From assembly GCA_021794095.1 (NCBI GenBank), contig JAJYRN010000009.1, forward strand, positions 62,001 to 126,000: 64,000 nt of DNA, written 5' to 3'. Every line of letters begins with the position of its first letter. Within the stretch, counting starts at the first letter, position 1. Under the pieces are notes generated by a model that was given only the letters and a program-made list of their open reading frames with translations, did no database searches and was not told where the DNA came from. The position numbers and the translations under genes are program-made. Below, piece by piece: positions 1 through 64,000 of this stretch. The DNA is from Acidobacteriota bacterium (lineage in GTDB: Bacteria > Acidobacteriota > Holophagae > Holophagales > Holophagaceae).

Positions 1-918
1 CCAGGGGCGCTGTCGGAACAGGCGGGTGCCCCGGTCCGTCATGGCCCCCAGGCCTGACAACGGCGCTTCCAGACCAAAAGCCAGATCCTTCATGGTCTGG
101 AACCGGTCCTGGGGGCGTTTCTCAAGGCAGCGGAACACCACCCGCTCCAGCCCGGGTGGGATGGGGCCCCGCAGTCCGCTGAACTCCGGGGGCTCATCGC
201 GGAGGATGGCCGTCACGGATTCCGCCCCGCTCGACCCGCTGAATGGACGTCGGCCCGTGAGTATTTCGTACAGAACCACGCCGAAACTGAAGATGTCCGA
301 GCGCGGATCCACCGGCTGGCCCCGGAGTTGTTCGGGACTCATGTAGCCCACGGTGCCGATCACGGCGCCCGCGCGGCTCAAGGTCGTCTGCGGAGACGTT
401 CCGGGGGGCAGGGTCGAGGCCGCATCCCAGGGCGGCTCCACGGGTTTGGCCAAACCGAAATCCAGCACTTTGATCTGGCCGTCCACGGTCAAGAACAGGT
501 TGTCGGGTTTCAGATCCCGGTGGACGATGCCCTTTTCGTGGGCGGCGCCCACGCCCCGGGCGATCTGGATGGCCCATTCCAGAGCTTTCCGGGGAGGAAC
601 GGCGCCCTCCTCGAGCAGGTGCCGGAGGGAGGCCCCTTCCAGCAGTTCCATGACGGCGTAGGCCCGGGAACCATCCCAGCCGAAATCGAAGATGCCGAGG
701 ATGTTGGGATGGGACAGGGCTGCCACCGCCTTGGCCTCGCGTTCGAAGCGGGCGCGGATTTCGGGATCTTCCGCCAGGCCCTGGGGCAGGATCTTGATGG
801 CCACCAGGCGATCCAGCTTGGGATCCCTGGCTTTGTACACCTCGCCCATGCCTCCCGACCCGAGCGGGCTCAGGATCTCGTAGGGGCCGATGCGCGTGCC
901 GGGGTTGAGCGCGGCCAT
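1..918 (-). CDS. Serine/threonine protein kinase, 3' end cut by window edge
   Basis: Cytosolic Hanks-type kinase that transfers ATP gamma-phosphate to Ser/Thr of target proteins. All core motifs are visible: glycine-rich loop LGSGGMGEVYKA (residues 19-30), VAIK lysine K42, catalytic HRDLKPDN (about 133-140, D135), DFGLAKP, activation-segment GYMSPEQ and DPRSDIFSFG. Only the N-terminal 306 residues are inside the window, so any C-terminal sensor or TPR region is unseen. The start ATG has a GAGGTAGGAC ribosome site just upstream and lies 4 nt after the stop of pilD, so the two are co-transcribed. Substrates cannot be inferred. Family assignment is secure. Confidence 0.93.
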   Translation of the reverse strand, partial: MAALNPGTRIGPYEILSPLGSGGMGEVYKARDPKLDRLVAIKILPQGLAEDPEIRARFEREAKAVAALSHPNILGIFDFGWDGSRAYAVMELLEGASLRHLLEEGAVPPRKALEWAIQIARGVGAAHEKGIVHRDLKPDNLFLTVDGQIKVLDFGLAKPVEPPWDAASTLPPGTSPQTTLSRAGAVIGTVGYMSPEQLRGQPVDPRSDIFSFGVVLYEILTGRRPFSGSSGAESVTAILRDEPPEFSGLRGPIPPGLERVVFRCLEKRPQDRFQTMKDLAFGLEAPLSGLGAMTDRGTRLFRQRPW

Positions 919-922
919 CGTC

Positions 923-1843
923 CTACCTCACCCACCCCAGGTAGCCCAGCCACATCGCCCGGCCGAAGAACACGACGAGGGGCGTGGCGAGGGCCAGGAA
1001 GCAGCCGAAGGGCAACATCGTCTGGGATCCCGTGCGGCGGATGAGCATGAGCGGGATGCCCACGGCCGCGCCCAGGGCGGCGCCGAGGAAGAGGATGCCG
1101 AGCATCGGTCCCCAGCCCCAGAAGGCGCCGAGCCAGGCCAGCATCTTGAAATCGCCCATGCCCAGGCCATCGGTCTTGCGGATGGCCTTGTAGAGGAAGG
1201 CGATCAGGGCCGGGCCGCCATAGCCGAGCGCCAGGCCCAGCAGGCTGCCTTTCCAGGTGAGCGTCGCGCCGAAGGTGGACCAGGCGGGCGCCGGCTGGAG
1301 GCCGTTGTGCCAGAGGCTGACGGCCAGCAGGTTCGAAAAGCCATGCCCGCTGAGGATCACCACGGTCTGGTCCGCGAAGAGCGCCTGCGGCAGGGCGAAG
1401 AGAACCCCCAGGGCCATCAGGGGGAACTGGAGGACATCCGGCAGGATCATCTCGGTGAGGTCCGTGAAGAAGAGCACCAGCAGGGCGAAGCCGCAGATCA
1501 CGCCCTTCAGCCAGATCAGGGTGCCGAAGGGGAGGAGCCAGTGGGCCCCGCCCAGGATCAGGCCGCCCAACAGCTCCACAAGCGGGTAGCGGAACGGGAT
1601 GCGCCAGCCGCAGGCCGCGCACTTCCCCCGCAGCCAGAGCCAGCCGAACACCGGGATGTTATGCCAGGGCTTGATCCGCGCCTTGCAGGAGGGGCAGTGG
1701 CTGGCCCGGGTGATGACATCCCGTTCGGCAGGATCCTCCTGGGGCAGGCGGTGGATCAGCACATTGCAGAAGGATCCCAGCACCAGCCCGAACGGGGCCA
1801 GCAGGGCGGTGAGGATCCAGGGGGGCAGGTCCAGGAGGGGCAT
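923..1843 (-). CDS. pilD: Type IV prepilin peptidase / N-methyltransferase PilD
   Basis: Inner-membrane aspartyl protease (A24 family) that cleaves type IV prepilins and pseudopilins after the conserved Gly and methylates the new N-terminus. The 306-residue protein has the N-terminal cytoplasmic domain with two CxxC pairs (C50/C53, C75/C78), which marks the bifunctional form, followed by multiple membrane helices. Both catalytic aspartates are in context: FTDLTEMILPD and GMGDFK. The chosen ATG is preceded 6 nt upstream by a -10-like hexamer. The frame stays open much further upstream, but that extension is antisense to the cyclophilin gene and has no family similarity. Divergent from the cyclophilin gene, upstream of the kinase. 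Confidence 0.93.
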   Translation of the reverse strand: MPLLDLPPWILTALLAPFGLVLGSFCNVLIHRLPQEDPAERDVITRASHCPSCKARIKPWHNIPVFGWLWLRGKCAACGWRIPFRYPLVELLGGLILGGAHWLLPFGTLIWLKGVICGFALLVLFFTDLTEMILPDVLQFPLMALGVLFALPQALFADQTVVILSGHGFSNLLAVSLWHNGLQPAPAWSTFGATLTWKGSLLGLALGYGGPALIAFLYKAIRKTDGLGMGDFKMLAWLGAFWGWGPMLGILFLGAALGAAVGIPLMLIRRTGSQTMLPFGCFLALATPLVVFFGRAMWLGYLGWVR

Positions 1844-1849
1844 GCGTCC

Positions 1850-1855
1850 ACGATA
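1850..1855 (-). promoter_or_regulatory. -10-like hexamer for pilD, leaderless spacing
   Basis: TATCGT on the minus strand ends 6 nt before the pilD ATG, so transcription would begin at about the A of the start codon. No convincing -35 is seen. Confidence 0.35.
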
Positions 1856-1909
1856 CCGGGAGCTTCTTCCCCTTTCGCGGCAGAATAAAGGTGACGCCCC
1901 GGAGGCCCC

Positions 1910-2548
1910 GTGTTCCGCAGCCTGATCCTGTGCACCACCCTTGGCCTGGGCGCCCTGTCCGCCCAGCAGCCCCCGGCACCCGCCCCGGCCACCGCGCCCG
2001 TCCCCGCGCCGGAGCCCGCCCCCAAGGCCAAACCCCGGGTTCGCATAGATACCAGCTACGGTCCCATTGTGGTGGAGCTGGAGCCCGCCCTGGCTCCCGT
2101 CACCGTCGCAAACTTCCTCCAGTACGTGAAGGATGGCTTCTATAGCGGCACCATCTTCCACCGGGTCATCCCCGGCTTCATGATCCAGGGCGGCGGCCTC
2201 AGGGCAGACCTGACGGAGAAGCCCACCCGGCCCCCCATCCAGAACGAAGCGCCCCAGACCTTCAAGGCCGGGCTGAAGAACCTGCGCGGCACCCTGGCCA
2301 TGGCCCGCACCTCGGATCCGCAGAGTGCCGCCGCTGAGTTCTACATCAACCTGGTGGACAATCCCTCCCTCGACCACCGCGACTACTCGCCCGAGGGCTA
2401 TGGCTACTGCGTCTTCGGGCATGTGGTGTCGGGCATGAAGGTGGTGGACAAGATCGCCCAGGTGCGCACCGAGTGGCGCCAGGGGCAGTCGGGCGTGCCC
2501 CAGTTCCCCGTGTTCATCAAGGGCGCCACGCTGCTGCCGCCCCAGTAG
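1910..2548 (+). CDS. Secreted cyclophilin-type peptidyl-prolyl cis-trans isomerase
   Basis: Catalyses prolyl cis-trans isomerisation during folding of exported proteins. The GTG start is preceded by GGAGG. Residues 1-18 form a signal peptide ending in LSAQ, followed by a Pro/Ala-rich linker to about residue 45. The cyclophilin domain then begins with DTSYGPIVVELEP and carries FHRVIPGFMIQGG (the catalytic Arg motif) and a VFGHVVSGMKVVDKIA tail. Length is 212 residues, typical for a periplasmic cyclophilin of the PpiA class plus linker. It stands alone and is divergent from pilD across a 66-bp intergenic promoter region. Confidence 0.9.
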   Translation: MFRSLILCTTLGLGALSAQQPPAPAPATAPVPAPEPAPKAKPRVRIDTSYGPIVVELEPALAPVTVANFLQYVKDGFYSGTIFHRVIPGFMIQGGGLRADLTEKPTRPPIQNEAPQTFKAGLKNLRGTLAMARTSDPQSAAAEFYINLVDNPSLDHRDYSPEGYGYCVFGHVVSGMKVVDKIAQVRTEWRQGQSGVPQFPVFIKGATLLPPQ

Positions 2549-2617
2549 GCCCCGCCACCGCTCAGCCCGCGGAACCGACCGTTCGGAGGAATCCTGGTCT
2601 CGCTCTCAGGGTGTAGC

Positions 2618-2623
2618 TAGACT
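2618..2623 (+). promoter_or_regulatory. -10-like TAGACT upstream of the large M16 peptidase gene
   Basis: TAGACTGG lies in the 174-bp gap before the M16 gene, about 100 nt before its ATG. The same octamer occurs before the M16 gene at 16236 and before rpmB, supporting a -10 role. The gap holds no other feature I can identify. Confidence 0.35.
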
Positions 2624-2722
2624 GGTCGTTTCCATCCGTGCCGTCGCGCGCGACCCCAGTGGATTCCGGCCCAGCAGATCACCGTGGCCCGTTTCCACCG
2701 ATCCCTAATTCAAGGAGTTTTC

Positions 2723-5401
2723 ATGAATCGAACCCTATCCCGATGTCTGCCGACCGCGCTCAGCGCGCTGCTGGCCCTGCCCGCGGTCGCCGCAGCGAAG
2801 CCAGCGCCCGGCGGCGAGGTGCTGCGGGCCACCCTGGCCAACGGCCTGCGGGTGGTGATCGTGCGCAACACGCTGGCGCCGGTGGTTACCACCGAGATCA
2901 ATTACCAGGTGGGCTCCAACGAGGCGCCCCAGGGTTTCCCGGGCAGCGCCCACGCCCTGGAGCACATGATGTTCCGTGGCAGCAAGGGCCTCTCCCGGGA
3001 GCAGTTGGCCCAGATCTCGGCGGCCATGGGCGGCAATTACAACGCCGACACCACCCAGACCGTCACCCAGTACTTCTTCACGGCCCCGGCCGCGGATCTG
3101 TCCGTCGCCCTGCACATCGAAGCCATCCGCATGCGCGGGCTCGAGCTGACCCCCGCGGGCTGGGCCAAGGAGCGCGGCGCCATCGAGCAGGAAGTCTCGA
3201 TGGACCACTCCAACCCCCAGTACAAGTTCTATTCGGAGCTGCTGGCGGCCATGTTCAAGGGCACGCCCTACGACCATGACGCGCTGGGCACCCGCGCCTC
3301 CTTCGACAAGACCACCGCTGCCGACCTGAAGCGCTTCCATGACCAGTGGTACGCGCCCAACAACGCCATCCTCGTCATCGCCGGGGATGTGCAGCCCCAG
3401 GCCGCCCTGGCGCAGGTGAAGGCCCTTTTCGGAAGCATTCCGAAGCGGACCCTGCCGGCTCGGCCGAAGGTCGCCTTCAGCCCGGTCCAGCCGGAGACCC
3501 TGAAGCTGCCCACGGACCTTCCGGTGGGCCTGGTGGCCCTCTCCTACCGCATGCCGAGCCTGACCTCGAAGGACTTCGCCGCGGCGCAGATCCTTTCTGA
3601 TGTGCTGGGCAGCCAGCGCGGCGAGCTCTACGCCCTGGTGCCCCAGGGCAAGGCCCTGTTCGCGGGCTTCCAGTTCCAGGCCCTGCACGGGGCCGGGCTG
3701 GGCTTCGCCATCGGCGCCTTCCCCAAGGGTGGCAACGCCCAGGCGCTGCTGGACAACATGAAGGGCGTCCTGGCCGCCACCCTGAAGCAGGGGCTGCCGG
3801 TGGACCTCATCGCGTCCGCCAAGCGCAACGAGATTGCCAGCCTCGAATTCAACAAGAACTCCATCAGCGGCCTGGCGAACGCCTGGTCCTCCGCCCTGGC
3901 CTTCCAGGACCTGGATTCGCCGGACGCCATCAAGGCGGCCTTCGAGGCGGTCACGCCCGCCGATGTCAACCGCGTCGCCCGGGAGGTGCTGGATCCCGCC
4001 CACGCCATCACGGCGATCCTGACGCCGGAGCCCTCGGGCAAACCCATCAGCGGCAAGGGCTTCGGTGGGGCCGAATCCTTCGGGGCCGAGCCCTCCGGCA
4101 AGCCCGTCAAGCTGCCCGTCTGGGCGGAGAAGGCCCTCGCCAAGATCGAGGTGCCACCCTCCGCCGTCCATCCGGTGGTGAAGACCCTGCCCAACGGCCT
4201 GCGCCTCATCATCCAGCCCGAGGCCGTGAGCGACACCGTGTCCGTCTTCGGCGCGGTCCGCACCAGCCCGGATCTCCAGCAGCCCAAGGGGAAAGACGGT
4301 GTCGCCGCCGTCATGGACGGTCTCTTCTCCTACGGCACCACCAGCCTGGACCGCCTGGCCTTTCTCAAGGCCATGGACGATATCAATGCCACCGGCCAGA
4401 GCTTCGGCACGGGTTTCTCCATCGCTGCGCCCGCCCAGCACTTCGAGCGCGCCGTGCAGCTCCTGGCGGATGACGAACTGCACCCGGCCTTCCCCGCCCA
4501 GGCCTTCGAGGTGGTGAAGCGCCAGACCGCCCAGGCCCTGGCTGGCCAGCTCCAGGCCCCCAATTACCTGTTCGGCCGTGCCCTCACCAAGGCCCTGGTG
4601 CCGGCCGGAGATCCTGCCCTCCGCGAGGCCACGCCCCAGTCGGTCATGGGCCTCAGCCTGGCGGATGTCCAGGCCTACCATACCCAGGCGCTGCGTCCGG
4701 ACCTCGCCACCATCGTGGTGGTGGGCAAGGTCACGCCCCAGGAAGCGGAGCGCGTGGTTGCCCAGTACTTCGGAAGCTGGAAGGCGGAGGGCCCGAAGCC
4801 GCAGGTCGAGCTGCCCTCCGTTCCTGCCAGCGTCATCTCCCAGGCGGTGGTGCCGGATGCCACCGCCGTGCAGGACACGGTGGTCCTGGCGGAGACCCTC
4901 GGCGTCAACCTGCATGATCCCGCCCACTACGCCCTCAACCTTGGCACCCAGGTGCTGAGCGGCGGCACCTTCGCCTCGCGGCTCTACCACGATCTGCGCG
5001 TCAAGGCCGGCCTGGTGTACTACGTGAACGGCATGCCGGACTGGGGCCTCACCCGGAGCCGCTTCGTCATGAACTTCGGCTGCGATCCCGACAAGGTCAG
5101 CCAGGCCCGCAGCCTCGCGCTGCGTGACCTGAAGGCCATGCAGGACACGCCGGTCACACCCGCCGAACTCACCCGGGCCAAGGCTCAGCTGATGCGGTCC
5201 ATCCCCCTCGGCGAGTCCAGCATCGGCGCCATCGGCGGACGGATGCTCTACTACGCCCAGCACGACCTGCCCCCCGACACGGCCACCGTGGCGGCACGGC
5301 ACTACCTGGCCCTCACGGCACCGGAGATCCAGGCGGCCTTCAAGAAATGGCTCGATCCCGCCCGCTTCGCCACCGTCATCAAGGGCCCCGCGCCCAAGTA
5401 G
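2723..5401 (+). CDS. Secreted two-domain M16 (pitrilysin/insulinase-like) zinc peptidase
   Basis: Zinc metallopeptidase of the M16 family, 892 residues, probably periplasmic. The signal peptide spans about residues 1-25 and ends AVAAA. The zinc motif HALEH (HxxEH, residues 77-81) is in the first half, with the downstream glutamate in GAIEQEVSMD. The second half (from about residue 490, NGLRLIIQPE) repeats the M16 fold without HxxEH, the usual inactive partner domain, and includes a long GGTFASRLYHDLRVKAGL stretch. The start was chosen at the ATG with CAAGGAG upstream rather than an in-frame ATG 39 nt earlier, because it places the signal peptide at the N-terminus. Monocistronic; ends at a bidirectional terminator. 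Substrate unknown. Confidence 0.92.
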   Translation: MNRTLSRCLPTALSALLALPAVAAAKPAPGGEVLRATLANGLRVVIVRNTLAPVVTTEINYQVGSNEAPQGFPGSAHALEHMMFRGSKGLSREQLAQISAAMGGNYNADTTQTVTQYFFTAPAADLSVALHIEAIRMRGLELTPAGWAKERGAIEQEVSMDHSNPQYKFYSELLAAMFKGTPYDHDALGTRASFDKTTAADLKRFHDQWYAPNNAILVIAGDVQPQAALAQVKALFGSIPKRTLPARPKVAFSPVQPETLKLPTDLPVGLVALSYRMPSLTSKDFAAAQILSDVLGSQRGELYALVPQGKALFAGFQFQALHGAGLGFAIGAFPKGGNAQALLDNMKGVLAATLKQGLPVDLIASAKRNEIASLEFNKNSISGLANAWSSALAFQDLDSPDAIKAAFEAVTPADVNRVAREVLDPAHAITAILTPEPSGKPISGKGFGGAESFGAEPSGKPVKLPVWAEKALAKIEVPPSAVHPVVKTLPNGLRLIIQPEAVSDTVSVFGAVRTSPDLQQPKGKDGVAAVMDGLFSYGTTSLDRLAFLKAMDDINATGQSFGTGFSIAAPAQHFERAVQLLADDELHPAFPAQAFEVVKRQTAQALAGQLQAPNYLFGRALTKALVPAGDPALREATPQSVMGLSLADVQAYHTQALRPDLATIVVVGKVTPQEAERVVAQYFGSWKAEGPKPQVELPSVPASVISQAVVPDATAVQDTVVLAETLGVNLHDPAHYALNLGTQVLSGGTFASRLYHDLRVKAGLVYYVNGMPDWGLTRSRFVMNFGCDPDKVSQARSLALRDLKAMQDTPVTPAELTRAKAQLMRSIPLGESSIGAIGGRMLYYAQHDLPPDTATVAARHYLALTAPEIQAAFKKWLDPARFATVIKGPAPK

Positions 5402-5422
5402 GTGAATGCGCTTTGCCACCAG

Positions 5423-5449
5423 CGGAGGCCGGCTTCCCGCCGGCCTCCG
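5423..5449. terminator. Hairpin terminator between convergent genes
   Basis: Perfect 11-bp GC-rich stem (CGGAGGCCGGC with its complement) and a 5-nt loop, placed exactly between the stop codons of the M16 peptidase and the convergent membrane-protein gene. It can serve both strands; the T-tract is weak. Confidence 0.6.
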
Positions 5450-5854
5450 TTAGTTGATGATCTTGATGGGCGGAGGCGGGCCCTGGGGCCGTTCGCGCTC
5501 CTTGGGGATGAAGATCCCGCCGAGGATGGCGGCCACGAGGCTGGCCACGAGGGCGCCAAAAAATCCAGCCCAGAAGCCGGACACGCTGAACTGAAGGCCC
5601 AGACGCGTCGAGACCGTGCCCGCCAGCCAGAGCATCAGGCCGTTGATGACCAGGCTGAAGCAGCCGAAGGAGCAAACCATCGGCACCAGTGCCACGAACT
5701 TCAGCAGGGCGCCCACGGTGGCGTTCAGCAGGCCCAGGATCACGGCGACGGCCAGCAGGTCCGTGAAGGCGCCGTGATGGAGACCCGGCACCACGGCCGA
5801 GGCCACCAGCAGGCCGAGGGCGGAGAAGAGGAAGCGGAGCAGGGTCTTGAGCAT
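5450..5854 (-). CDS. Small membrane protein, phage holin 4_2-like family
   Basis: 134-residue integral membrane protein with about four hydrophobic segments (residues 4-24, 30-60, 65-88, 95-115) and a short proline-rich cytoplasmic tail. The pattern LLxxAxxVPGLHHGAFTDLLAVAVILGLLNATVG matches the family annotated as phage holin family 4 superfamily IV / DUF-type membrane protein. In cellular genomes such proteins are not prophage genes, and their role is unknown. The start is 1 nt from the stop of cysE upstream, so the two are translationally coupled. No phage genes are nearby, so lysis is not implied. Confidence 0.75.
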   Translation of the reverse strand: MLKTLLRFLFSALGLLVASAVVPGLHHGAFTDLLAVAVILGLLNATVGALLKFVALVPMVCSFGCFSLVINGLMLWLAGTVSTRLGLQFSVSGFWAGFFGALVASLVAAILGGIFIPKERERPQGPPPPIKIIN

Positions 5855-5855
5855 G

Positions 5856-6743
5856 TCAGGGCATCCCATCCTTTTCGTTGGCCTGGGTGATGACGCTGCC
5901 CGGCGGGACGCTGCGGGTGAGCCAGACGTTGCCGCCGATGGCGCTGCCCTTCCCGAGGGTGATGCGGCCCAGCACCGTGGCGTTGGAGTAGACGATGACA
6001 TCGTCCTCCACCACGGGATGGCGGGGCACGCCCTTCACGGGGTTCCCGAATTCATCCAGGGGGAAGCTCTTGGCGCCCAGGGTCACACCCTGGTAGAGGC
6101 GCACATTGCGGCCGAGCACGCAGGTTTCGCCGATGACGACGCCGGTGCCGTGGTCAATGAAGAAACGTTCGCCGATCTGTGCGCCGGGGTGGATGTCAAT
6201 GCCCGTGAGGCTGTGGGCGTGCTCGGTGATCATGCGGGGCAGCAGGGGCACGCCCAGCTTCAGCAGCTCGTGGGCGAGGCGCTGGCTGGTGATGGCCAGC
6301 AGGCCCGGATAGCAGAACAGCACCTCGTCGGGACTGGTGGCCGCCGGGTCGCCTTCGAAGCCCGCCTGGATGTCCGTGGCCAGCAGGCGCCGCACCTCGG
6401 GCAGCCGGGCGAGGAAGGCGCGGGCCAGGTCCAGGGCGCGGTCGGGGCAGGCGCCACAGGCGGGATCCGAGGCCATGAGGCCGCGCTGGATCTGCTCCAC
6501 CAGGCCGTGCAGCACCCGGTCCATGCGGGCGCCCAGGTGGTAGCGCAGCGTCTCCGCCTTCAGCTCGGAAGCGCCGAAATACCCCGGGAAGAGCAGGGCC
6601 CGCAGCTCCTCTACGAGACCCGCCAGGGCCGTGCGGGAGGGGAACTCCCGCCGTCCCAGGGGCATCTCCGTGAGGGCCGTGGCGGCCTCGGCCAAGGCCT
6701 CGACGACGGCGTGGAGGTCGGGGGGGGTGGATTCCTTCGGCAT
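5856..6743 (-). CDS. cysE: Serine O-acetyltransferase
   Basis: Makes O-acetyl-L-serine from L-serine and acetyl-CoA, the first step of cysteine synthesis, in the cytoplasm. The 295-residue protein has a long helical N-terminal domain (to about residue 175), then a left-handed beta-helix of hexapeptide repeats with HPGAQIGERFFIDHGTG and VVIGETCVLG, ending PPGSVITQ. The long N-terminal region with the insert CGACPDRALD resembles the EpsC-type variant more than E. coli CysE. The ATG is chosen because it has a leaderless -10 signature and because the upstream extension lacks similarity. Coupled to the holin-like gene downstream. Confidence 0.9.
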   Translation of the reverse strand: MPKESTPPDLHAVVEALAEAATALTEMPLGRREFPSRTALAGLVEELRALLFPGYFGASELKAETLRYHLGARMDRVLHGLVEQIQRGLMASDPACGACPDRALDLARAFLARLPEVRRLLATDIQAGFEGDPAATSPDEVLFCYPGLLAITSQRLAHELLKLGVPLLPRMITEHAHSLTGIDIHPGAQIGERFFIDHGTGVVIGETCVLGRNVRLYQGVTLGAKSFPLDEFGNPVKGVPRHPVVEDDVIVYSNATVLGRITLGKGSAIGGNVWLTRSVPPGSVITQANEKDGMP

Positions 6744-6750
6744 GGGAGTG

Positions 6751-6756
6751 AGGATA
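6751..6756 (-). promoter_or_regulatory. -10-like hexamer for cysE, leaderless spacing
   Basis: TATCCT on the minus strand, 7 nt before the cysE ATG. Confidence 0.4.
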
Positions 6757-6838
6757 CTCCCGGGGCCGGCGCTGACGTGGGCTGGAAACGAGCGGGAGCG
6801 CAGGGATCTTCCAGATGAGGGGCCACCCACCGGTTTTT

Positions 6839-6872
6839 CTCTGTGTCCTCCGTGGAATTCCGTGTCCTCTGG
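6839..6872. repeat. ACACGGA-type intergenic repeat
   Basis: Short tract built from two copies of the complement of CACGGAxGACAC, in the 155-bp gap between dnaE and cysE. The same degenerate element recurs at 16118-16170 and 18598-18711. Confidence 0.55.
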
Positions 6873-6898
6873 GTTCCGCTTTTTGGATTTGACCGGGT

Positions 6899-9800
6899 TC
6901 AGTAGGTCCAGCTCAGGCTGCAGCCGGTCTCCTTGGCCAGGCGCTCGGCCAGGTTGGGATCGTGGCGCAGGTTCATGTCGCGGCCGGCGCGGACGCGGGC
7001 GACGAGGCCCTCCTTCGAGCGGTACTCGAAGGTGATCGGCAGGTCACCCCGGCAATCGGCGAGGAGGGTGGCCAGGCGGGGGGGGCACTCGCCCACGGGG
7101 AGGCGCACCAGGGCGCCGTTGAAGCCGCGGCCCTGGAAGCCCTCCAGGGATTCGAGCTGGGTGGCGAAGAGTTTCACCACGGTCTGGTCGTCCTCTTCTT
7201 CGTTTTCGCCGTTTCCGTTGCCAGTGATGGTCTCCACCCGCAGTTCCCCGGTGATGCGCAGCATCGCCTCGGGCAAGGCGAGGTGGCCGTAATCCCGGAA
7301 GGGATGGAGGGCATCCTTCTTCCGGCTGACGGGATCCCACTTGCTGGCCATGAGGAGGACTTCCAGCTTGCCGGTCAGATCCTCCACCTGGAGGATGGCC
7401 CAGGGCTCGCCCTTCGGGTTGGTCTTGAAGGCCACGCTGGTGACCATGGCGCCCAGTACGACTTCCTCGCGGTCCTTGAGGCGCCCGGCCGTGGCGTCTT
7501 CCACGATCTTGGCGATGGAGCCGTGGGTGTGCACCTTCAGGGCATCGGCGAATTCCTCCAGAGGATGCCCGCTGACGAAGAGGCCCAGCACCTCCCGTTC
7601 CGCCTTGAGGCGTTCCTTGCGCTCCCAGGGTTCGATGTCCTCGGGTACCCGCCAGTCCTCGCTGAGGCTGGCCATCTCGGCATCGTCGAAGAGGCTGGTC
7701 AGGCCCAGGTCGGCGCCACCCCCGCGGGAGGCGGCGGAGAGGGCGTCGGGCAGGCCCTCCACCAGGGCCCGGCGGTTGGGTTCCAGGCTGTCAAAGGCTC
7801 CGGCCTTGATGAGCGACTCCCACACCTTGCGGTTGGCTTTCTGGAGATCGGTGCTCTTGAGGGCGTGGAAGAGATCCTTGAAACGGCCCTCGGTTTGGCG
7901 AGCCTCGAGAATCGCCTGCAACGCTGCCTCGCCCAGGCCCTTCACGGCGGCGAAGCCGAACCGGATCTGCCGGTCCCCGGTCGCCATGAAATCGAGCGCC
8001 GAATCGTTGATGTCGGGGCCCAGCACCTCGATGCCGCGGTCCCGGCAGTTCTGCACGTACTTGGCCACGTCCTCGGTGCGGCCGGATTTGGTGGAAAGCA
8101 GGCCCGCCATGAATTCCACGGGGTAGTTCGCCTTCAGGTAGGCGGTCTCGTAGGCCACCAGGGCATAGGCCGCGCTGTGGCTCTTGTTGAAGCCGTAGCC
8201 GGCGAAGTACTCGATGAGGTCGAACAGCTCGGCCACCTTGGTCTTGTCGTAGCCACGCGCGGCGCCCTGCTCGATGAACTTGTCCTTCTCCTTCTGCATC
8301 TTCACCAGATCCTTCTTGCCCATGGCGCGGCGCAGCATGTCCGCTTCGCCCAGGGTGTACCCGGCCACCAGGCTGGCGAGCTGCATCACCTGCTCCTGGT
8401 AGAGGATCACGCCGTAGGTGGGCGCCAGGATGGGCTCCAGCTGCGGGAACAGGTAGGTGACGGGCTCGCGGCCATGCCGGCGCTCCACGTAGGTGGTGCC
8501 CATGCCGGCGCCCAGGGGGCCGGGCCGGAAGAGGGCGTTGAGGGCGATGAGGTCGTCGAAGCGGTCCGGGCCCAGCTGGCGGAGCAGCTGCTTCATGCCG
8601 CCGGATTCGAACTGGAACACGCCATCGGTGTCGCCCGCGGCGAAGAGATCGAAGGTCTTCTTGTCGTCGAAGGTGCGGATGGCGGCCATGTCCGCCGGGG
8701 CGCCGTGGCGCTGGGCGATGACGCCCTGGATCTTGGCGATCTGGGTGAGGGTTTCCAGGCCCAGGAAGTCCATCTTCAGCAGGCCCGCCCGCTCGGCCTC
8801 GGTCATGGTGTACTGCACCATCACCTTGCCGTCCTTGTCCTTGCAGAGGGGAGCGAACCGCGTGAGGTCATCCGGGGCGATGATGACGCCGGCCGCATGT
8901 ACACCGGTGTTGCGGGCCAGGCCCTCCAGCTGGGCGGCCACGTCCAGGATCTGCTTGACCTCAGGCTCCCGCTCGTAGCGCTCCCGGAGCTTCTCCACCC
9001 ACTCCAGGCAGTGCGCCACGGTCACCTTCTTTTTGGGATCGGGCGAAACGGCCGGGATCAGCTTGTTCAGCTCATTGGCCCAGCCGAAGTCCTTCTCGAA
9101 GACCCGCGCCACATCCTTGATGACGGCCTTGGTCTTGAGCTGGTTGATGGTGACGATGTTGCTCACCTTGTCCTGGCCATATTTCTCGGTGACGTAGTCA
9201 ATGACCCGCTGGCGCCCGTCGCGGCAGAAATCAATGTCCACATCGGGCATGGAGATGCGTTCGGGATTGAGGAAGCGCTCGAACAGCAGGTCGTACTGCA
9301 TGGGATCCAGATCCGTGATCCGCATGGACCAGGCCACGATGCTCCCCGCGGCGGAACCGCGGCCTGGACCCACGGGCACGCCCATCTCCCGGGCCTTGCG
9401 GATGAAATCCCAGACCAGCAGGAAGTAGCCCGGGAACCCCATCTTCAGCACCGTGTCCAGCTCGAAGGCGAGGCGTTCGCGGTACTTCTCCTCCGGGTAT
9501 TTCAGCACGCCGCGCTGCCAGAGCGGCCGGCACTCCGCGAGACGGGCTTCGAAGGACTCCCGCGCGATGTGGACGAAATAGGACTCCAGATCGTAGCCGG
9601 AAGGCACGGGGAACTGCGGCGTGACGGGCTTCCGCGTGATGGGGAAGAGATCCACCTTGGCGGCGATCTCGAGGGTGCGCTCCAGGTACTCCGGGTGGCC
9701 CGGGAACACGGCGCGCATCTCCTCGGGCGTCTTCACGAAGAACTGGTCCGTGGAGAAACGCATGCGCTTCTCCTTCGCCTTGGTGGTCTTGGTGCCGATG

Positions 9801-10537
9801 CAGAGCAGCGTGTCATGCAGGTCGGAATCGTCGTGGTTGAGGTAGTGGGCATCGTTGGTGCCTACGAGGGGGATGCCCAGCTTCGCCGCCAGTTCCTGCT
9901 GGAAGGGGATGATCTCCCGCTCCTTGTCGAAGCCCTGGTCCTGGATCTCCAGGTAGAAGTCTTCGCCGAAGATGTCGCGAAAGTCGCGGGCCACGCGCTC
10001 CGCCTGATCGAGCCGGTTCTGGAGGATGCGGGCCTGCACCTCTCCGCCCAGGCAGGCCGATAGCGCGATGAGCCCCTCGCTGTGTTCGCGGAGCAGATCC
10101 TTGTCAATGCGGGGCTTGTAGTAGAACCCTTCGGTGAAGCCCTTGGAGACGAGCTTGCTGAGGTTGGCGAAGCCGGTGGGGTTCTTGGCCAGCAGCACCA
10201 GGTGGTAGCCCGCGTCGCGGGAGCCGCTGGGATCCACGCAATCCTCCAGGCCCTCTTCGCCCGTGGCGTTCCTCGCCTCCAGCTTCCGGTCGAAGCGGGT
10301 CTTCGGGGCCACGTACACCTCGCAGCCCAGAATGGGCTTCACGCCCCAGGTGCCGCTCTCATCCTGGGTCTGCTCGCAGGCATCGAAGAGCTTCATCATG
10401 CCGTACATGTTCCCGTGGTCCGTCACGGCCACGGCGGGCATGCCCGAGGCTTGGCACTTCTTCACAAGATCGGGGATGCGGGTGAGGCCGTCGAGGAGTG
10501 AGTACTCGGTGTGCAGGTGGAGATGGGCGAAGCTCAT
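6899..10537 (-). CDS. dnaE: DNA polymerase III alpha subunit
   Basis: Replicative 5'-3' DNA polymerase, 1212 residues, the normal DnaE length. The N-terminal PHP domain starts with HLHTEYSLLDG. The palm carries MPDVDIDFCRDGR with the catalytic aspartates near residue 430, preceded by GPGRGSAAGS. The fingers and tandem HhH region carry GFNKSHSAAYALVAY, and an OB fold (about 1000-1100, VVLGAMVTSVAFKTNPKG) precedes the C-terminal tau-binding region. The PHP metal-site residues look complete, so a proofreading role is possible. No dnaQ or PolC is in the window. The ATG follows a -10-like hexamer by 6 nt. Confidence 0.98.
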   Translation of the reverse strand: MSFAHLHLHTEYSLLDGLTRIPDLVKKCQASGMPAVAVTDHGNMYGMMKLFDACEQTQDESGTWGVKPILGCEVYVAPKTRFDRKLEARNATGEEGLEDCVDPSGSRDAGYHLVLLAKNPTGFANLSKLVSKGFTEGFYYKPRIDKDLLREHSEGLIALSACLGGEVQARILQNRLDQAERVARDFRDIFGEDFYLEIQDQGFDKEREIIPFQQELAAKLGIPLVGTNDAHYLNHDDSDLHDTLLCIGTKTTKAKEKRMRFSTDQFFVKTPEEMRAVFPGHPEYLERTLEIAAKVDLFPITRKPVTPQFPVPSGYDLESYFVHIARESFEARLAECRPLWQRGVLKYPEEKYRERLAFELDTVLKMGFPGYFLLVWDFIRKAREMGVPVGPGRGSAAGSIVAWSMRITDLDPMQYDLLFERFLNPERISMPDVDIDFCRDGRQRVIDYVTEKYGQDKVSNIVTINQLKTKAVIKDVARVFEKDFGWANELNKLIPAVSPDPKKKVTVAHCLEWVEKLRERYEREPEVKQILDVAAQLEGLARNTGVHAAGVIIAPDDLTRFAPLCKDKDGKVMVQYTMTEAERAGLLKMDFLGLETLTQIAKIQGVIAQRHGAPADMAAIRTFDDKKTFDLFAAGDTDGVFQFESGGMKQLLRQLGPDRFDDLIALNALFRPGPLGAGMGTTYVERRHGREPVTYLFPQLEPILAPTYGVILYQEQVMQLASLVAGYTLGEADMLRRAMGKKDLVKMQKEKDKFIEQGAARGYDKTKVAELFDLIEYFAGYGFNKSHSAAYALVAYETAYLKANYPVEFMAGLLSTKSGRTEDVAKYVQNCRDRGIEVLGPDINDSALDFMATGDRQIRFGFAAVKGLGEAALQAILEARQTEGRFKDLFHALKSTDLQKANRKVWESLIKAGAFDSLEPNRRALVEGLPDALSAASRGGGADLGLTSLFDDAEMASLSEDWRVPEDIEPWERKERLKAEREVLGLFVSGHPLEEFADALKVHTHGSIAKIVEDATAGRLKDREEVVLGAMVTSVAFKTNPKGEPWAILQVEDLTGKLEVLLMASKWDPVSRKKDALHPFRDYGHLALPEAMLRITGELRVETITGNGNGENEEEDDQTVVKLFATQLESLEGFQGRGFNGALVRLPVGECPPRLATLLADCRGDLPITFEYRSKEGLVARVRAGRDMNLRHDPNLAERLAKETGCSLSWTY

Positions 10538-10543
10538 GGACCC

Positions 10544-10549
10544 ATTGTG
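10544..10549 (-). promoter_or_regulatory. -10-like hexamer for dnaE, leaderless spacing
   Basis: CACAAT on the minus strand, 6 nt before the dnaE ATG; no Shine-Dalgarno sequence fits in the gap. Confidence 0.35.
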
Positions 10550-10585
10550 GGACGCGGCGGGGGGCTGCGGGCAAGTGCCGCGCGG

Positions 10586-11809
10586 TCAATGCTCCCTGGT
10601 GGGGCCCAGGAGCTGCTCCAGGGCGGCGCGCAGATCGCTCTCGGTGACGGGAGGGGCCAGGCGGACATGGGGGCCGTCCGTGCGGGGGCCGCCGATCTGG
10701 ATCCAGCGGGCGCGCCGGCGCAGCAGGTCGTCTTCGCGCCAGACCGCCAGGATGCTGGGCTCCCGGGCCCACACGAGCATGCTGGGGTAGGGGCCTTCGC
10801 GAGGCGGGACCGTGCTCCAGACCTCGATATCGGCTCCCCAGGCCCGCAACCAGCCCTCGATCCGGCTGGCGTCGGCGGAGGCATCCATGCCGAGGGCCAC
10901 GGTCCAGCCGGCGAGGAACCCGCTCAGGCCGGGGTGGGTATCCTCGTCCCGGGCCAGCCAGCCCATCAGGTGGCGCCGCGGCAGGGGGCGCGTCGTGAGC
11001 CGGTAGCTGGTGCCGTTCAGGGCGACGACGCGATCCAGCCCGTCGCGGCGGAGCAGATCCGGCCAGCCGGGCCCGAAGGCAGTCTCCAGGAATGAGGACG
11101 GGCGGTCGGTTCGGAACGTGGCACCAGGCATCAGGGCGCGCCAGGCTTCGGCTTCGTCCGCGGTCTCCTGGATCTGGTCACGCAGGGATTGGGTGGCCAG
11201 CCACTGCCAGGCGCTGCCGATGACGATGGCCAGCAGCATCATGCTCAGGCCCGTCAGATGGACCCGCATGCCGAACAGGGTGCTGGCGGCCACTTCCACC
11301 ACCACGGGGAAGGAGGCGGCGAGAAACCCGTAGAAGAAGCGTGTCCCCATGGGATCGCCGAGCATCCGCGCCCGCAGGGCGGCCCGGATCATGATGCCGC
11401 AGCCCATCAGGTAGGTCAGGTCGGCGGCATAGCCCAGGGCGGCATCTACCGGGTGAGTCAGGGGGCGCAGCGCGACCCGGGCGAGGTCCGGCAGCAGCCC
11501 CAGGGTGATCCAGCGCGGGAAATGCCGGGGCATGGCGCGGGGAAACAGGTGGACCAGCGCGGCGCAGAGGGCGATGAATCCGAGGGCCGACAGCAGGATC
11601 TGCGTGCGCGCTGCGAAGCCCAGCGGATCGGCGCCGTGGCCGTCGAAGCAGACCACGCCATGGCGCAGTCCCAGCAGGAGGCAGCCGACTGCCATCCAGC
11701 CCATCAGGCGGTCCCGTCGGACCAGGGCATCCGCGCCGTAGGCCGCGGCGAGGGCGAAGAGCGCCCCTGCCTGGAAGGCGTCGAGGAGGGTCCAGTCCAA
11801 CTGCTGCAT
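10586..11809 (-). CDS. Seven-helix membrane protein of unknown function
   Basis: I do not recognise this 407-residue protein. About residues 10-215 contain seven hydrophobic segments resembling a 7TM sensor-type membrane domain (for example GWMAVGCLLLGLRHGVV and LSMMLLAIVIGSAWQWLA). A short coiled linker (SLRDQIQETADEAEAWR) leads to a soluble C-terminal half with no kinase, cyclase or phosphatase motif. I start it at the ATG giving MQQLDW; the frame extends 90 nt further upstream but has no ribosome site there. A TAGGCT -10-like sequence lies at about 11850. It is divergent from the ABC operon. It could be a degenerate 7TMR sensor. Confidence 0.75.
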   Translation of the reverse strand: MQQLDWTLLDAFQAGALFALAAAYGADALVRRDRLMGWMAVGCLLLGLRHGVVCFDGHGADPLGFAARTQILLSALGFIALCAALVHLFPRAMPRHFPRWITLGLLPDLARVALRPLTHPVDAALGYAADLTYLMGCGIMIRAALRARMLGDPMGTRFFYGFLAASFPVVVEVAASTLFGMRVHLTGLSMMLLAIVIGSAWQWLATQSLRDQIQETADEAEAWRALMPGATFRTDRPSSFLETAFGPGWPDLLRRDGLDRVVALNGTSYRLTTRPLPRRHLMGWLARDEDTHPGLSGFLAGWTVALGMDASADASRIEGWLRAWGADIEVWSTVPPREGPYPSMLVWAREPSILAVWREDDLLRRRARWIQIGGPRTDGPHVRLAPPVTESDLRAALEQLLGPTREH

Positions 11810-11900
11810 GCGGGATCTTTCGGCTGGTGGGAGGATGGGGTGCTTCCAGCCTAATCCATTCCCGCGCCGGCTCGTAGCCGCAAGCATCCTGGAGCCCATT

Positions 11901-13163
11901 GTGATCGCCTTCGAGAACCTGGATGTGCGCTATGGCCCTGCCGCGCCTCCCGCCCTGAAGGGCCTGACCCTGCGTCTGGACCAGGGCATCGTGGGCCTGC
12001 TCGGACCCAATGGCGCCGGGAAATCCACCCTGCTGAAGGCCCTGCTGGGCCTGCTGCAGCCCTTCGCCGGCACGGGCACGGTGCTGGGCATTCCACTGGG
12101 CGCGCCCGACGCGGCCCGCCTGCGGAGCCGCATCGGCTACATGCCGGAGTACGATGCGCTCATCGAGGATGCCTCCGCCTACGAACAGGTGGCGTTCTGG
12201 GGCGAACTGTCGGGCCTGGCGCCGGAAGCCGCCCGGGACCGGGCCCACGAGGTGCTCTATTTCGTGGGGCTGGACGAATCCCGCTACCGCCCCGTCAGCG
12301 GGTATTCCACCGGCATGCGCCAGCGGGTGAAACTGGCTCAGGCCCTGGTCCACAGCCCGGAGCTGGTGTTCCTGGACGAGCCCACGAACGGCCTGGATCC
12401 CGATGGCCGGCGCCGCATGCTGGACCTGGTCCTGCGCGTCCACGCGGAGCTGGGCACGGGGGTCGTCCTGGCCTCCCACCTGCTGGGCGATGTGGAACGG
12501 GTGGCGGATCAACTGGTGATCCTGGATCAGGGTGAGATCAAGGCGGCGGGCTCCATGACGGGCCTGCGGAGGGTTCTGGCGAAGCGGGTGGAATTGCGAT
12601 TCCTGGAGCCCCTGGAAGCCGCCCAGGAGGCCGGCCTGGCCGAACTGGGCGCGGTGCTGGAGGCCCGCAACGGCCTCTACGATCTGGAGCTGAAGGAGGC
12701 GGATCCGGCGGCCATCTTCCGCTGGGCTCAGGCCCGGGGCGCCACGCTGGTCCAGCTCACGCCGCGCCACGACCGGCTGGACGAGGTCCTCCTCCGGGCG
12801 CTGCATGGGACTCCTGTCCGGGGGACCGGCCTGCGGCCTACACCCCCGGAACCCCCGCGTCCGGATCAGGCGGAGCCTGCTCCGGATGATGCTGTCCGGG
12901 GGACCGGCCTGCGGCCTACACCCCCGGAACCCCCGCGTCCGGATCAGGCGGAGCCTGCTCCGGATGATGCTGTCCGGGGGACCGGCCTGCGGCCTACGCC
13001 CCCGGAACCCCCGCGTCCGGATCAGGCGGAGCCTGCTCCGGATGATGCTGTCCGGGGGACCGGCCTGCGGCCTACACCCCCGGAACCCCCGCGTCCGGAT
13101 CAGGCGGAGCCTGCTCCGGACTTCCTGCCCGGTGCGGAAACCTCTGCTCGGGAGGAACGCTGA
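11901..13163 (+). CDS. ABC-2 exporter ATPase with a repeat-encoded C-terminal tail
   Basis: ATP-binding subunit of an ABC-2-type exporter. Walker A GPNGAGKST (about residue 37), signature YSTGMRQRVK, Walker B LVFLDEPTNGLD and the switch His in ASHLLG are all intact. The normal ABC protein ends near residue 305 (RLDEVLLRALHG). From there four copies of a 26-residue proline-rich unit (beginning RGTGLRPTPPEPPRPDQ) extend it to 420 residues. These are translated from a 78-bp tandem DNA repeat. The GTG start is chosen because it has GGAG upstream and begins directly with the family N-terminus MIAFENLDVRYGP. First gene of a four-gene operon; the permease follows with a 1-nt gap. Confidence 0.9.
   Translation: MIAFENLDVRYGPAAPPALKGLTLRLDQGIVGLLGPNGAGKSTLLKALLGLLQPFAGTGTVLGIPLGAPDAARLRSRIGYMPEYDALIEDASAYEQVAFWGELSGLAPEAARDRAHEVLYFVGLDESRYRPVSGYSTGMRQRVKLAQALVHSPELVFLDEPTNGLDPDGRRRMLDLVLRVHAELGTGVVLASHLLGDVERVADQLVILDQGEIKAAGSMTGLRRVLAKRVELRFLEPLEAAQEAGLAELGAVLEARNGLYDLELKEADPAAIFRWAQARGATLVQLTPRHDRLDEVLLRALHGTPVRGTGLRPTPPEPPRPDQAEPAPDDAVRGTGLRPTPPEPPRPDQAEPAPDDAVRGTGLRPTPPEPPRPDQAEPAPDDAVRGTGLRPTPPEPPRPDQAEPAPDFLPGAETSAREER
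12816..13120. repeat. Tandem array A: 78-bp double-hairpin repeat, 3.9 copies
   Basis: Units start at 12816, 12894, 12972 and 13050, exactly 78 bp apart and nearly identical. Each unit holds two potential hairpins: CCGGGGG...CCCCCGG with an inner GGCC-tgc-GGCC, and CCGGatCAGGC-gga-GCCTGctCCGG. Because 78 is 26 codons, the reading frame of the ATPase gene runs through the array. The unit aligns without gaps to that of array B at 14945. Confidence 0.95.
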
Positions 13164-13164
13164 G

Positions 13165-14025
13165 ATGCCCATCTACGAACCCACGCTGCCCCCCGCGCCG
13201 GATCTGACCCAGGGCCAGCCACCGGCCCTGGTGCTCATGCGCTTCGATTTGACCCGCCTCTGGCGCCAGAAGATCGGCCGCTTCTTCGGCTTCGCGTTCC
13301 TGATCATGCTGCTGGTGAAGCTTTCCATCATCTACGTGAAGTACCTCCTGGGCAGCAACCCCGCCTTCCAATCCATGCAGGACTTCGCGAAGGCCGTGCT
13401 TCCCCAGGGGCCGGCGTTCCAGGCGGGCCTGCTGGATCCGGCGGGCTACCTGCTGTGGTTCCTGGTGGCCCTGGTGGGCGGCGGGCTGGTGGCCCGCGAC
13501 ACGCTCTACCGGGTGCGGCCGCTGATGTACGCCCACCCGGTGCGTCCCCGGGACTACCTCCTGGCCAAGGTGGGCTTCGCCAGCGCGCTGCCTTTCGTGG
13601 TGCTGCTGCCCTTCGTGTTCCTGCCCTGGGCGCTGTCCCTGATGGTGGCGGGTCTCCAGGGCCCGGTGTGGCCCACGGCGCCCCTGCGCCTTCTCCCGGC
13701 GATCGCGCTGATGTCGCTGCTCATGGGAACCCTGGCGGTGGGGGCCTCGGCCCTGGCCGCCACGCCCCGGGCCGGCGTGGGCTGGGTGCTGGGGCTGGTG
13801 CTGGGCACCTCGACCCTGGCTTCCCTCGTCCACGGCCTTGCCGGGTTCGCGGGCGCCGAGGCCCTGAATCCCATCGTGCTGGCCCAGGCCTGGCCCCAGC
13901 TCTTCGTCGGCCTGGATGCGCCGCTTCTGGGATGGCTCCCTGCCTTCCTGGGCACGGCTTTCCACATCGTCCTGTGGACCTACCTGGCCGCCCGTCGCAC
14001 CCGGCCTTCCGAGGCGGTGATCTGA
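13165..14025 (+). CDS. ABC-2 type exporter permease
   Basis: Membrane subunit, 286 residues, with about six transmembrane helices: residues 45-66, 100-120, 145-170, 180-200, 205-230 and 255-275. A short cytoplasmic N-terminus carries FDLTRLWRQKIGRFFG, an elbow-helix motif seen in ABC-2 permeases. The GARDT-like stretch VARDTLYRVRPLMYAHPVRPRDYLLAK fits the ABC_membrane/gliding-type family. The start ATG has GGAGG 8 nt upstream; its stop overlaps the ATG of the next ATPase (TGATG). Exported substrate unknown. Confidence 0.85.
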   Translation: MPIYEPTLPPAPDLTQGQPPALVLMRFDLTRLWRQKIGRFFGFAFLIMLLVKLSIIYVKYLLGSNPAFQSMQDFAKAVLPQGPAFQAGLLDPAGYLLWFLVALVGGGLVARDTLYRVRPLMYAHPVRPRDYLLAKVGFASALPFVVLLPFVFLPWALSLMVAGLQGPVWPTAPLRLLPAIALMSLLMGTLAVGASALAATPRAGVGWVLGLVLGTSTLASLVHGLAGFAGAEALNPIVLAQAWPQLFVGLDAPLLGWLPAFLGTAFHIVLWTYLAARRTRPSEAVI

Positions 14026-14945
14026 TGCTCGTCCTGGACCGCGCCTCCCTTCGCTACGGCCCCATCCTGGGACTGAGCCCCACCAGCTTCGAGCTGCCGG
14101 AAGGCGGCGGCATCACGGGCCTGCTGGGCCCCAACGGGGCGGGGAAGTCCTCCCTGCTCCAGCTCGTCTCCGGTCTGCTCCCGCCCTCGGGCGGCACCGT
14201 GAAGGTGTTCGGCGAGGCGCCCTTCCGCAATCCCGCCGTGCTGGCGCGCATCGGCCTGGTGCCCGAGGGGGACCGCCTGCCCGCGGGCCTCTGCGGGGAC
14301 CGCTGGCTGGGCATGATGGGCGAGCTGTCGGGCCTTTCCGGGGCGCCGCTGCAGGCGGCCCGGGCCCGCGCCCTGGACATCGTGGGCATGGGTGAGCGCG
14401 CCCGCCTCCCCTTCGTCCGCATGTCCAAGGGCATGCGCCAGCGCATGCGGCTGGCCCAGGCGCTGCTGCACGAGCCCCGCCTGCTCATCCTGGACGAGCC
14501 GTTCAACGGGCTGGACCCGGAAGCGCGCCTGGGCCTCATGGACCTCCTCCGCCGCCTCGCCGCGGAGGGTGTGCGGGTGCTGGTCTCCAGCCACATCCTT
14601 TCGGAAATCGCGCAGCTGACGGACCGCATCCTGCTGCTCTTCCGGGGGCGGCTGCTGGCCGAGGGCAGTGTGCTGGAGATCCGCCACCTGCTGGACCGCC
14701 ATCCGGTGGAGCTTCGCCTCGCGGGCGATCCCCGGATCCTGGCCCGCTGGGCGGTGGAACAGCCGGAGCTGGCGGCGCTGCGCCTGGAGGATGAGGCCGT
14801 GGTTCTCTCTGTGCGGTCGCCCCGGGACATCCTCCCGAGGCTGCAGCAGGCGGCCGCGGAGGGGCGGCTGCCCGTCCGCACCCTCGATCCCCTGGATCTC
14901 AACCTCGAAGCCGTCTTCCAGTACCTCACCAAGGACCACGTCTAA
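14025..14945 (+). CDS. ABC-2 exporter ATPase, second subunit
   Basis: 306-residue ATPase with Walker A GPNGAGKSS, signature RMSKGMRQRMR, Walker B LLILDEPFNGLD and H-loop SSHILSE, followed by a C-terminal regulatory region (about 215-306). With the first ATPase it probably forms a heterodimer energising two different permeases. The start overlaps the upstream permease stop. The stop TAA ends exactly where repeat array B begins, so unlike the first ATPase this one is not extended by repeats. Confidence 0.92.
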   Translation: MLVLDRASLRYGPILGLSPTSFELPEGGGITGLLGPNGAGKSSLLQLVSGLLPPSGGTVKVFGEAPFRNPAVLARIGLVPEGDRLPAGLCGDRWLGMMGELSGLSGAPLQAARARALDIVGMGERARLPFVRMSKGMRQRMRLAQALLHEPRLLILDEPFNGLDPEARLGLMDLLRRLAAEGVRVLVSSHILSEIAQLTDRILLLFRGRLLAEGSVLEIRHLLDRHPVELRLAGDPRILARWAVEQPELAALRLEDEAVVLSVRSPRDILPRLQQAAAEGRLPVRTLDPLDLNLEAVFQYLTKDHV

Positions 14946-15275
14946 TGCGCTCCGGGGGTTCCACGCTGCGCGAACACCCCCGGGCCCCCGCGCCTGGGCC
15001 AGGCGAAGCCTGTCCCGGGCTGATGCGCGCCGGGGGTTCCACGCTGCGCGAACACCCCCGGGCCCCCGCGCCCGGGTCAGGCGAAGCCTGTCCCGGGCTG
15101 ATGCGCGCCGGGGGTTCCACGCTGCGCGAACACCCCCGGGCCCCCGCGCCCGGGTCAGGCGAAGCCTGTCCCGGGCTGATGCTCTCCGGGGGTTCCACGC
15201 TGCGCGAACACCCCCGGGCCCCCGCGCCCGGGCCAGGCGGAGCCTGGCCTGGGCTGATGCTCTCCGGGGGTTCCC
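14945..15275. repeat. Tandem array B: 78-bp double-hairpin repeat, 4 copies plus a partial fifth
   Basis: Units begin at 14945, 15023, 15101, 15179 and 15257 (partial), each 78 bp. Hairpin 1 is CCGGGGGT...ACCCCCGG; hairpin 2 is CCCGGGtcAGGC-gaa-GCCTgtCCCGGG. The array fills the 361-bp gap between the second ATPase and the second permease. Long open frames through it on both strands are a by-product of the unit length being divisible by three. Confidence 0.95.
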
Positions 15276-15306
15276 TACGATCCGAGCCCGCTCCTTGGGG
15301 GAATTC

Positions 15307-16095
15307 ATGACCATCACGGCACCGTCTCCCTGGAGGACGCTCCGCGCCGTGGCCCGGGGCTATGCCCCCCGCGTGTTCCAGGGGCGGGGCTGGGCCGTGG
15401 CCGCCCTTGTGGCCGCGCCCGTGGGCCTCAGCCTGGGCATCTTCGCCTTCGGGCGGCTGCGGGGCCTGGATGCCAGCCCCGTCGAAGCGCTGCGCGTCTT
15501 CCATGAAGGCCTGGTGAAGATGATGCTGCCCATCATGGCCCTGGTGGCAGCTCCGGCGGGGATCCGCGAGGATCTGGAGCAGCGCACCCTGCCCCTGCTG
15601 CTGGTGCGGCCCGCCCCCGCGTGGGCCTTCCCCCTGGGCAAGGGCCTGCCCTGGTTCCTGTGGGGCGCGGCGTGGCTGGTGCTCGGCGCGCTGGGCCTGC
15701 AGGTGATCGGCGGGGATCCCGCCCTGTTGCTGGGCCGCATCGCCGCCCTGGTGGCGGCCTGGTGGGGCGAGCTGGCCCTCATGACGCTGGTGGGGCTGCT
15801 CTTCAAGCGCGGCACCCTCTGGGGCGCCCTCTACTTCTTCCTCTGGGAGCCGCTGGTGCGGATCTTCCCGCCCTTCCTCCAGCGCCTCACCTTCACGCAC
15901 CACATCGAGAGCCTCGCCGGAAGCCGGGTCGCCGAGGTGGGCGCGCACCAGATCCTGGCCCAGGTCCAGGTGACGACGCCGCCCCTCCTCTCCCTGGTCA
16001 TCCTGCTGGCCTTCGGGGCCCTGTGCTGGGGACTCGCCGGCTGGAAGCTCCAGCGGACCCCTATCGGCCTGGCGGGGCGCGAGGCGGAGGGCTGA
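15307..16095 (+). CDS. ABC-2 type exporter permease, second subunit
   Basis: 262-residue membrane protein with six predicted helices and a cytoplasmic N-terminus (LRAVARGYAPRVFQGRGW). The motif GIREDLEQRTLPLLLVRP after helix 2 is the cytoplasmic coupling segment typical of ABC-2 permeases of the NosY/ABC_transp_aux type. A GGGG stretch 8 nt upstream is a weak ribosome site. Last gene of the operon, separated from its partner ATPase by repeat array B, which could attenuate or differentially stabilise this cistron. Confidence 0.85.
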   Translation: MTITAPSPWRTLRAVARGYAPRVFQGRGWAVAALVAAPVGLSLGIFAFGRLRGLDASPVEALRVFHEGLVKMMLPIMALVAAPAGIREDLEQRTLPLLLVRPAPAWAFPLGKGLPWFLWGAAWLVLGALGLQVIGGDPALLLGRIAALVAAWWGELALMTLVGLLFKRGTLWGALYFFLWEPLVRIFPPFLQRLTFTHHIESLAGSRVAEVGAHQILAQVQVTTPPLLSLVILLAFGALCWGLAGWKLQRTPIGLAGREAEG

Positions 16096-16117
16096 GGCCA
16101 CGATCCCAGGCCCCGCT

Positions 16118-16170
16118 GGACACAGAAGACACGGAAGAACACGGAGGACGCGGAGGGAGAACCTCCAAGA
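16118..16170. repeat. ACACGGA-type intergenic repeat
   Basis: Tract of GACACAGAAGACACGGAAG and GAACACGGAGGACGCGG type in the gap after the ABC operon. Confidence 0.55.
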
Positions 16171-16223
16171 CTGGCCTCCTGCCTCGTTCCATGGGGATCC
16201 TCTGGGCGTCGGGCGTCGGGCGA

Positions 16224-16229
16224 TAGACT
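16224..16229 (+). promoter_or_regulatory. -10 TAGACT, leaderless spacing, for the M16 peptidase gene
   Basis: TAGACTGG ends 6 nt before the ATG. The GGAGGG in the spacer abuts the ATG and is too close to act as a normal Shine-Dalgarno sequence. Confidence 0.45.
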
Positions 16230-16235
16230 GGAGGG

Positions 16236-17504
16236 ATGGCTGAACCCTTCCGCACCCTCACGCCCGACGGCACCGAGATCCTGATCGAACCCCTCCCCCA
16301 TGTCCGGAGCTGCGCGGTGGGGTTCTGGGTGCGGCGGGGCTCCCGCCATGAGGGCCCGGCAGAGGAGGGCTTGGCCCACTTCCTGGAACACACGGTCTTC
16401 AAGGGGACGGAAGCCTTTCCCAGCCCGGACGCGGTGGCCGAGGCCACGGATCGCCTGGGGGGCCATGTGGATGCCTTCACGGGCAAGGAGGTGGCCTGCT
16501 TCTACGGCAAGGTTCTTTCGGACCAGCTGCCGGACCTGGTGCGACTCCTGGGGGATCTGGTCACCACCCCCCGCTTCGACGCGGAGGAACTGGCCCGGGA
16601 GCGCAGCGTCATCCTGGAGGAGATCGCCCAGAGCGAGGACACGCCCGACGACTGGGTGAGCGAGCTGTTCTACGGCCGCTTCTGGGAGGGTTCGCCCCTC
16701 GCCCACCCGATCCTGGGGCGTCCGGAGCAGGTGGCCGGCTATGGCCCCGCAGAGGCCCGGGCCTTCTTCGAGGCCACCTACCGGCCCGCGAATCTGGTGA
16801 TCACCGCCGCGGGGGCCATCCAGCCGGAGCGCCTCCTGGACCTGCTCCATCCCGTGCTGGCGAAGCTGCCCCGGGGGGCCGGCCACGGGGCGGACAGCCC
16901 CAGCCGCACCCGGCCCTTCCTGCTCAACATGCCGCGCCGCGACCTTCAGCAGGTGAACCTGGTGCTGGGATTCCCGGCCCCTTCCCACCGGAGCTCGGAC
17001 CGGGCCGCCGCGAACCTGCTGAGCCACGTGCTGGGCGGCGGCGCCGCCTCGCGTCTCTTCATGGAACTGCGGGAGCGCCGCGGCCTCTGCTACCAGGTCG
17101 GCAGCTACTTGAGCCCCTATGCCGACACCGGGGCCCTCCAGATCACCGCCAGCTGCGCCGCCGCCCAGGCCCGGGAGCTGGTGCAGCGCGCCCTGGCCGA
17201 ATGCGCCCGGATCCGCGAACAGGGCGTCGCGCCCGACGAGCTGGAGCGCGCCAAACTCCAGGCCCGCACCAGCCTCGTCTTCGGCCAGGAATCCAGCAGC
17301 AGCCGCATGTTCAGCCTGGCCCACCAGTCCATCCACCAGGGCCAGCTGCAAACGCTCGACGAGCAGATGGCCGAGATCGAGGCCGCCACGGGGGCGGATC
17401 TGCTCCGCGTCGCCCGCGCCCTCCTCGATCCCGCCCAGGCTGGCCTCAGCGCCCTCGGCACCCGCAAGGGCGGCGAGATCCGGGCGAAGGATCTGGTGGC
17501 CTGA
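16236..17504 (+). CDS. M16 family zinc peptidase, processing-peptidase-like
   Basis: 422-residue single-unit M16B peptidase related to mitochondrial processing peptidase beta and B. subtilis MlpA/YmxG. The zinc motif HFLEH (HxxEH) is at about residues 47-51, in EEGLAHFLEHTVFKGT, with the third ligand Glu in ARERSVILEEI. No signal peptide, so cytoplasmic. The C-terminal half has the expected GGGAASRLFMELRERRGLCY flap motif. The stop overlaps the start of rlmN (TGATG), so the two are coupled. Probably a dimeric oligopeptidase; substrate unknown. Confidence 0.93.
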   Translation: MAEPFRTLTPDGTEILIEPLPHVRSCAVGFWVRRGSRHEGPAEEGLAHFLEHTVFKGTEAFPSPDAVAEATDRLGGHVDAFTGKEVACFYGKVLSDQLPDLVRLLGDLVTTPRFDAEELARERSVILEEIAQSEDTPDDWVSELFYGRFWEGSPLAHPILGRPEQVAGYGPAEARAFFEATYRPANLVITAAGAIQPERLLDLLHPVLAKLPRGAGHGADSPSRTRPFLLNMPRRDLQQVNLVLGFPAPSHRSSDRAAANLLSHVLGGGAASRLFMELRERRGLCYQVGSYLSPYADTGALQITASCAAAQARELVQRALAECARIREQGVAPDELERAKLQARTSLVFGQESSSSRMFSLAHQSIHQGQLQTLDEQMAEIEAATGADLLRVARALLDPAQAGLSALGTRKGGEIRAKDLVA

Positions 17505-18577
17505 TGGCGCCTGATGCCATGCCCTGGGACCGCCCCGCGCCGGAGCGCGGGGGGCTGCCGTCGGCGTGGTCGCTGCTGCCGGAGGATCTGGCGGCCCTGG
17601 GCTGCCCGGGCAGCGCCCTGGAGACCTTCCGGCGCCTGCACCGGCCCTGGACCTGGGTGGACGGCGCGCCGAAGCTCGGCAGCGCCGTGGGCCGCTGGCT
17701 GGCGGGCGTGGCGGATCTGCGGCTGCCGGGGATCGTGGAGCGCCAGGCCTCGGGCGACGGCGCCACCAAGCTCGCGCTGGAACTCACCGACGGCCGCCGC
17801 ATCGAGGCGGTCCACATGCCGCGGCGGGTGCGCAATCCCCGCGTCACCTACTGCCTCTCCAGCCAGGTGGGCTGCGCCATGGGATGCACCTTCTGCGCCA
17901 CGGGCAGCATGGGCATCCTGCGCAACCTGCAGCCCGGCGAGATCCTGGGCCAGGTGCTGACCCTCATGCGGGATCTGGGCCCGGCGCGCGGCCACGACCT
18001 CACCCTGGTCTTCATGGGCATGGGGGAGCCCCTGCACAACCTCGATCACCTGCACCGGGCGGTGCGTCTCCTGTGCCATCCGGCGGGCCTGGGCCTCTCC
18101 ACGCGGCGCATCACCGTGAGCACGTCGGGATTGGTGAGCGGCATCGAGCGGCTGGCGGGGCTGGAGCCGAGGCCCCTGCTGGCCCTCAGCCTCAACGCCA
18201 CCACCGATGAGGCCCGCAGCCGCACCATGCCTGTGAACCGGGTATGGAATCTGGCGCGCCTGCGGCAGGCGCTGGATGCCTGGGGGCTCAAACGCGGTGA
18301 GAAGTTCACCTTCGAGTACGTGCTGCTGGCGGGCGAGAACGACACCGAAGCCGATGCCCAGCGCCTGGCCGACTGGCTCGGCGACCTGCGTCACGGCCAC
18401 AACCTGAACCTCATCCCCATGAACGAGCACGGCGCCAGCGCCTTCCGCGAGCCAGAGGAGGCCCGGATCCAGCGGTTCTCCGACTGGCTGAAGGACCGGG
18501 GCTGCTTCGTCACCGTCCGCCGCAGCCGCGGCCGCGACATCCAGGGCGCCTGCGGGCAGCTGGTGAAGGAAACGTAG
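17504..18577 (+). CDS. rlmN: Dual-specificity 23S rRNA/tRNA methyltransferase RlmN
   Basis: Radical-SAM enzyme that makes 2-methyladenosine at 23S rRNA A2503 and tRNA A37. The 4Fe-4S motif CAMGCTFC (CxxxCxxC) lies at about residues 126-133, followed by GSMGILRNL and FMGMGEPLHNLDH. The C-terminal conserved Cys region CFVTVRRSRGRDIQGACGQL contains both catalytic cysteines. Length is 357 residues, normal for the family. The start is at the ATG overlapping the M16 stop. Confidence 0.96.
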   Translation: MAPDAMPWDRPAPERGGLPSAWSLLPEDLAALGCPGSALETFRRLHRPWTWVDGAPKLGSAVGRWLAGVADLRLPGIVERQASGDGATKLALELTDGRRIEAVHMPRRVRNPRVTYCLSSQVGCAMGCTFCATGSMGILRNLQPGEILGQVLTLMRDLGPARGHDLTLVFMGMGEPLHNLDHLHRAVRLLCHPAGLGLSTRRITVSTSGLVSGIERLAGLEPRPLLALSLNATTDEARSRTMPVNRVWNLARLRQALDAWGLKRGEKFTFEYVLLAGENDTEADAQRLADWLGDLRHGHNLNLIPMNEHGASAFREPEEARIQRFSDWLKDRGCFVTVRRSRGRDIQGACGQLVKET

Positions 18578-18597
18578 TCGGACCGTGGGGGAAACCG

Positions 18598-18711
18598 CTG
18601 GTCACGGAGGACACGGAATGGCACGGAAGGCACGGAAGAAAACGCTGGGGATTGCTTTCCTGCGGCTTCTTCCTCCCTGTTTCCGTGAACCTCTGTGTCC
18701 TCCGTGACCAG
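18598..18711. repeat. ACACGGA-type repeat forming a long hairpin
   Basis: Perfect 17-bp arms (CTGGTCACGGAGGACAC at 18598-18614 and its complement at 18695-18711) enclose further imperfectly complementary CACGGAA repeats. It occupies the rlmN-dut gap and could end rlmN transcription. Confidence 0.75.
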
Positions 18712-18754
18712 CCTTTCCTTTTGCCTCATTCCCCCGCCCGTTGAATGATGGATC

Positions 18755-19210
18755 ATGCGCATCGCGGTCCACCAGCTTCCTCACGGCCTCGGCCTCGATT
18801 TGCCGGGCTACGCCACGGCCCATGCGGCGGGTATGGACTTGCGGGCGGCCATTCCCGAAGGGGAGACCTGGGAGCTGGCGCCGGGTGCGCGGCGGCTGGT
18901 GCCCACGGGGCTGGTGATGGCGATCCCGCCGGGCTTCGAGGGGCAGGTCCGGCCCCGCTCGGGGCTGGCGCTGAAGCATGGGATCACCGTCTTGAACGCG
19001 CCCGGCACCATTGACGCGGACTACCGCGGCGAGGTGCAGGTGCTGCTCATCAACCATGGCGACGCGCCCTTCGTCCTGCGGCGGGGCGAGCGCATCGCCC
19101 AGCTCCTGGTGGCCCCGGCCGCGGCCTGGACCTGGGCACCGGAGGCGGATCCGGAGCGGCTGGGCGAGACGGCGCGCGGACGCGGAGGCTACGGCTCCAC
19201 GGGCCGGTAG
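18755..19210 (+). CDS. dut: dUTP diphosphatase
   Basis: Trimeric dUTPase hydrolysing dUTP to dUMP and PPi, preventing uracil incorporation and feeding dTMP synthesis. All five motifs are seen in the 151 residues: [14 protein letters not shown], the uracil-binding hairpin [13 protein letters not shown] with the catalytic Asp, RIAQL, and the C-terminal RGGYGSTG. Convergent with ppk, 13 bp apart. Confidence 0.97.
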
Positions 19211-19223
19211 GGCCTGCCGGACC

Positions 19224-21371
19224 TCAGCCTTCGTGCAGGGGCGGCAGCTTGCGGGTGACGGCTGCGGCCCCGCTGGCCAGAAGGGCGTGTTCGTAGAGGC
19301 GGAGCTGGCTGCGTAGGGGCGGATCCTGGTCATCCAGGCCCCGGCGGAGCACATCGCCCTCGGGCCCCAGCACACGGCCCTTCAGGGTGTCGTGGAGCTG
19401 GAGTTCCAGCATCTCCACCACCTCGGCGGCCAGGAGGGGATCCACCAGGGGGAAGGCCAGCTCCACCCGGTGTTGAAGGTTGCGGGGCATCAGATCGGCG
19501 CTGGAGAGCAGCGTTTCGGGCTGGCCGTCGTTGGCAAAGTGGTACACCCGCGCGTGCTCCAGGTAGCGGTCGAGGATGGAGAGGGCCCGGATGTTCGCGG
19601 AAAGGCCCCGCAGACCCGGTCGCAGACAGCAGGTTCCGCGCACGATGAGATCCACCTTCACGCCCTCCCGGCTGGCCTCGTAGAGGCTCTGGATGATCTG
19701 GGGATCCACCAGGGCGTTCATCTTGAGGATCATGCGGGCGGGGCGTCCGGCGCGGGCATGGGCGATCTCCCGTTCGATGCGGTCCAGCAGGCCCTGCATC
19801 AGGTTCTGGGGCGCCACGAGGAGGCGGTGGAAGCGGGGCGGCCGGGTGTAGCCGGTGAGCATGTTGAAGAGGTTCGCGAGATCCTCGCCCAGTTCGGGCC
19901 GGGCGGTCAGGAGGCCCAGATCCGAGTAGATGCGGCTGGTGCGCTCGTTGTAGTTGCCGGTGCCCAGGTGGCAGTAGCGGCGGATGCCATCGCGCTCCTG
20001 GCGCACCACGAGGCAGGCCTTGCAGTGGATCTTGTGGTTCGGCAGCCCGTACACCACATGCACGCCCACCTTCTCCAGACGGCGCGCCCAGGCGATGTTC
20101 GCGGCCTCGTCGAAGCGCGCCCGCAGCTCCACGATGGCGGCCACCTGCTTGCCGCGCTCTGCGGCGCGCTCCAGGGCCGCCGCCACGGGGCTGGTTTGGG
20201 TCACGCGGTAGAGGGTCATCTTGATGGCCAGTACCTTCGGATCGTCCGCGGCTTCGCGTACGAAGCGGGCCACGCTGTCGTCGAAGCTCTGGTAGGGGTG
20301 GTGCAGCAGGATGTCATTCCGGGAAATGGCGTCGAAGATGGTACCGGCCTGGTCCAGCTGGGGGACGGGCAGCGGCGGCAAGGGCTGATCCTTCAGCTGG
20401 GGCAGGTCCACCTGGGCGCAGAACTGCATGAGGTCCGAGAAAGCCGTGAGCCCGGAGCTGGGGTAGAGATCCTCGGGACTCAGCTCCATCTCCTCGATGA
20501 GCAGGTCCAGCACCTTGGCGGAGAGGCCCTGTTCGTACTGCAGGCGCACCACGGCCCCGCGGCGGCGGTCCCGCAGGCTTTCCTCCACGGTCTTGAGCAG
20601 ATCCTCGGAGGGATCTTCCTCCACCGGCTGATCCGAGTCCCGGGTGACGCGGATGAGGTGGCAGCTCCGCACCGCGTAGCCCAGGAACAGGCGCGCGAGG
20701 TGGTGCCGGACCACATCCTCCAGCATGACGAAGGCATGGATGCCTGGTGCAGAAGGCACGCGCAGGAAGCGCGTGGCCAGGGTGGTGGGGATGTGGATGA
20801 AAGAAAGCTCCGAAGCCGGGAGGCTGCCTTCCAGGGGCCCCGCCTCAGCTTCCAGTTCAGCTACCAGCACCAGGGCCCGGTTGCCCAGGCGCGGGAAGGG
20901 ATGGCCTGTGTCCACGGCCAGGGGCGTGATGAGCGGCAGCACGGCTCGCTCGAAGTGGTCCAGCACGAACGCGGCCTGGGCGGGATCCAGGCGTTCGGGA
21001 TCCAGGATGACGATGCCCTCGGCCTCCAGCTGGGGCTCGAGGATGGCGTGGAAGAGCTCGTGCTGGCGGGCCGAGTAGGCGTGGATCTTGGAGGCCACCC
21101 GCTCCAGCAGCTGCCGGGGCGTGAGGCCATCCGGCCCTGGTTGGGTGATGCCGGCGTCAATCTGCCGCCAGATGCCCGCCACCCGCACCATGAAGAACTC
21201 ATCCCAGTTGCTGGAGACGATGCTCAGGAATTTCACCCGCTCCAGCAGGGGGACGCTGGGATCTTCCGCTTCTTCGAGCACGCGGGCATTGAAATCCAGC
21301 CAGCTCAGTTCCCGGTTCAGGAGGTCTTCGGGGCGGGGGGTGGACGGTGGCACGGGATTCCTCTGCGCCAT
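19224..21371 (-). CDS. ppk: Polyphosphate kinase 1
   Basis: Reversibly transfers the ATP gamma-phosphate to polyphosphate through a phospho-histidine. The 715-residue protein shows the N-terminal domain LLNRELSWLDFNARVLEEA, a head domain, and two PLD-like catalytic domains carrying NHKIHCKACLV (active His) and YCHLGTGNYNERTSRIYSD, then VRGTCCLRPG. I chose the ATG with AGGAGG 8 nt upstream. The frame is open for a further 264 nt upstream, antisense to the bL25 start, with no PPK similarity. It is divergent from rplY. Confidence 0.97.
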   Translation of the reverse strand: MAQRNPVPPSTPRPEDLLNRELSWLDFNARVLEEAEDPSVPLLERVKFLSIVSSNWDEFFMVRVAGIWRQIDAGITQPGPDGLTPRQLLERVASKIHAYSARQHELFHAILEPQLEAEGIVILDPERLDPAQAAFVLDHFERAVLPLITPLAVDTGHPFPRLGNRALVLVAELEAEAGPLEGSLPASELSFIHIPTTLATRFLRVPSAPGIHAFVMLEDVVRHHLARLFLGYAVRSCHLIRVTRDSDQPVEEDPSEDLLKTVEESLRDRRRGAVVRLQYEQGLSAKVLDLLIEEMELSPEDLYPSSGLTAFSDLMQFCAQVDLPQLKDQPLPPLPVPQLDQAGTIFDAISRNDILLHHPYQSFDDSVARFVREAADDPKVLAIKMTLYRVTQTSPVAAALERAAERGKQVAAIVELRARFDEAANIAWARRLEKVGVHVVYGLPNHKIHCKACLVVRQERDGIRRYCHLGTGNYNERTSRIYSDLGLLTARPELGEDLANLFNMLTGYTRPPRFHRLLVAPQNLMQGLLDRIEREIAHARAGRPARMILKMNALVDPQIIQSLYEASREGVKVDLIVRGTCCLRPGLRGLSANIRALSILDRYLEHARVYHFANDGQPETLLSSADLMPRNLQHRVELAFPLVDPLLAAEVVEMLELQLHDTLKGRVLGPEGDVLRRGLDDQDPPLRSQLRLYEHALLASGAAAVTRKLPPLHEG

Positions 21372-21555
21372 GGTAGCCGCCTCCTGCGGCAGGCCAGCGG
21401 CTCCGTTCAGGAGAACACCCTTGGTCTTCAAGGCTTTTTCGGGCATGATCGGAGGTTCGGCTCCCCACCGGGGGATGCCCGAACGGTCCGCCCGGACCCG
21501 CCCCCACGAGAGGGCAGCCAGGCCACCCGCCGCCGCTGCCAGGTAGGAGGAATCC

Positions 21556-22200
21556 ATGTCCCAGGAAGTCCTGATCGTCCCCAAGCGCGAAAAGTTCGGC
21601 AAGGCCGCCATCCGCGATCTCAAGAAGTCGGGCATGATCCCGGCCGTGGTCTACGGCCTGAACGAGCCCCCCGTCGCCATCGCCATCAGCCCCAAGGCCG
21701 TCGCCCGGGTGATCGGCAGCGATGCCGGCATGAACTCCGTGATGTTCCTCCAGCGCGAGGGCACGGACATCCAGCGCCACGTCATCCTCAAGGATGTGCA
21801 GCGCGATCCCGTCACCGGCCGCCTGCGCCACGTGGATTTCATGCGCGTGGACATGAGCCTCAAGGTGCGCGTGAAGGTGCCGGTCCGTCTCGTGGGCACG
21901 GCCATCGGTGTGAAGGCTGAAGGCGGCGTGCTCGATTTCGCCCACCGCGAGATCGAAGTCGAATGCCTGCCCAGCCTCATCCCCTCCCACATTGATGTGG
22001 ATGTGACCGACCTCAAGGTGGGTGACAGCCTCCGCTTCGACCAGCTCTCCCTGATCCCGAACGTCGCGCTGGTCGGCGATGCGCACCAGGTGGTCTGCTC
22101 CATCCACGGCAAGGCCGCCGAGGAAGAGGTCGCCGCCGAGGTCGCCCCCGTCGCCGAACCCGAAGTCGCCAAGAAGGGCAAGAAGGAAGAGAAAAAGTAG
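21556..22200 (+). CDS. rplY: 50S ribosomal protein bL25, CTC-type long form
   Basis: 5S-rRNA-binding ribosomal protein of the general stress/CTC class, 214 residues. The N-terminal L25 domain (1-90) includes REKFGKAAIRDLKKSG and VILKDVQRDPVTGRLRHVDF; the C-terminal beta domain (about 95-185) is followed by an acidic/Ala then Lys-rich tail (KKGKKEEKK). TAGGAGG is 6 nt upstream of the ATG. It precedes pth, a common bacterial pairing. Confidence 0.96.
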   Translation: MSQEVLIVPKREKFGKAAIRDLKKSGMIPAVVYGLNEPPVAIAISPKAVARVIGSDAGMNSVMFLQREGTDIQRHVILKDVQRDPVTGRLRHVDFMRVDMSLKVRVKVPVRLVGTAIGVKAEGGVLDFAHREIEVECLPSLIPSHIDVDVTDLKVGDSLRFDQLSLIPNVALVGDAHQVVCSIHGKAAEEEVAAEVAPVAEPEVAKKGKKEEKK

Positions 22201-22226
22201 GTGTTCCGGCCCTTCATCCTCCGGTG

Positions 22227-22281
22227 CGACGAACGCGGCTTAGGCCGCGTTCGTCGTTACCGTGCGGGCGAAGCCCGCACG
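22227..22281 (+). terminator. Paired hairpins between rplY and pth
   Basis: First hairpin 22227-22256: perfect 13-bp stem around TTAG. Second 22261-22281: 9-bp stem CGTGCGGGC around GAA. The pair sits just after the rplY stop. The first is a good terminator candidate despite a short T-run; the GAA loop resembles that of the window's repeat hairpins. Confidence 0.55.
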
Positions 22282-22297
22282 CCCCGGGGGTGAGGGC

Positions 22298-22885
22298 ATG
22301 TGGACGCTCGTACCTTTGGGCAATCCCGGCGCCGAGTACCAGGACACACGCCATAACCTGGGGCGGGTGCTGCTCCAACGCTGGATGGAGGACCGCGGGC
22401 TGGCCCCGGCGCCGGCCCGGAAATTCCCTTCCGGCGCCCTCTATCCGCTGACGGACACGCTGCAGGCCCTGGTGCCGGCCACCTACATGAACCACAGCGG
22501 CCAGGCCTGCGCCCAGGCCGCCGCGGCGGGGATCTATCCCCGGCGGATGATCCTGCTCCACGACGACAAGGACTTGCCGCTGGGCCTGGGGCGGTTCCGG
22601 CTGGATGGCTCGGCGGGCGGGCACAATGGCCTGGCCTCGGTGTTCGAGCATCTGGACACCCAGGCGGTGGCCCGCCTCCGTCTGGGCATCGGGCCCTTCG
22701 AGCGGCCCCTGGCCGATTTCGTGCTGGGTCACTGGACCGATTCCGAATGGGATCAGCTGGACCTGCTGGATGCCCCCTTCGCCCGCTTCCTGGAGCTGCT
22801 GGCGCGCACCGAAGACCTCGGCACCCTCGCGGATACCGTGAATCCGGCGGCATTCTGGGCCGGACCGGGGCCCTCGGTGGCCTGA
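22298..22885 (+). CDS. pth: Peptidyl-tRNA hydrolase
   Basis: Releases tRNA from prematurely dissociated peptidyl-tRNA. The 195-residue protein has GNPGAEYQDTRHNLG with the catalytic His, PATYMNHSG with the conserved Asn, HDDKDLPLG with the catalytic Asp, and GSAGGHNGL. The ATG follows a GGGGGTGAGGG purine stretch. A few family positions are altered (LVPLGNPG in place of the usual VGLGNPG). The stop codon is the first base triplet of a roughly 100-bp repeat element. Confidence 0.94.
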   Translation: MWTLVPLGNPGAEYQDTRHNLGRVLLQRWMEDRGLAPAPARKFPSGALYPLTDTLQALVPATYMNHSGQACAQAAAAGIYPRRMILLHDDKDLPLGLGRFRLDGSAGGHNGLASVFEHLDTQAVARLRLGIGPFERPLADFVLGHWTDSEWDQLDLLDAPFARFLELLARTEDLGTLADTVNPAAFWAGPGPSVA

Positions 22886-22972
22886 CATCAACGAGGGGGG
22901 ACCGCCTGCTCGCCTTCGGCTCGCGACGTCCCCCCTCGTGGTATCCCGGCGAAGCCCGGACACCACGTCTGA
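22883..22972 (+). repeat. Stop-codon-anchored double-hairpin repeat, copy 1
   Basis: Element runs from TGACATCAACGAGG to GTCTGA. Hairpin 1 has an 11-bp stem CGAGGGGGGAC/GTCCCCCCTCG; hairpin 2 has GTGGT...ACCAC around TCCCGGC-gaa-GCCcGGA. The pth stop TGA is the first three bases. Confidence 0.85.
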
Positions 22973-22994
22973 TCCCCTGCCCTCCGCTTTCGGA

Positions 22995-23023
22995 GTGACC
23001 GCCCTCACGCCCTCTGCTAGGCT
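22995..23023 (+). promoter_or_regulatory. Possible promoter for ribH-nusB
   Basis: GTGACC and TAGGCT separated by 17 bp; the ATG of ribH follows 36 nt later with GGGGGG upstream. Confidence 0.35.
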
Positions 23024-23058
23024 AGGCGTTTCGACTGACCACCTTTCGGGGGGTTCCC

Positions 23059-23544
23059 ATGGGGATCTTTGAGGGCCACATCCGTGTGCACGAGGGCGAC
23101 CGCTTCGCGCTGGTGGCTTCGCGCTGGAACGACTTCATCGTGGAGCGCCTCGTGGAAGGCGCCAAGGATTGCATCCTCCGCCACGGCGGCCGCGACGAGC
23201 AGATGGACCTCATCCGCGTCCCCGGCAGCTTCGAATTGCCCCAGGCGGCCCAGGCGGCCGCCCGCAGCGGGCGCTATGCCGGCGTGGTGGTGCTGGGATC
23301 GGTCATCCGCGGCGGCACACCGCATTTCGACATGATTGCCGCCGAGGTCACCAAGGGCGCCGCCCAGGTGGCCCTGGATTCCGGCGTGCCCCTCACCTTC
23401 GGCGTGCTGACCACCGATTCCGTGGAGCAGGCCATTGACCGGGCCGGCGCGAAGATGGGCAACAAGGGCTGGGAAGCCGCCCAGAGCCTGCTGGAGATGG
23501 TGGATCTGGAGCATGCCCTGAAGGGTTCGAAGGGAAAGAAGTAG
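23059..23544 (+). CDS. ribH: 6,7-dimethyl-8-ribityllumazine synthase
   Basis: Penultimate riboflavin enzyme, condensing the ribityl-pyrimidine with dihydroxybutanone phosphate. The 161-residue protein has [40 protein letters not shown] with the catalytic His, and [17 protein letters not shown]. The ATG of nusB follows the stop immediately, the common ribH-nusB arrangement. The other rib genes are not in the window. Confidence 0.97.
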
Positions 23545-24021
23545 ATGGGTGTCCGCCGCCGTGGGCGCGAGTACGCGCTCCAGATGCTCTACGCCATGGA
23601 TCTGAGCGGCTACGCGCCGGACCAGGTCTTCGCGGGGTTCTACGCCATCCAGGATCTGAACCGGGATGCCTTCTACTACGCCCGGCGGCTGGTGGATGGC
23701 GTCCACGGCCACCTCGAGGAAATTGACACCGCCCTGACGCGCTATGCCGAGCATTGGAAAATCCACCGCATGGCCGTGGTTGATCGCAATCTCCTCCGCC
23801 TGGGCCTCTACGAATTAATGTTCGTGAGGGAGATCCCCTTCCCGATCATCATCAACGAGGCACTGGAGATCGTGAAGGAGTTCAGCGACCAGGAAGGTAC
23901 GCAATTCCTGAATGGCATTCTCGACGCCGCCAGGAAAGAGTTCCGTCCAGAAGAAACCGGTCCCCGGAAGCGCTGGAAGGAGGAACCTGCCGGCTCCTGC
24001 GAGGATTCCCCGGATGCCTGA
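23545..24021 (+). CDS. nusB: Transcription antitermination factor NusB
   Basis: Binds boxA RNA with S10/NusE for rRNA antitermination. All-helical 158-residue protein with RRRGREYALQMLYAMD at the N-terminus and VVDRNLLRLGLYELMF and IIINEALEIVKEFSDQEGTQFLNGILD at the C-terminus, both diagnostic. Starts directly after the ribH stop. Confidence 0.96.
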   Translation: MGVRRRGREYALQMLYAMDLSGYAPDQVFAGFYAIQDLNRDAFYYARRLVDGVHGHLEEIDTALTRYAEHWKIHRMAVVDRNLLRLGLYELMFVREIPFPIIINEALEIVKEFSDQEGTQFLNGILDAARKEFRPEETGPRKRWKEEPAGSCEDSPDA

Positions 24022-24081
24022 TCCTCGGGGCCTTGCTATGCTCGTTCCCTTCCCACGCCGGATCAGCACGCTGGAGTTCCC

Positions 24082-24639
24082 ATGAGCACCTCTCGGAAGA
24101 AGCCTGCCCAGACCGCCCCCGCCCGCAAGCCCGCGGCGCCGCGGCCCTCGCCCCAGCAGGGGCTGGGTCTGGAGGAGATCAAGTCCCTGATCGCCCTGGT
24201 GGGCCGCGAGCCTTTCCAGGAGTTCGAATTCGAGGCCGGGGACATGCGCTTCCGCATCCGGAAGGATGGCCCCGCGCCCGTGGTCGCCGCCCCCCAGGTG
24301 CTGCTGAGCGCGCCGGTGGCCCAGCCCCTTGCCATTCCCTCCATGCCCACGGCACCTGTCGCCCCCGCGGCGCCCGAGGCCCCGGCGGACGAGCCGGGCA
24401 TCCACTACGTCACCAGCCCCATCGTGGGGACGTTCTACCGTGCCCCCAATCCCACCTCCACGCCCTATGTCCAGCCGGGGGATTTCGTGAAGCCCGGCCA
24501 GACCCTCTGCATCGTGGAGGCCATGAAGCTCATGAACGAGATCGAGAGCGACATCGCGGGCGAAGTGGTGAAGGCGCTGGTGGAGAATGGCCAGCCCGTG
24601 GAATACGGCGAGCGCCTGTTCGCCGTCCGTGTGAGCTAG
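24082..24639 (+). CDS. accB: Acetyl-CoA carboxylase biotin carboxyl carrier protein
   Basis: Carries carboxybiotin between AccC and AccDA in malonyl-CoA formation. The 185-residue protein has a Lys/Ala/Pro-rich N-terminus, a BCCP N-domain (IKSLIALVGREPFQEFEFEAG), an Ala/Pro linker and a biotinyl domain with VEAMKLMNE; K149 is the biotinylated lysine. The gap from nusB carries a TATGCT -10-like hexamer at 24037. accC follows 3 nt downstream, the standard pair. Confidence 0.97.
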   Translation: MSTSRKKPAQTAPARKPAAPRPSPQQGLGLEEIKSLIALVGREPFQEFEFEAGDMRFRIRKDGPAPVVAAPQVLLSAPVAQPLAIPSMPTAPVAPAAPEAPADEPGIHYVTSPIVGTFYRAPNPTSTPYVQPGDFVKPGQTLCIVEAMKLMNEIESDIAGEVVKALVENGQPVEYGERLFAVRVS

Positions 24640-24642
24640 GCC

Positions 24643-26067
24643 ATGAGCGCCGCCCTCAAGCGCAAGGCACCCAAGGCCGCCCCGGCCTCCGCGGATGCGC
24701 CGCCCTTCAAGAAGGTGCTCATCGCCAACCGCGGCGAGATCGCCCTGCGGGTGATTCTGGCCTGCAAGGAACTGGGCATCCAGACCGTGGCGGTGTACTC
24801 CGAGGCGGACCGGAACGCGCTGCATGTGCGCTTCGCCGATGAGGAGGTCTGCATCGGCCCGCCGCCCTCCGGCAAGTCCTACCTCAACATCCCCCAGGTG
24901 ATCGCCGCGGCGGAGGTGACCGGCGCCGAGGCGATCCATCCCGGGTACGGCTTCCTCAGCGAGAACGCCCACTTCGTGGAGGTATGCCTCGCCTGCGGCA
25001 TCAACTTCATTGGGCCCAGCGCGGAGATCATCCGCAAGATGGGCAACAAGGCCCAGGCCAAGGCGACCATGCAAGCCGCGGGGGTGCCCCTCATGCCCGG
25101 CAGCGACGGCGTCATCGAGACCGTCGAGGAGGCCCTGGCGGTGGCCGAGGAGATCGGCTATCCGGTCATCGTGAAGGCCAGCGCGGGCGGCGGCGGGCGC
25201 GGCATGCGCATCGTGAACTCCCCCGAGGAGATGGCGGACCAGTACCACACGGCCCGCAGCGAAGCCAAGGGCGCCTTCGGTGATGACAGCGTCTACATGG
25301 AGAAGTACCTCCTGGAGCCACGCCACATCGAGGTCCAGATCATGGGCGATCTGTTCGGCCATGTGGTGCACCTGGGCGAGCGCGAGTGCTCCATCCAGCG
25401 CCGCCATCAGAAGCTCATCGAGGAGAGCCCCAGCGCCGCGCTCACGCCCGACCTCCGCCGGCGCATCTGCGAGACGGCGGTGCGAGCCGCCAAGGCGGTG
25501 GGCTACTACAACGCGGGCACCATCGAGTTCCTGCTGGACAAGCGCGGCGACTTTTTCTTCATGGAGATGAACACGCGCGTCCAGGTGGAACATCCGGTCA
25601 CCGAGCTGGTGACGGGCATTGACATCGTCAAGGAGCAGCTCTACATCGCGGCGGGCCGCAAGCTGAGCTTCACCCAGGAGCAGGTCGTCCAGAAGGGCCA
25701 CGCCATCGAGTGCCGCATCAATGCGGAGGATCCCTTCAAGTTCACGCCCTGCCCCGGACGCATCACCGCCCTGAACTTCCCCGGCGGCCCCGGCATCCGG
25801 GTGGATACCGCCATGCACCAGGATGCGGTCATCCCGCCCCACTACGATTCCATGGTGGCCAAGCTCATCGCCTACGGCGCGGACCGCCACGAGGCCATCG
25901 CCCGCATGCGCCGGGCCCTGGACACCCTCGTCATCGAGGGCATCAAGACCACGGCGCCGCTGCATCGCCGCATCATGGACCATCCCGACTTCATCGCCGG
26001 AACCTTCTCCACCAAGTGGATGGAGACGTTCCTGGAGGAGTTGAAACAGCAGCAGGCGGCGGGCTAG
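24643..26067 (+). CDS. accC: Acetyl-CoA carboxylase biotin carboxylase subunit
   Basis: ATP-grasp enzyme that carboxylates biotin on AccB using bicarbonate. 474 residues: about 20 extra N-terminal residues, then [15 protein letters not shown], the ATP-binding glycine loop [30 protein letters not shown], and the catalytic region [26 protein letters not shown], ending with the biotin-carboxylase C-terminal domain. Operon partner of accB. Confidence 0.98.
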
Positions 26068-26086
26068 CCTTCCCGGCCTTCGCGCC

Positions 26087-26875
26087 ATGACCGCCCCCTT
26101 CGACCTGGCTGCCTACCTCCGGCGCATCGGCTTCGAGGGCGAGGCGCGCCCCGATGTCGCCACGCTGCGGCTGCTGCATTTGGCCCACGCCACCACCCTC
26201 CCCTTCGAGAACCTGGATATCCAGATGGGCCTGCCTATCCGGCTGGACTTGGCTTCGCTCCAGGACAAGCTGGTGCGGCGGCGGCGCGGGGGCTACTGCT
26301 TCGAGCAGAACACCCTCTTCCAGGCGGCCCTGCGGGCCATCGGCTTCGAGCCCAGGGCCTGCGAGGCCCGGGTCCGCTGGGGCGCCCTGGAGGTGCTGCC
26401 GCGGACCCACATGCTGCTGCTGGTTCCGGTCGAGGGCCAGGACTGGCTGGCCGATGTGGGCTTCGGCGGTGAGGGCCTGCTCCATCCGGTCCCGGTGGAC
26501 GAGCAGACCCACGAGCAGTTCCACAACGCCTACCGCGTCGTTCCGGAAGGGGGGCTCTCGGTGCTCCAATCCCGCCATGACGGGGTCTGGGAGGATCTCT
26601 ACGCCTTCACGCCCGAGGCGCGGCTCCCGGTGGATTTCGAGGTGGCCAACCACTACACGGCCACCCACCCGGACTCCCGGTTCGTGAAGGTTCTCACGGC
26701 CCAACTGCCCGGCTCCGAGGTGCGCCGCATCCTCCGCAACCGCGCCTATGCGGAGGTCCGCGGCGAGGCCGTGGAGGGCCGGGAGCTGGCCCCGGAGGAG
26801 GTGATTCCCGTGTTGCGGGAGATCTTCGGTCTGGACGTGCCGGATGGGGCTCGGTTCCGGGCCCTCGAGGCGTGA
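26087..26875 (+). CDS. nat: Arylamine N-acetyltransferase
   Basis: Transfers acetyl from acetyl-CoA to arylamines or hydrazines via a Cys-His-Asp triad. The 262-residue protein shows RRGGYCFEQN (catalytic Cys near 69), PRTHMLLLV (His near 107) and WLADVGFGGE (Asp near 122), plus PFENLDIQMG at the N-terminus. Starts 19 nt after accC, so perhaps transcribed with it. Natural substrate unknown. Confidence 0.95.
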   Translation: MTAPFDLAAYLRRIGFEGEARPDVATLRLLHLAHATTLPFENLDIQMGLPIRLDLASLQDKLVRRRRGGYCFEQNTLFQAALRAIGFEPRACEARVRWGALEVLPRTHMLLLVPVEGQDWLADVGFGGEGLLHPVPVDEQTHEQFHNAYRVVPEGGLSVLQSRHDGVWEDLYAFTPEARLPVDFEVANHYTATHPDSRFVKVLTAQLPGSEVRRILRNRAYAEVRGEAVEGRELAPEEVIPVLREIFGLDVPDGARFRALEA

Positions 26876-26879
26876 AGGC

Positions 26880-27047
26880 CTACCAGGGGATCCGCTGGCC
26901 ATCGCGCCAGAAGCCGCCGGTGACGTCGGGCCCGGCGTGCAGGAACAGCCACAGGATGCTGTCGGCGCCCCGCTGGAGGCGGCGGGCGACTTCCCGGCCG
27001 AGGCCGCGGCTGGCGCCGGTGACGAGGGCGATCGGGGGGCGGTTCAT
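26880..27047 (-). pseudogene. Short-chain dehydrogenase collapsed by internal deletion
   Basis: 55-codon open frame. Residues 1-25 are a classic SDR N-terminus, IALVTGASRGLGREVARRLQ with the TGxxxGxG cofactor motif. Residues 26-55 (RGADSILWLFL, then GPDVTGGFWRDGQRIPW) match an SDR C-terminal end. The roughly 190 residues between them, including the YxxxK catalytic site, are missing and the join is in frame. It cannot be an active dehydrogenase. It lies convergent with nat (4 nt between stops) and divergent from ybaK. A translated mini-protein is possible but unproven. Confidence 0.7.
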
Positions 27048-27080
27048 GGCACCATGCAGCCACAGAGCGACGGAGTGGCG

Positions 27081-27560
27081 ATGGCCAAGGCCCCCAGCAC
27101 CCAGGCGACCCGGCTGCTGAAGCAGGCGGGCATTCCCTGCACCGAGCACCTCTACCGCTACGAGGAACACGGCGGCACCCGCGTCAGCGCCCGGGAACTG
27201 GGCGTGGACGAGCATGCGGTCATCAAGACCCTGGTGATGGAGGACGAGACGGGCGCGCCACTGATCATCCTCATGCACGGCGACCGCGAGGTGAGTACCA
27301 AGGAACTGGCCCGCCAGATCGGCGTGAAGGCCATCCAGCCCTGCAAACCCGAGGTGGCCCAGCGCCACAGCGGCTACCTGGTGGGCGGCACCAGCCCCCT
27401 GGGCACCAAGAAGGCCATGCCCGTCCACGCCGAGGCCTCGATCTTCGACCTGGCGCGCATCTACCTCAACGGCGGCAGCCGGGGCTTCCTGGTGGGCCTG
27501 GACCCCAAGGATCTGGACCGCGTGCTGGCCATCCGGCGGGTGTCCGTGGCGATTCCCTGA
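27081..27560 (+). CDS. ybaK: Cys-tRNA(Pro) deacylase YbaK/EbsC
   Basis: Trans-editing enzyme that hydrolyses misacylated Cys-tRNA(Pro). The 159-residue protein carries THLLKQAGI-type N-terminus (ATRLLKQAGIPCTEHLYRY), VIKTLVMED, the catalytic KELARQIGVKAI lysine region and VGGTSPLGTKKAMPV, the family hallmark. The ATG with GGAG upstream is preferred over one 27 nt earlier that lacks a ribosome site. The stop TGA begins a repeat element. Confidence 0.93.
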   Translation: MAKAPSTQATRLLKQAGIPCTEHLYRYEEHGGTRVSARELGVDEHAVIKTLVMEDETGAPLIILMHGDREVSTKELARQIGVKAIQPCKPEVAQRHSGYLVGGTSPLGTKKAMPVHAEASIFDLARIYLNGGSRGFLVGLDPKDLDRVLAIRRVSVAIP

Positions 27561-27726
27561 TATCAACGAGGGGGGACCGCCTGCTCGCCTGCGGCTCGCG
27601 ATGTCCCCCCTCGTGCACCCCCACGCGGTCTCCCGGCCGAGCCGGGACACCGCGTCTGACATCAACGAGGGGGGACCGCCTGCTCGCCTGCGGCTCGCGA
27701 TGTCCCCCCTCGTGCACCCCGTCTGA
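27558..27726 (+). repeat. Stop-codon-anchored double-hairpin repeat, copies 2 and 3 in tandem
   Basis: Copy 2 (27558-27659) is complete: hairpin 1 as in copy 1, hairpin 2 GCGGTcTCCCGGC-cga-GCCGGGAcACCGC. Copy 3 (27657-27726) shares the TGA junction with copy 2 and lacks the second hairpin. The array fills the ybaK-HAD gap between two convergent genes. Confidence 0.9.
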
Positions 27727-27732
27727 TCCGCC

Positions 27733-28374
27733 TCATACCTCCACGCCGAGGGCCCGCAGCGCGGCGCGCAGGGCCTCCGGATCGGTGAAGGGAATCCCGT
27801 GCATCCCCAGGCTCCGCGCGCCCTCGACGAACGCGGGGATGTCGTCCACGAAGGCGCAGGCCTCCGGCGGCAGGGACAGCTTGGCCAGGGCATCCTCGAA
27901 GATCCGGCGGTCGGGCTTCAGGGCGCCCACCTCGAAGGAGAGCGTGACGGTCTCGAACAGCGGGAAGATCGCCGTGGACCGGATGCCATGCTCGAAGTGC
28001 CAGGGATTGGTGTTGGAGAGCAGGCCCAGGCGCACCCGGGCCTCTAGTTCCCGCACCAGCTGCCAGGTGCCCGCGATGGGGGTGAAGATCTCCGTGAAGG
28101 CCCGCAGGAAGAAGCCTTCCTCGAAGGCGCAGCCGCAGAGCTCCGAAATGCCAGCCAGGAAAGCCCCAGAGGTGATGGTGCCGGATTCGTAGGCCCGGGG
28201 CAGCTCCGAGCCCGCGATGAGGCCGGCGAGCTCCTGCGGTGTCCTCCCGCAGACCGGCGCCAGGGCTGCGGCGATCCGGCGGTTATCGAAGGCGCAAAGG
28301 ACATTGCCGAAATCGAAGATCACGGCCTGGATGGGGCTGGCGGTTGGCATCGAAGGGCAGGGTCCGGGTGGCAT
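27733..28374 (-). CDS. HAD superfamily hydrolase (phosphatase-like)
   Basis: 213-residue HAD subfamily IA hydrolase, probably a small-molecule phosphatase. Motif I is IFDFGNVLC: the second motif-I aspartate is replaced by Asn, as in some epoxide-hydrolase-like HADs. Motif II is LGLLSNTN, motif III K in ALKPDRRIFEDAL, and motif IV CAFVDDIP. A cap domain fills residues 25-95. The start has AGGA 6 nt upstream and a TAGGAT -10-like hexamer before that; a second ATG 24 nt downstream is also possible. Substrate unknown. Confidence 0.85.
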   Translation of the reverse strand: MPPGPCPSMPTASPIQAVIFDFGNVLCAFDNRRIAAALAPVCGRTPQELAGLIAGSELPRAYESGTITSGAFLAGISELCGCAFEEGFFLRAFTEIFTPIAGTWQLVRELEARVRLGLLSNTNPWHFEHGIRSTAIFPLFETVTLSFEVGALKPDRRIFEDALAKLSLPPEACAFVDDIPAFVEGARSLGMHGIPFTDPEALRAALRALGVEV

Positions 28375-28427
28375 CAGGCGTCCTGGAGATCCACTTATCC
28401 TACGGTCCTCAAGGTTCCGCCCGGGCG

Positions 28428-28433
28428 TAGACT
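28428..28433 (+). promoter_or_regulatory. -10 TAGACT, leaderless spacing
   Basis: TAGACT ends 6 nt before the ATG at 28440; the spacer TCCCCC cannot pair with anti-SD. Confidence 0.45.
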
Positions 28434-28439
28434 TCCCCC

Positions 28440-28766
28440 ATGCCCAAGCCCTTGAGCAAGGCTCGTTTGCGCGCCGCCTGGATCGTGGCCATCGCGGTGG
28501 ATGCCGTGCAGATCCCGGTGGAGGCCACGGGCCTGCTCGGGTGGCTGCTGGGGGCGGGGCTGGACGTGGCCACGATGGTCGTCCTGACGGCTCTGGTGGG
28601 CTTTCACTGGGCCTTCCTGCCCTCGTTCGTCACGGAATGGATTCCCTACATTGACTATGCCCCGCTCTGGACACTCGCTGTCATGATCGCCACACGGAAC
28701 CGGCCCGTGCCGGTTCCATCCCGTCCCATCCCCGAAGGAGGTTCCCATGAAGGTGAACATCGGTAG
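28440..28766 (+). CDS. Small membrane protein of unknown function
   Basis: 108 residues with three hydrophobic segments (about 12-30, 36-60, 70-85) and a Pro/Arg-rich tail. The segment AVDAVQIPVEATGLLGWLLGAG-type layout occurs in uncharacterised small bacterial membrane proteins. I cannot name a function. The 3' end overlaps the next gene by 20 nt, so the YgaP-like protein is probably co-expressed. Confidence 0.75.
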   Translation: MPKPLSKARLRAAWIVAIAVDAVQIPVEATGLLGWLLGAGLDVATMVVLTALVGFHWAFLPSFVTEWIPYIDYAPLWTLAVMIATRNRPVPVPSRPIPEGGSHEGEHR

Positions 28767-28941
28767 CGCGGACAAGGTCGTGCGCATCGTGGTCGGGCTC
28801 GCGCTGCTGAGCCTCATCTTCCTGCTGGAGGGCAACGCCCGCTGGTTCGGTCTCATCGGTCTCGTGCCGCTGCTGACGGCCTTCATGGGCTTCTGCCCGC
28901 TCTACACGCTGCTGGGCGTGAGCACCTGCCCGAAGCGATAG
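28747..28941 (+). CDS. YgaP-like DUF2892 membrane protein
   Basis: 64-residue two-helix protein starting MKVNIGSADKVVRIVVG and ending FCPLYTLLGVSTC, which is the DUF2892 signature. In E. coli YgaP this unit is fused to a rhodanese domain; here it stands alone. Strong GAAGGAGG ribosome site 7 nt upstream of the ATG. A role in sulfur or redox handling is only suggested by the family. Confidence 0.88.
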   Translation: MKVNIGSADKVVRIVVGLALLSLIFLLEGNARWFGLIGLVPLLTAFMGFCPLYTLLGVSTCPKR

Positions 28942-28995
28942 CGGATTCCATCCGGATGCTCGCCCCCCGGGCCTGCCCGAGGGGGATTCTTCGCC

Positions 28996-30291
28996 ATGAG
29001 CCCACAGCACACCGCCCCGACCCTCGAGTTCGCGTCCTTCCGGCGCGAGAACGTGATGCTCATCCTCCTGAACCTGGGGGTGATGCTTGGTCTGCTGGGA
29101 CTCCATTTCTTGTTCCGCCCCGTGCTCGGGGCCCTGTCCATGGCGGGGGCCCTGGCGCTGGGGGCGCGGTTCCTCATGCAACTGGGCGAGCTGGCCCTGA
29201 TGGCGCGTCCGGCCCTTGATCTGGGGCCGGCCGGAACCCGTGCCTATGCCTGGTTCACGGTCCTCGCGCACCTGATCTTCGCCTTCCTGCTGTCCCGCAT
29301 CGGGCCCGGCCAGGAAAGCCACTACGTGGTGCTTCTGGTCATCCCCGTCATCGCCTCGGCCTTCTGGTTCTCCCTGCCCGGGCTCGTCTTCACGGTCCTG
29401 GGGGCGAGCCTCCTCACGATCCTGCAAGTCTGGGTGCCCCTGGGCATCCTGCCGCGGGGCCGGATCGTGGAGTACTTCGAGGCCACGACGGTGGCTCTGA
29501 TCTTCGTCCTGGTGGCCGTCGTGGCCCGGCTTCTCGCCCAGCGTCTCTGGGACCGGGAGGCCGCGCTGAGGGCGAGCCTGGCGGAACTGGATCGCACCCG
29601 TGACCGCCTCCTGCGCGAGGAACGGCTGGCGGCCATCGGGCGGCTATCGGGCGCCATCGCCCACGAGATCCGGAATCCCGTGGCCATGATCGCTTCCTCG
29701 GCCCAGGCCGCGGCGCGGGCGGGAGCGTCCGAGGACACCCGTACCCAATGCCTGACCATCGTGGCCCAGGAATCGCGGCGGCTGGAACAGTTGACGGGGG
29801 ACTTCCTGGCCTACGCCCGGAACCGGCCCGTGGAGCGGCGGACGGTGGCGCTGTCCGTGGTGCTGGGTGCCGCCGTGGGCCTGGCCCAGGCCCAGGCCCA
29901 GGAGCGGGGCATCGGCCTGGCCCTGGCGATGGACCAGGACGGGCCCGTGGCGCTGGATCCGTTCCAGGTCCAGCAGGCCCTGCTCAACCTGCTGACGAAC
30001 GCCCTGGATGCGGCGGGGCCCGGCGGGCACGTCGGGGTGGGCGGATCAGGCGCGGAGGATGCCGTGCGCCTCTGGGTGGAGGATGACGGGTCGCCGGTGC
30101 CGGATGTGATCCTCGACCACCTGGGTGAACCCTTCCACAGCACCAAACCCACGGGGACCGGGCTTGGACTCGCCATCGTCCATGCCATCGCCGAGGCCCA
30201 TGGCGGGAGCCTGCGACTGGCCGAGAACCGGCTCGGACGGGTCCGGTTCGAGTTGATCCTCCCCCATCCCGCCGGAGCGCCCCGACCATGA
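28996..30291 (+). CDS. Membrane sensor histidine kinase
   Basis: 431 residues. Five to six transmembrane helices in residues 20-185 form the input domain, with no periplasmic sensor of note. A coiled segment leads to HisKA with AHEIRNP (H223 is the phospho-acceptor) and the HATPase domain with LLNLLTNALDA, VEDDGSPVPD and TGTGLGLAIVHAI. The stop overlaps the response regulator start (ATGA), so this is a dedicated pair with the sigma-54 activator below. Confidence 0.93.
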   Translation: MSPQHTAPTLEFASFRRENVMLILLNLGVMLGLLGLHFLFRPVLGALSMAGALALGARFLMQLGELALMARPALDLGPAGTRAYAWFTVLAHLIFAFLLSRIGPGQESHYVVLLVIPVIASAFWFSLPGLVFTVLGASLLTILQVWVPLGILPRGRIVEYFEATTVALIFVLVAVVARLLAQRLWDREAALRASLAELDRTRDRLLREERLAAIGRLSGAIAHEIRNPVAMIASSAQAAARAGASEDTRTQCLTIVAQESRRLEQLTGDFLAYARNRPVERRTVALSVVLGAAVGLAQAQAQERGIGLALAMDQDGPVALDPFQVQQALLNLLTNALDAAGPGGHVGVGGSGAEDAVRLWVEDDGSPVPDVILDHLGEPFHSTKPTGTGLGLAIVHAIAEAHGGSLRLAENRLGRVRFELILPHPAGAPRP

Positions 30292-31658
30292 GACAGATCC
30301 TGCTGGTGGATGACGAAGCGAACCTCCGGCACCTGCTCCGGCTGCTGCTCGAGGAGGAAGGGTTCGAAGTGGCCGAGGCCGGGAGCCTCGCCGAGGCCCG
30401 GGCCGCCCTGGAGCGGCAGGCGCCGCAGCTCGTCATCACCGACCAGAAGCTTGGGGATGGCAAGGGCCTGGAGGTGCTGGCCGCGGCCCGGCGCGTGGAC
30501 GAAACCATCCCCGTCATCTTCCTGAGTGCCTTCGCCAATGTGGAGCTGGCTGTGGCGGCCATGCGCCAGGGCGCCTTCGATGTCATCCCCAAGCCCTTCG
30601 ATCCCCAGGGGATCAAGGCCGCCGTGCGGCGGGCCCTGGCCCACGGCGCCCTCCTGCGGGAGAACCGCGCCTTGAAGGACCAGGCGGGACGGCAGGTCCG
30701 GGACCGGGAACTGCTGGGCCGCTCCCGGGTCATGGCCGACCTGCAGGACGCCCTCGACCGCGTGGCGCCCACCAACGCCACGGTCCTCATCGTGGGCGAG
30801 ACCGGCACCGGGAAGGAACTGGTGGCCCGGGCCATTCACGCCCGCAGCGCCCGGGCGGAGGGGCCCTTCGTGGCCCTGAACTGCGCGGCCATGCCGGAGA
30901 GCCTCCTGGAGAGCGAGCTGTTCGGCCACGAGAAAGGGGCCTTCACGGGCGCCGACCGGGCCCGCCCGGGGCTCTTCGAGGCTGCGCACGAGGGCACCCT
31001 CTTCCTCGACGAGGCGGGCGAGATGCCGGCCGCGCTCCAGGCCAAGCTCCTGCGCGTGCTCATGGATGGGCTGGTGCTGCGCGTGGGCAGCCGCACGGCC
31101 CGCCAGGTGGATGTGCGCGTGGTGGCCGCCACGCACCGCGACCTGCGCGAGCGCATCCGCGAAGGCCTGTTCCGCGAAGATCTCTACTATCGGCTGGCCG
31201 TGGTGCCGCTGAAGGTGCCACCCCTCCGGGAGCGGCTGGAGGATCTTCCGCTGCTGGCGGAGGCCATGCTCCAGCGGGCGGCCCGCGACATGGGCCTGCC
31301 CCTGCGCCGCCTTGCGCCGGCCGCCCTGGAGAAGCTGGCAGGCTATGCCTTTCCCGGCAACGTGCGCGAACTGCGCAACCTCATCGAACGGGCCTGCATC
31401 CTGGCCCAGGGCGCCGAGATCGGGCCCGGGGATTTCCCCCTGGAAGGGCCGCTGACCCCGGTCCGCAGCCTGGATCCCGAAGCCTTCGCCGAGGGCCTGC
31501 CACCCGCGGTCAACCTGCCCGAAGTGCTCGACCGCGTGGAGCGCAGCCTGCTGGACCGCGCCCTCCGGCAGAGCGGTGGCGTCCAGGCCGAGGCGGCGCG
31601 CACCCTGGGCATCTCCCGGAGCGACCTCCACTACAAGCTGAAGCGGCGGCAGGGCTAG
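30288..31658 (+). CDS. NtrC-family sigma-54-dependent response regulator
   Basis: 456 residues. Receiver domain 1-120 with D8/D9 and phospho-acceptor D52 (LVITDQKLG) and PKPFD lysine. The AAA+ domain (about 145-380) has Walker A GETGTGKE, the sigma-54 contact loop GAFTGA and Walker B GTLFLDEAGEMP. The C-terminal Fis-type helix-turn-helix (about 410-456) reads AARTLGISRSDLHYKLKR. All elements needed to activate sigma-54 RNA polymerase are intact. A matching sigma-54 promoter lies 200 bp downstream, before the rubrerythrin gene. Confidence 0.96.
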   Translation: MRQILLVDDEANLRHLLRLLLEEEGFEVAEAGSLAEARAALERQAPQLVITDQKLGDGKGLEVLAAARRVDETIPVIFLSAFANVELAVAAMRQGAFDVIPKPFDPQGIKAAVRRALAHGALLRENRALKDQAGRQVRDRELLGRSRVMADLQDALDRVAPTNATVLIVGETGTGKELVARAIHARSARAEGPFVALNCAAMPESLLESELFGHEKGAFTGADRARPGLFEAAHEGTLFLDEAGEMPAALQAKLLRVLMDGLVLRVGSRTARQVDVRVVAATHRDLRERIREGLFREDLYYRLAVVPLKVPPLRERLEDLPLLAEAMLQRAARDMGLPLRRLAPAALEKLAGYAFPGNVRELRNLIERACILAQGAEIGPGDFPLEGPLTPVRSLDPEAFAEGLPPAVNLPEVLDRVERSLLDRALRQSGGVQAEAARTLGISRSDLHYKLKRRQG

Positions 31659-31760
31659 TCAGACGGGGTGTCCCGGCTTGGCCGGGAGACCCCGTGGGGG
31701 TGCACGAGGGGGGACATCGCGAGTCGAAGGCGAGCAGGCGGTCCCCCCTCGTTGATGTCA
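31659..31760 (-). repeat. Stop-codon-adjacent double-hairpin repeat, copy 4 (reversed)
   Basis: Same element as at 22883 and 27558 but inverted, beginning TCAGAC directly after the regulator's TAG. Its hairpin 2 is CGGGGTgTCCCGGC-ttg-GCCGGGAgACCCCG, so the outer stem pairs differ from the other copies but remain complementary. Confidence 0.88.
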
Positions 31761-31864
31761 GGGGTTCAAGGTTCCGGACGGCCTGTTCAAGATCTTGGAC
31801 GCCCGGGACGCCGGGCCGGGCCCAATCCCGCGCCGAATGCCTTGAAACACAAGGCCGCGTCGTC

Positions 31865-31880
31865 TTGGCACGGCCGGTGC
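31865..31880 (+). promoter_or_regulatory. Sigma-54 (-24/-12) promoter
   Basis: TTGGCACGGCCGGTGC matches the TGGCACG-N4-TTGC consensus with the GG and GC dinucleotides exactly 10 nt apart; only one conserved position (G for T) deviates. Predicted transcription start near 31892, 30 nt before the rubrerythrin ATG. A near-palindromic TTCAAGATCTTGGA at 31786-31799, about 100 nt upstream of the start, is a candidate activator site. Confidence 0.8.
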
Positions 31881-31921
31881 CCTGGAGGGGATGGGGCATC
31901 CCCCCTTCCAAGGAGACCACC

Positions 31922-32548
31922 ATGTCCATCTTCCACCGTCCCCGTTTGTATGTCTGGGCCCTGGCCGCCGTCGTACTGCCCGCCGCGCCGCCCACCGCCA
32001 CCCTCCAGGTCAAGAGCACCCTGGAGAACCTCCAGGCCGCCTACAACGGCGAATCCAATGCCCACGCCAAGTACCTGGCCTACGCCGAGAAGGCGAAGGC
32101 GGAGGGCTACCACAAGGTGGCCGTCCTGTTCACGGCGGCGGCCCGGGCTGAGGGCATCCATGCCGCCAACCACGCGGAGGTCATCCGCCAGATGGGCGGT
32201 GAGCCCCAGGCGGATGTGAAGGCGGCGGTGGTGCGCACCACCCGCGAAAACCTCCAGGATGCCCTCAAGGGCGAAAGCTACGAGCGCGACAAGATGTATC
32301 CGGGCTTCCTGGCCAAGGCCCGGAGGGACGGGAACGCCGATGCGATCCGGACCCTGAACCTGGCCCGGAACGCGGAGATCGAACACGCCAAGCTCTACCA
32401 GGAGGCCATCAACAATCTGGAGGGCTGGAAGGCTGCTGGCGCCACCTTCTACGTGTGCCCCGTGTGCGGCTGGACCGCGTCCTCCCTGCCCGCGGAAAAG
32501 TGCCCTTCCTCCTTCACACCGAAGTCCCGGTTCCTGACCATCTCCTGA
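31922..32548 (+). CDS. Exported rubrerythrin-like diiron protein
   Basis: 208 residues. The N-terminus (1-25, YVWALAAVVLPAAPP) is a signal peptide or anchor, placing this normally cytosolic peroxide-reducing family in the periplasm. The four-helix diiron domain (about 30-165) has E44 in NGESNAH, E77/H80, E118 and EIEH at 152-155. The rubredoxin-like tail has CPVC (C179, C182) and C194, but the fourth ligand position is serine (KCPSS), so the FeS4 site is incomplete. CCAAGGAG lies upstream of the ATG. Driven by the sigma-54 promoter; the DUF2231 gene follows 7 nt later. Confidence 0.92.
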   Translation: MSIFHRPRLYVWALAAVVLPAAPPTATLQVKSTLENLQAAYNGESNAHAKYLAYAEKAKAEGYHKVAVLFTAAARAEGIHAANHAEVIRQMGGEPQADVKAAVVRTTRENLQDALKGESYERDKMYPGFLAKARRDGNADAIRTLNLARNAEIEHAKLYQEAINNLEGWKAAGATFYVCPVCGWTASSLPAEKCPSSFTPKSRFLTIS

Positions 32549-32555
32549 GGCCGCC

Positions 32556-33092
32556 ATGCTCCCGAGCCTTCCGCCCTGGGCCGGCATGCACCCGCTCCTG
32601 GTGCATTTCCCCATCGCCCTCCTCTTCACCGTTCCGGTCTTCCTGCTGCTGGCCCTGCTCCTCGGGCGCCGGCATCCAGCCTGGTCCTACGCGGCCCTGG
32701 TCCTCCTCCTGCTCGGCACGGCCGGTGTGTTCATGGCCGCCGCCAGCGGGGAGGCCGCGGGGAAGGTGGCTGAGCGCACCCCGGAGATCAATGGCGTCCT
32801 GGAGCGCCATGAGCACCTCGCCGAAACGGCCCGGGGCGTCTTCAGCGGGCTCGCCATGGTGTTCGCGGCGGTGGTGCTCGTGCCGCTGGCCTGGAAGCGG
32901 GCCCTGCCCGCCTGGGGCCACTACCTGGCCCACGGCGTGTTCCTGCTGCTCTTCGTCGGCAGCCTGGGCTTCCTGGTCCAGGTTGCCCACCAGGGGGGCC
33001 GCCTCGTCCATCAGTTCGGCGTCCACGCCCTCCTGCCGCCCGGAGAGCCCGACCTGACGCCCCAGGCCTCCGCGACGACCGATCCGGATTGA
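32556..33092 (+). CDS. DUF2231 membrane protein
   Basis: 178 residues with four transmembrane helices (about 15-37, 43-62, 90-110, 120-142). It opens with MHPLLVHFPIALLF, the conserved HPxxVHFPI motif of DUF2231. The conserved histidines within membrane segments suggest heme or metal contact, but this is not proven for the family. Operon partner of the rubrerythrin, suggesting a membrane redox role. Confidence 0.87.
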   Translation: MLPSLPPWAGMHPLLVHFPIALLFTVPVFLLLALLLGRRHPAWSYAALVLLLLGTAGVFMAAASGEAAGKVAERTPEINGVLERHEHLAETARGVFSGLAMVFAAVVLVPLAWKRALPAWGHYLAHGVFLLLFVGSLGFLVQVAHQGGRLVHQFGVHALLPPGEPDLTPQASATTDPD

Positions 33093-33109
33093 GGCGGAAC
33101 GGGCCGCCT

Positions 33110-33700
33110 TCAGGTCCGTCTCGCCACCATGAGGTACTCCCGGCCCGCCCGCCGGGGATGGCTCCGGCGGGCGTGGTCGAGGTGCAGCACCTCGAACTGG
33201 GCGCCGGCCAGGCGCCGCAGCTCTGCCATGGGAATGGCGTGGGGCGGCGCGGGCCGGCCTTGCACATCGTGGAAGGCCACCGCCAGCCAGAGCCCGCCGG
33301 GGCGCAGGTTCCGGGCGCAGGCGGCCACGTAGGCGGGCCACCGGTCCGGCTCCATGGCCACCAGGCAGGTGTGGTCGAACAGGGCATCCCAGGGGCCGAG
33401 CTGCGTGGTGAACCAATCCTCCTGGGCCCAGTGGACCGCCTCGCCATAGCGCGCCCGGGCGCCCGCCAGTGCGAGGGGCGCGACATCCAGGCCCGTGGCT
33501 GCGTAGCCGAGATCCGCCAGGCCGGCGGCGTCGTGGCCGTAGCCGCAGCCGGGTACCACCACGGCGGCCCCGGGCGCCAGTCCGAGCGGAGCCGCCAGCG
33601 CCAGCGCCTCCTCCAGCACGGGCGTGGCCCGGCCCATGTCCCAGGACAGGCGTTCACCGGTTTCGTAAAGGGCATTCCAGGGGGTTCGAGGCTCCGTCAT
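33110..33700 (-). CDS. SAM-dependent methyltransferase, thiopurine/halide type
   Basis: 196 residues, matching the TPMT/UPF0119-like small-molecule methyltransferase family: PWNALYETGERLSWDMG at the N-terminus, SAM motif I VVVPGCGYGHDAAGLA, motif II GLDVAPLAL, and FDHTCLVAMEPDRW with the conserved DxxxLxAxxP-type region. Cytosolic. The frame continues far upstream, antisense-free but through the YcaQ-like gene; the ATG giving MTEPRTPWN is chosen for similarity and its leaderless -10. Physiological acceptor (thiol, halide or other) unknown. Confidence 0.88.
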   Translation of the reverse strand: MTEPRTPWNALYETGERLSWDMGRATPVLEEALALAAPLGLAPGAAVVVPGCGYGHDAAGLADLGYAATGLDVAPLALAGARARYGEAVHWAQEDWFTTQLGPWDALFDHTCLVAMEPDRWPAYVAACARNLRPGGLWLAVAFHDVQGRPAPPHAIPMAELRRLAGAQFEVLHLDHARRSHPRRAGREYLMVARRT

Positions 33701-33706
33701 GGAACC

Positions 33707-33712
33707 AGGATG
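33707..33712 (-). promoter_or_regulatory. -10-like hexamer, leaderless spacing, for the methyltransferase gene
   Basis: CATCCT on the minus strand, 6 nt before the ATG. Confidence 0.3.
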
Positions 33713-33731
33713 GCCCAGGTGGCGCGGGCTT

Positions 33732-34934
33732 TCATCTGGAACGCGGTAGCTGCACCTCCGCCGCGCCCACGAAGGCCGCCAGCCGTGCGAGCGCCTCGCT
33801 GAGGCCGTGCGTCCGGGCCCGGGTGGCCCGGATGCCGGGCTCCCACCAGAGGCCCTTGACCTCCAGGAGGCCCCGGTCGCGGTGGACCTTGGCGTCCAGC
33901 CGGCCCACCAGGCGCTCGCCTTCGAGGATGGGCAGCACGTAGTAGCCGTACTGGCGCTTGGGTTCGGGGACGAAGGCTTCGAAGCGGTAGTCGAAGCCGA
34001 AGCGGCGCAGGGCCCGGGTGCGGTCCCGCAGGATGGGGTCGAAGGGACAGAGCAGCCGCGTGCGGTCCGGCGCCTCGGGCAGCTCCGCCAGCCGGACCTC
34101 CCAGTCCGCCAGGGCATAGGCGGGGCGTTCGGCGCCATCGGCCTCGGCCACGCGCACCGGCAGGAGGCGGCCCGTGCGCACCGCCTCGGCACACCACGCC
34201 TGCGCGTCCGAGGCCTCGACAGCCTCCCAGAAGGCGGCCAGTTCCCGGGGCGTGAAGGTCCCCAGGCGCTCCGCCGCCGTGGCGCAGGCCCAGTCCAGGT
34301 GCGCCTCGGGCTCCGGGGCAGGCAGGGCGTGCGGTTCCGGGAGGACGCGCTCCGTGAGGTCGTACACCTTCTGGAAACCCTCGCGGCGCGCGATGGCCAG
34401 CTCGCCCGTTCGCCATAGGACATCCAGGGCGGCCTTCTGGGGCTTCCAGCCCCACCAGGGGCCGCGCTTTTCGGGATGCTCGAAATCCGAGGACTTGAGC
34501 GCGCCTTCGTCGGTGATGCGGGCCTTCACATCCGCCACCACCTGCGCGCCGTCCGTGCCGCGGAAGTGCTGCTGCCACCAGGCGTGGGCCGCGATCCGCG
34601 CGCGGTCCCGCAGGAAGCGGGGCTTCCAGTGGGCGAACCAGGCGGTGGGGATGGCCGAGGCGTCGTGGGTGAAGCCCTCGAACAGGGTCTTCTTCGCCTC
34701 CAGCAGCCGCCGCAGGTGCTCCGGCCGGTAGCCGTCCAGGCGGGTGAAAAGGGTCAGGTCGTGGGCCCGGGCCAGCACCTGGATGGTGTCCATCTGCACG
34801 AAACCCAGCCGCGTGATCAGGGCCTGGACGCGGGCGGCCGTGGCGCGGCGGTCCGGAGGGTCCAGCAGCCCCTGGGCGCCCAGCAGCAGGCGGGCGGCCT
34901 CGGGGGCGGCGATGAGGGGCAGGGCGCGGGGCAT
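33732..34934 (-). CDS. Winged-helix YcaQ-like DNA glycosylase
   Basis: 400 residues of the HTH_42/YcaQ family, enzymes that unhook interstrand DNA crosslinks (YcaQ, AlkX). Visible family features are FVQMDTIQVLARAHDL near residue 45, the EAKKTLFEGFTHDASAIP segment near 80-95, WFAHWKPRF, and the C-terminal LLCPFDPILRDRTRALRRFGFDYRFE and GRLDAKVHRD. The QMD motif corresponds to the catalytic QxD/QxQ of the family. Starts just 6 nt after the chemoreceptor gene upstream, so co-transcribed. Confidence 0.88.
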   Translation of the reverse strand: MPRALPLIAAPEAARLLLGAQGLLDPPDRRATAARVQALITRLGFVQMDTIQVLARAHDLTLFTRLDGYRPEHLRRLLEAKKTLFEGFTHDASAIPTAWFAHWKPRFLRDRARIAAHAWWQQHFRGTDGAQVVADVKARITDEGALKSSDFEHPEKRGPWWGWKPQKAALDVLWRTGELAIARREGFQKVYDLTERVLPEPHALPAPEPEAHLDWACATAAERLGTFTPRELAAFWEAVEASDAQAWCAEAVRTGRLLPVRVAEADGAERPAYALADWEVRLAELPEAPDRTRLLCPFDPILRDRTRALRRFGFDYRFEAFVPEPKRQYGYYVLPILEGERLVGRLDAKVHRDRGLLEVKGLWWEPGIRATRARTHGLSEALARLAAFVGAAEVQLPRSR

Positions 34935-34939
34935 GGGCC

Positions 34940-36541
34940 TTACAATCGGAAGCGCTGGACCAGCCCCCGCAGGCTGTCGGCCACCCGGGAGAGATCCTCC
35001 GTGGTCCGGGTAATCTCGGACACGGTGGCGGACAGTTCCTGGGTGGCGGCGGCGTTCTGCTGCAGTTTGTCCGCCGTCTGCGCCATGAGATCGCCCACCT
35101 CGTGGTTGGCCTCATCCTGGCTGCGGCTGAGGGTGGCGACGCTGAACACCTGCTCGCCCACCTCCAGGATCCGGTCCCGGATGGAGTCGAGATGGGTCAG
35201 GGTGTTGGCCACGTTGTGGATGCCCTGGGCGACGGCGGCTTCGGTCTGGTCCGTCAGGCCCCGGATCTCGGCGGCGGCCTGGGCGCTGCGTTCCGCGAGT
35301 TTCCGGACTTCCTCGGCCACCACGGCGAAGCCCTTGCCCTGGGCCCCTGCCTTGGCCGCCTCGATGGCCGCGTTGAGACTGAGGAGGTTGGTCTGCCGCG
35401 CGATCTCCTGGATCACCTGCACGGCCTGGATGATGCGGCCCGTGGCTTCGCGAATGGCCCCCATGCCGCGCTCGGTCTCTTTGCCGGCCTCGGCGCCCGC
35501 GTCTGTGTCCTGGGCCGCGGCTTCGGTGCGGGTGGCCGTTTCGCTGGCATGCGCATCCATCTGGGCGATGTTATCGGCCAGGCGGTGGAGGGACTCCTGC
35601 ACGCCGGTTCCGGCCTGGCGCAGTTCCTCGCCGACATGGGCGGTGTCCCCCACGGTCTTGGCCATCTGTTCCGCGCTGGCGGCCAGCTGGGTGGCGCCCG
35701 AGGCGACGCTCTGGGAGGCCTCCTCCACTTCGCGGAGGGCCGTGCTCAGACGATTCACCATGCCGTTGAAGGTCCGTGCGAGTTCGCCGATCTCGTCATT
35801 CGCCCCGGCCTCGGCCCGGGTGGTGAAGTCGCCTTCGGCCACGCGCGAGATCGCCCCTCCCAGGCCGCTCAGGGGCCGGAGCATCACCCGGCGCACGAAA
35901 TAGACGATCAGGAGGCCCATCAGGATCACCGTCACGAGGCCCACGCCGGCGGCGGAAAGCTGGAAACGCCGCTCCTGGCGCATGATCGGGGCCGTGGACT
36001 GGGAGATGCCGAACACAGCCACGAAATCGCCCACCTTCCGCCCGTCGAACGCGGTCATGCCGAGGGCCTTGTGGCAGGTGATGCAGCCCTCCTGGAGCCG
36101 CCCGGGCGAGAGGATGTAGGTCCAGGGCGCCCCGTCCGGCCCAGGGTAGGTGCCCCGGTAGCTCTCCAAGCTGGGGTTGTCCTGGAAGGCCTGGATGGCC
36201 GCCCGTTCCACCCCGCCTTCGGGGCCCTGGGAGGTCTGATCCAGCGGCACCCGGTGGTAGGCCAGGCCTTCCTTCTTGCAGTAGGCCTCGGCTTCCCAGT
36301 GGAGCATGTACCGGGAATTGATGCCGATGGCCCGGAGATTGGCCTCGAAATCCTGCTGTGACCGATCCGCCTGGGCCCGCCCCACCAACAGGGTGAGGGC
36401 GACGAACAGGAGGACGAGGACCGTCCCGACGGGCAGGAAGAATTTGAGGGCGAGGCTTCGTCGGCGCACAGAGACTCCCGGGTCCAGCCCCCACTGTTTC
36501 GACAGCCGTGTGCTGGCTTCTGAATCCCAGGGCCCGGACAT
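34940..36541 (-). CDS. Methyl-accepting chemotaxis protein with a c-type heme sensor domain
   Basis: 533 residues. TM1 (about 34-54) and TM2 (197-217) flank a periplasmic DUF3365/Tll0287-like domain that contains one CITCH heme-c attachment motif (residues 153-157). HAMP follows TM2 ([19 protein letters not shown]), then the signalling domain with hairpin tip [31 protein letters not shown]-type sequence. No C-terminal receptor-modification pentapeptide is seen. Probably senses redox state, NO or a gas. A GTG 72 nt downstream, with GGGAG upstream and a more compact N-terminus, is an alternative start. Confidence 0.92.
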
Positions 36542-36568
36542 CGGTCACATTCCGGATGAGAGCAGGCC

Positions 36569-38626
<2,058 letters not shown>

Positions 38627-38643
38627 CTACCCTGCGTCAGGTC

Positions 38644-38889
38644 CTACTCGGCCTTCTCGACCAGGATCACCATCCGCGTCACCACCGCCGCGAGGGCGCC
38701 CACGGCCGCGAGAATCGGCAGCAGCGCCGCGCCCACCAGGCCGATGGTCAGCGGGATCTCGATGAGGGTCTTGCCTTCTTCGGTCTTGAGGATGATCCGC
38801 CGGATGTTGCCCTGGTGAATCAGCTCCTTGATCTTGTCGAGGACTTTCCCGCCTTCGAGTTTGAATTCTTCGGTGCGTTCCCTGTCCAT
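38644..38889 (-). CDS. DUF4342 protein
   Basis: 81 residues: a charged N-terminal half (EEFKLEGGKVLDKIKELIHQGNIRRIILK, written in part) followed by one long hydrophobic segment (about 47-72, GLVGAALLPILAAVGALAAVV). This is the DUF4342 layout, in which residues bind no known cofactor. Function unknown. AAGGAGG 5 nt upstream. It starts 9 nt after the propeller-sensor gene, so both are in one operon. Confidence 0.88.
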   Translation of the reverse strand: MDRERTEEFKLEGGKVLDKIKELIHQGNIRRIILKTEEGKTLIEIPLTIGLVGAALLPILAAVGALAAVVTRMVILVEKAE

Positions 38890-38898
38890 GAAACCTCC

Positions 38899-41466
38899 TT
38901 ATCCATCGTGCCGGTGGCGGCGGGCCTCGGGAAACAGCTCCTGCGCGCAGTCGGGGCAGATGCCGTGGGTGAAGTCCGCGCTGGAATGGTCGCTGATGTA
39001 GTGTTCCAGCTGGTTCCAGTAGCCCTTGTCGTCGCGGATTTTTTTGCAGCTGGCGCAGATGGGGAGCAGGCCGGAGAGCTGCTTCACATTGGCGAGGGCC
39101 TCGGACAGCTCCTGGTTGCGGGATTGCAGTTCCCGGGTGCGCTGGGCCACTTCGGCTTCCAGTTCCGCTTTGGCCTGCGCCAGGTTTGCCAGGCGCAGCC
39201 GGAACAGGGCGTAGAGGGCCGCCAGGAGGGCGACGAGGGCGCCGGAGAGGGCCCACCAGGTTCTCCACCAGGGGGGCAGCACCGTGAAAGCCAGGGTCGC
39301 GGGGGGGCCGAAGGGGCCATCGCCCCGGGCGGTGCGCACCTCGAACCGGTAGTGGCCGCCGGGAAGGGCGGGGTAGCGGGCCGCATGGCCCCGGGTCTCC
39401 CGCCAGGCGTTCTCGAGGCCCACCAGGCGGACCTGGAACCGCAGATCCCGCTCGCGGGCGTAGGAGGGGGCCGCGAACCGGAACGACACGGTGCCCTGGC
39501 GGGAAGGGATCGGGCCCAGGGTGTCCGTCGGGAGCGCCACCGGGCGCCCGCCCACGGTCGCATCCGTGAGGAAGGAGCGGGGCGGTGCCAGGGGCAGGTC
39601 CGGGGTGTCCGCGTCGTAGCTCACCAGCCCATCGGCGGTACCGACCCAGACCTTGCCGTCCAGGACGCGCAGGGCGAGGATGGCGCAATCCTCGCTGGCC
39701 ATGCCCGCGTCCCGGCCCAGGTGGACCGGGGGGTCCAGGCCCATCAGCCCCTGATCGGTGGTGAGCCAGGTGCGTCCGTGGGGATCCACTGTCACGGCGT
39801 AGACCAGGCCCGTCCGCAGCCCATGGCCTTTGGTCAGGCGCTCCAGGATCTGGAGGTGGTTCCCCACCAGCCGGATCCGCGTGAGGCCTTCCGGTTCCTG
39901 GTAATAGAGCCAGGCGCTGCCGTCCGGCAGGAAGGCCGCGCCATAGACGGTGTAGGGTTTCAGACCGTCCCGGGCCGTGAACAGCCGCCAGTGGCCCTCG
40001 CTCCCACGGATGAGCAGGCCCGCGGTGGTGCCCACCCAGAGGCGGCCCTGGGCGTCTTCCGAGAAGGCATAGGCCCCCAGGGCCGCCGTGCCGGTGAACG
40101 CGGGGCCGGCCTCCTGGACCAGACGCCGGGAGGCGGGATCCCAGCGCAGGATGCCGGCATGGGTGCTGCCCAGCCAGATGCGCCCCTGATGATCCTGGAA
40201 CACGGTGTTCACCTGGGCGCCCAGGGGCCCCAGCGGGGCTATCACCGCCTTCGCGGCGCCGGGGCGCAGCCAGAGGGTCGGGCCCGTGGTGGTGACCATC
40301 CACAGGGTGCCCTCCCGGTCCATGGCCAGCGCCTTGATGCGGCCGCCCTCGGTGCCTGGAATGCTGGCCAGGCCCTCGGGGCCCATCCGCGCGGCGCCGT
40401 TGTCCGTGGCCGCCAGCAGCCGCCCCTGGAGATCCTGGCTGATGTACCACACCACCTCTCCGAAGGGCCCGTGCGACAGGGTGTAGTTCCGCACCTTGCC
40501 GCCACCCAGCATATGGGCCAGGGCCGGGCCCAGCACCCACAGGGTGCCTTCCCGGTCGCGGAAGACCACCCGGACCCAGCGGAAGGGGAGGCCGACCCGG
40601 GCATCCAGCAGCTCGCGCGTCTCCCCGCTGAGGTGGAGCGCGCCCGCCTGGGTGGGCAGCCAGATGGAGCCATCGGTATCCCGGAGGGTGAAGCCGCTGA
40701 CCGTCAGGCTCGCGGGCAGGAGGCTGGAGCGGTCCTGGAAGCGGGAGGCGCCCGGCGGCAACATGACGAGGTGGCGGCCCTCGCCGGTCCAGAGGCGGCC
40801 CTGGCCATCCTCCACCACCAGGACCGTGCCCTGCGGCGGCAGGCCGTCCCCCGGGCCATAGCGCCGGATGGTCCCATCGGGCAGGAAGGCCTGGATGCCC
40901 TGGGGGCCGGCCAAATACATCGCTCCGCTCTGGTCGCCCAGGGTGAGGGTGACGGCCGAGGGCATCAGGGTCTCGGGGCGCATGTGGAACTGGAGGCCCT
41001 TGCCCTGGATGTAGAGGTGCTGGCGGTCCGTGGCCCACAGGCGGCCCTGGGCGTCCAGGGCCACCAGCAGGGCAGGGGTCTTCGGTGGGACCGCGCCGAA
41101 GGCCGGACGGGTGATGCGCCCGTCCTTCAGGTGGACCAGGCCCCGCAGCGTGGCCACCCACACGCCGCCCTGGGGATCCGCCACCACCTGGTAGATGTAG
41201 GCCGACGGCAGCCCGTCGTCCAGAGACCAGTGCTGGCACCGGTGGCCTTCGTAGCGAAGCAGGCCATTCTCGGTGCCCAGCCACAGGAACCCATCCCGGT
41301 CCTGCGCCATGCAGGTGACGGCTCCGGACGGCAGCCCCTGTTCGGGCCCCAGCAGCGCGAAAGGCCGCCGGCCGCCGGCCTGGGCCGCCAGGGGCAGCAC
41401 GGAAAGGGCGCCCAGCAGGACAGCGAGGCACCCGCGGCGCAGATTCATCCAGGCGGTCATCACCAT
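38899..41466 (-). CDS. Two-component-type propeller sensor lacking kinase output
   Basis: 855 residues. Signal peptide, then some 14 WLGT-type Reg_prop beta-propeller blades (about 40-640, e.g. DGFLWLGTENGLLRY, GRIWLGSTHAGILRW), a Y_Y_Y domain (about 650-740), one TM helix (WWALSGALVALLAALYAL, near 755), a coiled coil, and a C-terminal cysteine module with CASCKKIRDDKGYWNQLE and CPDC. That module is seen at the ends of other signalling proteins but has no catalytic role known. There is no HisKA, HATPase or GGDEF. Signalling must be by partner contact. A second ATG 18 nt downstream is an alternative start. Confidence 0.88.
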   Translation of the reverse strand: MVMTAWMNLRRGCLAVLLGALSVLPLAAQAGGRRPFALLGPEQGLPSGAVTCMAQDRDGFLWLGTENGLLRYEGHRCQHWSLDDGLPSAYIYQVVADPQGGVWVATLRGLVHLKDGRITRPAFGAVPPKTPALLVALDAQGRLWATDRQHLYIQGKGLQFHMRPETLMPSAVTLTLGDQSGAMYLAGPQGIQAFLPDGTIRRYGPGDGLPPQGTVLVVEDGQGRLWTGEGRHLVMLPPGASRFQDRSSLLPASLTVSGFTLRDTDGSIWLPTQAGALHLSGETRELLDARVGLPFRWVRVVFRDREGTLWVLGPALAHMLGGGKVRNYTLSHGPFGEVVWYISQDLQGRLLAATDNGAARMGPEGLASIPGTEGGRIKALAMDREGTLWMVTTTGPTLWLRPGAAKAVIAPLGPLGAQVNTVFQDHQGRIWLGSTHAGILRWDPASRRLVQEAGPAFTGTAALGAYAFSEDAQGRLWVGTTAGLLIRGSEGHWRLFTARDGLKPYTVYGAAFLPDGSAWLYYQEPEGLTRIRLVGNHLQILERLTKGHGLRTGLVYAVTVDPHGRTWLTTDQGLMGLDPPVHLGRDAGMASEDCAILALRVLDGKVWVGTADGLVSYDADTPDLPLAPPRSFLTDATVGGRPVALPTDTLGPIPSRQGTVSFRFAAPSYARERDLRFQVRLVGLENAWRETRGHAARYPALPGGHYRFEVRTARGDGPFGPPATLAFTVLPPWWRTWWALSGALVALLAALYALFRLRLANLAQAKAELEAEVAQRTRELQSRNQELSEALANVKQLSGLLPICASCKKIRDDKGYWNQLEHYISDHSSADFTHGICPDCAQELFPEARRHRHDG

Positions 41467-41523
41467 GTGCCGTTCATCGGCGGCCGCGTCTGCGGGGATG
41501 ATTCCAGCCCGATCCGGGGCGGT

Positions 41524-41934
41524 TCAGAAGCGGATGCCCCCGTAGAGGCCGATCTGGCTCCGGGGCGCCACGCGCTTCAGGACATCCGCGGCCCAGCCGT
41601 AATCACCGCCCCGGTAGGCGAGGGGAACGACCGCTTCCACACCGATGAAGGGCCTGACCAGGGGCGCTGGGAACGCGTAGCCCACGTTGAAGCGGGCCCA
41701 GGGGGGGCCGTAGGTGGTGGTCATCACCAGGCCTTTCAGGGGTTCCGAGCGGTATTCCGGGCCTGCGCCAGAGATCATGGGGGCGCCCAGGCTTCCCACG
41801 AAAGGGGGGCTGGGCAGGGCGAGGATGGGGAAGAAGCTGCCGCTCGGAGATCCGGCGGACAAGCCCGGCTCGAGACCCTGGGCGGAGAGCGGAACCGCCA
41901 GGCAGCACCCCAAAAGCCATGCGGCTTTTTTCAT
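41524..41934 (-). CDS. Secreted hypothetical protein
   Basis: 136 residues: signal peptide MKKAAWLLGCCLAVPLSAQG, then a Gly/Pro/aromatic-rich chain with alternating hydrophobic stretches (ARFNVGYAFPAPL, FIGVEAVVPLAYRGG) ending IGLYGGIRF. A terminal aromatic Phe and amphipathic strands suggest a small outer-membrane beta-barrel or part of one. No family recognised. GGAGG 7 nt upstream of the ATG. Confidence 0.75.
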   Translation of the reverse strand: MKKAAWLLGCCLAVPLSAQGLEPGLSAGSPSGSFFPILALPSPPFVGSLGAPMISGAGPEYRSEPLKGLVMTTTYGPPWARFNVGYAFPAPLVRPFIGVEAVVPLAYRGGDYGWAADVLKRVAPRSQIGLYGGIRF

Positions 41935-42003
41935 GGTCCCTCCGCCTGTGTAGAACCCTGCGTGATGGTCAACGTCGGTTCCTGGGGGCCGGGCGTCAAG
42001 GGC

Positions 42004-42576
42004 CTACTCTGTGGGCTTCTCCCCGGGCGGTTCGGCTCCGGGAGCCGGGTCGGCGGAAGGCTCGGTAGGGCCGGCGAAGCGTTGCGCGCGAAGGTGGAAG
42101 TCGTCGGTGAAGACGCGGCGGACGGGGGGCGGCGGTTCCGCCTCCGTCCGGAGGCGTGCCCGGCGGAGGCCCCACAGGGCCCAGGCCACCGGCAGCAGGA
42201 GCAGGAAGGGGTACTGCAGCAGGAGCCGCTGCGGCGTGAGGCGGTACTGATCGGGTCGGAGGCCGTCGCTCACGGCACTGTCCAGCACCCAGATCGTCTC
42301 GCCCGGGGCCAGCTCCGCCGCCTCGGCTTTGAGCAGGGTCAGGTCGCGTTCCTGCTGGCCCTCCTTCACGGTCACCGAATCGGTGATCTGGCTCTGGGGA
42401 TCCCGGTTCACGCTCACCACCGTCACATGGGCCACGCCAGGGCCCTGCCAGTGGCAGAAGGGATTCCAGACCAGCAGAAGCACCTGCACCAGCTCCACCC
42501 AGGCCACCGCGATCACGACGCCCCACAGCGCCACCAGGGCGCTCCAGCGAAGGGTGGGACGGGCGAAGAGACGCAT
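42004..42576 (-). CDS. Two-helix membrane protein of unknown function
   Basis: 190 residues: TM1 (about 12-36, VALWGVVIAVAWVELVQVLLLVW), an extracytoplasmic domain with a QGPGVAHVTVVSV start, TM2 (about 118-138), and a cytoplasmic Pro/Glu-rich tail. No recognised domain. Has the leaderless -10 arrangement. Adjacent to but separately promoted from the hydrolase gene. Confidence 0.7.
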   Translation of the reverse strand: MRLFARPTLRWSALVALWGVVIAVAWVELVQVLLLVWNPFCHWQGPGVAHVTVVSVNRDPQSQITDSVTVKEGQQERDLTLLKAEAAELAPGETIWVLDSAVSDGLRPDQYRLTPQRLLLQYPFLLLLPVAWALWGLRRARLRTEAEPPPPVRRVFTDDFHLRAQRFAGPTEPSADPAPGAEPPGEKPTE

Positions 42577-42582
42577 GGCGGC

Positions 42583-42588
42583 AGTATC
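42583..42588 (-). promoter_or_regulatory. -10 GATACT, leaderless spacing
   Basis: Minus-strand GATACT, 6 nt before the ATG at 42576. The surrounding CTGGGATACTGC is repeated almost exactly before the hydrolase gene start at 43311. Confidence 0.45.
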
Positions 42589-42594
42589 CCAGGT

Positions 42595-43311
42595 TCACCC
42601 CTGCCCGTTGGGCGAGATCCGCCCGAGAAAATCCTGGAGGGCCAGGGCGGCAGCCTCGGGCCGGGCCTGGAGAATCCAGTGGGGCGCCTGGAGGGTGACG
42701 ATGTCGAGGCCCTTCAGGTGGGTGCGGAGGTGGCGCAGGGCCGCAGGGGGCACCACCCGGTCGTGGGCAGCCGCCAGGGCCAAGGTGGGTACCGCGATGC
42801 GCCCCAGCCGCGCCGTCTCATTCACCGCGATCACGGCCAGGAGGCGGTCGCGCAGCGTGGCTTTCGGCACCGCCGTCAGTAGGCGTCGCACGAGATCCAT
42901 CAGGGGCGGGGTGGCCCAGGAGCCCAGCAGCAGGAAGCGCACCATTCCGGCGGGCAGCCGCAGCGGTGGCAGCAGGCGCAGCAGCGTCCCGGCCCAGGCC
43001 AGGCCGGGCCGGGGGTTGCGGGCGAAGGTGCCGCAGAGCACCAGGCCCCGCAGACCCGCCGGCCGCTCCGCCGCCAGGGCGAGGGCCACCGGGCCGGAGA
43101 AGGATTCCCCCAGCAGCAGGAAGGGCCGGTCCTTCGGCAGCTGGGTGCGGGCGAAGTGGCTGCAGGCCGCGTAGGACACCAGCGCCTCGGGGTAGCGCAC
43201 CACCTGCGTGTTCCAGTCAGGCAGGGCCGCCAGGAAAGGCTCGAACATCAGGCCCGTCCCGTCCAGACCGGGCAGCAGGACCAGCAGCGGGCGTTCCTCG
43301 GGTGGGGGCAT
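42595..43311 (-). CDS. Alpha/beta hydrolase
   Basis: 238-residue alpha/beta hydrolase. Oxyanion motif LPGLDGTG near residue 16, nucleophile elbow LLGESFSGPV (GxSxG variant GESFSG), and a C-terminal AHDRVVPP Asp plus a His in LQAPHWIL complete the triad. Similar in layout to the YqjL/MenH-like group. The ATG is chosen from the leaderless -10 and the start of similarity; a longer in-frame start would overlap the deacylase gene upstream. Substrate unknown. Confidence 0.85.
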   Translation of the reverse strand: MPPPEERPLLVLLPGLDGTGLMFEPFLAALPDWNTQVVRYPEALVSYAACSHFARTQLPKDRPFLLLGESFSGPVALALAAERPAGLRGLVLCGTFARNPRPGLAWAGTLLRLLPPLRLPAGMVRFLLLGSWATPPLMDLVRRLLTAVPKATLRDRLLAVIAVNETARLGRIAVPTLALAAAHDRVVPPAALRHLRTHLKGLDIVTLQAPHWILQARPEAAALALQDFLGRISPNGQG

Positions 43312-43317
43312 GGCAGC

Positions 43318-43323
43318 AGTATC
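43318..43323 (-). promoter_or_regulatory. -10 GATACT, leaderless spacing, for the hydrolase gene
   Basis: Minus-strand GATACT, 6 nt before the ATG at 43311. Confidence 0.45.
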
Positions 43324-43357
43324 CCAGGCTCCCGCTCCGCCCGCAGGGAAAGGGCGG

Positions 43358-43813
43358 TCACATCGCCACAAGCCGCGGTTTCACCAGCCGCTCGAAGTCC
43401 TGGTAGGCCATGCGGATCAGCTCGGTGTGGGTGCCCGCGTTGAAGGCGATCTCCTTGTCCTGGGCCAGGTGGGGATCCACCAGGACCTCCAGCCCGTAGA
43501 GGTTGCCGAAGGGCGGCATGGCGCCCACCTCGCAGCCCGGGAAGTCGGCGGTGAACTCCCGCTCGTGGGTGAGTTCCGCCGTCGTGGCCCCGGCCGCCAG
43601 GCGCAGCCGCTCCAGGTCCACCTGCCGGTCAGCGGGGAGCACCGCCAGCACCGGTTTGCCATCCAGGTTCACCACCACCACCTTCGCCATCTCCTTGCCG
43701 GGGATGTGGGCGGCGCCCGCCACCGAGGTGGCGGTGAAGGCCAGGGGGTGCTTGATAACGATGTGCGGCACCCCGCTGGCGCTGAGGAATTCCTTCACAT
43801 TGGCCACGGTCAT
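43358..43813 (-). CDS. YbaK/ProX-family aminoacyl-tRNA deacylase
   Basis: 151 residues with the YbaK/aa-tRNA-synthetase-associated domain, here of the shorter ProX/YeaK type: VKEFLSASGVPHIVIKHP, KEMAKVVVVNLDGKPVLAVLPA with the catalytic Lys, and GAMPPFGNLYGLEVLVD. Such proteins hydrolyse mischarged tRNAs (Ala- or Ser-type). AAGGAGG 7 nt upstream. Second deacylase of this superfamily in the window, with ybaK. Confidence 0.9.
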   Translation of the reverse strand: MTVANVKEFLSASGVPHIVIKHPLAFTATSVAGAAHIPGKEMAKVVVVNLDGKPVLAVLPADRQVDLERLRLAAGATTAELTHEREFTADFPGCEVGAMPPFGNLYGLEVLVDPHLAQDKEIAFNAGTHTELIRMAYQDFERLVKPRLVAM

Positions 43814-43934
43814 GACGGGCCTCCTTGGGCTGCATGCGTTCCAAGGATGAGTCCGCTTATGGGTCGATGCCATCAGAGGATGAATGGTCAAAAATCGCGT
43901 TAATTGAGATGACACTGCATCTGCCTGAGGGCCG

Positions 43935-44360
43935 CTACCGGTTCTTCGACAGCAGCGCCTGGCCGACGCCCAGCATGAGCAGGAAGAGGGCGAAGGCCAG
44001 GGCATCCCGGAGCGGCAGGATCTTCCGGCCGCGCACCTCGATGCGGGTGCGCCCGGGGCGGGCGATCCAGCGGCCGTCGCGCTGGGTGGTGACGCTGAAC
44101 GCGCGGACGACCGTATCCTCCGCGGGCGCCCGGTCGCTGGTCTGGCGGTTCCCCGCCGCGTCCTCCCAGTGGAAGAAAGCCTTGGTGTCCGTGACGGGTT
44201 CATCGGCCAGCTGCACGGCAGTCCCCGGCTTGAGCACCAGCGCCATGCCCGGCAGGCTCCCCAGGAAGCCCTGCGTCTGCTGGTAGCCCGTGGCGAACAT
44301 CAGGGCCAGCACCCCGAAGGAAACCCCCAGCAGTGCGAGGATGATGCCGGTCTTTCGCAT
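43935..44360 (-). CDS. Membrane-anchored hypothetical protein
   Basis: 141 residues: TM1 (about 4-26), an extracytoplasmic part with GMALVLKPGTAVQLADEP and FSVTTQRDGRWIARPG, and TM2 near the C-terminus (about 115-135). GGAG 7 nt upstream supports the chosen ATG over two in-frame ATGs further up. No family recognised. Confidence 0.7.
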   Translation of the reverse strand: MRKTGIILALLGVSFGVLALMFATGYQQTQGFLGSLPGMALVLKPGTAVQLADEPVTDTKAFFHWEDAAGNRQTSDRAPAEDTVVRAFSVTTQRDGRWIARPGRTRIEVRGRKILPLRDALAFALFLLMLGVGQALLSKNR

Positions 44361-44538
44361 GGCGTGGCTCCGCGTGGGTGCGTCCATCCTAGCCGAAACC
44401 CCGATACACCCCCGGACCCAAAGACAGAACCCCATGCACACCGGTCCCAAGCCGATGAACACTGATCAAGCAGAACAGGTTGAAGCTCCGCTTTCCCTTC
44501 CCTGCTCTCATCCAGGGCTCACCCACGAAAGCCATTCA

Positions 44539-44610
44539 GCCGGTGATGCACGGTAATGCACGGTGATGAAAAGGCTTTGTGATCACCGTTTATCACCGTC
44601 CATCACCGGC
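44539..44610. repeat. Long imperfect hairpin of 10-bp periodic GGTGATG units
   Basis: Arms of 29 nt (44539-44567 and 44582-44610) pair at 25 positions around a 14-nt loop. Each arm is itself made of about three GTGATGCACG-type units. It lies in the 533-bp gap 44361-44893, which otherwise holds the SDR fragment at 44641 and a direct repeat. Confidence 0.75.
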
Positions 44611-44640
44611 TAATAAGGTCCTTCCTTACCCCTGGGGCCC

Positions 44641-44742
44641 TCTGGGCTGAAACCCCCTTTCAGCCACGACCTCGCCCCCCAAGCCGCCGGGCGCCTGAGA
44701 ACCCTGAGCGAATGGCTCACGGGGGTGCGGTTCGAGGGGTAG
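44641..44742 (+). pseudogene. Possible 3' fragment of a short-chain dehydrogenase
   Basis: One frame reads ...DLAPQAAGRLRTLSEWLTGVRFEG and then a TAG. The pattern RLxxLSExLTGVRF is the usual C-terminal end of many SDRs. No upstream part of the gene is present. GC-rich like the host. It would be the remains of a gene destroyed by insertion or deletion. A chance match over some 30 residues cannot be excluded. Confidence 0.35.
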
Positions 44743-44762
44743 ACAGAAAAAGCCAAAGACTG

Positions 44763-44804
44763 GAACACCGATGCACACCGATCAAAGCTGATGAACACCG
44801 ATTA
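44763..44804 (+). repeat. Left direct repeat flanking the DUF3800 module
   Basis: About 42 bp, beginning GAACACCGATG and containing ACACCGATCAAAGCTGATG. Near-identical copy in the same orientation at 46262-46303, on the other side of the DUF3800 gene pair. Confidence 0.75.
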
Positions 44805-44893
44805 GGTCCGGCCTAGTGATTGGAGGTATCGCTGCTGATGGCGGATAAGCTGAATGGACCTATCGCAGCGTAGCGTTCAGCCAGGAGCCCCGT

Positions 44894-45601
44894 GTGAGCC
44901 TTGCTTTCAATGTTTATTGCGACGAAAGCTGCCATTTGGAGCACGACGGCTCCAAGGTGATGGTGCTTGGGGCGGTGTGGTGCCCCCAGGAGAGGGTGCG
45001 CGAATTGGCGGTTCGCCTGCGGGAGATCAAAAAGGAGCACGGACTGTCCCCCGCATTCGAGCTGAAGTGGACCAAGGTTGGGCCTGCCAAGCTGCCCTAT
45101 TACCGTGAAGTGCTGGATTACTTCTTCGACGAAGCCAGCCTCCACTTTCGGGCGCTGGTCGTTCCAGACAAAAGCAGGCTGGACCATGTGGCCTACCACC
45201 AGGATCACGACACCTTCTACTACAAGATGTACTTCGATCTGCTGAAGGTGCTCTTCGATCCCAAGGCGCAGTACCAGATCTTCCTGGACATCAAGGACAC
45301 GAAGAGCCAGCACAAGGTGGATCACCTCCGAGAGGTGTTGCGCAGCGCTCATTACGACGTGCAGAAGAGCATGATCCGGAAAATCCAACAGATCCGAAGC
45401 CACGAATCGGAGCTGCTGCAATTGGCCGATCTGCTCATCGGGGCCGTGGGCTATGCCAACCGGGGATTGACCGAAAGCTCGGCGAAGCTGGCCCTCGTCA
45501 AACGGATGCAGGAACGATCCGGGTACACGCTGCTTCGGAACACCTACCTGCGCGAAGACAAGGTGAACCTGTTTGTCTGGAATGCCCGGGAGGCCCGGTG
45601 A
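44894..45601 (+). CDS. DUF3800 (RNase H-like fold) protein
   Basis: 235 residues of the DUF3800 family, often found in mobile or defence contexts. N-terminal NVYCDESCHLEHDG supplies the conserved D-E pair of an RNase H-like metal site, FLDIKDTKSQHKVDHL follows, and SHESELLQLADLLIGAVGYA gives the C-terminal acidic/Asp signature. All presumed metal ligands look intact. GTG start with GGAG upstream. Stop overlaps the start of the next gene (TGATG), so the two form a unit. Composition is less GC-rich than the neighbourhood. Nuclease activity is inferred, not established. Confidence 0.88.
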   Translation: MSLAFNVYCDESCHLEHDGSKVMVLGAVWCPQERVRELAVRLREIKKEHGLSPAFELKWTKVGPAKLPYYREVLDYFFDEASLHFRALVVPDKSRLDHVAYHQDHDTFYYKMYFDLLKVLFDPKAQYQIFLDIKDTKSQHKVDHLREVLRSAHYDVQKSMIRKIQQIRSHESELLQLADLLIGAVGYANRGLTESSAKLALVKRMQERSGYTLLRNTYLREDKVNLFVWNAREAR

Positions 45602-46116
45602 TGTCGGACCAGCCCACGCCCTCCTGGCTCCCCCCATTGCTGCCGTTCGAGGATTTCGGCGGCGATTGGCCTCGGTACCTGGAGGCGCTGTATACCGTGT
45701 TCCAGGCCGATTTCTGCGGTCGCCTTCCAGACTTCCAGGGGCGGCCCCTGGCCCTGAAGCGCCATCCGTTGGGCCAGGGGAAGGAGGCCACCTTCTGGCA
45801 TTTCATCCAGGAGGGCGAAGTCGAAGACGACCGGACGCCGGATCTCCGCCGTTGCGAGCGCATCCGCTGGCCCCGGCCGGTGATTGAAGCCCACGCCGAT
45901 GCAGGGCGGGTATGCCTCTGGTGTGAGCGGCGGAGCGCCAGGGGGCGCGGGCAGGAAGGCCGCTGGCAATTGGCCTTGCCTGATTTCAGCTACCTGGTGG
46001 TGCTGGCGGACCGGGGGCGGTTTCTCCTGCCCTGGACGGCCTATCACGTGGAGCGGCCCCATGAGCGCAGGAAGCTTGAGCAACGCTGGAACATCAGCCA
46101 GAAGGAAGGCCCATAA
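45601..46116 (+). CDS. Uncharacterised partner of the DUF3800 protein
   Basis: 171 residues, soluble. LPFEDFGGDWPRYLEALYTVFQADF opens it, then RPLALKRHPLGQGKEATFWHF and VIEAHADAGRVCLW, and LPDFSYLVVLADRGRFLLPWTAYHV near the C-terminus. I recall unannotated homologues next to DUF3800 genes but cannot name a family. The coupled start and joint flanking repeats argue that it functions with the DUF3800 protein. Confidence 0.75.
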   Translation: MSDQPTPSWLPPLLPFEDFGGDWPRYLEALYTVFQADFCGRLPDFQGRPLALKRHPLGQGKEATFWHFIQEGEVEDDRTPDLRRCERIRWPRPVIEAHADAGRVCLWCERRSARGRGQEGRWQLALPDFSYLVVLADRGRFLLPWTAYHVERPHERRKLEQRWNISQKEGP

Positions 46117-46261
46117 AGGGCTGGGGCCGCCACCCGGTGGATGACGGCCCCGCAACTCCTGCCGCACATGGTGGCTGAGCTGCTTTCAGCCTAGGCCCAC
46201 TGTTCTCCTGAAGCAAGGTCATCCGCGCCTGGGCCGGTCTGTTGGGAGGCCCGAAAAGTGG

Positions 46262-46303
46262 GAACACCGATGAACACCGATCAAAGCTGATGGACACCGA
46301 TCA
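46262..46303 (+). repeat. Right direct repeat flanking the DUF3800 module
   Basis: Copy of the 44763 element. Together they bracket a 1.46-kb segment carrying just the two-gene DUF3800 module. Confidence 0.75.
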
Positions 46304-46322
46304 AGCCGAACTGCTTTTGCCC

Positions 46323-46411
46323 TTATCTGTGTTCATCCGTGTTCATCTGTGGTTTCCCTTTCTTTTTCAATGAATTGGAACCACAGATGCACACAGATGA
46401 ACACGGATGAA
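46323..46411. repeat. Inverted repeat of ACAGATGAACACGGATG type
   Basis: Arms of some 32 nt (46323-46354 and 46379-46411) around an AT-rich loop. It belongs to the same loose class of ACACnGATGAACACnGATG intergenic sequences. It lies in the 548-bp gap 46117-46664. Confidence 0.75.
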
Positions 46412-46429
46412 AGAACGCCGAGATGCGGA

Positions 46430-46595
46430 TGAACAGGACTCCCCGGGTCACCGCTGGGTACGCCTGGCCCTCATCCGGCCGCCCGGCTCCCCCGGCACCG
46501 TCGGCGTGCGCCCCCACGCCACCGACCCCGATATGGCCGAGCGCCTGTGGATCCTGAGCGAACGGCTCAGGTACGCCTTTCTTGATACCCAGGAA
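46430..46595 (+). pseudogene. Possible SDR C-terminal fragment at the edge of the AT-rich island
   Basis: An open frame contains HATDPDMAERLWILSERL, again like an SDR C-terminus, after which the sequence turns abruptly AT-rich (GCCTTTCTTGATACC onwards). The break suggests insertion of the ATPase-TIR island into or next to an SDR gene. Support is limited to this short match. Confidence 0.3.
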
Positions 46596-46664
46596 TTAGC
46601 AAAAAATACACAATAGAGTCATTTCTGGTTGAGTGCAGATGGCTGAGAAATCCATTGCTTTAAA

Positions 46665-48143
46665 TTATAAATTTTCAAGTTTTGAAATAACTTTAAATGT
46701 GATTTCATCAGTAATTTTATTTTGAAGTGAATCGCCGTATTCTATGTAATTATTAAAATTAATTCCGAGAAGATCCCTTGGGATTCCTGGAAAAATAGTA
46801 TCATCAAGATAGACTGGAATTACCGAACCGTCGGAAATACGGGGAAGAAAGCATTCCCTCTCGAATGTCGGCCATATTTTTTCAAGATGAAAGGTGTCGA
46901 GCAAACAGATGACAAATCGACATTGTTCGCTAAATATTTGGTTGAATTTTTTGTGGAGGGCTGTGCCAAGAAAATTGGCTTCGTAGAGTTCATCAAAAAA
47001 GATCGAACAATCTAGTGATTCAAGCTGTCTATTGATTTGTCTCGCAAGATCCCTGTTTTCGCCTGCAAACGAAATAGCAAAATCAAATTCGTAACTTATG
47101 GGTTGATTTCTAAAGCCACAAATTCGGCGAATTTCATCCCAATTTAGGTGTTTAATATAATAAAAAAGAGCCGGATCTTCAATAGCAAAAGATTTTGTTT
47201 CAGCATTATAGTAAAAATGCTTATCACAAATAGGTTTCGAATCAATAAGGGTTGTTAATCTGTATTCTTTGATGTTATTGATGCTTCCACGAACTTCTGG
47301 GTTAGCATTTGCAAGTTCCGTAAGATCCACAAAAGATGTATCTTGTTCTCCCACACATTTTAATAACTTAAAATATGGATCATTTGTGGATCGAAATCTA
47401 TTGCCTCTACAGAATTCCTTTACGGCCTCTTGGTACGAATGCTCAAGCTTGCTAATGACTTTCGTGCGTATTGAAGTGGATGAATATTCAAGACTTCTAG
47501 AGAAGGTTTGCGTTTTATCTACATTATTTATAATGCATATCACTTGACAAACCAACTGCGTAAGCCAGTAATCACCACGCGTTTCGTTGAAAATAATATC
47601 ATAATTCACAAATTTAACTAGTAGTTTTTCTTCACCTTTTCTGATTAATTCGATAGTCGATTCTTTTGAGGCAGGTTGAATCCGATGGATTCCGCATCTT
47701 TTGGCAATATCATGAACAAGGTGGATTAGCTCACTTCCTACCTTGTTGATTCCAATGATAACGACTTTTGGATGAGTGGCCTCACCATATTCCTCTGCAG
47801 CTATTTTAATTATATTTGCAATTTTAGATTGAACAGCTCGATTAAGTCGATGAAAGTCATCGACAATAAATTTGCCGGTTATTTCTCCACTTGATAATTG
47901 TATTATTCGTGGTATATCTCGTGATCTTCTTGCGGAAAGATATTCGAATCCCGAATCTTGTAGTGATTCTTCCAGGATTTTTATTACAGTCGTTGTTTTT
48001 CCAGTTCCAGATTGACCTTCAATGATTACTGGTTTTCCTGGGGTGCGTAGGTCTACAAGAATTTCTCCAAAATTCGGAGGTTTTACGAACGTAAATGCTG
48101 GAACGCCCTCGGTCCGGAACACCTCTTCCAATGGGTATATCAT
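46665..48143 (-). CDS. P-loop ATPase with C-terminal TIR domain, likely antiphage effector
   Basis: 492 residues and strikingly AT-rich against its surroundings, so recently acquired. Residues 1-230: STAND/AAA-like ATPase with Walker A EGQSGTGKTT (42-51) and Walker B FIVDDFHR (92-99). Residues 255-340: winged-helix-like segment ending SFAIEDPALFYYIKHL. Residues 352-485: TIR domain starting FDFAISFAGENRDLARQI, with FFDELYEANFLGTALHKKF and W424-PTF-E428, the W-x3-E placement of the catalytic Glu of NADase TIRs. No sensor repeats follow. GGAG 7 nt upstream of the ATG. Inferred role: NAD-depleting abortive-infection protein. Confidence 0.9.
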   Translation of the reverse strand: MIYPLEEVFRTEGVPAFTFVKPPNFGEILVDLRTPGKPVIIEGQSGTGKTTTVIKILEESLQDSGFEYLSARRSRDIPRIIQLSSGEITGKFIVDDFHRLNRAVQSKIANIIKIAAEEYGEATHPKVVIIGINKVGSELIHLVHDIAKRCGIHRIQPASKESTIELIRKGEEKLLVKFVNYDIIFNETRGDYWLTQLVCQVICIINNVDKTQTFSRSLEYSSTSIRTKVISKLEHSYQEAVKEFCRGNRFRSTNDPYFKLLKCVGEQDTSFVDLTELANANPEVRGSINNIKEYRLTTLIDSKPICDKHFYYNAETKSFAIEDPALFYYIKHLNWDEIRRICGFRNQPISYEFDFAISFAGENRDLARQINRQLESLDCSIFFDELYEANFLGTALHKKFNQIFSEQCRFVICLLDTFHLEKIWPTFERECFLPRISDGSVIPVYLDDTIFPGIPRDLLGINFNNYIEYGDSLQNKITDEITFKVISKLENL

Positions 48144-48210
48144 TCTTGATCTCCGGTAGATTGTCTTGAGTTAGTGATCAGTCTGAAGGGTGCGAACTAG
48201 ACAGGGGCCG

Positions 48211-50688
48211 TCACCCCATCGGCTCTTCATGCCCGCACTTGGGGCAGATCAGCACCTGGATGGGATCTTTGCCCCGGGGCTTGCGGGTCTTTTCGCCCAT
48301 GGTGGGGTTCTTGCAGGCGGGGCAGGTGACGGGGACGGGCTTGTCCCAGGCGGTGTAGTCGCACTTGGGGTAGTTCACGCAGCCGTAGAAGATCTTGCCG
48401 AAGCGGGTCTTTCTCGGGCTGAGGCCGCCGCCGCACTTGGGGCAGGGGACGGGGAGGATCTCCTTCTTCACGGTCTTGCAGGTGGGGTAGTCCACGCAGC
48501 AGACGAACTCGCCGTAGCGGCCGTGCCGCTTCACGAAGCCCTTGCCGCAGTTGGGGCACTTCTCGCCGGTGGGCTCGTCCGGGGGCACGGGGATGCCCTT
48601 GGGATCGGCCTTCACAATGCCCTTGCAGGCGGGGTAGTTGGGGCAGGCCCAGAAGGGGCCCCACTGGCCCTTGCGCAGGTTCATGGGCGTGGTGCCGCAG
48701 AGCGGGCACTCCGGCGCGTCCTCCGGCTCCTCCAGCTTCTCCAGGTCGGCCGTGTAGTCGCACTTGTCCTTCTCGTTCTCCGCGCCGTAGTTGGTGCAGC
48801 CCACGAACAGCCCGTTGCGGCCGATGCGCTTGAGCAGCATGCCCGGGTGCTTCTTCCGGTCGCCGCACTTGGGGCATTTCTCCCCCGTGGGCACGCCGGC
48901 CTTGAGGTTCTGCATGTCCTGCCCGGCGGCCTTGAGCGCCAGTTCGAAGGGACCGTAGAAGTCCGTCATGGCCTTCTTGAAGGTGAGCTTGCCCTCCTCG
49001 ATGCGGTCGAGGTTGCCCTCCATGCCCGAGGTGTACTTGGGATCCAGCAGATCCTGGAAGCCCTGCAGCAGCAGGTCGGTGACCGTCATACCGAGGTCGG
49101 TCGGCTTGAAGCGGCCCTCGTGCTTCTTCACGTAGTCCCGGTCCTGGATGGTGGCGATGATGCTGGCGTAGGTGGAGGGGCGGCCGATGCCATCCTCCTC
49201 CAGCTCCTTCACGAGCGTGGCTTCGTTGAACCGCGCGGGGGGCTTGGTGAAGGACTGGTCGGCGTCGAGCTGCTCCAGCCTCAGGGGCTCGCCCAGCTTC
49301 AGGGCGGGCAGCAGGCCCTCGTCTTCGTCCTCCTCGTCGTCGCCCTTGGCGGCGTCGGCGATGGCCTCGGCATCCGTCTCGCTCTTGTCGGCGCGGTACA
49401 CGGCCAGCCAGCCGGGGAAACGCTCGATCTCGCCCTTGGCTTCAAATAAGGCCGTCTCCTTCTTCCCCAGCTCGACTTCCGACTGCACCACGGTCTCGTC
49501 GAAGCGGGCGGCCTCCATCTGGCTGGCCATCGTCCGCCGCCAGATGAGGGCGTAGAGGCGGAACTGGTCGGGCTCCAGGTGGCCACGCAGGCTCTCGGGC
49601 GTGCGGGTGATGTCCGTGGGGCGGATGGCCTCGTGGGCATCCTGCGCCCCGGCCTTGCCGGTGTAGACGCGGGCCTTGGCGGGCAGGTATTCCTTCCCGT
49701 ATTTCTTGGCGATGAATTCGCGGGTGGCCTCCACGGCCTCGGGGGCCATGCGGGGCGAATCGGTGCGCATGTAGGTGATGAGGCCCACGGGGCCTTCGCC
49801 GAAGTCAGCGCCCTCGTACAGCCGCTGGGCGTTCTGCATGGTGCGGCTGACGCTCATCTTCAGTTTCTGGGCCGATTCCTGCTGGAGCTTGGCCGTGGTG
49901 AAGGGGGCGGCGGGGTTCCGCTTCTTCTCCTTGGTATCGAGGCCGGTCACGGTGTAGGCGGCCTTCTCCAGCTTCGCCTTCAGATCCTTGGCCTGGACGG
50001 CATCGGCGATGCGGCGCTTCGTCTCCTTGTTGCCGAGCTGGAGGGCCTCGCCGCCCACCTTCACCAGCTTCATCCAGAAGGCGGGGGGCAGCTTGGCGCC
50101 GAAGCGGCCCTTCAGCACCCAGTACTCGACGGGATTGAAGGCCAGGATCTCCCGCTCGCGGTCCACGATGATGCGCACGGCCACGCTCTGGACGCGCCCG
50201 GCGCTGAGGCCCCGGCGCACCTTGTCCCAGAGCACCTGGCTCACCTTGTAGCCCACGAGGCGGTCCAGCACGCGGCGGGCCCGCTGGGCGTCCACGAGCT
50301 TCTTATTGATGACCGTGGGCGCGGCCATGGCCTTCTGGATGCCCGCGGGGGTGATCTCGTTGAAGAGGACGCGGCTCACGGGGAGGGTCTTGGGGGGCTT
50401 GATGGCCTCCAGCAGGTGCCAGCTGATGGCCTCCCCTTCGCGGTCAGGGTCAGTGGCGAGCACCAGGGCGTCGGCGGTCTTGGCGGCGGCGCGCAGCTCC
50501 TTGACCACCTTCTCTTTGGCCGGGCTGATCTCGTATTCCTCCTGGAACCCGTTCTCGATGTCCACGCCCAGCTTCTTGGGCAGATCCCGGATGTGGCCCA
50601 CGGAGGCCATGACCTTGTACCCCTTGCCGAGGTACTTGGTGATGGTCTTCGCCTTCGAGGGGCTTTCGACGATCACGAGTTTCGTCAC
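48211..50688 (-). CDS. topA: DNA topoisomerase I
   Basis: Type IA topoisomerase relaxing negative supercoils, 825 residues. Toprim domain KLVIVESPSKAKTI, DPDREGEAIS; the active-site Tyr region GPVGLITYMRTDS; and ARVYTGKAGAQDAHEAIRPTD. The C-terminal third holds five zinc-ribbon modules, four with CPxC...C..YPxC spacing and a last one CPAC...CPKC. GTG start with GGGAG 7 nt upstream; an in-frame ATG 27 nt earlier is less likely. dprA is the next gene upstream on the same strand, a frequent pairing. Confidence 0.97.
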   Translation of the reverse strand: MTKLVIVESPSKAKTITKYLGKGYKVMASVGHIRDLPKKLGVDIENGFQEEYEISPAKEKVVKELRAAAKTADALVLATDPDREGEAISWHLLEAIKPPKTLPVSRVLFNEITPAGIQKAMAAPTVINKKLVDAQRARRVLDRLVGYKVSQVLWDKVRRGLSAGRVQSVAVRIIVDREREILAFNPVEYWVLKGRFGAKLPPAFWMKLVKVGGEALQLGNKETKRRIADAVQAKDLKAKLEKAAYTVTGLDTKEKKRNPAAPFTTAKLQQESAQKLKMSVSRTMQNAQRLYEGADFGEGPVGLITYMRTDSPRMAPEAVEATREFIAKKYGKEYLPAKARVYTGKAGAQDAHEAIRPTDITRTPESLRGHLEPDQFRLYALIWRRTMASQMEAARFDETVVQSEVELGKKETALFEAKGEIERFPGWLAVYRADKSETDAEAIADAAKGDDEEDEDEGLLPALKLGEPLRLEQLDADQSFTKPPARFNEATLVKELEEDGIGRPSTYASIIATIQDRDYVKKHEGRFKPTDLGMTVTDLLLQGFQDLLDPKYTSGMEGNLDRIEEGKLTFKKAMTDFYGPFELALKAAGQDMQNLKAGVPTGEKCPKCGDRKKHPGMLLKRIGRNGLFVGCTNYGAENEKDKCDYTADLEKLEEPEDAPECPLCGTTPMNLRKGQWGPFWACPNYPACKGIVKADPKGIPVPPDEPTGEKCPNCGKGFVKRHGRYGEFVCCVDYPTCKTVKKEILPVPCPKCGGGLSPRKTRFGKIFYGCVNYPKCDYTAWDKPVPVTCPACKNPTMGEKTRKPRGKDPIQVLICPKCGHEEPMG

Positions 50689-50737
50689 TGGACATCTCCC
50701 TTGGGGGCTAAGCATGGAACCGGGGCCCGGCGGTTTG

Positions 50738-51571
50738 TCAAGTGACCCTCAGGCTGGAAAGGTCTTCCAGCAGATCGGCCGGGGAGCGGCAGAGCCGCGC
50801 CGCGCCTTCCCGCAGGAGGGCGTTGGGCCCCTCGGCGGAGGGATCCTCCGGTGATCCGGGGCACACCCAGAGCTCCTTGCCCAGGTCGAGGGCCAGGCGG
50901 GCGGTGACCAGGGAACCGGATCTCTGCCGGGCTTCGACGACCAGCACCCCCTCCGTCCAGGCCGCCAGCAACCAGTTCCGCCGGGGGAAGTGCCACTTCC
51001 GGGGCGGCGCCTCGGGCGGGAAGGGCGTGATCACCCCGCCCCCCGCCGTGACGATCCGCTCCATGAGGGGAATGTGCTCGGGCGGGTAGGGCTGGTCCAG
51101 GCCCGATCCCAGCACGCCCCAGGTGGCGCCGGCGTCGAGCGCCCCCTCGTGGGCCGCGCCGTCCACGCCCCGGGCCAGGCCCGAGAGCACGGCCACGCCC
51201 GCCGCCGTGAGCGCCTTCGCCCAGGCCCGGGCCCGGGCCCGCCCGCGGGCGCTGGCCTGGCGGCTGCCCACCACGGCCAGGCGCGGGCCGGGTGGCGGCA
51301 GGGTGCCCCGCACCCACAGGGCCACGGGATAGGGCAGGGGCGCCAGCAGGGCGTCCACGCCCGCGTCGCCGGGCAGCAGCAGGCGGGCGCCCCGGTCCCG
51401 GGCCTCGGCCTGGCGCCGGGGCAGATCGGCCATGAGCGCGGCCAGGGCCCCGGCCGCCTCTGGGGGCAAGGCGGGGATGCGGCCCGCCTGCAGCTCGGCC
51501 CACAGCGCGGCCTTCTGGCGCTCGGGCCAGGCGAGGAGGGTGAAGGCAAGGGCCCAGGGGCGGAGATCCAT
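50738..51571 (-). CDS. dprA: DNA-processing protein DprA
   Basis: Loads RecA onto incoming single strands during natural transformation. The 277-residue protein has the Rossmann-like core: [42 protein letters not shown] (in part), [22 protein letters not shown] and [23 protein letters not shown]. The N-terminal SAM-like region is short and the C-terminal winged helix is missing or minimal. An ATG 24 nt upstream is also possible. Competence is consistent with pilD elsewhere in the window. Confidence 0.93.
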
Positions 51572-51648
51572 GCGATGCCGGGAAGGTGTTCCCATCCTGG
51601 GACGGAGATGCGGCGGGGCGCAAGCGGGGAACGACGCAGGCTTTCTCC

Positions 51649-51676
51649 TTGCGTTCCGGGCCTGGGCCGCTAGACT
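51649..51676 (+). promoter_or_regulatory. rpmB promoter
   Basis: -35 TTGCGT and -10 TAGACT with a 16-bp spacer, followed by GG; the rpmB ATG is 42 nt downstream. One of the few cases here with a recognisable -35. Confidence 0.6.
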
Positions 51677-51717
51677 GGTTCTCTTGGCTGTTCCGCCCCT
51701 TGGCCCGTGAGGTTCCC

Positions 51718-51909
51718 ATGTCCCGTCAGTGCGAAATCTGTGGCAAGAAGCCCCAGTTCGGGAACAACGTCTCCCACTCCAACAACATCACCAAGCGCCG
51801 CTGGAACCCGAACATCCAGCGCGTGCGTGCCCTCGTGGGCGGTGTGCCCAAGCGGCTGCGCGTCTGCACGTCCTGCATCCAGGCCGGCAAGGTTCTGAAG
51901 GCCGTCTAG
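51718..51909 (+). CDS. rpmB: 50S ribosomal protein bL28
   Basis: 63-residue large-subunit protein: [22 protein letters not shown] at the start (given in part), [12 protein letters not shown] in the middle and [15 protein letters not shown] at the end. The two CxxC pairs show the zinc-binding (C+) paralogue form. Single gene between a clear promoter and a strong terminator. Confidence 0.97.
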
Positions 51910-51925
51910 GCTGAAGCGCCCCTCT

Positions 51926-51953
51926 GAAGCGGCGGCCTGCGGGCCGCCGCTTC
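51926..51953 (+). terminator. rpmB terminator
   Basis: Perfect 12-bp stem GAAGCGGCGGCC with loop TGCG, 17 nt after the rpmB stop. Followed by GCGTTTCG only. Confidence 0.7.
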
Positions 51954-51971
51954 GCGTTTCGCCGCCCCCTG

Positions 51972-51977
51972 TACACT
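51972..51977 (+). promoter_or_regulatory. -10 TACACT, leaderless spacing, for tsaB
   Basis: TACACTGG, ending 7 nt before the tsaB ATG. Confidence 0.45.
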
Positions 51978-51984
51978 GGATCCC

Positions 51985-52680
51985 ATGCTGCTCGCCCTCG
52001 ATACCACCACGGAGATCCTCCACCTGGCGCTGATCCAGGGCGACCGGGCCTGGACGCGGCGGGTGGCCTCGGGACCGGGGCGGGGCCACAGCGAGCGGCT
52101 GCTCCCGGCCCTGGACGCCCTGCTGGCGGAGGCGGGCGGCAAGCCCGCGGACCTCACGGGCGTGGCCGCCTGCGTGGGGCCGGGCGGGTTCACGAGCCTG
52201 CGCATCGGCGTGGCCACAGCCGAGGGCCTGGGCCTCACGGGCCTGCCCACCTGGGGCTTCTCCGCCTTCGCCTTCCGGGCCGAGGCCCTGCGTCAGGCGG
52301 GCGTGGCGGGCCCGGTGTGGATCCTCCTGGATGGCCAGCGGGGCGAGGCCTTCCACCAGCGCTGGGTGGCGGAGGCCACGGAACCGGCCGCCAAGCATCC
52401 CCTCGCCACCCTGGCGGAGCGCGTGAAGGGCGAGCCCTGGTGGGCGCCGGAGGCCTACGCGCCCACGGTGGCGTCGGTGCTGACCGAAGGCCGGATCACC
52501 CTGGCGGACGAGGGCGCGGCCATGCTGGCGGGCCTGGTGGCCCTGGCGCGGCGCGTGGCTCAGGGGCCGCCGGAGAACCCGCTCACCCCCTTCTACCTGC
52601 GCCAGACGGACGCGGAGCTGAACTTCCCCCACGCCGCCGCCCATCTGCCGGAGACCCTGCGCAAGGGCGTGGCGCGATGA
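51985..52680 (+). CDS. tsaB: tRNA threonylcarbamoyladenosine biosynthesis protein TsaB
   Basis: Part of the TsaBDE complex that makes t6A37 in ANN-decoding tRNAs. The 231-residue ASKHA-fold protein has LLALDTTTEILHLALI, GHSERLLPALDALLAEAG and CVGPGGFTSLRIGVATAEGL. It is a catalytically inactive partner of TsaD. The stop overlaps the next start (ATGA), giving a tsaB-rimI-MutS-like operon. Confidence 0.95.
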   Translation: MLLALDTTTEILHLALIQGDRAWTRRVASGPGRGHSERLLPALDALLAEAGGKPADLTGVAACVGPGGFTSLRIGVATAEGLGLTGLPTWGFSAFAFRAEALRQAGVAGPVWILLDGQRGEAFHQRWVAEATEPAAKHPLATLAERVKGEPWWAPEAYAPTVASVLTEGRITLADEGAAMLAGLVALARRVAQGPPENPLTPFYLRQTDAELNFPHAAAHLPETLRKGVAR

Positions 52681-53105
52681 GCGAACCGGAGGGGGCCGAG
52701 GTCGTCCGGCTCCCGGCGGGCGACCCGCTGCCGGACTGGGTGGCGCGGCTGGACCGCACGGCCTTCGGCGCGGCCTGGAAGGCCCCCGCCGCCCACGAGG
52801 CCCTGTGGCTGATCCCCGAGGTGGCCTTCGCCCGCTGGAGCCGCGTGCCCGCCGCTGGAGAGGCCGAACTGCTGCGCATCGCCGTGGATCCCGCCCACCG
52901 GGGCCGGGGCCTGGGCCGCCGCCTGCTAGAGGCCTGCCAGCGCGAGCTGGAGGCAGAGGGCCTCGTCCACCTCTTCCTCGAGGTGCGCGTCTCCAACGCC
53001 GCCGCCATCCAGCTCTACCGCACCTGCGGCTGGAAGCCCTGCGGCCGCCGCCCCGCCTACTACCCCGATGGCGAGGACGCGGCGCTGTTCCAGAGGGTGC
53101 CATGA
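52677..53105 (+). CDS. rimI: Ribosomal-protein-alanine N-acetyltransferase-like GNAT
   Basis: 142-residue GNAT with the acetyl-CoA loop VDPAHRGRGLGRRLLEAC and LFLEVRVSNAAAIQLYRTCGWKPCGRRPAYY, diagnostic of RimI, which acetylates the N-terminus of S18. The tsaB-rimI pairing is widespread and strengthens the call. Overlaps tsaB by 4 nt and the following gene by 4 nt. Confidence 0.9.
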   Translation: MSEPEGAEVVRLPAGDPLPDWVARLDRTAFGAAWKAPAAHEALWLIPEVAFARWSRVPAAGEAELLRIAVDPAHRGRGLGRRLLEACQRELEAEGLVHLFLEVRVSNAAAIQLYRTCGWKPCGRRPAYYPDGEDAALFQRVP

Positions 53106-54769
53106 GTCTGTTCGATTCCCTTCGGTGGGCCTTCGCTTCCGGAGCGGAGTTCCTGCGCGGCCTGCGGCGGAACCCCCTAGGCGAACTCCGCGCCGGTTGG
53201 GGCAAGCCCGTCGAACGGAACCGGGACATGGAGCTCATCCGGATGTATCACGATCTCGTGGCGGAGCCGGAGGCCACGGTGGACGAGACCACCTGGCGGG
53301 ATTTGGCCGGGGATGAGGTGTTCGCGAAGCTGGACCGCACCCGCAGCCTGCCGGGTCGCCAGGTGCTCTACCACCAGATGCGCACCTACATTTGGGACGA
53401 TGCCCGCCTGGCGGAACGGGCGCGGCAGTACCGGCTGTTCCGGCGGGAGGCGGCCCTGCGCGAGGAGATCCAGCTCGCGCTCCGACCCTTGGAATCGCGC
53501 CGGGCGGGCTGGCTGGCGCCCCTGTTGGTGTCGCCCTTGCCGGAGCGTCCGCATCACGCCTGGCGCTGGTACGCCCTCAGCACCCTGTCCCTGGGCTGCC
53601 TGGTGGGGACCTACTTCTTCCCGCCTTTGTTTCTGGCCGTCCTGGCGCTGCTGGTCGTCAACCTCGTCATCAACGAGACCTACGGGCGGACGATCACACC
53701 CCACTATCGTGGGTTCGCGCAGATCTACCACCTGCTGGCCATCGTCCGGAACCTGGCCCAGGTTCCGGATGCCCACGGCCTGCCGCAACTCGATGCGATC
53801 CGGGCCCAGGCGCCCATGGCTGCGGACCTTCAGAAGAAGCTCGGCTGGCTCGCCAGGGACCGGAGCCAGATGGGGGAGATGGCCACGGTGTTCATTGGCC
53901 TTCTGAATCTGGCCTTCCTCCTCGACATCCTGGCCTTCCTCCGGACCCTGGAGGCCCTGCGGCGGCATCAGCCGGGGTTGGTGGATCTGCTGGAAGCGGT
54001 GGGCTCCCTGGACGCGGCGATCTCGGTGGCTTCGTATCTGGAAGGCACGCCCTGCGCCTGCGAGCCCCAGCTAGTGGATGAGCGGCGGATCGAGGCCACG
54101 GGGCTGTGCCATCCCCTCCTGGCCGATCCCGTGGGCAACGACCTGGCGCTGGTGGGCCAGTCGGCCCTCATCACGGGCTCCAACATGGCCGGGAAGACCA
54201 CCTTCATCCGCACCGTGGCCCTCAATGTGATCCTGGCCCAGACCCTCCACCTCGTTCTGGCTGAGAAGGCCACGCTGCCCCGCGCCATCGTCCAATCTTC
54301 CATCCGCCGCGAGGATCACCTCGCCAGCGGGCAGAGCTATTTCTTCGCAGAGATCGCACGGGTGCGGACCTTCCTGGAAGCGGCCGAGGCGGGGCCGCTG
54401 CGGCTCTTCGTGATTGACGAGGTGTTCCGGGGCACCAATACGGTCGAGCGCATCGCCAGCGCCACCGCCGTGCTGCGCCATCTCGGAGCGCGGCAGCTGG
54501 CCCTGGTCACCACGCACGATCTGGAGCTTCAGGAGCTGCTGGGAGAGGCCTATGGGGTATTCCATTTCGAGGAGCAGGTGGCCGATGGCGGATGCACCTT
54601 CGATTACCGCCTCCACCCCGGGCCGACGCGATCCCGGAACGCCATCGCCCTGCTCAGGATCAACGGCTATCCCGAAGCCGTCACGGACGAGGCCCTGCGC
54701 CTGGCCGACCAGATCGCGGCCACGTTCGGCGATCGGCCCGACCTTGGGGCCATCGTGCGGGAACCCTGA
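53102..54769 (+). CDS. Membrane-anchored MutS-like ATPase
   Basis: 555 residues. A helical MutS core-like N-terminal region (to about 160) is followed by two hydrophobic helices (about 160-198, TLSLGCLVGTYFFPPLFLAVLALLVVNL in part) and another segment near 265-285. The C-terminal MutS ATPase domain has Walker A GSNMAGKTT, FFAEIARV, Walker B LFVIDEVFRGTNT and the LVTTHDLEL His switch. It lacks mismatch-recognition domain I, so it is not a classical MutS; MutS2 Smr and KOW parts are also missing. Known in Bacteroidota/Acidobacteriota as an uncharacterised membrane MutS-family group. Last gene of the tsaB operon. Confidence 0.88.
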   Translation: MSLFDSLRWAFASGAEFLRGLRRNPLGELRAGWGKPVERNRDMELIRMYHDLVAEPEATVDETTWRDLAGDEVFAKLDRTRSLPGRQVLYHQMRTYIWDDARLAERARQYRLFRREAALREEIQLALRPLESRRAGWLAPLLVSPLPERPHHAWRWYALSTLSLGCLVGTYFFPPLFLAVLALLVVNLVINETYGRTITPHYRGFAQIYHLLAIVRNLAQVPDAHGLPQLDAIRAQAPMAADLQKKLGWLARDRSQMGEMATVFIGLLNLAFLLDILAFLRTLEALRRHQPGLVDLLEAVGSLDAAISVASYLEGTPCACEPQLVDERRIEATGLCHPLLADPVGNDLALVGQSALITGSNMAGKTTFIRTVALNVILAQTLHLVLAEKATLPRAIVQSSIRREDHLASGQSYFFAEIARVRTFLEAAEAGPLRLFVIDEVFRGTNTVERIASATAVLRHLGARQLALVTTHDLELQELLGEAYGVFHFEEQVADGGCTFDYRLHPGPTRSRNAIALLRINGYPEAVTDEALRLADQIAATFGDRPDLGAIVREP

Positions 54770-54812
54770 ACCGGCATCGGGAAAGGAGCCAAGCTGGGAA
54801 TGGAGGCGAAGG

Positions 54813-54848
54813 GAACACCGGGATCTGTCCTTTGCGATCCCGGGGTTC
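54813..54848. terminator. Hairpin between convergent genes
   Basis: GAACaCCGGGATC pairs with GATCCCGGgGTTC around a 10-nt loop; it overlaps the stop region of the methyltransferase remnant. No long T-run. Confidence 0.5.
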
Positions 54849-55412
54849 AGCCCTTCTCGAACAGCACGATGCGGTTGCTGTTGGTGCCCTTGCCGTTGTT
54901 GTCCACGCCCCAGATGTTGGCGGTCTTGGTGAAGGCCTGGGTGTTCACCAGCACGCCGTGGGCCTTGAACCCAGCGCCCAGGCCCAGGGGGAGGACGGTT
55001 TCATCGAGCCGCAGCCTGCCGCCGCGGATCTCGCCGACCTCGAAGGCCACGAAGCCGCCGGGCTTCGTCACGCGGAGGAGTTCGGCGAAGACGCCGGCCA
55101 TGGTCGCGGACCAGGCCGCGAGGGTGCGCGGGGTGCTGAGGCCCCGCCCGATGGCGGCGGCGTCCAGGCCGTTGAACCAGCAGCGCAGCCAGTTGTCGCC
55201 GGCGTAGTCCACCACATCGAGGAAGGGCGGCGAGGTGACCGTGAGCTGCACGGAAGCATCCGGGAGGGCGACCGCCCGCGCATCGCCCGTGAGGAAGATG
55301 GCGTCCTTGGCGGCCTGGGCGAGGTTTCGCCGCTGGGTGGGTTCCAGGCCCGACAGGAGCTGGCGCGTCTTCTTCTGGATGAGGGCGCGGGTGTAGAGGA
55401 GGCTGGACTCTC
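54847..55412 (-). pseudogene. DNA methyltransferase, 5'-truncated resident copy
   Basis: Only the C-terminal part of an N4/N6 DNA methyltransferase is left: LIQKKTRQLLSGLEPTQ, then LTVTSPPFLD (motif IV), NWLRCWFNGLD, GGFVAFEVGEIRGG and a C-terminal FTKTANIWGVDNNGKGTNSNRIVLF. The frame is closed by a TGA at about 55410, precisely where sequence turns AT-rich. It aligns along its length (roughly half identical by eye) with residues from about 235 to the end of the complete homologue at 56148-57395. The SAM-binding motif I half is gone, so it is inactive. GC content is that of the host. Confidence 0.85.
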
Positions 55413-55467
55413 AGAACTCCTTTCACATTGATGAAATGGCGGTACACTCTCCCAAAAGGAGATTCAT

Positions 55468-56151
55468 ATGTCGACTTTAGTGCGATTGAGTTTTATGGCA
55501 GATGAGCAAACTTCTCCAGTTGAACTCTCTCAGTTCTTATATTTGTTTGTATCAACTTATCGAGCATTACAGAAAATTTCACAGGATTCGCCGATAGAAA
55601 GCATTGATTACGTGCTACCCAAAGCTGGTTTATTAGGTAATTTGAAATATGTTGATATTAAACAATGTGTGGAAGATAGAAGTTTTGATACCGATCCAAA
55701 AATTACCTCAATCAAACAACAAAGTCCAATTGAAATATTAGTTCTAGGACCCGTGTTGTTATTATCTATTGCAGCGATTCTCTCTGGTGGAAAACAAAAG
55801 ATAAAGCTAGGACCAATGCAATTTGAATTTAACCTTAACTCTCTAGGTGATTCGATTGCCAAGTTGAGACTTGCTTTGACTAATAATCCATCTCTACAAA
55901 CTGGTTATGAATTTAAAGGAGCGAAAATTAAATTAAGTAAAGAAGAATATTTATATTTGAATAAAGAAGTGAACAATAATGGTGGGTTCCAGCGTTTTCT
56001 GCATGAACTTCAAATTAGGGTCCATAAAAGAACAAGAGAGATTGAGCTTAGCAATAAGGATATAGAAAAAATTTTAAAATACAAAACGAAACCGGATAAA
56101 GGAGGTTTTCAATTAAGGTTTAAGAAGATTTTCGGAAAACATTTTGATTAA
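55468..56151 (+). CDS. AT-rich membrane protein of unknown function in the methyltransferase cassette
   Basis: 227 residues. A soluble N-terminal part (1-85) is followed by one hydrophobic segment (about 90-112, IEILVLGPVLLLSIAAILSG) and a Lys/Glu/Asn-rich C-terminal half. No signal peptide and no nuclease motif that I can identify. Perfect AAAAGGAG site 6 nt upstream of the ATG; TTCACA and TACACT at 55422-55448 are a weak promoter. Its stop overlaps the stop of the convergent methyltransferase gene by 3 nt, so the pair arrived as a unit. Confidence 0.82.
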   Translation: MSTLVRLSFMADEQTSPVELSQFLYLFVSTYRALQKISQDSPIESIDYVLPKAGLLGNLKYVDIKQCVEDRSFDTDPKITSIKQQSPIEILVLGPVLLLSIAAILSGGKQKIKLGPMQFEFNLNSLGDSIAKLRLALTNNPSLQTGYEFKGAKIKLSKEEYLYLNKEVNNNGGFQRFLHELQIRVHKRTREIELSNKDIEKILKYKTKPDKGGFQLRFKKIFGKHFD

Positions 56152-57395
56152 TCTTTTTTTAATAAAATAATTCGATTGGTATTTGTTCCACCAGAATTAT
56201 TTGCAATTCCCCATATGTGAGAGGTTTTTGTAAAAACCTGTTCATTCAGAAGTACGCCCACAGGAGAAAATCCTGCATTCATCGCAATTGGGATAACAAG
56301 ATCTTCCATCTTAATTTTGCCTCTCCGGATTTCTCCAACCTCAAATGCGATATGCCCACCGTATATCGTGATTCTATATAGCTCAAAAAAAACATCTTTC
56401 ATTATGGATTGCCAAGATTCGATATTTGATGGAGTTGAGATTCTTTTTTCAATTTCTTTAACGTCAAAACCATTAAACCAACATCTTAACCAGTTGTCAT
56501 CAGCATATTGAACAGTATCAAGAAAAGGGGGTGAAGTAACAGTAAGCGCAACGCTTTCGTCTTGAATGCTTGGGGTAGACCTAGCATCGTTATTAAGAAA
56601 TAAGGCCGTGGATGCCGATTTGTAAAGCTTGAGTCTTTCTCCTTCCTCAATATCTGAAAGTAAAGTTCTTGTTTTTTTTAATATTATTCCTTGTGTGTTC
56701 CTATACTCAGGCTCCTGATTGTATTTTTTGTTGATTTTAATCTGGCTTTCAATAGAGGCTGCTTGGTTGGGCGGCAGAGTATAAACGCTAAAAAAGCCGC
56801 TACTATGGCCGGTCAATCTATTGGTAGCAACCATTCGAATCCAAGAATCACAGTCATCAAGCTTATTTTCAGCCTCTCTATCTTGAAAATACTCTCTCAG
56901 TGCTAGAATCTCTTCAAACGTTGAATCATTAAAAAACATTGAAAGATGATTTGGGATAGTTTTTTGTGGTTTCTTTGGAATTGATTTAAACCTGTCCGAA
57001 ATTGTTGTTGTATTTGGTGGGCGGAGTCTAGGCTTGGTAATAATTTTTGATATTGGATTAATATCATTTGAAATGATTTTTCGCCCCATAAAAGCGCTTT
57101 CAAGGGCGGTGGTCCCACGGCCGGCGAAGGGGTCGTAAACTATTTGAGACTCGGTCGTTAATCTAGAAATGAAGAAGCGGGGTAGTTGAGGTTTAAAACA
57201 AGCTCTATAACTTATTTCATGTAAACTATGGGCTTGTCTTTGTTTTGGGGTCCATAATTCTCTGGTAATAATTGGGATATTATTGTTCTCGATTTCCATT
57301 GAATCGAGAGTAAATGGAGCCTCAGGTTCTGTGATTTTTAATAATTTATTTACATGTTCATTGTAAACGGAAAGCTCCGTCACCCGTTTTCCCAT
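56148..57395 (-). CDS. DNA methyltransferase, complete AT-rich copy
   Basis: 415-residue N4-cytosine or N6-adenine DNA methyltransferase. Motif I VYDPFAGRGTTALESAFMG is at about residues 88-106 with acidic SNDINP next; a long central region (about 115-275) may be the target-recognition domain; motif IV TVTSPPFLD is at about 283-291. Motif order I, then recognition, then IV fits the alpha-type layout. No restriction enzyme adjoins it, so it is a solitary methylase or the enzyme partner is the unknown membrane protein. AT-rich, horizontally acquired. A 16-bp palindrome lies 30 bp upstream of the start. Confidence 0.92.
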   Translation of the reverse strand: MGKRVTELSVYNEHVNKLLKITEPEAPFTLDSMEIENNNIPIITRELWTPKQRQAHSLHEISYRACFKPQLPRFFISRLTTESQIVYDPFAGRGTTALESAFMGRKIISNDINPISKIITKPRLRPPNTTTISDRFKSIPKKPQKTIPNHLSMFFNDSTFEEILALREYFQDREAENKLDDCDSWIRMVATNRLTGHSSGFFSVYTLPPNQAASIESQIKINKKYNQEPEYRNTQGIILKKTRTLLSDIEEGERLKLYKSASTALFLNNDARSTPSIQDESVALTVTSPPFLDTVQYADDNWLRCWFNGFDVKEIEKRISTPSNIESWQSIMKDVFFELYRITIYGGHIAFEVGEIRRGKIKMEDLVIPIAMNAGFSPVGVLLNEQVFTKTSHIWGIANNSGGTNTNRIILLKKD

Positions 57396-57425
57396 GAGGG
57401 TTCCTTTTGGGTAGTGCTATGAGAT

Positions 57426-57441
57426 TAAATGTTAACATTTA
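57426..57441. promoter_or_regulatory. Perfect 16-bp palindrome, candidate operator
   Basis: TAAATGTTAACATTTA, a perfect inverted repeat 30 bp upstream of the methyltransferase ATG, in its promoter region. The centre is GTTAAC. It could be an operator or a target site through which the methylase autoregulates. The rest of 57396-57620 has no gene I can support. Confidence 0.55.
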
Positions 57442-57622
57442 GGCGTTGTTTTAGAACTGACTTCTCCCTGAGGTGGTGACAGGCCGTCTGGCCAAATTGT
57501 AGTGCGTTGAAGCGGACAGGCATTGTCTCATTTTAAGCACGCGGAAGAACTTGGGTAGAGGTCGCAGTCTGGTCTGATTCAGAGTCAGCCCCAGGCGCCT
57601 GCCTTTCCGGGTGCATCCAGGA

Positions 57623-57628
57623 TAGCCT
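57623..57628 (+). promoter_or_regulatory. -10-like TAGCCT, leaderless spacing, for the NtrY-like kinase gene
   Basis: TAGCCT, ending 7 nt before the ATG. Confidence 0.35.
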
Positions 57629-57635
57629 GCTGAGC

Positions 57636-59714
57636 ATGATCCCCTCGCGCCGGTCGCGGCATCCCGAGCTGACGCGCCTCTACGTGGCCATCGGCCTGGG
57701 CGTGCTGATCGTCATGATCATTCTGGCCTACAAGTCGCTCGGCGACCGGATCGCGGACGCGGGCCTGGACGCCCCTTCCCGCTGGGCCCTGGTGGCCCTG
57801 GGCCTGGCCAACGTGCTGGCCATCGGCACGCTGCTGTTCATCGTCGCCCGCAGCCTGGCCAAGCTCTACTTCGAGCGCAAGAGCGGCATCCTGGGCTCCC
57901 GCCTGCGCACACGGATGGTGCTGACGCTTTTCATCGTGGGGATCGTGCCGAGCCTGATCCTGTTCCTGGTGGGCCGGAACTTCATCAACAAGAACGTGGA
58001 ACGCTGGTTCAGCCCCGAGACGGAGCAGGTCATCCGCGAAGGGAAGAAGGCTGCCGACGATCTGCGCGCCGCCAACATGGCCCGGCTGGACTTCGGCACC
58101 GACCGGCTGCGGGCCTCGCCCTCGGATGACCCGGCCGTGATCCGGGCCGCCACCGGCCTCGATCTGGTGGCCTTCCTCGGGCCTGGGCCGGGCGGCGCGG
58201 TGCGTGCCCTCGACCTGCTGCCAGGGCCGCCGCCACCCGACCTGTCCGCCGTCACGGACACCACGTCCCAGCGGACCCGGGAGGGCACGTGGCTGCTCCG
58301 GGCGGTGCCGCGGGGCGATGGCCGCTGGATCGTGGGGGTCTTCCTGCCGCGCCGGATGGAGGAGCGGCTGCTCTCCCTCGAACACCGCTTCCGAGAGAGC
58401 CAGCAGATCCGTCTGGCGCGGAACACCCTCCAGACGCTGCCCCAGAGCACCTTCCTGTTCCTGACGCTGCTGACGCTCTTCTTCGCCGTGTGGTCGGGGC
58501 TGGCCCTGGCGCGATCCCTCTCCGAGCCCATCCGGGCCCTGGCCAAGGCCGCCCAGCGGGTGGGCGCCGGGGATCTGGATGTGCAGTTGCCCGAGCTGGG
58601 TGAGGACGAATTGGCCTTCCTGGCCCGCACCTTCAACGCGATGACCCGGGACTTGAAGACCAATCAGGCCGCCATCGAGGCCCAGGCCAGCCGCCTGGAA
58701 CAGCAGCGCGCCTACCAGGACCAGCTGCTGGCGGCCCTGCCCGTGGGGGTCATGAGCTGGCGGATGGATGGGGAACTCCGCACCTTCAACGCCGCGGCCC
58801 GCAGCTGGCTTGGGCTCGGGGCCTCTGGACCCGCCGAAGCGGTCTGGGGGGAACTGGCCCAGTCGCCGCGCCTGGGCAACCTGCCGGAGCTGGTGGCCCA
58901 GGTGCAGGCCTCCCGCCGGGGCGCCCAGGAGGAACTCCGGCTCGGCGGCGAAGGGGACGGGCGTTTGGTGCGGGCCATCGTCGAACCGCTGCAGAACGGT
59001 GGCGTGCTGGCGGTGCTGGAGGATCTGTCCCTCTTGGCCCAGGCCGAGAAACGCGCCGCCTGGCAGGAGGTGGCGCGTCGCATGGCCCATGAGGTGAAGA
59101 ATCCCCTCACACCCATCCAGCTCACCGCCCAGCGCCTGCTACGACGGAGCCGGGATGGTCGCCTGGATGCCGACGCCGTGCAGGAGGGGGCGGAAACCAT
59201 CCTGACCGAGGTGGCCAGCCTGTCCCGTCTGGTGGACAGCTTCAGCCGGTTCGCGCGCCTGCCGGTGCCCCAGCCCGCCCCCTGTGACCCGGCCGAGCTG
59301 CTCCGGCAAGTGGTCGCCCTCTACGAGCCCAACCACCCCGGCATCCAATGGCGGCTCGACCTGCCCGCCTCGAGTCCCGCCACCCGGTGGGATGCGGACA
59401 TGGTCAAGCGCGCCCTCATCAACCTGGTGGACAACGCCTTGGCGGCTCTGGAAGGACGGTCCGGCGCCATCGCCCTCAGTCTTCAGGACGAAGGTGACCG
59501 TCTGCGCTACGACATCGCCGACAATGGCCCGGGCGTGCCCGAGGCCGACCGGGAGCGCCTCTTCGAGCCCTACTTCTCCACCAAGCGGAAGGGCACCGGC
59601 CTGGGACTGGCCATCGTCCGCCGCATCGCCCAGGACCACGGGGGCGACGCCCGCTATGAGCCGCTGGATCCCGGAAGCCGCTTCAGCCTCATCCTGCCGA
59701 GGGGATGGACCTGA
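57636..59714 (+). CDS. NtrY-like sensor histidine kinase
   Basis: 692 residues. N-terminal TMs (about 17-33, 47-72, 90-107), a periplasmic region, a further TM (about 270-290, FLFLTLLTLFFAVWSGLALA), HAMP (SLSEPIRALAKAAQRVGAGDLDVQLPE in part), a PAS domain (about 355-450) and HisKA with MAHEVKNPLTP (H485), then HATPase with LINLVDNALAAL, DNGPGVPE, and TGLGLAIVRRI. This is the NtrY architecture (nitrogen/redox sensing). The usual partner ntrX does not follow; the next gene is an epimerase. Confidence 0.93.
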   Translation: MIPSRRSRHPELTRLYVAIGLGVLIVMIILAYKSLGDRIADAGLDAPSRWALVALGLANVLAIGTLLFIVARSLAKLYFERKSGILGSRLRTRMVLTLFIVGIVPSLILFLVGRNFINKNVERWFSPETEQVIREGKKAADDLRAANMARLDFGTDRLRASPSDDPAVIRAATGLDLVAFLGPGPGGAVRALDLLPGPPPPDLSAVTDTTSQRTREGTWLLRAVPRGDGRWIVGVFLPRRMEERLLSLEHRFRESQQIRLARNTLQTLPQSTFLFLTLLTLFFAVWSGLALARSLSEPIRALAKAAQRVGAGDLDVQLPELGEDELAFLARTFNAMTRDLKTNQAAIEAQASRLEQQRAYQDQLLAALPVGVMSWRMDGELRTFNAAARSWLGLGASGPAEAVWGELAQSPRLGNLPELVAQVQASRRGAQEELRLGGEGDGRLVRAIVEPLQNGGVLAVLEDLSLLAQAEKRAAWQEVARRMAHEVKNPLTPIQLTAQRLLRRSRDGRLDADAVQEGAETILTEVASLSRLVDSFSRFARLPVPQPAPCDPAELLRQVVALYEPNHPGIQWRLDLPASSPATRWDADMVKRALINLVDNALAALEGRSGAIALSLQDEGDRLRYDIADNGPGVPEADRERLFEPYFSTKRKGTGLGLAIVRRIAQDHGGDARYEPLDPGSRFSLILPRGWT

Positions 59715-59724
59715 ACCCGACCGG

Positions 59725-59826
59725 CTACGGCCGGATCCTCTGGACTCGCCGACGCTGCCGCAGCCAGACCCCGACGGGGCCCAGTACCAGCCAAGCCAGC
59801 AGGACGATCTTGAAGAGGGGCAGCAC
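59725..59826 (-). CDS. Small single-helix membrane protein
   Basis: 33-residue open frame: GTG start with GGAG 5 nt upstream, a hydrophobic helix LFKIVLLAWLVLGPVGVWL, then a basic tail RQRRRVQRIRP. It fits the small positive-inside membrane protein pattern. It fills the gap between the kinase gene and the epimerase gene, convergent with the kinase gene. Not a recognised family; may be real because of ribosome site and helix-plus-basic-tail layout. Confidence 0.4.
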   Translation of the reverse strand: MLPLFKIVLLAWLVLGPVGVWLRQRRRVQRIRP

Positions 59827-59878
59827 GGGCGCTCCGGGTGGGGCGGAACCCCGCTCCAGCCTCTCACGATCCGGCGGC

Positions 59879-59884
59879 TATGCT
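59879..59884 (+). promoter_or_regulatory. -10 TATGCT, leaderless spacing
   Basis: TATGCT ends 6 nt before the epimerase ATG. Confidence 0.4.
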
Positions 59885-59890
59885 GGCGGG

Positions 59891-60778
59891 ATGGAGACCG
59901 GAGCGACTTCGACGGGAATCTGCCTCATCGCGGGTTGCGGCTACGTCGGGACGCGGCTGGCCCGGCGCCTGGGCGGGCCGGTGCTGGCGCTGGTGCGCAC
60001 GGCGGCCTCGGCAGAGGCGCTGTGCAGGGCGGGGATCCCGGCCCAAGCCGTGGACCTGGGTGGTGGCGACCTGCCCGTGCCGGGTGATCTGGGCGCCGTG
60101 GTCTATCTGGCTCCGCCGGGAGGCGAGGGTGGCTTCGATGATCGTCTCCGCGCCTTCCTGGCAGCCCTGGGCGGAGTCCGGCCCCGGATGTTCCTCTATG
60201 CCAGCACCACGGGCGTCTACGGGGATGCCGGGGGCGCCGAGGTGGACGAGGCCACGCCGCCCACACCCGGGAATGACCGGGCGCGGCAGCGGCTGGATGC
60301 GGAACGCCAGGCCCAGGCCTGGTGCGCGGCCCGGGGCGTCCGCTGGGTGGTGTTCCGGGTCGCGGCTATCTACGGCCCCCACCGTCTGCCCCTGGAGCGC
60401 CTCCGCCGCGGGGAACCGGTGCTGCGGCCCGAGGACACGGGTCCGGGCCACCGCATCCACGTGGATGACCTGGTGGCCGCCTGCACGGCGGCCCTGACCG
60501 GCACCGCCGAGGGCATCTTCAACCTCATGGATGGGTTTCCCTGGAGCGTGGCCGAGTTTACGGAGCGGTTGGCCGCGATTGCGGGGCTGCCCGTGCCCCG
60601 GCGCATCGGCTGGGCGGAGGCTGAGCGGGTCTTGAGCCCGGGCCTCCTGGCCTTCCTGCGGGACCGCCGGAGGGTGCGATCGCACCGGCTGGCGGAGCTG
60701 GGGATCTCGCGCAGGCCCCCCGATACGGGCATTCGCGACAGCCTGAGGGAGATGGGGCTCAGTAGCGCAGGACGCTGA
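59891..60778 (+). CDS. NAD(P)-dependent epimerase/dehydratase-like protein (YeeZ group)
   Basis: 295-residue extended SDR. The Rossmann motif is GCGYVGTRLARRLGG, a GxGxxG, in place of the usual GATGFIG of sugar epimerases. LYASTTGVYGDAGG provides the Ser/Thr and Tyr region, and RVAAIYGPHRLPLERLRRG follows. The closest group is YeeZ/NAD(P)H-binding proteins, of unknown substrate. The 3' end overlaps the apt gene (convergent) by 20 nt. Confidence 0.85.
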   Translation: METGATSTGICLIAGCGYVGTRLARRLGGPVLALVRTAASAEALCRAGIPAQAVDLGGGDLPVPGDLGAVVYLAPPGGEGGFDDRLRAFLAALGGVRPRMFLYASTTGVYGDAGGAEVDEATPPTPGNDRARQRLDAERQAQAWCAARGVRWVVFRVAAIYGPHRLPLERLRRGEPVLRPEDTGPGHRIHVDDLVAACTAALTGTAEGIFNLMDGFPWSVAEFTERLAAIAGLPVPRRIGWAEAERVLSPGLLAFLRDRRRVRSHRLAELGISRRPPDTGIRDSLREMGLSSAGR

Positions 60779-61271
60779 AGACCGGCAGGCCCTCGACCTT
60801 CTCCCGGCCGGGCAGGGAGGTCAGCTCAATGAAGACCGTGAGGGCCACGGCCTGAGCGCCGGTGCGCTGAACCAGCCGCTGGGCGGCGGCGGCGGTGCCG
60901 CCGGTGGCCATGACATCGTCCACGATGAGCACCCGGTCGCCGGGGCCGAAGGCATCCTGGTGGATCTCCAGGGCATCGCTTCCGTACTCGAGGCCGTAGG
61001 CTTCGGAATGGGTGGCCAAGGGCAGCTTGCCGGGCTTGCGGGCGGGCACGAAGCCCAGGCCCAGCCGCTGTGCCAGGGCGCTGCCGAAGATGAAGCCCCG
61101 GGATTCCAGCCCCAGGACATGGGTGGGCTGGAGGTTCAGCACGGGCTCGGCCATGGCCTCCACCGCCTCCTTGAAGGCCACCGCGCTGGCCAGCAGCGGC
61201 GTGATGTCCTTGAAGAGGATGCCCGGCTTGGGGAAGTCGGGGACGTCGCGGACGAATGGATGCAGGGACAT
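60759..61271 (-). CDS. apt: Adenine phosphoribosyltransferase
   Basis: Purine salvage: adenine plus PRPP to AMP. 170 residues with VRDVPDFPKPGILFKDITPLL, GLESRGFIFG, ARKPGKLP and the PRPP loop VLIVDDVMATGGTAAA. Third gene of the surE-acyP-apt cluster; 2 nt from acyP. Confidence 0.97.
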   Translation of the reverse strand: MSLHPFVRDVPDFPKPGILFKDITPLLASAVAFKEAVEAMAEPVLNLQPTHVLGLESRGFIFGSALAQRLGLGFVPARKPGKLPLATHSEAYGLEYGSDALEIHQDAFGPGDRVLIVDDVMATGGTAAAAQRLVQRTGAQAVALTVFIELTSLPGREKVEGLPVFSVLRY

Positions 61272-61273
61272 GG

Positions 61274-61546
61274 CTACCTTCGGATCTCGAACGGATGGGG
61301 AAGCGAGGATCCCACATCCAGGGCCTTCCAGTCCAGTTCCTCCACGCGGCCGAAGGGTGGGCCTTCCGCCAGCCGGGCACGGAAGCGGGCCAGGAATGCG
61401 TCCGGCCCCTCGGACTCGCCTTGCACCGATCCGTCCGGCTCGTTGCGCACCCAGCCGGCCAGCCCAAGGGCCTGTGCCTCCCGCGCCGCGAAGCGCCGGA
61501 AACCGACGCCCTGCACCTCGCCCCGGACGCGGAAGCTCACGCGCAT
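61274..61546 (-). CDS. acyP: Acylphosphatase
   Basis: 90-residue enzyme hydrolysing acyl phosphates. VRGEVQGVGFRRFAAREA contains the catalytic Arg, and GWVRNEPDGSVQGESEG the catalytic Asn. Between surE and apt with 2-4 nt gaps, so the same transcript. Confidence 0.95.
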   Translation of the reverse strand: MRVSFRVRGEVQGVGFRRFAAREAQALGLAGWVRNEPDGSVQGESEGPDAFLARFRARLAEGPPFGRVEELDWKALDVGSSLPHPFEIRR

Positions 61547-61550
61547 GGGC

Positions 61551-62300
61551 TCACCCGTTGAAGGCGGCGTCGAAGGCCGCGCCCCGGGCGAGGATCTCGG
61601 GGCAGCCCAGGTCCAGGCGCAGGGGGGTCGCGCTCACCCAGCCGTCCAGCACCGCTTCCGCGTCGGAACCGGGGCTCTTCGCGTAGGTGGGGCCCGCGTC
61701 TCCGCCGATCCAGAAATAGGGCGTGCCCCGGGGATCCATGCGCTTCTCCACGATGTCGTGGTAGGCGCGGCTGTCCTGCCCCGTGAGCCGGAAGCCCAGG
61801 GGCGCCCCCTCGGGGAAGTTCAGGTTCCAGATGCGGTTGGCGGGCAGTTCCAGGCCCTCCCAGCGCTGGAGGAAACGCTCGATCCAGGGCTCGGCCAGCG
61901 CCAGGTCGCCCTTGGGGTGCAGGGAGAAGGCCGCCGCCCGGGCGCCCTGGAGGCGCCCCTCGAAGGCCGCGCCCACGGTGCCGGAGTAGAACACATCCTC
62001 GCCCAGGTTGAAGCCCAGGTTCACGCCGGAGAGGATCCAGTCGGGGCGCCGGTCCAGCACCTCGCAGACGCCCAGCAGCACGCAGTCCACGGGGGTGCCG
62101 TCGCAGGCGTAGCGATCCTCCCCCAGGGCGTGCAGCCGGAGGATGTTGTGCAGGCTGAGGGCGCTGGAAATGGCCGAGCGGTTGCGGTCCGGCGCCACGG
62201 TGACCACCCGGCCGAAGCGGGAGGCCACCCGCGCCAGCGCCGCGAGACCGGGCGCCCACAGGCCATCATCGTTGGTGAGGAGGATCAGGCGTTCGGACAT
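61551..62300 (-). CDS. surE: 5'/3'-nucleotidase SurE
   Basis: Divalent-metal nucleotidase of stationary phase. 249 residues: LLTNDDGLWAPGL with the metal-binding DD, VAPDRNRSAISSALS, CDGTPVDCVLLG, SGVNLGFNLGEDVFYSGTVGAAFEG (in part) and NLNFPEG. The start follows a leaderless TACACT-GG arrangement; the frame continues upstream without similarity. Confidence 0.95.
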   Translation of the reverse strand: MSERLILLTNDDGLWAPGLAALARVASRFGRVVTVAPDRNRSAISSALSLHNILRLHALGEDRYACDGTPVDCVLLGVCEVLDRRPDWILSGVNLGFNLGEDVFYSGTVGAAFEGRLQGARAAAFSLHPKGDLALAEPWIERFLQRWEGLELPANRIWNLNFPEGAPLGFRLTGQDSRAYHDIVEKRMDPRGTPYFWIGGDAGPTYAKSPGSDAEAVLDGWVSATPLRLDLGCPEILARGAAFDAAFNG

Positions 62301-62306
62301 GAGGCC

Positions 62307-62312
62307 AGTGTA
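62307..62312 (-). promoter_or_regulatory. -10 TACACT, leaderless spacing, for surE-acyP-apt
   Basis: Minus-strand TACACTGG; the hexamer ends 6 nt before the surE ATG. Confidence 0.45.
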
Positions 62313-62517
62313 GCCCTCCGGCGTGAACTCCCTGGAACGGGGCTGGAAGCTCCCGTGGAGACGCAGACCACCTCCCGCCCGTGGCCTCCGCGATCCGACC
62401 CCAACGGGCCCTCCCGCCGGACAAGCTGCCTGACCTTGGGCCCTTCGAGGAGCAGAACCCAACTCGCCCTCAATGAGATAAAACGCGGGTTGTACAATGA
62501 GTTGGACGAATACAAAT

Positions 62518-62541
62518 AGAGCCTAGATTTCTCTAGGCTCT
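62518..62541. terminator. Terminator after the tRNA genes
   Basis: Perfect 10-bp stem AGAGCCTAGA with a 4-nt loop, immediately 3' of tRNA-Glu. Minus-strand continuation ATTTGTATT; the plus-strand side has TTTT, so it can act in both directions. Confidence 0.7.
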
Positions 62542-62546
62542 TTTGC

Positions 62547-62621
62547 TGGTAGGGCTAACGGGATTTGAACCCGTGTTACCGCCGTGAAAGGGCGGTGTCC
62601 TGACCCCTAGACGATAGCCCC
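62547..62621 (-). tRNA. tRNA-Glu(UUC)
   Basis: 75 nt including an encoded CCA. Acceptor GGGGCTA pairs with TAGCCCT; T-arm CGGGTTCAAATCCCG; anticodon loop CTTTCAC gives UUC. G1 faces U, a tolerated wobble pair. Confidence 0.95.
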
Positions 62622-62634
62622 ATGGGGTGGAACT

Positions 62635-62710
62635 TGGTGGGCCCAGCGCGACTCGAACGCGCGACCAACGGCTTAAAAGGCCGCTGCTCTACCGACTGAG
62701 CTATGGGCCC
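62635..62710 (-). tRNA. tRNA-Lys(UUU)
   Basis: 76 nt including an encoded CCA. Acceptor GGGCCCA; D-arm GCTCAGTCGGTAGAGC; anticodon loop CTTTTAA gives UUU; T-arm GCGCGTTCGAGTCGCGC. Located 13 nt upstream of tRNA-Glu; the two are likely one transcript. Confidence 0.96.
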
Positions 62711-62789
62711 TTGCCGGTGGTGCCAAGCCCTCACGCCCGCAAGCGTTCGGTGCACGCGAAGGTGCGATGCCTGGTCGGGCAGGAGGATC

Positions 62790-62819
62790 AGTGTGCCTGC
62801 GAAGGTGGCCCCGGGTCAA
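62790..62819 (-). promoter_or_regulatory. Possible tRNA-Lys/Glu promoter
   Basis: Minus-strand TTGACC and CACACT separated by 18 bp; the TTGACC overlaps the purA stop codon. Start would be about 70 nt before tRNA-Lys. Confidence 0.45.
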
Positions 62820-64000
62820 CCCAGCAGGGACTCGAGGAAGGTTCCGGGATAGACGCAGCCTTCGGTGCGGTCAGGACCGGTGCTGAGGTACGCGATGGGG
62901 ACTGCGACGATCTCGGCGAGGGCTTCCAGGTAGGCCCGGGCCTGGGCGGGCAGTTGGCGGGTGTCCGTGATGCTCCGGGTGCTGTCCCAGCCTTTGAAAC
63001 GGCGGATCTCCGGCTTGAGGCCGGCCCAGTCGGCAGCACAGCTTGGCAGGCGGGTCGTGACGCCGCCCTCGCCCGTGCGGTAGCCGACGACAAGGCCCAC
63101 TTCGTCCAGGCCATCGAGGACATCCAGCTTCATGATGGCCAGGCCATCCACGCCATTGGTGCGGCAGGCGTGGGCGGTGATGGGGGCGTCGAACCAGCCG
63201 CAGCGCCGGGGGCGCCCGGTGGTGGTGCCGAACTCGCGGCCGGCCTCGCGCAGGCGGTCGCCGGTGGCATCCAGCAGCTCGGCGGGGAAGGGGCCAGCGC
63301 CCACGCGGGTGGTGTAGGCCTTGGCGATGCCGAGCACCTTGTCCAGTGCCTTGGGGGGCAGGCCGGTGCCCGTGAATAGCCCGCCCAGACTGCAATTGCT
63401 GGAGGTCACATAGGGGTAGGTGCCGTGGTCAATGTCCAGCAACGTGGCCTGGGCGCCTTCGAAGAGGATGCTGTCGCCCTGGGACCAGGCGGCCATCAGG
63501 TGCTCCTGGGCATCGCCGATGAAGGACAGGAAGGGCTGGGCCGTCCGGAGGGCGCCATCCACGATGGCCTGGAGGGAGGGCAGTCCTTCGTTGTCGCCCA
63601 GCCGCAGGCGCACTTCCTCGTAGCCCGGGCGGATGCGCTCGGCCAGCGTCTCGGGGTGGCGGAGATCCCCCAGGCGGATGCCCATACGGGAGGCCTTCAT
63701 TTCGTAGGCGGGGCCGATGCCGCGCCCCGTGGTGCCGATCTTGCTGCCCAGCTTGTCGGCCCGGACCTCGCGCCAGAGGTCCAGGGCGATGTGGTGGGGC
63801 AGGATCAAGTGGGCCTTGTCGGACAGGAGCAGGCGTCCGGTGAGGTCGAAACCGCGGGCCCGGAGGCGGTCCAGTTCCTGCTGGAACACTTCCAGGTTCA
63901 ACACCACGCCGTTGCCCACCACCAGGAAGCAGCCGGGATGGAGGGCGCCGCTGGGCACCTGGTGCAGGGCGATGCTCTGGCCACCCACCACCACGGTATG
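62816..64000 (-). CDS. purA: Adenylosuccinate synthetase, 5' end beyond window
   Basis: GTP-dependent ligation of IMP and aspartate, committed step to AMP. 395 codons are visible, lacking about the first 30 residues with the GTP-loop. Seen: HTVVVGGQSIALHQVPSG, SKIGTTGRGIGPAYEMKASRMGIRLGD (in part), FEGAQATLLDIDHGTYPYVTSSN, GPFPAEL and TTGRPRRCGWFD. GGQS in place of the usual GGxNAGHTV context is normal here. Ends just before the tRNA genes. Confidence 0.97.
   Translation of the reverse strand, partial: HTVVVGGQSIALHQVPSGALHPGCFLVVGNGVVLNLEVFQQELDRLRARGFDLTGRLLLSDKAHLILPHHIALDLWREVRADKLGSKIGTTGRGIGPAYEMKASRMGIRLGDLRHPETLAERIRPGYEEVRLRLGDNEGLPSLQAIVDGALRTAQPFLSFIGDAQEHLMAAWSQGDSILFEGAQATLLDIDHGTYPYVTSSNCSLGGLFTGTGLPPKALDKVLGIAKAYTTRVGAGPFPAELLDATGDRLREAGREFGTTTGRPRRCGWFDAPITAHACRTNGVDGLAIMKLDVLDGLDEVGLVVGYRTGEGGVTTRLPSCAADWAGLKPEIRRFKGWDSTRSITDTRQLPAQARAYLEALAEIVAVPIAYLSTGPDRTEGCVYPGTFLESLLG

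Follow-up and report, generated by a model that had tools for sequence, protein, structure and literature searches.

A −10 box abutting the start codon is a real and conserved feature of genes in this bacterium, and in a sizeable minority of genes the start codon is thus very probably the 5' end of the mRNA. Our confidence is high that the boxes are sigma-70 promoters without a clear −35 hexamer and with a G-rich discriminator, which would place +1 at the A of AUG and give leaderless mRNAs. At the level of sequence, this reading is carried by a conserved box at a fixed distance, a preference for ATG, and similar boxes that lie further upstream of leadered genes. The analysis started from the window, the whole 64,000-nucleotide stretch (67% GC), which belongs to a genome of 2.99 Mb. 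The best matches of its tsaB protein are from Geothrix and other Holophagaceae (73-94% identity), and thus we place the organism in or near Geothrix (Acidobacteriota).

Twelve genes in the window had been predicted to carry such a hexamer, and all 12 hexamers were present at the predicted positions, on the strand reading into the named gene, with a spacer before the ATG of 6 nt in nine genes and 7 nt in the other three (Table 1). Eight are strict TANNNT sequences and four are degenerate. A motif-blind gene finder picked the same start for 12 of 12 genes. The gene names fared less evenly, as pilD, tsaB and surE rest on profile matches, the cysE match is below cut-off, and dnaE is named by its N-terminus only. 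The adjacent genes at 42004-43323 share a near-identical start region, CCTGGGATACTGCYGCCATG, while their proteins look unrelated; this shared region is possibly a copied promoter-start.

Table 1. Hexamers abutting start codons in the window (positions in the window; spacer, bases between hexamer and ATG).
Hexamer	Position	Strand	Spacer	Gene	Assignment
TATCGT	1850..1855	-	6 nt	923-1843 (-)	pilD, prepilin peptidase; Pfam A24_N_bact/Peptidase_A24
TATCCT	6751..6756	-	7 nt	5856-6743 (-)	cysE-like serine acetyltransferase; TIGR01172 E 3e-48, under curated cut-off
CACAAT (degenerate)	10544..10549	-	6 nt	6899-10537 (-)	dnaE
TAGACT	16224..16229	+	6 nt	16236-17504 (+)	M16 peptidase; Pfam Peptidase_M16
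TAGACT	28428..28433	+	6 nt	28440-28766 (+)	108-codon ORF, weak gene call, low coding score; no match in Pfam or NCBIfam
CATCCT (degenerate)	33707..33712	-	6 nt	33110-33700 (-)	TPMT-like methyltransferase; Pfam TPMT
GATACT (degenerate)	42583..42588	-	6 nt	42004-42576 (-)	no match in Pfam or NCBIfam
GATACT (degenerate)	43318..43323	-	6 nt	42595-43311 (-)	alpha/beta hydrolase; Pfam Abhydrolase_1
TACACT	51972..51977	+	7 nt	51985-52680 (+)	tsaB
TAGCCT	57623..57628	+	7 nt	57636-59714 (+)	histidine kinase; HAMP, HisKA, HATPase_c
TATGCT	59879..59884	+	6 nt	59891-60778 (+)	NAD-dependent epimerase-like; Pfam Epimerase
TACACT	62307..62312	-	6 nt	61551-62300 (-)	surE; TIGR00087 above its cut-off

Beyond these sites, we sampled 464 kb (~15% of the genome), comprising the window and 20 stretches of 20 kb, on four contigs. 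Genes were called from codon usage and start-codon type only, blind to upstream sequence, and 24 of 36 E. coli starts (about two thirds) were called exactly; an alternative training on all long ORFs was dropped, as it is poor in high-GC genomes. Of the 393 genes, 20 had TANNNT at −12, where the per-position count between −55 and −20 predicts 2.56 (P = 5e-12); 4 genes had it at −13 and 3 at −11. The excess was present in the window alone (5 of 62 genes, 0.44 expected, P = 1e-4) and in the sample without it (15 of 331 genes, 2.1 expected, P = 8e-9). Thus, the result is independent of the sites chosen in the original prediction. A genome-wide motif search gave the same answer: among 87 matches in total to TANACT with an ATG after 1-16 further bases, a spacing of six bases occurred 26 times against a mean of 4.1 at other spacings (P = 3e-13), and a separate scan of this genome counted 27 at 6 bases versus 4 at 9 bases. 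With the same script, 100 kb of E. coli K-12 yielded no such peak, and the 150-kb Deinococcus radiodurans plasmid MP1 yielded 9 cases at −13/−12 against 1.3 expected (P = 8e-6).

Fitted or counted, the box reads T, A, G/C/T, C/A/G, C, T, then G G, which is close to the TAGACTGG and TACACTGG picked out originally. In its fitted form (T, A, G/T, C, C, T, then G) it agrees with the −10 hexamer of a canonical sigma-70 promoter. The statement that GG often follows the hexamer also held, with G as the first base after it in 71% of strict cases and as the second in 62%. A TTGACA-like −35 hexamer ~17 bp upstream of the box was not seen: TTG was found at any of 34 upstream offsets in just 3 of 24 strict cases, the surE and tsaB orthologues have no conserved −35, and an extended −10 (TGn, able to replace a −35) was seen in only 2 of 24 strict cases.

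We propose that the hexamer, which occupies −12 to −7 or −13 to −8 as counted from the start codon, acts as a −10 element and would be read by the housekeeping RNA polymerase, presumably with a sigma-70/RpoD-type factor. The polymerase would recognize the −10 and discriminator and melt the box, and the transcript would start 7-8 nt past it, with +1 predicted at the A of ATG, usually after a C. A message that starts there would therefore open with AUG and have no leader. Its translation would presumably use an intact 70S ribosome and initiator tRNA entering at the 5'-terminal AUG, a mode of initiation reviewed for other bacteria (PMC9031893). Across all gene starts in the window and sample, C occupies −1 in 62% and −2 in 53% of cases, in SD-led and leaderless genes alike, compared with 24% and 23% in an E. 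coli sample.

The same −10 boxes might instead direct starts 1-4 nt upstream of ATG, producing tiny leaders without an SD, which we consider improbable. Sigma-70 polymerase usually picks its start from within a few neighbouring bases, and 3 of the 12 window genes have a 7-nt spacer, with spacing varying by one base among relatives, all of which would suit such leaders; the position of the box does not separate a start at ATG from one 1-3 nt upstream. However, with the modal 6-nt spacer the usual +1 coincides with the A of ATG, mostly after C. Near-leaderless and leaderless messages are also usually treated as one class, and the difference between the two readings is small.

The genes concerned had been described as lacking SD sequences, and SD-like 4-mers were indeed scarce, occurring in 5 of 24 strict cases versus 196 of 369 other genes (P = 0.003), although this comparison is partly forced, as the hexamer itself occupies the SD place. 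That placement, and the overlap of the dnaE form GGAGAATGG with an SD-like GGAG in many relatives, could suggest that the hexamers are translation signals, forming an unusual ribosome-binding element rather than promoters. We reject this reading as very improbable. TANACT lacks complementarity to the anti-SD, and ordinary SDs lead most genes here. Additionally, TANACT occurs between −60 and −15 of first genes 15 times in sense and 5 times in antisense orientation, including before SD-led first genes, and before operon-internal genes in the same interval in 0 of 116 cases. Because the motif is sense-oriented before first genes and absent before operon-internal ones, these data support the boxes as promoters. 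Window examples with TANACT 15-60 nt upstream are the genes at 36569-38584, 51718-51909 and 55468-56151, all with SD-like sequences.

Start codons point the same way as the leaderless reading. All 24 strict cases start with ATG, versus 303 of 369 genes elsewhere (P = 0.02), and a GTG spacing scan gave no significant peak at 6 nt (6 of 60 sites), which fits a requirement for AUG without proving one.

Conservation was followed in four of the window genes. For surE, TANNNT stands at −12 in 29 of 29 distinct orthologue upstreams, mostly as TACACTGG or TAGACTGG; most of the spacer has drifted, and so has the DNA beyond the box. The tsaB box is kept as NANNNT, in the form [TC]A[CG]ACT near −12, in 22 of 22 Holophagaceae, 13 of them with strict TANNNT. 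The pilD TANNNT is kept in 21 of 21 genus loci counted, and similar boxes precede pilD in other genera of the family. The region upstream of pilD (window 1843-1910) also holds a conserved CATTCTGCCGCGAA block with CAGAAT on its other strand. This CAGAAT is likely to be the −10 of a divergently oriented gene at 1910; that gene is leadered and carries an SD (GGAGG).

The box of dnaE behaves differently, and the non-TANNNT form together with overlapping SD-like 4-mers makes this gene the weakest of the four. The dnaE probe came partly from general knowledge beyond residue 40 and was used only for locus finding, with starts read from the loci themselves. Most orthologues carry a [CG]A[GC]AATG-type box (GAGAAT, GACAAT or CACAAT) at the same place (28 of 29 fit NANNNT), yet strict TANNNT occurs in 0 of 29, the first T being missing in all, and an SD-like 4-mer occurs in 19 of 29, mostly GGAG overlapping the box. 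Two relatives (L227 in G047 and L231 in G044) have GGAGG or AGGAGG in place of the box, and there dnaE has probably changed from leaderless initiation to an SD-led one. A GGCACTTGCC-like dyad lies ~20 bp before the dnaE box (window ~10570-10579) and is kept in many Geothrix relatives (L205-L234); it is possibly an operator or −35 region.

TANNNT is a loose motif and a third of test starts were called inexactly, but chance matches or mis-called starts are refuted for the set as a whole and have almost no probability left, as wrong starts blur a peak and cannot make one, and an ~8-fold excess at a single position is joined by conservation in orthologues. For individual sites, such as that of the ORF at 28440, a chance match is conceivable.

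Leaderless transcription had been called widespread. The excess is real, yet the strict excess at −13/−12 amounts to just 4.8% of genes (95% CI 2.5-7.3%), which is a lower bound because the gene finder misses starts and degenerate boxes are uncounted. A mixture model fitted by EM assigned 13-17% of genes to the TA-led class, with a likelihood gain of 88 in the genome itself versus a maximum of 41 in column-shuffled nulls. These nulls also yielded sizeable EM fractions, and only the excess count is firm because the null fits are loose. We infer a plausible leaderless share of 7-13% of genes, with a floor of about 5%. Through its sharp spacing, genome-wide excess, orthologues, ATG-only starts and controls, the proposed mechanism remains a well-supported prediction for a minority of genes.

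The signal extends unevenly through the phylum. The peak at −13/−12 recurred in samples of one congener and one family member, and in 3 of 5 genomes of other Acidobacteriota families (P = 3e-7, 4e-6 and 2e-4). A low-GC genome from the same class (90 genes sampled) and family f29 lacked it, and one further sample, of 71 genes, is too small to judge. Spacings of 6 nt versus 9 nt were counted 30 versus 7 and 31 versus 6 times in two congeners, and across 40 genomes this contrast was strong in Geothrix, moderate in some families and absent in others.

Further evidence on the spacing comes from two divergent genes in another part of the genome. They encode a SAM methyltransferase that has a PUA-like domain and a type I phosphodiesterase (L015 10006-11196, −, and 11219-12376, +; G000:C4 about 70006-72376), and the palindrome AGGGTACCCT links their start codons, which lie 22 bp from each other. 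We compared 25 loci of this pair (L270-L294), from this genome and 24 congeners. TANNNT lies exactly at −12 on both sides in 25 of 25, while the start codons are 22 (5 loci), 29 (3), 30 (15), 74 (1) or 95 bp (1) apart; the commonest layout is ATG-6-box-6-box-6-ATG (30 bp). Thus, box spacing tracks the ATG rather than the neighbourhood, since −12 is constant while the gap ranges over 22-95 bp. The boxes hold their distance to the start codons and not to one another, as they should if every box fixes the +1 of its gene at that gene's ATG. In a gap of 22-30 bp, giving one of the genes an SD-bearing leader would shift that gene's promoter into its neighbour.

We tentatively suggest, at well below the confidence placed in the leaderless reading, that in Geothrix a compact promoter-start module, either ATG-6-box-6-box-6-ATG or the palindromic 22-bp form, may drive two divergent leaderless genes from sites too close together for polymerase to face more than one way at a time and, more generally, that such promoters may need no more than the −10 with its G-rich discriminator. 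With a divergent ATG on either side, the palindrome AGGGTACCCT counts among symmetric bidirectional promoters (for example PMC12825309, PMC10268837). In contrast to those, both transcripts here are predicted to be leaderless, and the boxes stand back to back in most relatives rather than overlapping. If the suggestion is true, the module would be a minimal symmetric switch with both transcripts lacking leaders. Pairs with 22-30 bp between start codons would be well suited to studying how so little DNA serves both polymerase and ribosome.

The original prediction regarded leaderless messages as not known to be a feature of this group, and this fails at the level of the phylum. Zheng et al. 2011 (PMC3160421) predicted leaderless genes in 3 of 3 Acidobacteria then examined (mean 13.3% of genes, range 9.7-19.4%), and described the bacterial TA-led signal as TANNNT ~12 bp before the start. 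The genes described here share with the TA-led genes of that study the TANNNT core ~12 bp upstream, in a high-GC form with a weak middle, and their minority status; a box ~12 bp upstream above chance, depleted SDs and ATG starts (usual but not obligatory in TA-led genes) are likewise all found here. In the Geothrix-like box the middle is not entirely free, with a preference for C as fifth base, and the hexamer is followed by GG.

Among Deinococcus-Thermus, a TANNNT abutting the ORF was shown by experiment to be the −10 of leaderless genes, with spacing requirements (PMC12340547, 2025). There the evidence is experimental and concerns ~30% of ORFs, whereas here the genes are fewer, the phylum is another and the evidence comes from sequence. 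The expected outcome is also that of mycobacterial leaderless transcriptomes, in which 5' ends were mapped at the start codon (PMC3898074, PMC4633059), while here they are predicted. TSS maps of Acidobacteria or Geothrix did not turn up in our literature search, with most subscription papers beyond its reach. Thus, leaderless genes in this organism are a well-supported further instance of a known phenomenon, already predicted for the phylum.

The set of predicted leaderless genes now extends to Geothrix and the Holophagaceae, with examples at the level of single genes that are backed by orthologues. A direct test is easy, because named Geothrix strains exist. For genome annotation, the choice of start codons in this group needs a −10 model besides the SD model.
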